Notes under the pieces: generated by a model | What the model was told of the DNA's origin: nothing | Seen by the model: only the letters and a program-made list of their open reading frames with translations | Databases searched by the model: none | From: a virus | Length of the DNA: 23,438 nucleotides | Strand: one strand, 5' to 3' | IMG/VR virus record: IMGVR_UViG_3300037427_004749 | Location: 1-23,438 of that record | Program-made: the position numbers and the translations under genes | Shown: piece by piece, positions 1-23,438 of the stretch | How the letters are laid out: every line of letters begins with the position of its first letter | Numbering within the stretch: position 1 is the stretch's first letter

Positions 1-1
1 T

Positions 2-316
2 ACATCGGTTCTAGTTGACAGCCAGGTTTACGGCCAAGTGGAGCATGCTGTTGGCATAAAACTTACTGGAAAGCAAGCAAGAAAAGGACAAATTGATGCT
101 GAGCCTAACGGACCCACATCTGAGAGTAATACTGAAGAGGGGTCTGTACAAGAAGAGTTCGAACAACAGCGCGGATTTGCAGAAAATTCATCTGGCGAGA
201 CAGGCGATGTTCGTCAATTAGTTAAGGACGGAAAAATAGACCCACCACTAAGCAAGCCGTCAAAAGTAAAGAAAAAAGGTGACGATATCTCATCATCGTT
301 TTATGGTGATGAATAG
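2..316 (+). CDS. C-terminal part of an unidentified virion-region protein (5' end outside window)
   Basis: The frame is open from the first bases of the window to a TAG at 314-316, so this is the last 104 codons of a longer gene. A GTG at 38 exists but has no convincing ribosome binding site, and the frame continues upstream of it, so I treat the gene as truncated by the window edge. The visible part is hydrophilic and probably disordered: rich in E, Q, S, G and K, with no membrane segment and no cysteine, and ending in ISSSFYGDE. I do not recognise the family. Its position directly before a gp15-like tail completion gene suggests a neck, head-completion or tail-completion protein, but that is inference from context only. 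Its stop codon lies inside the TAGGAGA that serves as the ribosome binding site of the next gene, so the two are likely co-transcribed and translationally coupled. Confidence 0.6.
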   Translation, partial: TSVLVDSQVYGQVEHAVGIKLTGKQARKGQIDAEPNGPTSESNTEEGSVQEEFEQQRGFAENSSGETGDVRQLVKDGKIDPPLSKPSKVKKKGDDISSSFYGDE

Positions 317-326
317 GAGATGAAAG

Positions 327-1649
327 TTGTCAACTAGAAAAGATCAATTCAACAAGAGAGCTAATGCCGTAGAGCAGGGATTTGAAGGAACAGATGTTCC
401 TACTGATATCGAAATCCCTTCGTGCACAATTGAAGATGTTGATAGATCTGTTTTCAATTTATTTGATAAGCAGCTCCCACTCCAGGCTGCATCCAAAGAT
501 GGATCAAAAAAAATTCCTGTTATTTTTGCGACCGGCGAAAGATTCGCTGTCTTAAGAAGAAAAGAGCCTCTAAGAGATAAGGGTGGCGCTCTTATATTGC
601 CGCTTGTCTCTATTATGAGGACAGGGGTAAGTCAAAAAGTCGATCATGGAATTGGTCCTGGGCAAGGCGGCCCAATAACTGTTACTAAAAGAATTGCAAA
701 AGAAAGCCAACTCTACCATCAGCTATTAAATAAGCACGGCCTAAAAAATGCCGACGGCTTAGCCCACGAATCACATAGCTCAAATACTAGAGGCGATGGA
801 ACAGAACCTGGTCAAATCGCGACCAGAGGCGAGAGTAACCCTAGAAGTCTCGACAGTAGGTCTGGAGAGCTTTTAAAGCCGTCATTGGGGGAAAACTTAT
901 ATGAAACTATTACCATCCCCCCTGTGAAATTCTATACAGCCACATATGATATAACTTTGTGGAGTCAGTATACACAAGAAATGAATGATATGCTTATGAC
1001 AATAATGAGTCTATATCAAAATAATCACCAAAGAACATTTAAGCTAGAAACAGATAAAGGGTATTGGTTTGTAGGATTCGTTGATAGCGAGTTGTCACCA
1101 GATAATAATGCTGATGATTTCACTGACGATGAACGTCTTATAAGGTACAGTTTTTCTATGAAAGTTGCTGGTTATGTAATTGCACCGGATTATCCAGGTG
1201 CGCCGGCATATTTAAGAAGGACAATATCGTCGCCAAAGATATCGTTTTCTACGGTTCAACCAAACGGCGCTTTTAAAGTAGCACCGGGAGGCTTACCGAA
1301 GAGGAATGACCCAGACATGCATTTACTTAAAGATCTATACAGTGAATTCGACCCTATGCCTAGCGTAGGTGTTGGGCAAGGAGGACAAGGACCGGCACTT
1401 GAGTCAGTTGGTTCTAAGATTCCAAATGAAGGGCCCGATGGTATGGGCGGCGGAAGTACCTCATTAGGAGGTTTTGAGAGCCAGAATTCTAATAATTCGG
1501 CAAAAATAATAACAACAACAATCGATCCATTCACAGGAGAAAAGGTGTCCAAAGTACTGCGAATCAAGAGCACGAACCAAAGAAAGGGCGAGACCGTTCT
1601 AAGGGAAGAGCAAATATTCGACTTTGGAGATTTATTCAAAGTGAAATGA
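327..1649 (+). CDS. Tail completion / sheath-stabiliser protein, T4 gp15-like
   Basis: 440 aa. The start is TTG at 327, chosen because AGGAG at 315-319 lies 7 bases before it. Two blocks resemble T4 gp15, the terminator that caps the tube and sheath. Residues about 40-115 contain a motif like KKIPVIFATGER followed by LRDKGGALILPLVSIMRTG, recalling the gp15 VPITYAS...ILPRI region. Residues about 195-290 contain the TATYDITLWSQYTQEMNDM segment, then ERLIRYSFSMKVAGYVIAPD, recalling ELSIFTRYEDDM and WSLTFEVNGWMYPP of gp15. T4 gp15 is about 270 aa. The extra length comes from a polar insertion at about residues 125-190 and a Gly/Ser/Asn-rich C-terminal tail from about 300 to 440. Its place directly before the sheath genes agrees with the role. 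The assignment rests on recalled motif similarity, not an alignment score. Any other tail-terminator family would be the main alternative. Confidence 0.65.
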   Translation: MSTRKDQFNKRANAVEQGFEGTDVPTDIEIPSCTIEDVDRSVFNLFDKQLPLQAASKDGSKKIPVIFATGERFAVLRRKEPLRDKGGALILPLVSIMRTGVSQKVDHGIGPGQGGPITVTKRIAKESQLYHQLLNKHGLKNADGLAHESHSSNTRGDGTEPGQIATRGESNPRSLDSRSGELLKPSLGENLYETITIPPVKFYTATYDITLWSQYTQEMNDMLMTIMSLYQNNHQRTFKLETDKGYWFVGFVDSELSPDNNADDFTDDERLIRYSFSMKVAGYVIAPDYPGAPAYLRRTISSPKISFSTVQPNGAFKVAPGGLPKRNDPDMHLLKDLYSEFDPMPSVGVGQGGQGPALESVGSKIPNEGPDGMGGGSTSLGGFESQNSNNSAKIITTTIDPFTGEKVSKVLRIKSTNQRKGETVLREEQIFDFGDLFKVK

Positions 1650-1683
1650 TGGCTGAGTATAGGGAATTTTGACTTCGTTCTCG

Positions 1684-1696
1684 ATACTTATCTAAG
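1684..1696 (+). promoter_or_regulatory. Recurring ATACTTA motif with CTTA/TAAG dyad, upstream of first sheath gene
   Basis: ATACTTA at 1684-1690 is followed by TAAG at 1693-1696, making a small CTTA-TC-TAAG dyad. The ATG of the first sheath gene is 42 bases after the motif start. The same heptamer occurs at similar distances before other genes in this window. It could be a phage late-promoter element, an RNA-processing site or a protein-binding site; the sequence alone does not decide which. TTGACT at 1669-1674 resembles a -35 box, but no well-placed -10 box follows. Confidence 0.3.
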
Positions 1697-1725
1697 GATG
1701 ACACACGTCTAAGGAGATATGTTCA

Positions 1726-4700
1726 ATGGCTGAGCAGACTTTTCGATCACCAGGGTTTTTCGAGCAAGAGATAGACTTATCACAGCGTAGGGCTAGCCCA
1801 CTTGGAATACCAGCTGGTGTTATAGGTACAGCAGATAGAGGACCTGCATTTGTTCCCGTTACGGTTGGGACATTTGCAGATTTTGAAACACGATTTGGAA
1901 CTTTAAACTCTGATAGATTCGGCCCGTATGCCGTAAAAGAGTTTTTAAAGCATCGAAACGCGGTAACATTTATTCGGGTACTTGGTGCCGGGGCAAATGA
2001 TACAGGCACCGATATTTCAAACACAGAGACAAACGGCACAGTAAAAAATGCCGGATTTAAGGTTGTATCAACCGTCTTCGACGAGCTTGATAGTAAACCT
2101 TCGGGGCATAAAGGCGTCGTACAATTTCTCTGTGCAAGACACGTTTTAAGGAACGACGGTAATGGAACCGAGCTAAATGGATATCCTGTCTTTAGTGACA
2201 ATGATTCGTTTGCCGAGCGCCTTTCCGGCGGGGATAATAAGGTTAACTTGGTTCGAGGTGTGCTGTTTTCAGCAACAGGGTCCAAGTTCGAGGTCTTAGA
2301 CCACAATCAAACATACGCAAACCACGTTACAGCATTAAAATATACTGATGGTGCAATTTTTGGTAGCGGAAGTTCAGATGACGAAGGCTTCTTCAAGCTA
2401 GCATTGACATCATCATCAGGCGCTAGTTTTGCCAATGATGAATCACATGCTGGAGTGAGAATTTATACAGCTTCGCTTGATCCTTCAAGCAAAAATTATA
2501 TCGGAAAAATTCTTAATACAGATCCGGATAAATTCCAAGAAGAAGAGCACTTGCTCTACTTGGACTATGCAGTTGAGAATGAAATTGCTTATCCAGATGA
2601 TTTATCAACAATTCCTTCGATCGCATTGCTTTCAGGTTCAACTGAAACAACCAAGTCCGGTGGAGACACTTCCACTGCCTTCCGCGATCTTTACGGTAAT
2701 TACAATACAAGATATAAGGCACCCCAGACACCGAAAATAATTTCGCAACCGTATGGATCAGCAGAGTTTGATCTTTTCCGATTCGAATGCATATCTGATG
2801 GTGTTTCTGCAAATGAAGCATTCAAGATTTCTATTGCAAATATTAGAAAGTCTTCGGACCCACAATATGACTTTGGTACGTTTGATGTTCAGCTAAGAGC
2901 TTTCAACGATACTGATCAAAATCCGCAAATCTTGGAATACTATCCTGAGTGCTCTTTAGATCCAAACCATGAAAACTATGTTGCTAGAAAAATTGGCGAC
3001 AAAAGTGTCAAATACAACTTCGATGCTGATGCAGTTGACGAACGTCGTCTTGTTATTAAAGGAAAATATCCTAACAAGTCGCACAGAATTAGAGTTGTTA
3101 TGGAAGACGCCATTGAAAGAGACGAAGTGCCTCAAACAGCACTTCCCTTTGGATTCCGAGGCGTTCCGGTTCTTAAGACAACAGATACATTAGCAGATAA
3201 TCTCGGGACATCAATTAAAGATCGCTACGGAATTGCACACGGTATTGCCTCCGCAGTCGGAGGCGGTCGTCTTGGTGGCGTATTAAAGAATGGCGACGGC
3301 GTTGCTGGCGCTCTTTCCGGATCAATTGTTCCACCGCTTCCAATGAGATTTAAGGTTACAAGAGGTAAGCTTTCAACTACATCACACTGGGTAGGTCATA
3401 AGGGAGATAACGAAAGAGTTGACTCCAGACTATACTGGGGTGTTAAGTTTGAAAGACTACCAGTATCCTCCTCTGCAGATGCAGGATCCGTTTCAGAAGC
3501 AATTATGAATGCAAATATCTCGGCACTGCCTAACCCATTGGTTTCTGCATATGCAAGATTCCAAGGAATTGGCAAGCTGGATACATTGGTAACCGGATCT
3601 GCAGCAGATGATTTCAACAACAACAAGTTCTCATTGTCACGTGTTGCTCTTTATAATCAATTGCAAAGTAATCATATTACACACATTTCAGGAACTGCTA
3701 AAGATCACATGGTCGAAGCATCATACATCAGAAACGGTGTGCCGAACTCTGTTGACTATACTCTATCCGATCAGATAAGATCAGGAAGAATTACAATGGC
3801 AACATTGGTTCATTCTGCATCAACTGTCTTCAATCGATTCCAAGAGTACAATAAGTTCACTACAATGTTTTATGGTGGCTTTGATGGTGTCAACATCCTT
3901 GATAGAGACAATCGTCTCTTAAATGATAAGGCATCCTCAAGTGACTCAGGCGGTAAGGCTGGATCCACATTCAATGGTGGGCTTGGTCTTAAGGGAACTG
4001 ATGACGCAACCATGTCTGGCAAGGGTAAAGTAAATAATGTTGTTAACTCATTCCAAGTTGCAACTAGAATTATGACCGACCCAATGGCTTCAAACATGAA
4101 TATACTTGCAATCCCTGGTATGAGAGACACTTTTATTACAGATCACGCTCTGGGTGAAGTGAAGAACTACGGAATGGCAATTTATCTAATGGATCTCCTC
4201 AATTATGATGCAGACACCAATAGATTGTTTGATGACAGTACACAAAAGGTTGACGTAAGAGAAACTGCAGAACAGTTCGAAGGACGAGCAATTAACAATA
4301 ACTACTCAGCAACATATTTTCCTGATGTTTATCTTCATGATTCAGTTGCTAATAGGCCTGTTAAAATGCCGGCTTCAATCGCAGCCATCGGCGCATTAGG
4401 ATACAATGACAAAGTCGCGTATCCTTGGTTCGCCCCGGCTGGATTTAACCGCGGTGCACTTTCAGACGTATCTAATACAACATGTAGACTTAATTCTGCG
4501 GATAGAGATACCCTCTATGATGCACGTATTAATCCAATCGCGGTCTTCCCAACCGGTGGGTTCGTTATCTTCGGACAAAAAACCTTACAAATGGCGAAAT
4601 CAGCACTTGATAGAGTTAACGTTAGAAGAATGCTTCTAGAAGTTAAGCGTCTTGTGGTTGGTGTTGCTAACAGACTTCTCTTTGAGCAGAATAATGGTCA

Positions 4701-4923
4701 AACTAGAGCAAGATTTGTTAGTCAAGTAACACCACTTCTTGCTTTAGTCCAGGCTCAAGCAGGAATTGAAAAATTCACCGTTATCTGTGATGATACAAAT
4801 AACGGGGTGGAAGATCTAGAGACAAATAAAATGAACGGTAGAATTGTGGTTGTTCCGACACGAGCAGTTGAGTTCATTGCAATTGATTTCATAATCACAA
4901 ATAGTGGAGTATCGTTCGAGTAA
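1726..4923 (+). CDS. Tail sheath protein A (gp18 family, first of two tandem paralogues)
   Basis: 1065 aa; ATG at 1726 with AGGAG at 1712-1716 (spacing 9). The N-terminus (MAEQTFRSPGFFEQEIDLS, then GIPAGVIGTADRGPAFVPV at about residues 27-45) is the typical start of contractile-tail sheath proteins. The C-terminal domain has the conserved YPWFAPAG motif starting at residue 899, then DINPI-like ARINPI, FGQKTL and the RVNVRR helix, ending in the strand VEFIAIDFIITNSG. In known sheaths the N- and C-terminal arms exchange strands to form the contractile mesh, and both arms look intact here. Central markers are GTFDVQLRAF, YPNKSHRIRV, MFYGGFDGVNI and LAIPGMRD. T4 gp18 is 659 aa; the roughly 400 extra residues lie in the middle and would decorate the outer surface. 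The protein is clearly paralogous to the next gene (compare YGGFDGVNI with QGGFDGLNI, and LAIPGMRD with LAIPGMRH). The sheath call is nearly certain. Confidence 0.95.
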   Translation: MAEQTFRSPGFFEQEIDLSQRRASPLGIPAGVIGTADRGPAFVPVTVGTFADFETRFGTLNSDRFGPYAVKEFLKHRNAVTFIRVLGAGANDTGTDISNTETNGTVKNAGFKVVSTVFDELDSKPSGHKGVVQFLCARHVLRNDGNGTELNGYPVFSDNDSFAERLSGGDNKVNLVRGVLFSATGSKFEVLDHNQTYANHVTALKYTDGAIFGSGSSDDEGFFKLALTSSSGASFANDESHAGVRIYTASLDPSSKNYIGKILNTDPDKFQEEEHLLYLDYAVENEIAYPDDLSTIPSIALLSGSTETTKSGGDTSTAFRDLYGNYNTRYKAPQTPKIISQPYGSAEFDLFRFECISDGVSANEAFKISIANIRKSSDPQYDFGTFDVQLRAFNDTDQNPQILEYYPECSLDPNHENYVARKIGDKSVKYNFDADAVDERRLVIKGKYPNKSHRIRVVMEDAIERDEVPQTALPFGFRGVPVLKTTDTLADNLGTSIKDRYGIAHGIASAVGGGRLGGVLKNGDGVAGALSGSIVPPLPMRFKVTRGKLSTTSHWVGHKGDNERVDSRLYWGVKFERLPVSSSADAGSVSEAIMNANISALPNPLVSAYARFQGIGKLDTLVTGSAADDFNNNKFSLSRVALYNQLQSNHITHISGTAKDHMVEASYIRNGVPNSVDYTLSDQIRSGRITMATLVHSASTVFNRFQEYNKFTTMFYGGFDGVNILDRDNRLLNDKASSSDSGGKAGSTFNGGLGLKGTDDATMSGKGKVNNVVNSFQVATRIMTDPMASNMNILAIPGMRDTFITDHALGEVKNYGMAIYLMDLLNYDADTNRLFDDSTQKVDVRETAEQFEGRAINNNYSATYFPDVYLHDSVANRPVKMPASIAAIGALGYNDKVAYPWFAPAGFNRGALSDVSNTTCRLNSADRDTLYDARINPIAVFPTGGFVIFGQKTLQMAKSALDRVNVRRMLLEVKRLVVGVANRLLFEQNNGQTRARFVSQVTPLLALVQAQAGIEKFTVICDDTNNGVEDLETNKMNGRIVVVPTRAVEFIAIDFIITNSGVSFE

Positions 4924-4932
4924 TGAATACCT

Positions 4933-4939
4933 ATACTTT
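4933..4939 (+). promoter_or_regulatory. Variant ATACTTT motif upstream of second sheath gene
   Basis: In the 42-base gap between the two sheath genes, ATACTTT at 4933-4939 lies 33 bases before the ATG at 4966. It differs by one base from the ATACTTA found before other genes and lacks the TAAG dyad. It is the weakest member of the set. Confidence 0.15.
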
Positions 4940-4965
4940 GAATACGACAGTTAGGAGCGAAAAGC

Positions 4966-7900
4966 ATGGCTGAGCTAACTTTTAAAAGCCCAGGGGTTTC
5001 AACCAGAGAGATTGATCTAAGCGGTCCAACCGCAAGGTCACCTCAAGGCGTCCCCGCGGGTATCATTGGAACTGCCACAAAAGGAAGGGCATTTGTACCA
5101 ATCACAATCGCAACTTATCAAGATTTCGTCGCTGAGTTCGGCGGAACAGATGGGGAGCAATTTGGGCCACTCGCAATGTATGAGTGGATGCAAAATGCCC
5201 GAGCCGGAACCTATGTAAGGGTTCTTGGCGTCGGAGATGGCCTTAAGAAAGTTTCGGGTGGAAACAACTCGGGACGAATTAACAGAGCAGGATTTATTGT
5301 AGGATCGCAGCAAGTTCAGGAAACTGGGTTGCTAGCAGATAATAGATTTGCTGGAGCTGATACTACATCAGGTGGTGTCTTAGGAAGAACATATTTCCTG
5401 GGCGCTTTGATGAAAAGTGGATCTTCAACATCTAAAATCTTTTCTGATCCTGGAATTGCGATAGCCGGTGAATCCACCGACCGAGCGATGCCGATTATTC
5501 GTGGTGTCCTCATGGCTCCTTCCGGAGTTATGTTGGGACTTTCATCATCTTGGGCAGCCAACAATGCTCCAGCACAAAACCAGGCAGCTTCCGGTACATA
5601 CGGTGAGGGACCTGGCGCTGCTAGCGGAACAGGCGACGCAGGTGCACAGCACGGAACAGTTGATATTGCAAATGGAAGATCAAACTTTGTTCTTCTTCTA
5701 AACGGCCTCAAGCCGTCAGCGCAGTATACCAACATTATTACAGCATCCCTGGATCCGACATCTGCAGAATACTTTGCTAACGTCTTTAATACAGACCCAG
5801 CGAAGATTGAAGAGGCAGGTCACTATCTCTACGCAGATTGGGCTGTTTATCCTTCAATGGCAGTTGTTACAGCATCCGGTGTTCAAACCGATACGGGAGC
5901 AGGTAATCCACATCACAGTTCTAATGAATCAGAAGCAGCCTTCCTTCTCACAGGATCACAGGCTCGTGACACAGGTACATCATACGTACCGAACTATGAA
6001 AGATTCTCTGATAGATTCCAGACTGCATTCTCCCCATGGGTTGTTTCGCAAAAATTTGGTGGTTCCAACAAGAGCCTATTCAAGGTCCATGCACTAGATG
6101 ATGGTGGCCGGGCAAATGATTTATTCAAGCTCACCATTGAAAACATTGCTGCTTCCAACAATGAAAACAACAAGTACGGAACATTCGACTTGGTTGTAAG
6201 AAGCTTTTACGACAATGATGAAAATCCAGTCGTTCTAGAGGCATTCCGAGGTCTAAGCTTAAATGTTGATTCCGAAAGGTACATCTCTAGAGTAATCGGT
6301 GATATTCACATGTATTACGACTTTGATCAAGCTGTGGGATCACAAAAGCTTCGCATCGACGGTGTTTACCCTAATAAGTCTAGATACATTAGAGTTGAAG
6401 CCCATAGTGATATTGATAGAAAAGTTTTAGATGCATCTGCGATACCTTGTGGGTTCCGTGGGCATCACTTCCTGTTAACATCCGGATCTAGCGCAACATC
6501 AGGCGCTGCAGCTCTTTACGGTTGGCTAACCGGCTCACATGGCGTAACAAACGCAGAGCTACAAGCCGCTCAGGTACCTCCCGTACCATATCGTACAGAT
6601 CTTAATCAGGGCTCAGGACTCAAGAAGAACATGCAATCCGCATTAACATGGGGTGTGCAGTTTGAGACAATCAATAACTCTGCTGATCTTAATCAGAATA
6701 CTGTTGTTGATAAGTCAATTGCTTCATACACCAAGTACTTCCCAAGATTCCATGATAGCTGGAAAAACGTTCACATCGGTGATACAGCAGGTACTGAAGC
6801 AGACGGTGGTCTTGTGTTAGACTCTGATACATTCCAGAATGCACTATTCTCACTAGAGAACATTCAGGTTTCTACAGGATCAACAGATCGCCCGATATCA
6901 AATCGCTGGGGCGCTGCTGAGTACAGAAGAACCGGTGTCAAGGCATCTTCATTAACAGACTCAGATGGAACATCGTATCCATCAGATGTTACAAGATTCC
7001 TTGACGCGTCTAAGGACTTCTCTGATCTTCCTTCCAAGAAGTATCTCAAGTTTACATTCTTTATGCAGGGTGGATTCGACGGTCTTAACATCTTCGACAA
7101 AGAAGTATCTGAAATGTCAGATATTGCTGCACGAAATGAGTTCGGCCAAGCTACTCAAGGAAAAATCTCCGGACCTACAATTGCTTCCTTTAGAAAGGCA
7201 ATTGATGTGATGGAAGAGAAGTCAGACGTTGATATTCAACTCCTGGCAATTCCAGGCATGAGACACGAAGCTGTTACAGACTACGCAATGGACGCAGTTG
7301 AAGATAGATTTGATGCACTTTACATCATGGATATTGAAGAGAAAGATCAGAACAATACGTTCCTGACAGGCTCTTCCCTACAGATTCCAAGTGTTACATA
7401 TACAGTCAATAGATTTGAGGCACGAAACTTAGATTCCTCATTCGCAGCTGCATACTATCCAGATGTTGTAATGACAGATCCGAAAACACAGACGAACGTG
7501 CAGGTGCCGCCTTCAGTGGCAGTTATCGGCGCATTCGCCTTAAACGATACCTTGGCACATCCTTGGTATGCTCCTGCTGGTTTCTCAAGAGGGGCACTAA
7601 AAAGAACAATAGAGGCACAAGTTAAGCTTAATCGCAATAACTTGGATGCTCTATACGAGGCAGACATTAACCCAATTACTTCATTCCCACATTCCAGTGG
7701 TGTGGTGGTATTTGGTCAAAAGACGTTACAAGCAGCACAAAGCTCTCTTGATCGGGTCAATGTTAGAAGACTGCTTATTGAGATTCGACGTAGGGTCAAG
7801 AAGATTGCACTTTCGCTACTCTTCGAGCCCAACAGAGCAGACACACTTGCTAGATTCTCTGCAGCTGTTAATCCAGTCCTTCAACAAATTCAAGCCCAAC

Positions 7901-8061
7901 AAGGTCTTGATAGATTTAAGGTCCAGATCGACACTACAACCACCACACAGGCGGATGTAGAAAACAACACGATTAGAGGAAAGATCTTCCTGCAACCAAC
8001 CAGATCTCTAGAGTTCATCTCGCTTGATTTTGTTGTAACTAATCAAGGTGCTGAGATCTAA
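4966..8061 (+). CDS. Tail sheath protein B (gp18 family, second tandem paralogue)
   Basis: 1031 aa; ATG at 4966 with AGGAG at 4953-4957 (spacing 8). It has the same plan as the preceding sheath gene: N-terminal MAELTFKSPGVSTREIDLS, GVPAGIIGTATKGRAFVPI at about residues 28-46, QFGPLAMYEWM, central GTFDLVVRSFYD and YPNKSRYIRV, QGGFDGLNI, LAIPGMRH, and a C-terminal HPWYAPAGF starting at residue 865. It ends with ADINPI, VFGQKTLQ, RVNVRRLL and LEFISLDFVVTNQG. A Gly/Ala/Ser/Gln-rich insertion at about residues 200-230, lacking in paralogue A, looks like a surface loop. Both genes keep the N- and C-terminal linker arms, so either could polymerise; neither looks decayed. Only one tube gene follows, so two sheath types would share one tube. 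They could form a mixed sheath, form separate zones along the tail, or be used alternatively; nothing in the sequence decides between these. Confidence 0.95.
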   Translation: MAELTFKSPGVSTREIDLSGPTARSPQGVPAGIIGTATKGRAFVPITIATYQDFVAEFGGTDGEQFGPLAMYEWMQNARAGTYVRVLGVGDGLKKVSGGNNSGRINRAGFIVGSQQVQETGLLADNRFAGADTTSGGVLGRTYFLGALMKSGSSTSKIFSDPGIAIAGESTDRAMPIIRGVLMAPSGVMLGLSSSWAANNAPAQNQAASGTYGEGPGAASGTGDAGAQHGTVDIANGRSNFVLLLNGLKPSAQYTNIITASLDPTSAEYFANVFNTDPAKIEEAGHYLYADWAVYPSMAVVTASGVQTDTGAGNPHHSSNESEAAFLLTGSQARDTGTSYVPNYERFSDRFQTAFSPWVVSQKFGGSNKSLFKVHALDDGGRANDLFKLTIENIAASNNENNKYGTFDLVVRSFYDNDENPVVLEAFRGLSLNVDSERYISRVIGDIHMYYDFDQAVGSQKLRIDGVYPNKSRYIRVEAHSDIDRKVLDASAIPCGFRGHHFLLTSGSSATSGAAALYGWLTGSHGVTNAELQAAQVPPVPYRTDLNQGSGLKKNMQSALTWGVQFETINNSADLNQNTVVDKSIASYTKYFPRFHDSWKNVHIGDTAGTEADGGLVLDSDTFQNALFSLENIQVSTGSTDRPISNRWGAAEYRRTGVKASSLTDSDGTSYPSDVTRFLDASKDFSDLPSKKYLKFTFFMQGGFDGLNIFDKEVSEMSDIAARNEFGQATQGKISGPTIASFRKAIDVMEEKSDVDIQLLAIPGMRHEAVTDYAMDAVEDRFDALYIMDIEEKDQNNTFLTGSSLQIPSVTYTVNRFEARNLDSSFAAAYYPDVVMTDPKTQTNVQVPPSVAVIGAFALNDTLAHPWYAPAGFSRGALKRTIEAQVKLNRNNLDALYEADINPITSFPHSSGVVVFGQKTLQAAQSSLDRVNVRRLLIEIRRRVKKIALSLLFEPNRADTLARFSAAVNPVLQQIQAQQGLDRFKVQIDTTTTTQADVENNTIRGKIFLQPTRSLEFISLDFVVTNQGAEI

Positions 8062-8077
8062 AAAAGAATTGAACAAC

Positions 8078-8092
8078 ATACTTAGTAATAAG
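8078..8092 (+). promoter_or_regulatory. ATACTTA motif with CTTA/TAAG dyad, upstream of tail tube gene
   Basis: ATACTTA at 8078-8084 is followed by TAAG at 8089-8092 (CTTA-GTAA-TAAG). The tube ATG at 8119 is 41 bases after the motif start, almost the same distance as before the first sheath gene. The tube protein is needed in high copy, so a dedicated promoter or a processing site here would make sense; that is inference. Confidence 0.3.
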
Positions 8093-8118
8093 CAAGACCA
8101 AGGTTTTAGGAGACAAAA

Positions 8119-8607
8119 ATGGCCGATACGCTTTCAGTAACAGAAATGCTCCCAAATAAGTTTGAGCCAAAACGCAAATTTAGATGGGTGTTCGCAATCG
8201 AGGGAATCGATGCTTTCCTTTGTAAGACGGCAGCCCGTCCTACAATTAACACCGCAGAGCAAGAAATTTCTTACATGAACTCAACACGTTATCTTGCAGG
8301 CAAGACCAAATTCGATGCAATTTCGGTCACTCTGCACGATCCAATCGCACCTTCAGCTGCACAGCAGGTGATGGAGTGGGTTCGAACACACTTCGAGTCT
8401 GTCTCCGGACGAGCTGGCTATGCTGATTTCTACAAAAGAGATTGTCAGCTCAAGCTGCTTGATCCTGTAGGAACCGTGGTTGAACTTTGGGACATGAAAG
8501 GATGCTTCTTGACATCAGCGGCGTTTGGTGACTTGGACTACGGTGCAGAAGATCCAACCGAAGTAGCACTAACTATTCGGTTTGATAACTGCGTACTCCA
8601 GTACTGA
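8119..8607 (+). CDS. Tail tube protein (gp19-like)
   Basis: 162 aa, essentially the length of T4 gp19 (163 aa). ATG at 8119 with AGGAG at 8108-8112 (spacing 6). It forms the inner tube through which DNA passes. Features of the family seen here are the early NKFEPKRKFRWVFAIEGIDAF strand pair (about residues 13-33), a FDAISVTLHDPIAP segment (about 73-86), the helix QQVMEWVRTHFESVSG, then LLDPVGTVVELWDMKGCFLTS and the closing strand VALTIRFDNCVLQY. This is the beta-sandwich plan shared by tube proteins of contractile phages and type VI secretion Hcp. Its position directly after the sheath genes matches the usual sheath-tube order. A strong terminator follows 29 bases after the stop, so sheath A, sheath B and tube probably end a transcription unit. 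I see no frameshift or truncation. Confidence 0.92.
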   Translation: MADTLSVTEMLPNKFEPKRKFRWVFAIEGIDAFLCKTAARPTINTAEQEISYMNSTRYLAGKTKFDAISVTLHDPIAPSAAQQVMEWVRTHFESVSGRAGYADFYKRDCQLKLLDPVGTVVELWDMKGCFLTSAAFGDLDYGAEDPTEVALTIRFDNCVLQY

Positions 8608-8636
8608 TCCTATAAAAAGCTAAGATTCTTTATATT

Positions 8637-8666
8637 AAGGGGCCCTGAAATTCAGGGTCCCTTTTT
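8637..8666 (+). terminator. Rho-independent terminator after the tube gene
   Basis: A 10-bp stem pairs 8639-8648 (GGGGCCCTGA) with 8652-8661 (TCAGGGTCCC), with one G-U pair and a 3-base loop. It can be extended by AA/TT and is followed by five T at 8662-8666, then ATTT. This is a classical intrinsic terminator on the + strand. It separates the abundant sheath/tube transcripts from the chaperone/tape-measure genes. The rest of the gap (8667-8754) holds only the ribosome binding site of the next gene (AGGAG 8741-8745) and no promoter that I can identify with confidence. Confidence 0.9.
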
Positions 8667-8754
8667 ATTTTACTATCTCTTTGTTTGATCTACATTTACT
8701 CATACATGGACTTTTTATGAAAATTCCTGAACAAATCAATAGGAGACAGTAAAC

Positions 8755-9615
8755 ATGTCAGACCAAGGTAAGACTAGAGAGAGCAATAAGGTATTTACAG
8801 CAGATCAAGGAGCAAGATCTGCGATGCCTACTAGAAACGTAATGAAGGATGACTTCAACTTTGAAATTCCAGTAGAGTCCGTTCCTCTGCCTTCGTGTGG
8901 TATAACATATGCCACAGACTCAGCTTTGTCGCATCAAGAAACAGTTGATATCAAGGCGATGACAGCTAAAGAGGAAGATATTTTAACATCTAGATCTTTG
9001 ATTAAGAAGGGTACAGTTATTACACACCTTCTAAGGTCTTGCTTGGTTAATAAGAATGTTGATCCTGATGAAATGCTATCCGGTGATAGAAATGCTTTGA
9101 TGACTGCTGTTAGAATTACAGGTTACGGCTCAGACTATAATGTTGAAGTCGACTGTCCTGCATGTGGTGAAAGATCAAAGCAATCATTTGATCTTGCTGC
9201 TCTACCTATTAAGCGTCTTAATATTGCTCCTGTAGCAGACGGCGCAAATATGTTTGAATTTGAACTCCCACTAACCAAGAAAACTGTTAGATTCAAGTTT
9301 CTAACAGGTGCCGATGAGGCTGAGTTAGCTGTAATTCAAGAAAGAAAGAAGAAGCAGGGACTGTCTGCTGAAAATCTAGTAACTCAAAGACTTATGTTCT
9401 CTATTACTGCTATTGACGGTATTACAGACAAGTCTAAGATTTCAATGTTCTGTAGGCATATGCCAGCCCGAGATTCTTTGGCCCTTAGAAAACATATTGA
9501 TAAGCACGAGCCCGGTATCGATATGAAGTCCTGGATGGACTGCCCTTCGTGTCTCGAACACTCGGAGGTAAGGCTCCCAATCGGGGCCGCGTTTTTTTGG
9601 CCTGACACCCAGTGA
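8755..9615 (+). CDS. Baseplate hub / tape-measure assembly protein, T4 gp26-like, zinc-knuckle (short isoform)
   Basis: 286 aa; ATG at 8755 with AGGAG at 8741-8745. It resembles the T4-type baseplate protein family that contains gp26. Visible family signs are VPLPSCGITY at about residues 42-51 (an LPS-x-G-x-x-Y motif), a helical middle, two cysteine knuckles at C134/C137 (CPACG) and C263/C266 (CPSC), and the C-terminal AAFFWPD. The two CxxC pairs probably bind one zinc, with a domain of about 125 residues inserted between them. Family members of this kind lie upstream of the tape measure gene and act in hub assembly or as chaperones. The last codons contain a T7 run at 9592-9598 and overlap a second open frame, so this is probably the short product of a frameshift pair comparable to lambda gpG. 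No membrane segment or signal peptide is seen. Confidence 0.7.
   Translation: MSDQGKTRESNKVFTADQGARSAMPTRNVMKDDFNFEIPVESVPLPSCGITYATDSALSHQETVDIKAMTAKEEDILTSRSLIKKGTVITHLLRSCLVNKNVDPDEMLSGDRNALMTAVRITGYGSDYNVEVDCPACGERSKQSFDLAALPIKRLNIAPVADGANMFEFELPLTKKTVRFKFLTGADEAELAVIQERKKKQGLSAENLVTQRLMFSITAIDGITDKSKISMFCRHMPARDSLALRKHIDKHEPGIDMKSWMDCPSCLEHSEVRLPIGAAFFWPDTQ
9572..9598 (+). promoter_or_regulatory. Probable programmed +1/-2 ribosomal frameshift site (T7 run with 5' hairpin)
   Basis: The zero-frame codons are GCG TTT TTT TGG, so seven T lie at 9592-9598. Skipping one T (+1), or slipping back two, moves ribosomes into the frame that is open from 9572 to 9850. That frame's last upstream stop is TAA at 9569-9571 and the zero-frame stop is TGA at 9613-9615, so the slip site sits inside the only 44-base stretch where a shift could work. 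A hairpin of 6 bp (9572-9577 with 9583-9588, one G-U) ends 3 bases before the T run and may be a stimulator. A -1 shift would stop after two codons (TTG GCC TGA). The site is inferred from sequence and not proven. Confidence 0.65.
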
Positions 9616-9850
9616 TAAAGAAGTATTCTTAGAGCACATATTTGGGTTAATGTATTATTCTGGCTTCTCTTATACAGAGGCCTATAATTTACCTGTGTGG
9701 CAAAGAATATGGTTTATCCAGCGGATAAATAAAGAGATAAAAGCCTCCGACGGCCAAAGTAGGTCTGCGCAGAACAACACACCTGACTCCCGTGCCATGA
9801 TGAATCGCGCGCGTTCTCAAGTGCCGGCTAAATTAAGAAGATTTAGCTAA
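9599..9850 (+). CDS. C-terminal extension made by frameshift from the gp26-like gene (G/GT-type tape-measure chaperone)
   Basis: This frame adds about 83 residues after the shift, starting GLTPSDKEVFLEHIFGL and continuing with YYSGFSYTEAYNLPVWQR to a TAA at 9848-9850. An ATG exists at 9650 but has no ribosome binding site, and the amphipathic, protein-like stretch starts before it. No ATG, GTG or TTG lies between the opening of the frame and 9650, so entry by frameshift explains the frame better than independent initiation. The SYTEAYNLPVWQRIWFIQRI helix resembles the small helical domain of 'T-type' tail chaperone extensions, which bind the tape measure protein. The C-terminus is Arg-rich and polar. 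In many long-tailed phages a pair of this kind sits right before the tape measure gene, as here (one small gene intervenes). Alternative: a separate 66-aa protein from ATG 9650, comparable to a reduced gp51. Confidence 0.65.
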   Translation, partial: GLTPSDKEVFLEHIFGLMYYSGFSYTEAYNLPVWQRIWFIQRINKEIKASDGQSRSAQNNTPDSRAMMNRARSQVPAKLRRFS

Positions 9851-9875
9851 GATTTACGCAGACTGCAGTAAAAAG

Positions 9876-9891
9876 ATACTTATAGCATAAG
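9876..9891 (+). promoter_or_regulatory. ATACTTA motif with CTTA/TAAG dyad, after the chaperone gene
   Basis: ATACTTA at 9876-9882 is followed by TAAG at 9888-9891 (CTTA-TAGCA-TAAG). It lies in the 96-base gap, 71 bases before the next ATG. It is the third motif copy with the complete dyad, which argues against chance for the motif as a set. Confidence 0.3.
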
Positions 9892-9901
9892 TCTATAGAT
9901 A

Positions 9902-9939
9902 GCTGGTAACTTCACCAGCGACATATTTATAGCTGGAGG
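9902..9939 (+). promoter_or_regulatory. Alternative hairpins around the ribosome binding site of the 80-aa gene
   Basis: GCTGGT (9902-9907) and ACCAGC (9914-9919) form a perfect 6-bp stem with a 6-base loop. The same CCAGC (9915-9919) can instead pair with GCTGG at 9932-9936, which overlaps the GGAGG ribosome binding site (9935-9939) of the gene starting at 9947. The two folds exclude each other, so this could switch translation on and off. The pairing is read directly from sequence; the regulatory role is inference. Confidence 0.3.
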
Positions 9940-9946
9940 CGATAGT

Positions 9947-10189
9947 ATGTCAAATAAAAATCTAATGAAAGCATCGGCAAGGTATATTCTTGGAGAGTCT
10001 ACCGGCGTGCAAATTAAAGGGTCATCTGAGAGAATTAAGACTTTTCAAGAAGTATTAACAGCCAGTAAAGACTTATATGATGCGTTGTGTGAAGAGCGTT
10101 CTCTTGATGAGATAGTAACCCTATCAGAGACAAAAAAGAAAGCCGCTGCCGATTTTCGTAAGATTACAGGCATCACTTGGCGCTTATAG
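9947..10189 (+). CDS. Small conserved-looking protein of unknown function between chaperone and tape measure genes
   Basis: 80 aa; ATG at 9947 with GGAGG at 9935-9939 (spacing 7). I do not recognise the family. The protein is soluble and mostly helical in appearance. It begins with a basic segment (KNLMKASARYILGESTG), continues with an amphipathic helix around residues 28-48 (RIKTFQEVLTASKDLYDAL), and ends FRKITGITWRL. It has one cysteine and no signal peptide or membrane segment. The real-gene call rests on a good ribosome binding site, a start in step with the motif-bearing leader, and the absence of any competing frame. The position between a tape-measure chaperone and the tape measure gene suggests a role in hub or tape-measure assembly, or a minor virion component. 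That is context only. Confidence 0.75.
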   Translation: MSNKNLMKASARYILGESTGVQIKGSSERIKTFQEVLTASKDLYDALCEERSLDEIVTLSETKKKAAADFRKITGITWRL

Positions 10190-10192
10190 TTT

Positions 10193-10224
10193 TAGGGTGT
10201 TCCATTTTAGGAATACTTACCCTA
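10193..10224 (+). other. Intergenic hairpin before the tape measure gene, enclosing an ATACTTA motif (10213-10219)
   Basis: TAGGGT (10193-10198) pairs with ACCCTA (10219-10224). After an unpaired ACTT on one side, GTTCC (10199-10203) pairs with GGAAT (10210-10214, one G-U), leaving the loop ATTTTA. No T-run follows, so it is not a standard terminator. The ATACTTA copy begins 40 bases before the tape measure ATG and forms part of the hairpin's 3' arm. A partial terminator, an RNA-processing site or a promoter element are all possible. The gene's ribosome binding site is AAGG at 10241-10244. Confidence 0.35.
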
Positions 10225-10252
10225 GATACCACTTTAGTCGAAGGTACTGAGC

Positions 10253-13200
10253 ATGGCTGATGATTTAGGCAACCAGTTAGCAATACAACAACAGATAAAT
10301 AAAGTTTTGCAAGACCGTCAGGCGATGATGGCTGCAAACTCGAAGCAGATGTCGAATCAGCTTCAATTTGCTGTTGACTTGTGTAAGGCTATGGATTGCA
10401 AGGAACTCGAGGATATCGAGGACCGAATGAAAGGCATCCACGACGAAATGCAAAAGGCCGCCGATCAGTCTAAAGAGCTCGGTGAGAATATGACTGATGC
10501 AGCCAATCAGGGTAAAGCTGCAATAGACGCACAAAACGGCTCGCTAGAAAAGAACAATAAGCTTCTGACAGCTGGAAAAGGCGCTGCAATCGGTCTAGCT
10601 GGTGGACTTATTTCTGGGTTCAAGGGCGGCATCGCAATGACGAAGTCATTGGTCGGCGCTATCGGAAATATTATCGGCTCCCTAGGGAAGGTTGGAAAGT
10701 CTATTCTTTCCCTACCTTTTAAGCTAATGGGAGGCCTAATAGGTATGGCACAGGGCGGCGGTGGCGGCCCCAGTCCCATTAGAGTCGAATTAGAAAACAT
10801 TCGAAAAGAATTTGGATCTCTGGCTTCCAATGAAGGTAAGGCAGCTGCGTCTTCGATGAAACAGTTTAGAGACCAGGCCAGTGATCTAGCTGGGACAGGT
10901 GTCTCTTTAAGAAAAGTCTTTGGTGCAGGACCTGGCGGCGTTGCAAAAGCAATGGCGTACAACCTCGAGACAATGAAAGCCCTTGGTCCGGCCGTAAGTA
11001 GATTCTCTGAAGCATTTGCTAATAGTGCCGTCGAACTTTCTGTCTTTAGAAAAGGCCTTGGATTAGCCGGCGATGAAATGGCTGGAATGATGAAACATCT
11101 CGAGGCCATGGGCAAAGACCCTGTTGACGGCTTAAGAGAAGTTACGTCAATGGCATTTCAGCTTGGTGATCAATTTGGAGTAAGCGGAAAGCTTGTTGCT
11201 AAGTCTATGGCTGTAATGTCCAAGGATGTTGCTAACTTCGGAACTCTGACTGTTAAGCAGTTAGGTACTGCCTCTGTCTTTGCTAGAAAACTTGGAATAG
11301 AAATTAAAGATCTACAGGGTCTAGTAGGCAAATTTGATAATTTTGAGGATGCAGCTCAGGGTGCAGCAAAACTAAGTCAGGCATTTGGCATGAATGTAGA
11401 TGCCATGAAGATGATGAAAGAGAATGACCCTGCTGCACGCCTCGCGATGTTACAGAAATCGTTTAAGGCTACAGGAAAAGATGCATCTCAATTAAGTCGA
11501 CAAGAATTAAAGCTTCTCGCCTCCCAAACCGGACTAAGTGAAGAAGCTGCTCGAACTGCCTTTAGCAATAAAGGCATGAGCATGTCGTACGATGATATCC
11601 AGAAGGCGGGAGGCAAGGCGGAAAAGAAACAGCTAACTCAAGCCCAAGCCATGGATAAACTAGCTGACTCTATGGAAAGAGTCTTCGGCGGCGGCGGCGG
11701 CAAGAAGTTCAAGAGCTTCTTTGATGCATTTGTCCAGGGATTCGCGCGGGGTATCACAAGATCTAAAGAATTCCGAAAGATTATGAGAAACATTAGGAAG
11801 TCTCTTAAAGTTGTCTACAGAGGCGGCCAAGAGATTGGAAAGATGTTTGTTAAGATGTTCCCTGGCGTTCAAAAAATGATGAAAGGACTTGGTGACCTAT
11901 TCGATCCTAAGCGCTTTCGTGGACTAATGAAAGATGTCAAGGGTGTTTTTAAGCAATTTTTCAAAGATCTCAAGACAGATCCTGAAGCAGGTGTTCAGTC
12001 TTTCTTTAAAAATATAACAAAGGCATTCAAGAAATTCTTTAAAGCAGGCGGTACAGGTTCACAGCAGGTGATGGAGGGTGGTAAAGAGTTTTTAACAGCC
12101 TTCTGGCATATTTTTAAAGGTGTCTTAGCACTTGCAGTCGAAGGCTTAGCAAAGTTATTTACCCTGATTGCTGATAAGTTAGCGAATCCTCCCAAAGTAC
12201 CTACTGCACTTGGTAAGGCGTTTAGATCATTAGGGAAAGCTGCCGGAAAGCTATTAGGCGAACTATGGAAAGTTCTTAAGCCCCCACTAATTAGAGCATT
12301 TAAAGCGCTGTTTGAAGCAGCAAAGCCTGTCATTAAAAAGATGGGAATAGTATGGCTCAAGATGATGCTGACAAAGATGCTAATTATGGGTGTTGCATCA
12401 GCACTTAAAGGTGCAGTTGTTGGTAAGATCGGAATGATGCTAACAGGAATGTTCTCTAAGGTATTTAAGGCAAATCCGATACCTTCCCCAGACGACGCAC
12501 TTCCTCCTCCTCGACCTGGTCCGAGTAGAATCTCGACATTCTTGGAAAAGCTGGGTGCTATCAAAATAATGGATATCGCAAAAGCCTCGCTTAAGTTGAC
12601 ATTATTAGGCACGCTGTTCTTCCCAGCTCTTGTAGTTCTAGCTATAGTAATGAGAGTTGTTGTAGGAATTATAGGACCTAATGATGCTATAGCGGCAGCA
12701 GCTGCCATGATTGCTATTGGTGTTGCAATTGTTTCTATGAAATTTGCCATTGACGCCGGAAGTCAAATTTCGTTAGGCAAGATAGGCAAGGCAATTATGG
12801 GATTAGTCGGCGGCGCCGCTGTCTTAGTCTCTGGCGCCCTAGTATTTTCGCTAGCCCTTAGGTTTGTATCCGCATTCTTTAAAGGTATTGACTGGATCGG
12901 TGTTGGTATTGCCATGATCGGTATTGCCGTTGCTATGGGTGCTGTCGCAGCAATGATATGGGCAGCATCAGTAGTTCCGAAAGAAATGATTGTGAACGCA
13001 ACTATGAACATGGCTGTGGCATCACTATTTGTACTAGCTGTAGGATTGTTCGCGCTGGCAATGCAAGTAACAGCACCGCAAGTTATGGCTGTTCCATGGA
13101 TGGCTCTGCTACCAGTAATGCTACCGATGTTAGGTGTCATTGCACTGTTAATAGCTACAGCATTTATTTCGCAAGCCTTCGCCGCCGTTGGTATTCCAGG

Positions 13201-16006
13201 CTCTATCGGCTTAGGGCACGGTTTAGTCTTTGCGCTTGCTCTTACTGCGTTTTCTTTTGCACTAACATTAATGTCCGGTATTGTGGCTACGCTAGCACCT
13301 CAAATGCCTCTATTCGTAATGTTTGCTGTTTCAATGGCACTCATCGTGGGCGCGCTGGCATTGACTGCCTTAGCAGCAACATATATCATTCCTTTCGCCA
13401 TACCAGGCTCTCTAGGTCTTGCCGGGGCGGCAATATTTGTTCTTGCAGCAGCACATTTATTAGGTCCAGCTCTAAAATCTTTTTATGAAGAAGTAAATTC
13501 TTTAGACTTCAAAGCGTTGGCAGTAGCATTCCTCGCTCTAGCACTAATCATACCTGCTGTAGGCATTATGGCTTACGCAGCAATTCCAGCGGGTATTTTA
13601 GGCTTCGTCGGGGCAATGTTTGTCTCTGGTATAGCGTTCTTTGTCAGAAAGCTTGCTGATCCAGACGGACTCCTTGGAGACCTTACAACATTTTCCGAAA
13701 ATGCCATGAAGCTTCCTTGGAAAGCCATCGCGGCATCATTCGGTGCTTTAGCTCTAACATTTATTGCAGTAGCTGCTATGGCTTACATATCTATTCCTGC
13801 TGGTGTTGCAGGCTTTGTTGGATCATTTTTTCTCGGTGGCGTTGCCATGTTTATAAACGCGCTAAACGAACCAGGCGGTGTTATCGAAGGCTTGGCGACG
13901 ATGAGCAAAAAAGTCAACAAGATTGACACATCTGTTGGGAGTAAATTAGAGACATTAGCCCAGTTATTTAGAATTATGGCTATGGCAGCAGAGATGAGTT
14001 TTGATCTGATAATTTTCTCTTTGCCGATTATCGGTACTATCATGAACAAAGCTCTTGATAAGATACCAGACTTCGCTGAGAAAGTTATTTGTTATCTTGA
14101 GCCTTCTATTAAAATGTTAGACCAGATGGTGCTCACAGACCCAGGAGGCCTGGAACAAAAAGTTAATGCTATCGGGCAACTTATGGAAGTTGTCGGAAGC
14201 TTGGCCGGAGTTGCTACAGCATTGGCCGGCGTCGATACCGATTCTATGCCTGACGGATCCTCCACCGGCAGTACGCTAGGCGCTGCAGAAAGCTTCATGA
14301 CCGGTCTATTTGAAGGTGTTCAAGGGCTTATTGAGGTTCTACTTGGCACACCCCTCACACCCGCACAGATTCAATCGGCAAATGCAATGGGTAATGTTCT
14401 TGGCGCTATTGGCGACATGGTAAAGGCTGTTGCACCGAGTCCAGAATTAATGAAGTCTCTTCGAAAAGAATCGAGCAGTTTGGGTGGATTATTCTCGTCA
14501 TCAGAGGCAGACACAGAGGCAATTTCTGCACTAGCAGACTACATGGACAGCATGATGGGAGCTATTCGAGATCAAATTCCCAAAATCATGGGTTCTATCA
14601 TGGAGGCTGTTAACTCAATACCATCCACACCCGGTGTCGGGAAGAAGATTAAATTAGTTGCTGAGGCCTTCCAGGTTATTAGTGTCTTAGCTGGTGCAAT
14701 TTCTGATATCATGGATGTTGTACCAAAGCAAGATGATCCAAAGGCACAGGCAGAAATGCTAAAGTCTGTAATTGACGCAGTTAATGGCGCATTGTTCGGT
14801 GACGGCGGAAACATCGGAGCTTTGAAAAAGGCTTTCGACGGTCTTAGAGACGTAGTCAATGCCGTACCTGCCGGAAAATCCTTTGCAGCAAAAGTACCAA
14901 TTGTCGCTGAGGCATTTGGTATCCTGGGAAGCTTTGCATCTTCACTTGGTGCTGTTTCAAAATTAATGCCAAAAGAAGTAGAAGGATCAAAAGAGATGGG
15001 CCCACGCCTTAAAGCTCTTCTCGAGCCAGGCGGTTTAATGGATGGAATCGTATCAGCCCTATCAGGTGATAACGGAATGCTAATGAAGATCTTTGATACT
15101 CTCAAAGGCGCTATTGATCAGCTTCCTGGGGATGAAGGTGCTTTAAAGGCCATGGCTACTAAGGTAGAAATATTAGGAAGTATGTTCGGTGTGGTCGGAC
15201 AGTTTGCCAGTGCAATGGCCGATATCGGCGGTATAATACCTAATGTAGAAGGTCAGCCACCTCCGCCGCTTGACAGCGCTATTACTTTCTGTGAGCAAAT
15301 AGTATCCTCGTTAGTCGGACAGGGCGGCGATGGAATGCTTGGAAAGCTAGCTGAAGGCCTCCTTGAAATTGTTACACAAGAGAGTACTAAGGATCTGTAC
15401 AAATACAGGCGCCAGATTAAGGGACTTGGTGATGCATTTGAAGTTATCGGTGTATTTGCAAAGGCACTGGGAGATCTTGCAGGCCTCTCAACAGGCGAAG
15501 GCGCAGGATCAGCCGGTATAACATCGATGTTGTCTAACTTGGCTGGCGCATACGGCAAAGGAATGACAGGAAATAATGACATTGTTGATATCATTGGTGG
15601 CTTCGCGAATATTGGAAAAGAGGCACAAAAAGCTCGTCTAGATACTCGATCCATGAAGAAGGGCGCAGATTTCGCATGCGCACTTTCTGAAACTCTTACT
15701 GCCATGGCAAATATGCCAGCCCAAATTGAGAGTGATGCAACAAAACTAGCAGATCAAATGGCACAAATTAGCTCGATGTTCGCATCAGCCGGCGAAGGCA
15801 GTGACTTCGCCATTGCAGTTGCTGTCGCCCAAGGACTCACAGGTCAAAAAGAGCTCGTAATTACACACGAAAATATGAGTATTAATCTAACAGTCAATGT
15901 CGAAATCGAGCCTGGCAAGTTCGCGAGAGGAACCATTTCAGCTCTGGGCCAGGTTAACGGTCAACCAGGCTACAAGACATTCGCCCCAATGGGTGAAGGA
16001 GGATAG
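10253..16006 (+). CDS. Tail tape measure protein
   Basis: 1917 aa; ATG at 10253 with AAGG at 10241-10244. It is by far the longest gene here, lies just after the chaperone pair, and has the composition of tape measure proteins: long helices, rich in A, G, M, K and L. The N-terminal 100 residues are polar and coiled-coil-like. Hydrophobic Gly/Ala segments lie at about 110-166. Five-Gly runs occur at G168-172 and G479-483. Residues about 335-405 (KLGIEIKDLQGLVGKFDN, then FGMNVDAMKMMKENDPAARL) recall tape measures of large phages. A strongly hydrophobic block at about 780-1265 contains six imperfect repeats, and residues about 1453-1740 contain four more of another type. The last 50 residues look beta-rich (ENMSINLTVNVEIEPGKF). 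At the usual 1.5 A per residue an uncut protein would give a tail near 285 nm. No lysozyme or peptidase motif is recognised. The call is firm from size and context. Confidence 0.92.
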   Translation: MADDLGNQLAIQQQINKVLQDRQAMMAANSKQMSNQLQFAVDLCKAMDCKELEDIEDRMKGIHDEMQKAADQSKELGENMTDAANQGKAAIDAQNGSLEKNNKLLTAGKGAAIGLAGGLISGFKGGIAMTKSLVGAIGNIIGSLGKVGKSILSLPFKLMGGLIGMAQGGGGGPSPIRVELENIRKEFGSLASNEGKAAASSMKQFRDQASDLAGTGVSLRKVFGAGPGGVAKAMAYNLETMKALGPAVSRFSEAFANSAVELSVFRKGLGLAGDEMAGMMKHLEAMGKDPVDGLREVTSMAFQLGDQFGVSGKLVAKSMAVMSKDVANFGTLTVKQLGTASVFARKLGIEIKDLQGLVGKFDNFEDAAQGAAKLSQAFGMNVDAMKMMKENDPAARLAMLQKSFKATGKDASQLSRQELKLLASQTGLSEEAARTAFSNKGMSMSYDDIQKAGGKAEKKQLTQAQAMDKLADSMERVFGGGGGKKFKSFFDAFVQGFARGITRSKEFRKIMRNIRKSLKVVYRGGQEIGKMFVKMFPGVQKMMKGLGDLFDPKRFRGLMKDVKGVFKQFFKDLKTDPEAGVQSFFKNITKAFKKFFKAGGTGSQQVMEGGKEFLTAFWHIFKGVLALAVEGLAKLFTLIADKLANPPKVPTALGKAFRSLGKAAGKLLGELWKVLKPPLIRAFKALFEAAKPVIKKMGIVWLKMMLTKMLIMGVASALKGAVVGKIGMMLTGMFSKVFKANPIPSPDDALPPPRPGPSRISTFLEKLGAIKIMDIAKASLKLTLLGTLFFPALVVLAIVMRVVVGIIGPNDAIAAAAAMIAIGVAIVSMKFAIDAGSQISLGKIGKAIMGLVGGAAVLVSGALVFSLALRFVSAFFKGIDWIGVGIAMIGIAVAMGAVAAMIWAASVVPKEMIVNATMNMAVASLFVLAVGLFALAMQVTAPQVMAVPWMALLPVMLPMLGVIALLIATAFISQAFAAVGIPGSIGLGHGLVFALALTAFSFALTLMSGIVATLAPQMPLFVMFAVSMALIVGALALTALAATYIIPFAIPGSLGLAGAAIFVLAAAHLLGPALKSFYEEVNSLDFKALAVAFLALALIIPAVGIMAYAAIPAGILGFVGAMFVSGIAFFVRKLADPDGLLGDLTTFSENAMKLPWKAIAASFGALALTFIAVAAMAYISIPAGVAGFVGSFFLGGVAMFINALNEPGGVIEGLATMSKKVNKIDTSVGSKLETLAQLFRIMAMAAEMSFDLIIFSLPIIGTIMNKALDKIPDFAEKVICYLEPSIKMLDQMVLTDPGGLEQKVNAIGQLMEVVGSLAGVATALAGVDTDSMPDGSSTGSTLGAAESFMTGLFEGVQGLIEVLLGTPLTPAQIQSANAMGNVLGAIGDMVKAVAPSPELMKSLRKESSSLGGLFSSSEADTEAISALADYMDSMMGAIRDQIPKIMGSIMEAVNSIPSTPGVGKKIKLVAEAFQVISVLAGAISDIMDVVPKQDDPKAQAEMLKSVIDAVNGALFGDGGNIGALKKAFDGLRDVVNAVPAGKSFAAKVPIVAEAFGILGSFASSLGAVSKLMPKEVEGSKEMGPRLKALLEPGGLMDGIVSALSGDNGMLMKIFDTLKGAIDQLPGDEGALKAMATKVEILGSMFGVVGQFASAMADIGGIIPNVEGQPPPPLDSAITFCEQIVSSLVGQGGDGMLGKLAEGLLEIVTQESTKDLYKYRRQIKGLGDAFEVIGVFAKALGDLAGLSTGEGAGSAGITSMLSNLAGAYGKGMTGNNDIVDIIGGFANIGKEAQKARLDTRSMKKGADFACALSETLTAMANMPAQIESDATKLADQMAQISSMFASAGEGSDFAIAVAVAQGLTGQKELVITHENMSINLTVNVEIEPGKFARGTISALGQVNGQPGYKTFAPMGEGG
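12749..13930 (+). repeat. Six imperfect hydrophobic protein repeats (about 61-75 residues) in the tape measure gene
   Basis: Recurring units pair a long Ala/Met/Val-rich hydrophobic helix with an anchor such as AIPAGILGFVG or SIPAGVAGFVG, then another hydrophobic helix. The anchors fall at residues 833, 908, 981, 1050, 1111 and 1181, giving spacings of 75, 73, 69, 61 and 70. The two most alike are those at 1111 and 1181 (MAYAAIPAGILGFVG and MAYISIPAGVAGFVG). They are visible at protein level; I did not see long identical DNA. Confidence 0.65.
14609..15480 (+). repeat. Four imperfect helical protein repeats (about 82-86 residues) near the tape measure C-terminus
   Basis: Each unit starts with VNSIP, VNAVP, IDQLP or LEIVT at residues 1453, 1535, 1621 and 1704. 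It then carries a helix like KIKLVAEAFQVISVLAGAIS, KVPIVAEAFGILGSFASSLG, KVEILGSMFGVVGQFASAMA or QIKGLGDAFEVIGVFAKALG. The spacing (82, 86, 83) is very regular. Less similar units may precede them (for example around AIGQLMEVVGSLAGVATAL). Confidence 0.7.
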
Positions 16007-16008
16007 AC

Positions 16009-16344
16009 ATGAGCGACAAAGAAAACAAAGAGCCAACAGCTGAAGAAATAGCAGCAGCCAAAGGACAAGAGAGACAAGAAACCGCAGACGGAACATACAG
16101 TAGGACTTTTGAAGAGTTTGAAAGATCAAAGATAACCGACCCTAATTCTAAGTTTTTCTTCAAAATGCTTGAGTCAATGTCAACAGAGTATCAAGATGAA
16201 AAGTCCGAAGAAACTAGAAAATTATTCTCCACTGTAGACAGATTTAAAGAAGGCATTGAAAAGACAATGAAGTCACCCGAAGCCATGGATATATTTAAAA
16301 AAGAGCTAGAGAGAAGAATAGGTAAAATGAGGAATGAGAAATAA
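16009..16344 (+). CDS. Small charged protein of unknown function downstream of the tape measure gene
   Basis: 111 aa; ATG at 16009, 2 bases after the tape measure stop, with AAGGAGG at 15996-16002 inside the end of that gene. I do not recognise it. It is very hydrophilic, rich in E and K, has no cysteine, and shows two likely helical stretches: residues about 33-70 (RTFEEFERSKITDPNSKFFF and following) and about 70-111 (SEETRKLFSTVDRFKEGIEK, ending ERRIGKMRNEK). The stop codon overlaps the ATG of the next gene (TAATG at 16342-16346), so expression is coupled to the next gene. Its position next to the tape measure gene and its charge suggest an assembly chaperone or a helical tail-interior protein, but that is inference. 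Confidence 0.8.
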   Translation: MSDKENKEPTAEEIAAAKGQERQETADGTYSRTFEEFERSKITDPNSKFFFKMLESMSTEYQDEKSEETRKLFSTVDRFKEGIEKTMKSPEAMDIFKKELERRIGKMRNEK

Positions 16345-19300
16345 TGTCTAATAAGGGGAACCAGACCGGAACAGATGTTGTCGAAGACGGCGAGTCAATT
16401 GAAACTCTTTATAATCCTGGGCACGCATCTACCGACGAGGGTACCCCAAGAGAGACAACTGTAAGCTTAGACTCAACACATGATATATCACACGAAGCTA
16501 AGGCAACTTTAGGCGACTACTTAGGTCGTCTAACAGCAGGCGAAGTCGGCGACACAGGAAAAAATACATACGCTATTGATCATGAATATAGTGAGCCGGG
16601 AAACTTAAGTGAATATAACGCAAATTTATCACAAAGAGACCCGGATGCTACTTCTGATGAGAATCCAACCTTAGGGTCATTTTTAGATGTAGTGAAGAAT
16701 GCCACAGCGCATGGCCCACACACTGTGTCAGGATTCAATTCCTTAAAGCATAGTGAATATGTCAACGGTACAAACCCATTTATGGGCACAGAAGTTAAAA
16801 ATGTCGAGGATGAAGTCGGGCACACAATTTTAGCTTCAACAAAACCCGTCGCACCCTTGTCAACAACTGTGGGTAATCCTGTTGTTCCTTCCGGGGCTGA
16901 TGCAACACCGGACGACTTCCCTGTTCATCAAAGAAAAATATCACAAGTCTTAAAAAGAAATAGATTTAATCCTTCTGGCGACACACCCTTTATGGAAGGT
17001 CATACTAAAACAAACTTTGGTTATACTGTCCAAACAAAAATGGGTGAGTATGATACAACAGCAGATCCTGTCTTGTCTTCTAAGCTAAAAAAGGTGGGTG
17101 TAGAGCTAATAATCAATGCCACTGGTCATACTGGATTAACCGCTAACGACTTTTCATTAGCAGCATTACCATCGCTAGCCCAGTTTACAGGTTTTAATAT
17201 TATAGAAGAAGATAATATGAGAGCCCAAAATACAACTTCTGGTGAGGATGTTACTAAGCAAAGGTCAAACCTTCTAAACAACTCAAATAATAGAAAGTCT
17301 TATGGTCAATTAAATTCAAAGATCGAGCCTTTCGACGGTCCAATGCCAATTGGCATGGTTGTTAATACAATCTCCGGAATGTTGTCTCTTATGGCCTTTA
17401 CGGCCACAATATCCGCCCTCACAGGTGGGTTCTCCCCATCTGCCATGGATCCAGCACGCGCCGGCTCTGTACCATACATGGCACCTCATAAACTCAGAAA
17501 AGGTCGTCATGCAGCCAAGAACGAAGCTGTAGGTAATATGTTTTTAGAATTGTTTGGGATTCCTAAGACAGACCACTACTGGACACTTTGCACTTTTCGT
17601 GGAATACTTGCGTTTTACGGCATGCCAACTGCACCAACATCTACAATCCCACCAGATCCTGTTTCTATTATAGCATCATGTCTTAATATAGCCATGGCAC
17701 CTGGTTACTATAATGTTGTTACAAGAAATGTTGTAAGAGATACTGAACAAATATCTGATGCAATGAGTGACTTTGCTGACGTTGACTTCACAGATGCGGC
17801 TGCCCTTGTAATGGGAATATTCAAATGTATTGAGTCTATTGTCAATTCAGCTACATATAGATTTATTATGGCAATGACAGCACTAGGAAATCAAGTACTG
17901 AATGCAGAGTTAGGTCACCCCACACTTTCCGCACATGCTGATAGAAACGTTAACATGCTTGCCGATACATCTAATACAAGACATAAAAAATCAAGACTCG
18001 GCGGCGGTGGTACATCCGATGCAAAAAGAAAAGTAGGAAGAGAAGCAAAGAACGCCCTCGCATGGCGCCATGCCTCTGCTCCTTCTAGATATATTTTACC
18101 AAAAGAGTTTATGAGTGCACTGGATATAGGTTCTGCGCTAGGAATCGATGCCGCAATGGCAATGACAAATAAGATTATTGGTTATAAAGACGGACGACCA
18201 ATATTTCAAGCTATTCCCGCTGCTGATCGTCTAGCCAATAAATCTAATCTTGGTAACGGCTCGTCAGTATTCGATATCGGTGACGTTAATAGTCACGTCC
18301 GCGGCCGTCTGCCAAAAGAATATGTAGAGTGGATAGAGAATCAATTAGACACAGAATATATGCCCTTCTACTTTCATGACCTTAGAACAAATGAAATCAT
18401 ATCATTTCATGCATTTTTAAGTGACTTATCAGATGGATTCAGCACAGACTACTCATCAATGTCCGGGTACGGACGAGCCGATGACGTAATGATCTATAAT
18501 AAGACTAGTAGAAATATAAGTCTTAGTTTTATGGTTGCTGCTACTTCAACAGAAGATTTAGACATTATGTATTTTAACATCAATAAGCTAGTTTCTATGA
18601 TGTATCCACAATATTCTCGAGGTAGAACTGTTGTGCATGGTACAGGCCGCGCAGCATCCAAATTTGTTCAACCGTTTTCACAGATCCCAACAGCATCTCC
18701 TATGATTCGTCTTAGGTTCGGCGATGTTATTAAGTCTAATTACTCTAAATTTAATATTGCACGTCTTTTTGGTTTAGGTCAAACAGAAGAAGCTTTTAAT
18801 ATTACGTTGATGGAGGGCGTTGACGCAACAACCATGGACGACTGGGAAGAACTACGTGAAGCAGCAATCGCTGAAGTCGGATTTAGAGAGCAGAAAGAAG
18901 AAATGGACCCCGGCGGCGGAAATGATACTCAAGCGGCACTTAATGCTGAAATTGTAGCAGCCGGCGGCACAGCCGCTACTAGCGATGACGATTTCGGATA
19001 TATTAACCCGTCAAGAGTACTACTAGACCCCGCCATTTTATATTGGCCCAGAGACAGTAGTGGAAAGCAAGCACGAGAGAATGATGAAGCGCGGTCAAAT
19101 GTAGGAAATGCTTTAGACTTATTTAGCTATGGAAGTTTTTCACCGGAAGTAACAGTAATTGCTAGAGCAGCCACAGCTGGCTCAGCAACGCCTAATAGCT
19201 TTTCTGCTCTCCTGGCTTCGTCACCTGCTGATCCTAATGACGAGGCAGACGAACAAGAAGGTCATGAGATGGCATATCTAGTAGAAGCAAAGACAGGAAC

Positions 19301-19898
19301 CCCAGCTCATGCAGCCTTAAATTACGTAGGAGGCTCCGGGGCTGCTTATAATTTTCATCGAGCAGAACACTCAGAAATATTTGGTTGGTCTCCTGGCTGG
19401 CGCCAAGAATTAATTGATGCCGCTATTGCTGGTACACCAGACCCCTCTTTAAGTGCTGATGTCATTAGCAATAGTACAGAACTAATTGCACAATTTTTCG
19501 ACGGTAGAACATCCAACTCTAAAGCAAACCCAATCATAAAATCATTCGAGTCATCACGAGGGCGAGGTTTAGCAGGATTTATGACAGAGTTATCATTTGA
19601 CTATGCAGACATGCCATGGGAAATAAAGTGGGGCAAGAGAGCACCGCAGATGATGAAAGTTTCTGTAACGTTTAAACCAATCCACGATGTGCCGATGGGT
19701 CTAGACTCTACCGGAATGATGAGATCTGTAGCATACCCAGTCGGCTTAAGTGGTCAGCTTAATACAGACGTATACGACGATGGTGACGTTCACATGTCAG
19801 TTGCAGGAGCATCAGTTTCTATTCCGGAAACAACGCCTGCAGACGAATCCGGCGCCGCCGAAGCAGAAGCAGCTGATATGGCCGCCGGCGGATATTAA
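16344..19898 (+). CDS. Large baseplate / tail-tube-initiator-like structural protein (gp48/gp54-type role proposed)
   Basis: 1184 aa; ATG at 16344 overlaps the previous stop, with AGGA at 16330-16333. The first 200 residues are polar and low-complexity. A hydrophobic segment lies at about 333-365 (IGMVVNTISGMLSLMAFTAT). At about 660-760 is a recognisable structural block: MPFYFHDLRTNEIISFHAFL, then ISLSFMVAATSTEDLDIMYF, then a helix ending MMYPQYS. The C-terminal block at about 1063-1125 (GFMTELSFDYADMPWEIKWG, then KVSVTFKPIHDVP) completes it. This pattern (in-plane FRFHDLRS-type strand, PQY helix, SPWE strand, final 'VTF-IHD' strand) is one I associate with tube-initiator or hub-proximal baseplate proteins of myoviruses. 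I cannot name the family exactly. The N-terminal half has no function I can assign. Neighbours (tape measure, LysM protein, hub) support a place at the baseplate-tube junction. Confidence 0.6.
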   Translation: MSNKGNQTGTDVVEDGESIETLYNPGHASTDEGTPRETTVSLDSTHDISHEAKATLGDYLGRLTAGEVGDTGKNTYAIDHEYSEPGNLSEYNANLSQRDPDATSDENPTLGSFLDVVKNATAHGPHTVSGFNSLKHSEYVNGTNPFMGTEVKNVEDEVGHTILASTKPVAPLSTTVGNPVVPSGADATPDDFPVHQRKISQVLKRNRFNPSGDTPFMEGHTKTNFGYTVQTKMGEYDTTADPVLSSKLKKVGVELIINATGHTGLTANDFSLAALPSLAQFTGFNIIEEDNMRAQNTTSGEDVTKQRSNLLNNSNNRKSYGQLNSKIEPFDGPMPIGMVVNTISGMLSLMAFTATISALTGGFSPSAMDPARAGSVPYMAPHKLRKGRHAAKNEAVGNMFLELFGIPKTDHYWTLCTFRGILAFYGMPTAPTSTIPPDPVSIIASCLNIAMAPGYYNVVTRNVVRDTEQISDAMSDFADVDFTDAAALVMGIFKCIESIVNSATYRFIMAMTALGNQVLNAELGHPTLSAHADRNVNMLADTSNTRHKKSRLGGGGTSDAKRKVGREAKNALAWRHASAPSRYILPKEFMSALDIGSALGIDAAMAMTNKIIGYKDGRPIFQAIPAADRLANKSNLGNGSSVFDIGDVNSHVRGRLPKEYVEWIENQLDTEYMPFYFHDLRTNEIISFHAFLSDLSDGFSTDYSSMSGYGRADDVMIYNKTSRNISLSFMVAATSTEDLDIMYFNINKLVSMMYPQYSRGRTVVHGTGRAASKFVQPFSQIPTASPMIRLRFGDVIKSNYSKFNIARLFGLGQTEEAFNITLMEGVDATTMDDWEELREAAIAEVGFREQKEEMDPGGGNDTQAALNAEIVAAGGTAATSDDDFGYINPSRVLLDPAILYWPRDSSGKQARENDEARSNVGNALDLFSYGSFSPEVTVIARAATAGSATPNSFSALLASSPADPNDEADEQEGHEMAYLVEAKTGTPAHAALNYVGGSGAAYNFHRAEHSEIFGWSPGWRQELIDAAIAGTPDPSLSADVISNSTELIAQFFDGRTSNSKANPIIKSFESSRGRGLAGFMTELSFDYADMPWEIKWGKRAPQMMKVSVTFKPIHDVPMGLDSTGMMRSVAYPVGLSGQLNTDVYDDGDVHMSVAGASVSIPETTPADESGAAEAEAADMAAGGY

Positions 19899-19910
19899 TA
19901 GGAGACTAAA

Positions 19911-20204
19911 ATGGCATTAGGTAGATACGATAACTTAAGAAAAATCAAAAGCGGAAAGATGTACTCTTCCGCAGCAGCGCATGTCAATATTTACAAAGGC
20001 TGTATTTCCGGAAATATTTCATATACCACACGGACTTTGATAGAGGGAGAAAGACTCGACATTCTAGCCGGTAAATACTATGGAAATGGTAATTTGTGGT
20101 GGATTATTGCAGCAGCCTCGGGCATTGGCTGGGGATTGCAAGCACCCCCTGGAACAAACTTAAGGATACCTAATGATATTACACAAATTTCGGCATATGT
20201 CTAA
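19911..20204 (+). CDS. Baseplate LysM-domain protein (P2 gpX / T4 gp53-like)
   Basis: 97 aa; ATG at 19911 with AGGAG at 19900-19904 (spacing 6). Residues about 45-89 form a LysM-like fold signature: EGERLDILAGKYYGNGNLWW, then IIAAASGIGWG, then PPGTNLRIPND, where the final PGT-x-L-x-IP is the usual end of phage baseplate LysM domains. In P2 gpX and T4 gp53 such domains clamp the tail hub and wedge rather than bind cell wall. It is short and has no catalytic domain. The stop overlaps the next ATG (TAATG at 20202-20206). The hub gene has no ribosome binding site of its own, so ribosomes finishing this gene probably start the hub gene. The call is firm for the domain and good for the baseplate role. 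Confidence 0.85.
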   Translation: MALGRYDNLRKIKSGKMYSSAAAHVNIYKGCISGNISYTTRTLIEGERLDILAGKYYGNGNLWWIIAAASGIGWGLQAPPGTNLRIPNDITQISAYV

Positions 20205-23200
20205 TGAGCCGACGCGTCGATAGAATTATATCTGGTCTTGGGCATTACTTCGGAGTAATAGCTAAAGACGGGTTTGTATCTCTTCTTCTTTCTGATGAAA
20301 ATGCATTTTCTGGAGGGTTTTTTACACCACCGGACGTGTCGACAGATGTGGAAGTTGCTTCACTTTTAATGGATGTTACAGAAGGGGGAATGACGACCCC
20401 AATGCTCTTAGACGATATTAAAGAAAGAGTTGCAGGATCAGACGCAGATACATCCAATCTTAGAAATGTAGTAAAAATATGTTATGAACCTCATGGCGAT
20501 TGGACTGGTGATGATTCCAAGGTTTTACTTACCCCAATTGCAGCTGATAATCCTCCAAACCAAGGTGCACCTGGAAGCAATAGTGATGCATACTCCATTT
20601 CAAGCATAGCAGGACTAACAGCAGACGCTGACATTAATAAAAACCTCGGCCGCCCCGGCGATGGTGACCCAACAATGTCAATAATTCAAGTACTTGCTTC
20701 AAAATACTCTCCGGCGAATAGAGATACGGGTGCTTTGTCATTATTCTTAAACGCAATGCCTACTCTAGAAATGAGTAGAGCAGTCCCATTTTTAGATTTA
20801 GTTTTAATTCAAGAGGGGGAAATGCTCAACCCAGACGGCCTCGACGACGGAAAAGGCCGGATTTCTAAGCTAGGGCTCGGCCAGTTTTTAATGGGCAACG
20901 CAGTAATAAATTCCGCCGGCGGCTATGGCCATGACCCACAAGAAATGATTGTTAGCGCTAAAGATGCAGAAGTTGCAATCGGCCAAGAACAAGATCCTGA
21001 TTTTACCACAGAGAACGAAGAGGGGGAGACTATTGCAGCGTCATTCTCAACAGCGGGAATGGAGATGTTCACTTCCCCACAAACTCTAGTCAATGCTAAT
21101 GAAAATCACTTTGAGTACGACCCTCCTAATAACTACACACCAACAGCTGCTGATACTCCGCCTGCTGAGACACCTTTTCCCGACCCAAGAAGAGGGGCAG
21201 CCATCATAGACAAATTTAGACCTTTGATGTCGATTAAAAGCTTCAATTTAGGTGTAGTACCGTCTGGTGGAATGATGTCGTACAAATCAGGAAAGATCAA
21301 ATTAGTTCTACATGATAGATCCCGGCTTTCCGAAGTTGCAGCATTTGTAAAGCCTTCAATGCTAAGCTCTACACATTTTCTAATTGAATACGGCTGGGCA
21401 CACCCGGACGCTAAAGTTCATGAATCATCGACAACAGCAGACCCAGGAATTCTATTCGGCGAATTTATTGGAAGCCTTAGGGTGAAAGAAAAGTATGGTG
21501 TTGTTAACTCATCTTTCTCCTTTGATGAAGTAGGCCAGGTTGAAATAGAGCTGGTTTTGTCAATGCTTTCTTCTCGGGCTGCAAATAATATCCAGATCGG
21601 TATGGGCGAAAACTCAAAAGCGGAGTTTCAAAAAGTAAAAGAGCTGACTGATATGATCAGGTCAATCCGCGGAAGACTCGGTACAGCCGCCACAGCCGCC
21701 ATCGGCGGCGACGGAGATATTTTAGGAGCTCTTTCAAGCCCATCTGGCGCTATGAATTTAGACGAGGATACTCGAAAAGCAATTAGAAACATCCAGAGGG
21801 CTGCAAGAAGGTCTGATAACTCTACGTTAAACGAGTTGGGTGACGCTTTAGGCACTCTAACCTCCGGCGGTGCCGCATCCAGCCTTGAAAGAAGTATTCA
21901 AGAAGAGATACGGGCAAAAATGGATGTATTAAAAAGTATGGGCGAATCTGGCGATCCTTTCGCCATGGAAGTTGACAAAGAAAACAATGATATTCGTATG
22001 CCTTCCGGAAGTACGCAAACCTACGTCTCATTTGGCAAGCTATTAGCCACATTTGTAGGGGTTCCGGTTTGTGTGGCAGGTTTCTACGATGATGTACAGA
22101 TCTTATGTTATAATTTTAATGACAAAGCATCGTATATGAGAAATAGAAATATTGCAACTTTTCCAATCCCAATTAGTGATCTTAAGACAGAGTTAGAAAA
22201 AGCACTAGAAAGTGTAATGAACATGACGATTCAAGGATTCATTAACTTCATGAATACATACTTTTTATCTGATCAAGCTGCACCTGCATATGGCTTTCAG
22301 GGTATGTACAAATCTCGTGATGACGACGACAGAGCACAGCGTCAATTAAATAGTCAGTTCGAAGAAGACGGCGCTGCTCTTTTTGCCAAAGAGCAGGATA
22401 TATTAAAACATGCGTATAATAACGAAGCCGGGAGTGGAGCTGAAACTTCTCTAGAATTTAAGATGCCTACTTTGCAGATGTATATGGAGACTGTTCCATG
22501 TCAAGTTGACTCAACAGGGGCCGGCGGAATTGCAAAAACAATTTTAAGAATTCACATATTTGACTCTCAGAACACAAGCTACTCAAGCCTCAAGTCAATG
22601 CTCGATGCGGTACAAGATAAAAGTTTGGGAATGATTACACCCGCTGCAATTGCTGCCTCTAGAGAGGGTGCCCCGTCACCTGAAGAAATTGCCGACGTTC
22701 AAACAGCATTGTCAAAAGCAGTAGACCAGGGCTTGCTAGAAATATATCCACCTACTACATCTAGTAGTTCTTCTGGGGCATTTGAAAATGGTCAACGATA
22801 TAGAATTAAGGGAGGCCTCCCTAACATTAAAGCGTTTCTTATGAATTCAATGCCAAGTGTAAGATACGGTCAAGAGGCTTCGGGAATTATGAAGGCCAGT
22901 CTGCAGTCCATGTCAGACCCTGCATTGGCAACAGTGAACATGTTAAGAACTGGAGACGGCCCAGAAGACCCTGTTGGCGCAAGAAAGTCCGGTTTACCAA
23001 CAAGAGTTGCTCCAATGCAGCTATCTATAGATACGATTGGCTGTCCGCTCTGGAATTTTGGCCAGCAAATATTTATTGATTTCGGTACCGGTACTACAGT
23101 TGACAACATATACGCAGTTGTTGGGATTGACCATAGTATGTCTTCTGGCGAGTTCACATCAAAAGTCAAAATGGTTCAGTTAGATTCTTATGGTAAGTTT

Positions 23201-23293
23201 GAGTCACTGGTAGATGTTGTAAACGATGCAATGGTAGCAATCGAAGGTATCGAAGAAGAGGGTGACGGCGAAGGCTCAGGGTCATCTTCCTGA
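20204..23293 (+). CDS. Baseplate hub protein (gp27 / late-control gpD-like)
   Basis: 1029 aa; ATG at 20204 overlaps the preceding stop, with no ribosome binding site in front, so translation is probably coupled. Recognisable blocks: residues about 340-440 (LMSIKSFNLGVVPSGGMMSY, then GKIKLVLHDRSRLSEV and FLIEYGWAHPDA), a strand-rich domain with the 'YGW-x-HP' motif seen in hub proteins of large myoviruses. Next are about 607-670 (YVSFGKLLATFVGVPV, then CYNFNDKASYMRNRNIATFP) and about 938-1000 (MQLSIDTIGCPLWNFGQQIF, then IYAVVGIDHSMSSGEF and KVKMVQLDSYG), the last matching the C-terminal OB/beta domain of late-control D-type hubs (G-x-P ... GQ ... V-x-x-I-x-H). T4 gp27 is about 390 aa; the added length includes an N-terminal acidic region of roughly 330 residues and a helical insertion around 480-570. 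It ends in a Gly/Ser/Glu tail. No lysozyme domain is seen, so any cell-wall-cutting spike must be encoded elsewhere. Confidence 0.75.
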   Translation: MSRRVDRIISGLGHYFGVIAKDGFVSLLLSDENAFSGGFFTPPDVSTDVEVASLLMDVTEGGMTTPMLLDDIKERVAGSDADTSNLRNVVKICYEPHGDWTGDDSKVLLTPIAADNPPNQGAPGSNSDAYSISSIAGLTADADINKNLGRPGDGDPTMSIIQVLASKYSPANRDTGALSLFLNAMPTLEMSRAVPFLDLVLIQEGEMLNPDGLDDGKGRISKLGLGQFLMGNAVINSAGGYGHDPQEMIVSAKDAEVAIGQEQDPDFTTENEEGETIAASFSTAGMEMFTSPQTLVNANENHFEYDPPNNYTPTAADTPPAETPFPDPRRGAAIIDKFRPLMSIKSFNLGVVPSGGMMSYKSGKIKLVLHDRSRLSEVAAFVKPSMLSSTHFLIEYGWAHPDAKVHESSTTADPGILFGEFIGSLRVKEKYGVVNSSFSFDEVGQVEIELVLSMLSSRAANNIQIGMGENSKAEFQKVKELTDMIRSIRGRLGTAATAAIGGDGDILGALSSPSGAMNLDEDTRKAIRNIQRAARRSDNSTLNELGDALGTLTSGGAASSLERSIQEEIRAKMDVLKSMGESGDPFAMEVDKENNDIRMPSGSTQTYVSFGKLLATFVGVPVCVAGFYDDVQILCYNFNDKASYMRNRNIATFPIPISDLKTELEKALESVMNMTIQGFINFMNTYFLSDQAAPAYGFQGMYKSRDDDDRAQRQLNSQFEEDGAALFAKEQDILKHAYNNEAGSGAETSLEFKMPTLQMYMETVPCQVDSTGAGGIAKTILRIHIFDSQNTSYSSLKSMLDAVQDKSLGMITPAAIAASREGAPSPEEIADVQTALSKAVDQGLLEIYPPTTSSSSSGAFENGQRYRIKGGLPNIKAFLMNSMPSVRYGQEASGIMKASLQSMSDPALATVNMLRTGDGPEDPVGARKSGLPTRVAPMQLSIDTIGCPLWNFGQQIFIDFGTGTTVDNIYAVVGIDHSMSSGEFTSKVKMVQLDSYGKFESLVDVVNDAMVAIEGIEEEGDGEGSGSSS

Positions 23294-23298
23294 TTCCT

Positions 23299-23336
23299 CA
23301 TAATAAGAAGGCGATGAATAGTTTTTCTTCATTATG
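23299..23336 (+). other. Weak hairpin after the hub gene
   Basis: CATAAT (23299-23304) and GAAG (23307-23310) pair with CTTC (23327-23330) and ATTATG (23331-23336), with a 2-base bulge and a 16-base loop containing TTTTT. It starts 6 bases after the hub stop. There is no T-run after the stem, so its use as a terminator is doubtful. Confidence 0.25.
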
Positions 23337-23341
23337 TACAC

Positions 23342-23376
23342 ATACATCTCGTAGTATATTATTACACGAGGTGTAT
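23342..23376 (+). promoter_or_regulatory. 11-bp hairpin after the hub gene, overlapping a possible ribosome binding site
   Basis: ATACATCTCGT (23342-23352) pairs fully with ACGAGGTGTAT (23366-23376), with one G-U pair and a 13-base loop. Four T (23376-23379) follow, so it could be a weak terminator for the baseplate genes. The 3' arm also holds GAGGTG (23368-23373), which lies well placed before a TTG at 23378. The hairpin could therefore hide the ribosome binding site of a following gene. Both readings are possible. Confidence 0.45.
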
Positions 23377-23377
23377 T

Positions 23378-23438
23378 TTGGAATTCTATATAAGCAAAAA
23401 CATACTGGGGACACCAAAGTCGCTAGTCCATTCTAGCG
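23378..23438 (+). CDS. Possible first 20 codons of the next gene (runs off window)
   Basis: TTG at 23378 has GAGGTG at 23368-23373 in front (spacing about 4-5 from its last base) and opens a frame that stays open to the window end, starting MEFYISKNILGTPK. The gp15-like gene in this window also uses TTG, so such a start is acceptable here. A competing GTG at 23371 stops at 23434-23436. The evidence is thin because only 20 codons are visible, and no function can be given. Confidence 0.3.
   Translation, partial: MEFYISKNILGTPKSLVHSS
23421..23438 (+). other. Perfect small inverted repeat at the window end
   Basis: CGCTAG (23421-23426) and CTAGCG (23433-23438) form a 6-bp stem with loop TCCATT, ending on the last base of the window. 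It may extend further outside. It lies within the possible next gene, so it may mean nothing. Confidence 0.2.

Follow-up and report, generated by a model that had tools for sequence, protein, structure and literature searches.

On the stem of a clade of uncultured phages, a large T4-type tail sheath gene underwent tandem duplication, and every locus examined retains the two copies, here called A and B, intact and side by side. Furthermore, large inserts in the outer domains of the sheath build up almost exclusively in B. Because these added surface domains fall almost solely on one of the two copies, we suggest that the other retains the motor function and that the decorated copy can vary its outer face. 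In the textbook view, a contractile sheath is built by repeating a single protein along a tube. A plain paralogue paired with a repeatedly decorated one offers a natural setting in which to test why a homopolymer turns into a heteropolymer, and also whether the tail shaft, besides the fibres, belongs to the phage surfaces that change.

Two complete sheath genes and their neighbours

The window, which is the whole stretch of 23,438 nucleotides that was analysed (IMG/VR virus record IMGVR_UViG_3300037427_004749), had been described in a sequence-only reading as carrying two intact tandem sheath genes, and both reading frames are indeed open: A at 1726..4923 (1065 aa) and B at 4966..8061 (1031 aa). 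These and all following features are on the plus strand. Both proteins match the PHROG profile for tail sheaths, phrog_23 (E 6e-55 for A and 6.1e-63 for B). In Pfam, the C-terminal sheath domain PF17482 is detected above its cut-off of 26.9 bits in B (34.6 bits; aa 926-1025, 7741..8040) and slightly under it in A (26.2 bits; aa 959-1057, 4600..4896); neither protein reaches the cut-off for PF04984. The two proteins align from residue 1 to B residue 1029 with 500 bits and 38% identity (375 identical residues among 977 aligned). As they align end to end, neither is a piece of a split gene, which is what the sequence-only reading had held.

The predicted structures (pLDDT 87.7 for A and 84.7 for B) resemble 9f4a_SA, with Z 31.7, rmsd 3.5 and 444 aligned residues for A and Z 33.4, rmsd 3.9 and 439 aligned residues for B, and also T4 3j2m_U (Z 27.4 and 28.1, respectively). 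By predicted fold, A and B are each a complete T4-type sheath. T4 has a single sheath gene of 659 aa. The window shares with T4 gp18 and T4-like phages the fold, the arms and the C-terminal domain, as well as a gp15-like gene before the sheath and a tube gene after it, but it has two sheaths, each about 400 residues longer, mainly in the outer domains. The description of the pair as oversized is thus true against T4; yet the accessible text of PMC9230969 already lists sheaths of 955-1283 aa, and single sheaths of 850-977 aa occur in the sister family described below. The same text states that some genomes encode two sheath copies. Among the 2580 phage records matching A, none covers 80% of it.

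Upstream of A lies a gene of 440 aa (327..1649) that resembles gp15, of the tail terminator or sheath stabiliser type, with a match to PF16724 under the cut-off of 25 (E 0.0006, 19.5 bits); its homologue is found immediately upstream of sheath A in relatives too. The only tube gene detected within the window, as had been read from the sequence, is at 8119..8607 (162 aa; phrog_4542, E 4.3e-33), and the tube protein has 80-92% identity among the 80 matches listed. Further downstream is a baseplate hub gene (8755..9615, 286 aa; PF12322, 57.1 bits; phrog_150), which we take to be of the T4 gp28 type.

A Shine-Dalgarno motif precedes both A (AAGGAG, 1711..1716; pairing energy -9.1 kcal/mol) and B (AGGAG, 4953..4957; -6.5 kcal/mol), the latter inside the 42-base gap between the two genes. 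The median strength of the ribosome site is -8.5 kcal/mol for A, -6.5 for B, -7.3 for the tube, -6.3 for the gp15-like gene and -6.05 for the hub; paired tests place B below A and the tube and above the gp15-like gene and the hub. The putative unit of A, B and tube ends in the window at a hairpin and T run resembling an intrinsic terminator (8637..8663). Such a site follows the tube gene in 85 of 106 loci, compared to 1 of 106 for shuffled sequence, and is present in 0 of 125 A-B gaps and 2 of 112 B-tube gaps. The distribution of these sites strongly suggests that A, B and the tube come from one message, closed by the terminator.

Distribution and origin of the pair

B is the next gene after A in all 145 distinct loci. 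The same order was observed in 55 of the 55 testable loci reached via the tube gene, a count that takes in two loci with a short A fragment each (L125 and L152). A large clade of uncultured phages is fixed for this pair. Three close relatives were found in bins named Flavobacteriales, Halobacteriovorax and Methylococcaceae, and we therefore claim no host. Two loci, L049 and L152, contain additional B-type copies with altered N-terminal arms, located downstream of the tube gene.

In a tree with 146 rows, A and B are each monophyletic with support 100 and lie on opposite sides of a branch with support 100, in agreement with the earlier view of an old duplication; one exception, locus L202, emerged later. 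Both of its copies branch at the base of A, so that the statement that A and B are always apart in the tree was dropped. A tree constrained to hold all B copies in one group is worse by 15.5 log units (AU p 0.005). In the C-terminal domain, the two L202 copies have B-type residues at 6 and 7 of 8 diagnostic positions, a sequence pattern that looks like gene conversion. The sister family (L208-L239) has large sheaths of 850-977 aa that are about equally similar to A and B. Its gene order is that of the window, but with one sheath gene, and a second sheath was found in 0 of its 19 testable loci.

Inserts and fixed differences between A and B

The set of paired proteins comprises 96 distinct complete A-B pairs in 77 clusters. 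Of these 77 lineages, 22 have inserts of at least 40 aa in B and 2 have them in A, with a ratio of 20:0 among the discordant lineages, and the presence of inserts changed state at least 15 times along the A tree. The large inserts sit in the outer domains, nearly all of them in the stretch that matches aa 121-325 of B in the window (5326..5940), whose own B served as the reference without insert. The outer domains of A (aa 96-700, 2011..3825), located between the N-terminal part of gp18 domain III (aa 30-85) and the C-terminal core, are seldom enlarged in relatives. One recurring module of about 120 aa is confined to B: of 6579 ORFs, only 25 contain it, all of them B. It has no significant match in Pfam, PHROGs or PDB sequences, and a tblastn search with one module, a query low in complexity, found no match in phage records. 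An exclusive restriction of inserts to B was considered and dropped, as the set found via the tube gene includes A proteins of 1225 and 1302 aa (L164 and L165). The strong bias of large inserts, including this module, towards B is what is new here. Of the earlier suggestion of alternate host-exposed surfaces, the large surface variability thus stands, located in B and hardly in A, whereas a switch between A and B is disfavoured because both are apparently in one transcription unit.

The linker arms are preserved, as had been proposed: both termini are among the best-conserved stretches of the A and the B families. The N-terminal arm of A (aa 1-25, 1726..1800), delimited by conservation, has low pLDDT, which is expected for a free arm. 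Among the 12 doubly conserved positions of this arm, 11 are common to A and B, and the core of B is about as conserved as that of A. Across the clade, 27 positions are fixed for different residues in A and B. At 15 of these, one copy has the state of the sister family, taken as ancestral: B at 8 and A at 7. In this small set of diagnostic residues, the presumed ancestral state is retained partly in B and partly in A, though not universally, L202 being the exception. In the N-terminal arm, the A-specific F11 replaces an invariant V, and in the C-terminal domain the B-specific L961, T992 and T993 replace invariant R, N and N. Because the conserved ancestral residues missing from A are not those missing from B, the two proteins may no longer be interchangeable.

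Known two-protein sheaths and the arrangement of A and B

The type VI secretion system also has a two-protein sheath, TssB/TssC, in which one sheath unit is split over two chains. Such a split was rejected for A and B, which align end to end and whose models are each a whole sheath. In Afp/PVC particles, which are not phages and have short sheaths, sheath copies differ in role by position and are not known to alternate. These machines are like the window in having more than one sheath paralogue, as the accessible part of PMC8894135 describes for PVC/AFP particles with several sheath proteins.

A phage sheath of two proteins, which the sequence-only reading left unmentioned, has already been published for Pseudomonas phage PaBG. 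According to the accessible text of Evseev et al. 2020 (PMC7412058), the PaBG paralogues are 38% identical, arose by duplication within a single group of phages and are both in the virion proteome table. PaBG and the window each have two full-length sheath paralogues per genome. The PaBG sheaths have 528 and 541 aa and lie about 15 kb apart, compared to 1065 and 1031 aa and 42 bases in the window, and the first adjoins two annotated tube genes where the window has one. PaBG gp076 matches the window sheaths (94 bits) and gp093 has no match at 1e-5. Since that text places the origin of the PaBG pair within the group of PaBG, the two duplications look independent. The tandem long pair is a widespread further form of the two-protein sheath, and no tandem pair of this kind was found in the accessible passages of the literature on two or multiple tail sheath proteins.

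We consider it fairly probable that A and B would be the bulk subunits of one mixed contractile sheath around a single-protein tube, with B decorated. After the tandem duplication at the stem of the clade, both sheath proteins would join the same lattice via their N- and C-terminal arms, with A, B and tube very probably made from a single message. A would be the plain, length-constrained subunit, and the outer domains of B would bear optional extra modules. With B as the module-bearing subunit, the tail would be decorated at only some positions, those of B. We lean towards this mixed bulk sheath because of the shared transcription, the equal retention and the divided conserved differences. The listing of both PaBG sheath proteins in the virion also speaks for it. 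Several points speak against it: the weaker ribosome site of B would also fit a minor B, the shared residues of the N-terminal arm would permit homotypic contacts, both L202 copies are mostly B-type in the C-terminal domain, and Afp/PVC sheath proteins are placed by position. More tentatively, the sheath could be an obligate ordered heteropolymer, in which the F11 arm of A fits the L961/T992/T993 acceptor of B and the ancestral arm of B fits the ancestral acceptor of A. This would force alternation and leave only B positions open to surface modules. A fixed half of the tail sites would then be decorated, and lineages would change their decoration by exchanging B inserts.

It is unlikely that the sheath is zoned, with one paralogue forming nearly all rings and the other the first or last ring or rings, as a starter or terminator by the baseplate or neck. 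The several sheath proteins of PVC/AFP particles and the ribosome site of B, weaker than those of A and the tube, would agree with zoning, and the extra B-type copies of L049 and L152 would suit an end ring. However, B retains both arms and its full length, its core is about as conserved as that of A, its ribosome site beats those of the gp15-like and hub genes, and repeated large surface inserts would be odd for a single end ring. We regard it as improbable that either protein forms a homopolymeric sheath, one kind per particle, or that the copies merely raise dosage. Both proteins are complete with arms of their own, and L049 has further B-type copies, as redundancy would allow; but the apparent transcription unit has no internal terminator, the fixed differences separate A from B at 27 positions, and redundancy should have led to the loss of one copy somewhere among the 145 loci that keep both. 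Finally, as the window comes from just one metagenome fragment, its pair could be a duplicated or chimeric stretch arising from assembly or gene calling. With A and B 38% identical in the window, this has a negligible probability and is refuted by the recurrence of the pair in 145 distinct loci.

Anatomy and spread of the tandem sheath genes

The IMG/VR virus record of 23,438 bases carries a tail module that consists of a gp15-like gene, sheath A (1726–4923), sheath B (4966–8061), a tube gene (8119–8607) and a baseplate hub gene (8755–9615), in that order. These are followed by the gene of a 1917-aa protein (10253–16006), named a putative tape measure from its size and position only, and, among further large genes, by a baseplate-wedge-like gene (19911–20204). 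Both A and B are complete, have good ribosome sites and match the PHROG profile tail sheath, and their end-to-end identity is 38%. AlphaFold models, for which relatives were aligned (88 rows for A and 51 for B, each mostly of its own type with some rows of the other), reached a pLDDT of 87.7 for A and 84.7 for B. Compared to the T4-type sheath chain 9f4a_SA from a solved tail, the model of A yields a Z of 31.7 (rmsd 3.5, 444 aligned) and that of B a Z of 33.4 (rmsd 3.9, 439 aligned). The start of both models (residues 1 to 15–22) is predicted with low confidence, which fits a free arm. Judged from sequence and predicted structure, A and B are each a whole sheath protein.

Relatives were gathered by scans with B, A, the tube and three divergent members; they are a sample of the clade, taken from the matches listed. 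In the first set, B follows A in all 85 A genes that have at least 300 bases behind them. In the final set, A is followed by B in 145 of 145 distinct loci; as decided beforehand, this count omits the sister family (L208–L239), the named phages (L003–L006, L322), bin and single-cell contigs (L111–L114) and the window itself (L001–L002). Using the tube as bait served as a check against finding only what was sought. Among its 80 listed loci, 25 are on contigs that end too early, and the A-B pair is present in all 55 testable ones, of which 53 were scored by script and two (L125, L152) were added, their A genes being truncated at the contig edge (84 and 92 aa) and so below the length cut. The A-B pair is thus universal in the sampled clade members. 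The tube shows 80–92% identity across the 80 listed relatives, and A 49–68% across the relatives listed for A.

Some members of the clade appear to be jumbo phages, because the largest contigs among the matches listed reach 241,978, 235,681 and 201,585 bases. No phage record covered 80% of A and none covered 80% of B. Among isolates, Microcystis phage Mel-JY01 matched best, and its single sheath is 812 aa long. B is split into two ORFs in four loci (L019:414–3812, L072:9170–12171, L132:3420–6482 and L177:2604–6764). The broken B of L072 is likely due to sequencing errors, because B is intact in L071, a contig whose A is identical.

Duplication and divided inheritance

The 79 A rows and the 62 B rows of a 146-row tree are each set apart by a branch with a support of 100. 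The sister family has the same gene order and one sheath of 850–977 aa, whose score against A is about the same as that against B; no second sheath was found in its 19 testable loci (of 32). The ancestral sheath was therefore already large, and the duplication falls on the stem lineage of the clade to which the window belongs.

At 27 aligned positions, A and B are each at least 85% fixed for different residues. The share of doubly conserved positions that are differently fixed is 3/11 in the first outer stretch, 8/37 in the C-terminal domain and 1/12 in the N-arm; for domain III it is 7/40 (C part) and 0/24 (N part). When compared to the sister family, the ancestral residue is kept in B at eight of the 27 positions, in A at seven and in neither at 12. 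In A, F11 replaces an invariant V of the N-terminal arm, and in the C-terminal domain of B, L961, T992 and T993 replace an invariant R and an invariant N-N. A derived A arm together with a derived B acceptor would be the expected trace of an A arm contacting B, although the numbers are small.

One locus, L202 (517–6452), departs from this rule and is also the one exception to the A-B split of the tree. Both of its copies diverge at the base of A; a topology that keeps B together is rejected (AU p 0.005). In the C-terminal domain, the copies are B-like at six and seven of eight diagnostic positions, and the first copy is mostly A-like forward of this domain. This pattern may reflect gene conversion between the tandem sheath genes.

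Additional copies were also found. The order in L049 is A, B, B', tube and another B-type gene (17041–19518), and in L152 a B-type gene (4262–6997) is directly behind the tube; both post-tube genes are cut by the contig end and have an altered N-terminal arm. The 484-kb phage LR756508.1 (L003) has two sheath genes (10464–12938 and 13953–16427), both encoding exactly 824 aa. In the tree they belong neither to A nor to B, and the phage represents a further multi-sheath lineage.

Inserts in B

Inserts were defined as at least 40 aa relative to the window's own proteins, so that the window's B is insert-free by definition. Among 96 distinct complete pairs, inserts occur in 26 B and two A proteins. 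In 77 clusters, the counts are 22 for B and two for A, with 20 B-only and no A-only clusters (sign test, 1.9e-6; the clusters are partly interdependent). On a tree of 77 A proteins, the insert state changed at least 15 times. Intact B proteins range from 985 to 1794 aa and intact A proteins from 1008 to 1302 aa. B is the decorated copy of the pair.

The insert sites (B residues 121–138, 149–176, about 193–225, 299–324 and 657–676) all lie in the outer domains, flanked on one side by the N-terminal part of domain III (residues 30–85 of A, Pfam) and on the other by the C-terminal core. A module of about 120 aa is part of many inserts; it can occur in tandem, and its site varies (near B residues 170 and 215). 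An HMM of this module, grown from six copies, matched 25 B ORFs and no other among 6579 ORFs; the window's own B has no match. Among distinct complete proteins, the module is present in 16/93 B and 0/94 A, and it gave no significant match in Pfam, PHROGs or PDB sequences.

Expression and a working model

In the window, a terminator-like hairpin is located 3' of the tube (8637–8663). Among the loci scanned for terminators, with overlapping loci only partly removed, a terminator-like site follows the tube in 85/106 (1/106 when shuffled) and is found in 0/125 A-B gaps and 2/112 B-tube gaps. Median ribosome-site energies are −8.5 kcal/mol for A, −7.3 for the tube, −6.5 for B, −6.3 for the gp15-like gene and −6.05 for the hub; in paired tests, the site of B is weaker than those of A and the tube and stronger than those of the gp15-like gene and the hub. 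Terminator placement and ribosome-site energies argue for strong co-expression of A, B and the tube as one transcription unit, and against a switch between A and B; they say little about the exact A:B ratio.

The analysis shows the anatomy, relative age, linkage and asymmetry of the A-B pair. We infer that A and B mix, as well as their ratio and the function of the inserts. In the model that we consider most likely, A and B would be produced jointly with the tube and polymerise on it via their arms, forming a mixed sheath that would contract as a single unit. A would be the plain subunit, and the outer domains of B would be free to accept modules that could cement the tail or bind the host surface. 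For extra sheath domains in general, an earlier study of sheath evolution proposes a role in adhesion or stability, and mentions that some genomes encode two sheaths, only one of which was used for analysis (PMC9230969).

It is already known that a phage can have two sheath proteins: in Pseudomonas phage PaBG, both are listed in the virion (PMC7412058). The PaBG genes encode 528 and 541 aa and are separated by about 15 kb, and the first adjoins two tube genes, whereas the pair in the window's clade is long and tandem and has one tube gene. Our literature searches found no tandem, long, one-tube sheath pair or clade-wide fixation of such a pair, and no one-copy decoration of a sheath pair or module of about 120 aa.

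In several relatives, the B-tube gap contains a gene of 458–570 aa on the opposite strand (minus strand; L008:8625–10274, L035:13622–15334, L018:6533–7909 and L099:6834–8486), and the window has none there. By eye only, these sequences look like homing-type endonucleases. In L088, sheath A and sheath B are separated by a 243-aa gene (13070–13801) that, by eye, resembles a GIY-YIG homing endonuclease; no other A-B gap among the first-set loci is of such size.

Follow-up and report, generated by a model that had tools for sequence, protein, structure and literature searches.

Predicted +1 frameshifting in the gp26-type tail assembly chaperone genes of a T4-related phage clade, with an upstream RNA hairpin as its likely stimulator

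Results and discussion

A contractile-tail gene block from a viral fragment carries a gp26-type gene with an overlapping extension in the +1 frame, and the best explanation of this locus as a whole, held with good confidence, is that a T4-related myovirus makes its pair of tape-measure (tail assembly) chaperones by a +1 ribosomal frameshift, which an RNA hairpin just upstream of the slip site would assist. On a broader scale, the odds favour a large and broadly sampled T4-related phage clade that uses a natural upstream hairpin for +1 shifting at a UUU-Y site, whereas related clades that shift -1 lack such a hairpin and have structure downstream.

The tail gene block and its overlapping frames

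The window (the whole stretch of DNA analysed, an IMG/VR viral fragment of 23,438 bases) encodes a gp15-like protein, two tail sheath proteins, a gp19-like tube protein, a gp26-type protein, a small ORF, a protein of 1917 aa and further tail proteins, and the features of the chaperone locus and the 1917-aa gene are on the + strand. The order of tube gene, tail assembly chaperone (TAC) gene, 80-aa ORF and 1917-aa gene is shared with phages immuto and LIS04, in which the equivalent next large gene is annotated as tape measure; on this ground and by position and size, the 1917-aa gene (10253..16006) is assigned as the tape measure protein gene, the presumed client of the chaperones. The layout is thus of the G/GT type, with a short ORF and its overlapping extension directly 5' of the tape measure gene. 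A small ORF separates the chaperone pair from the tape measure gene both in the window (80 aa, 9947-10189) and in Mel-JY01, and profile searches gave the window's ORF no convincing family match. A strong terminator-like hairpin (8637-8663) of 12 pairs, followed by a T-rich tail, separates the tube gene from the gp26-like gene. The tandem tail sheath-like genes (1726-4923 and 4966-8061) encode proteins of 1065 and 1031 aa that are 34% identical, both longer than T4 gp18, and represent a duplicated, probably two-component sheath.

The zero-frame product, TAC-N (8755..9615, 286 aa), matches Pfam PF12322 (T4_baseplate, E 2.7e-15) and PHROG 150 (baseplate hub, E 1.1e-18). Its ORF ends GCG TTT TTT TGG CCT GAC ACC CAG TGA, in which the T7 run occupies 9592-9598, the slip site TTT TTT TGG occupies 9592..9600, and the stop codon (9613..9615) comes 18 nt past the start of the P-site codon, a distance of 12-21 nt in all loci read. 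The +1 frame is closed by TAA at 9569-9571 and then open from 9572 to 9850 (92 codons plus stop), overlapping the gp26-like ORF by 44 nt; its earliest ATG, at 9650, has no clear ribosome binding site. The +1-frame extension, TAC-C (9599..9850, GLTPSDKEVF... to the stop at 9848-9850), has no usable start before 9650, is conserved in all +1 homologues and matches DUF6760 weakly (E 0.006). Translation with one T skipped gives the predicted fusion TAC-NC (8755..9850, 364 aa, junction ...LPIGAAFF-GLTPSDK...), for which an AlphaFold model was made; the predicted junction peptides are LPIGAAFFGLTPSDK for a +1 shift, LPIGAAFFFGLTPSDK for a -2 shift and LPIGAAFFWPDTQ for no shift. The first-pass annotation had placed the TAA, the open frame, the T7 run, the overlap and the first ATG at these same positions, all correct on recheck, and the stem of the hairpin that it had drawn 3 nt from the T run was recovered on folding.

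Relationship to T4 gp26 and gp51

The match of TAC-N to PF12322, the T4 gp26 family, scores 57.1 bits against a curated cut-off of 24.5, and the fusion has the make-up of the family's long form, a gp26 domain with a C-terminal extension, as in gp51. T4 encodes the two forms in separate genes, gp26 being the short form and gp51 the long one: residues 1-201 of the 249 of gp51 match PF12322, and the remainder is a C-terminal tail. The first-pass annotation had cast a gp26-like protein in the role of 'G' and a gp51-like piece in that of 'T'. Homology to T4 gp26 and gp51 suggests that the pair serves as tape-measure chaperones. Membership of the extension in DUF6760 (PF20546) was rejected, its 17.1 bits lying under the cut-off of 27, and other +1 pieces match this family weakly or not at all. 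In the AlphaFold model of the fusion (mean pLDDT 84) the extension is helical (pLDDT 83-90), and is modelled as a helical domain on a gp26-like body. A BFVD search returned mainly gp26-like relatives and PDB sequence searches no meaningful homologue; the fold search gave nothing convincing, the HK97 tail chaperone 2ob9 being only a weak row (Z 4.5, rmsd 5.3, 95 aligned) that does not rise above unrelated rows.

Conservation of the site and of the frame relation

With the gp26-like protein as query, 80 viral loci at 35-66% identity were found in IMG/VR, of which 78 have a readable zero-frame end (group A). The first-pass annotation had proposed an alignment of homologous loci as a check on the site, and the outcome was favourable and far exceeds coincidence: 77 of the 78 loci, plus the window, have the +1 relation and the codon pair [TTT/TTC]-[TTT/CTT] ahead of TGG or TAC, the variants including TTT-CTT-TGG (n=7) and TTC-TTT-TGG (n=3; L018, L043 and L058). 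The lone exception, L077 (3431-3697), reads TTC-TTC-TGG, with the extension placed in the other frame, which is possibly an assembly indel, or else a real change of direction. In 614 pairwise sequence comparisons, variability peaks at third codon positions, those of frame 0 ahead of the site and those of frame +1 beyond it, and a nearly invariant 12-nt core separates these two coding-phase regimes at the same point across homologues; conservation of the site follows in part from this double coding. A scan of genome contigs yielded few loci, mainly on contigs within MAGs that appear to be of phage origin. Dozens of independent contigs and isolates share the same arrangement, and a sequencing error in the T run was rejected on this ground. 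From this comparative evidence, programmed +1 frameshifting at the window locus is predicted with near certainty.

Queries from other branches of the family gave three additional groups. The +1 relation is found in 79/79 loci of group C (Flavobacterium phage immuto), at TTT-[T/C]TT-TGG, TTT-CTA-TGG and TTT-CTT-TAC, and in 15/15 loci of group D (Streptomyces phage BRock), at CT[AG]-TTT-CNN, whereas group B (cyanophage S-CAM8) has a -1 relation in 78/79 loci, at U-UUU-UU[C/A/G]. One Vibrio and one Pseudomonas T4-like phage are also -1. Isolates with the +1 relation are Mel-JY01, immuto, SP-15, LIS04, GXN1 and BRock, in all of which the extension is unannotated or called a separate ORF. In a tree of TAC-N proteins (n=81; support is weak on some deep branches) the direction of the shift is clustered by clade, +1 requiring 3 changes compared with a mean of 24.5 after shuffling, and a clade of 42 rows that unites groups A and C with L083 is entirely +1 (support 100/98).

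GenBank annotation, for example of a 111-nt ORF in immuto and likewise in Mel-JY01, treats the downstream piece as a separate small protein, which reinitiation or internal initiation would have to supply, and the window does have an in-frame ATG at 9650. Yet the +1 frame is conserved from the slip site on, ahead of any start codon, and is devoid of ATG, GTG and TTG from -29 to +48 in 44 of the 78 group A sequences and from -59 to +90 in seven, so that a separate start cannot be general. Natural in-frame fusions occur as well: among loci in Planctomycetota genomes, some have -1 sites such as U-UUU-UUA (L109, L112-L114), while L110/L111 and L118/L119 encode both chaperone parts in one frame. These Planctomycetota gp26-type genes are probably those of phages or contractile injection systems. 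Expression of the extension as a separate protein, with no frameshift at all, is very improbable. The reading first proposed, a programmed frameshift that yields two chaperone isoforms, gains strong support from conservation, the phase switch, the loci without starts, the in-frame fusions and the composition of T4 gp51.

Slip site chemistry

In the predicted +1 shift, the P-site tRNA-Phe on UUU (9595-9597) would re-pair to UUU (9596-9598), and GGC (9599-9601) would be read next. Groups A, C and D all follow a UUU-Y rule, in that the P-site codon can re-pair +1 and a pyrimidine comes next (TTT-T, TTT-C or CTT-T); for bacteria, sites in which a pyrimidine succeeds UUU (UUU_Ynn) are described as particularly liable to +1 shifting (PMC5009743).

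The same reading frame would result from a -2 ribosomal shift at the T7 run, which adds one Phe relative to +1, and on TTT-TTT-T the P-site tRNA can indeed re-pair two bases back; phage Mu is reported to use -2 frameshifting. Against a -2 shift, the frame relation is kept at TTC-TTT-TGG, at TTC-TTT-CGT of GXN1 and at CTG-TTT-CNN of the Streptomyces group, where a -2 slip would put the P-site tRNA on TCT or TGT, with a mismatch, and +1 re-pairing of UUU to UUU or UUC works; because these variants of the T run preserve the frame but mismatch on -2, a +1 shift is favoured. In addition, an upstream hairpin is known as a stimulator of +1 and an attenuator of -1 shifting (PMC6321510). The first-pass annotation had left the choice between +1 and -2 open, and the site variants uphold the former while the mismatched P-site codons count against the latter, which is improbable.

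Slippage of RNA polymerase, dropping one T or adding two at the T7 run with the aid of the terminator-like hairpin, would also join the frames; the hairpin and T7 together resemble an intrinsic terminator, and RNA structures upstream are known stimulators of transcriptional slippage (PMC12661321). However, a T7 run is missing from 10 of the 78 group A sequences (TTTCTTTGG, TTCTTTTGG) and nine of these ten retain the hairpin, many group C loci carry TTTCTTTGG and group D has only TTTC, with the frame relation intact in all. The absence of a long T run from these variants is evidence against transcriptional slippage, which is very improbable.

A selected hairpin upstream of the +1 site

The window hairpin (GGCTCC-CAATC-GGGGCC, 9572..9588; stem 9572-9577/9583-9588, loop 9578-9582) ends 3 nt short of the T run, has a z of -2.5 against synonymous resampling, and scores as terminator-like. 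For the 27 nt that precede the site in group A, folding is more stable than in synonymous resamples, at a mean z of -1.37 (about -1.4), compared with a mean z of -0.08 (sd 0.12, minimum -0.56) for 63 control windows elsewhere in the gene; the corresponding upstream z is -1.68 in group D, about -0.5 in group C and +0.2 to +0.35 in the -1 group B. When codons were exchanged at random among loci with the same amino acid, Z was -7.8 for group A, -2.5 for group C, -0.9 for group D (n=9, not significant by this column shuffle) and +1.6 for group B, and limiting the shuffle to clades and GC thirds left group A at -4.7 (0/100), with control windows ranging from -1.0 to +0.6. Before the shift codon, a hairpin at least as stable as -4 kcal/mol is present in 57/76 group A loci, the other 19/76 having none, compared with 8/40 group B loci. 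Covariation of the stem in a fixed register is weak (best Z about 2), and there is no single conserved register, so that the case for the hairpin rests on folding each locus individually. These results suggest selection for some hairpin adjoining the slip site, not for a fixed structure, and this selection, to judge from sequence comparison, is confined to the +1 clades, its signal being weak in group C.

If +1 frameshifting is real, the hairpin might still have another role, such as transcript stability or attenuation, or be a by-product: its register is not conserved, it scores as terminator-like, and the conserved LP-x-G peptide by itself brings a tendency to CC...GG. This is rather unlikely, for peptide and composition are controlled by the synonymous and within-clade shuffles, and the signal is limited to the slip site, in +1 clades, and missing from the -1 clade. 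The hairpin is a likely stimulator of the +1 shift, and, having received only passing mention in the first-pass annotation, is probably the most novel part of the locus.

Two other candidate stimulators were rejected. Structure downstream of the site, considered as the main +1 stimulator, gives a modest signal in group A (z -0.66 to -1.17), weaker than that upstream. In the -1 group B (cyanophage-type loci L121-L200) downstream structure is clear: it is significant some 11 nt past the slip site (z -1.4), there is none upstream, and in cyanophage gp26 genes it probably stimulates -1 shifting. An internal Shine-Dalgarno stimulator of the prfB type would have the wrong spacing, and the A-site codon is TGG and not a stop. 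The peak of anti-SD pairing, 24-36 nt upstream, is beyond the prfB-type range and is explained in part by Glu-Val codons.

Proposed mechanism

The combination of a +1 frameshift that makes TAC-N and TAC-NC with an upstream hairpin that helps it is the best explanation, and a strongly probable one. The majority of ribosomes would terminate at the TGA at 9613 to give TAC-N (286 aa), and a fraction would slip +1 and read on to give TAC-NC (364 aa). The small 5' hairpin would re-form as the mRNA exits the ribosome, pushing or pulling the ribosome forward, and would thus raise +1 slippage and suppress -1. That shifting occurs, with what efficiency, and that the hairpin acts on the ribosome are inferred from sequence. 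Synthetic hairpins abutting a slip site increase +1 and decrease -1 shifting on bacterial 70S ribosomes (PMC6321510), and a natural upstream stem-loop was described in 2025 as stimulating +1 shifting in yeast ABP140 (PMC12661321), whose authors expect this mode elsewhere and list prfB, artificial hairpins and the bypassing of T4 gene 60 as bacterial parallels. The section on 5' stimulators in a 2016 review gives no natural upstream hairpin for bacterial +1 shifting (PMC5009743), a gap that the +1 phage clade would fit by analogy.

Significance and comparison with known systems

If the proposal is true, this would be, among the literature found, the first natural bacterial or phage upstream hairpin that stimulates +1 shifting, and a widespread +1 solution would be added to the -1 shifts and separate genes already known in this gene family. 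The direction of the shift and the side of the stimulator would have been switched together, a natural experiment on whether structure behind the ribosome drives it forward and structure ahead drives it back; because the direction switches between clades in the same gene, a matched comparison of the two stimulators is possible. Present annotation of such phages overlooks the long isoform or labels the extension as an unrelated ORF.

The first-pass annotation regarded frameshifting as undescribed for gp26/gp51-type genes, which was mistaken: Vladimirov, Gautam and Davidson (2022, Virology 566:9-15) reportedly identified gp26 and gp51 as the T4 chaperones and, according to citing papers, proposed frameshifting for T4-like phages, reporting it in other T4-like groups. 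Two citing papers (PMC10885494, PMC12846349) attribute the T4-like chaperone work to them; a citing paper gives the T4-like frameshift signals as -1 poly-T, and poly-T is also mentioned in PMC12846349. Frameshifted T4-type tail chaperones (2022) and the proposal of a +1 tail chaperone (in HSTV-2) are thus already known, and what appears to be new, subject to the content of the 2022 paper, is the pairing, across a large clade of phages, of a +1 UUU-Y site with an upstream hairpin under selection.

The gp26 (TAC-N) and gp51 (TAC-NC) proteins of T4-like phages share family and role with the window pair, but T4 itself has two genes in place of the window's single frameshifted locus. Lambda G/GT resembles the window in having short and long isoforms encoded directly upstream of the tape measure gene, and differs in its -1 shift (at G-GGA-AAG) and in belonging to a different protein family by sequence. 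The tail chaperone of the myovirus HSTV-2, considered 'very likely +1' (Atkins 2016, PMC5009743), is an earlier +1 proposal like that for the window, but in an archaeal virus. Yersinia YopN-TyeA follows the same tetranucleotide slip rule as the window, and its description there (Atkins 2016, PMC5009743) includes no upstream hairpin. Yeast ABP140 has a natural upstream stem-loop 6 nt before a +1 site of P-site slippage, similar to the window, but is a single eukaryotic gene in which CUU re-pairs to UUA (PMC12661321). Bacterial prfB (RF2) combines a forward slip on P-site YUU-U with a duplex behind the ribosome, as is predicted for the window; in prfB the duplex is formed by a Shine-Dalgarno sequence with rRNA 3 nt upstream and the A site holds a stop codon, whereas in the window their places are taken by a hairpin and UGG.
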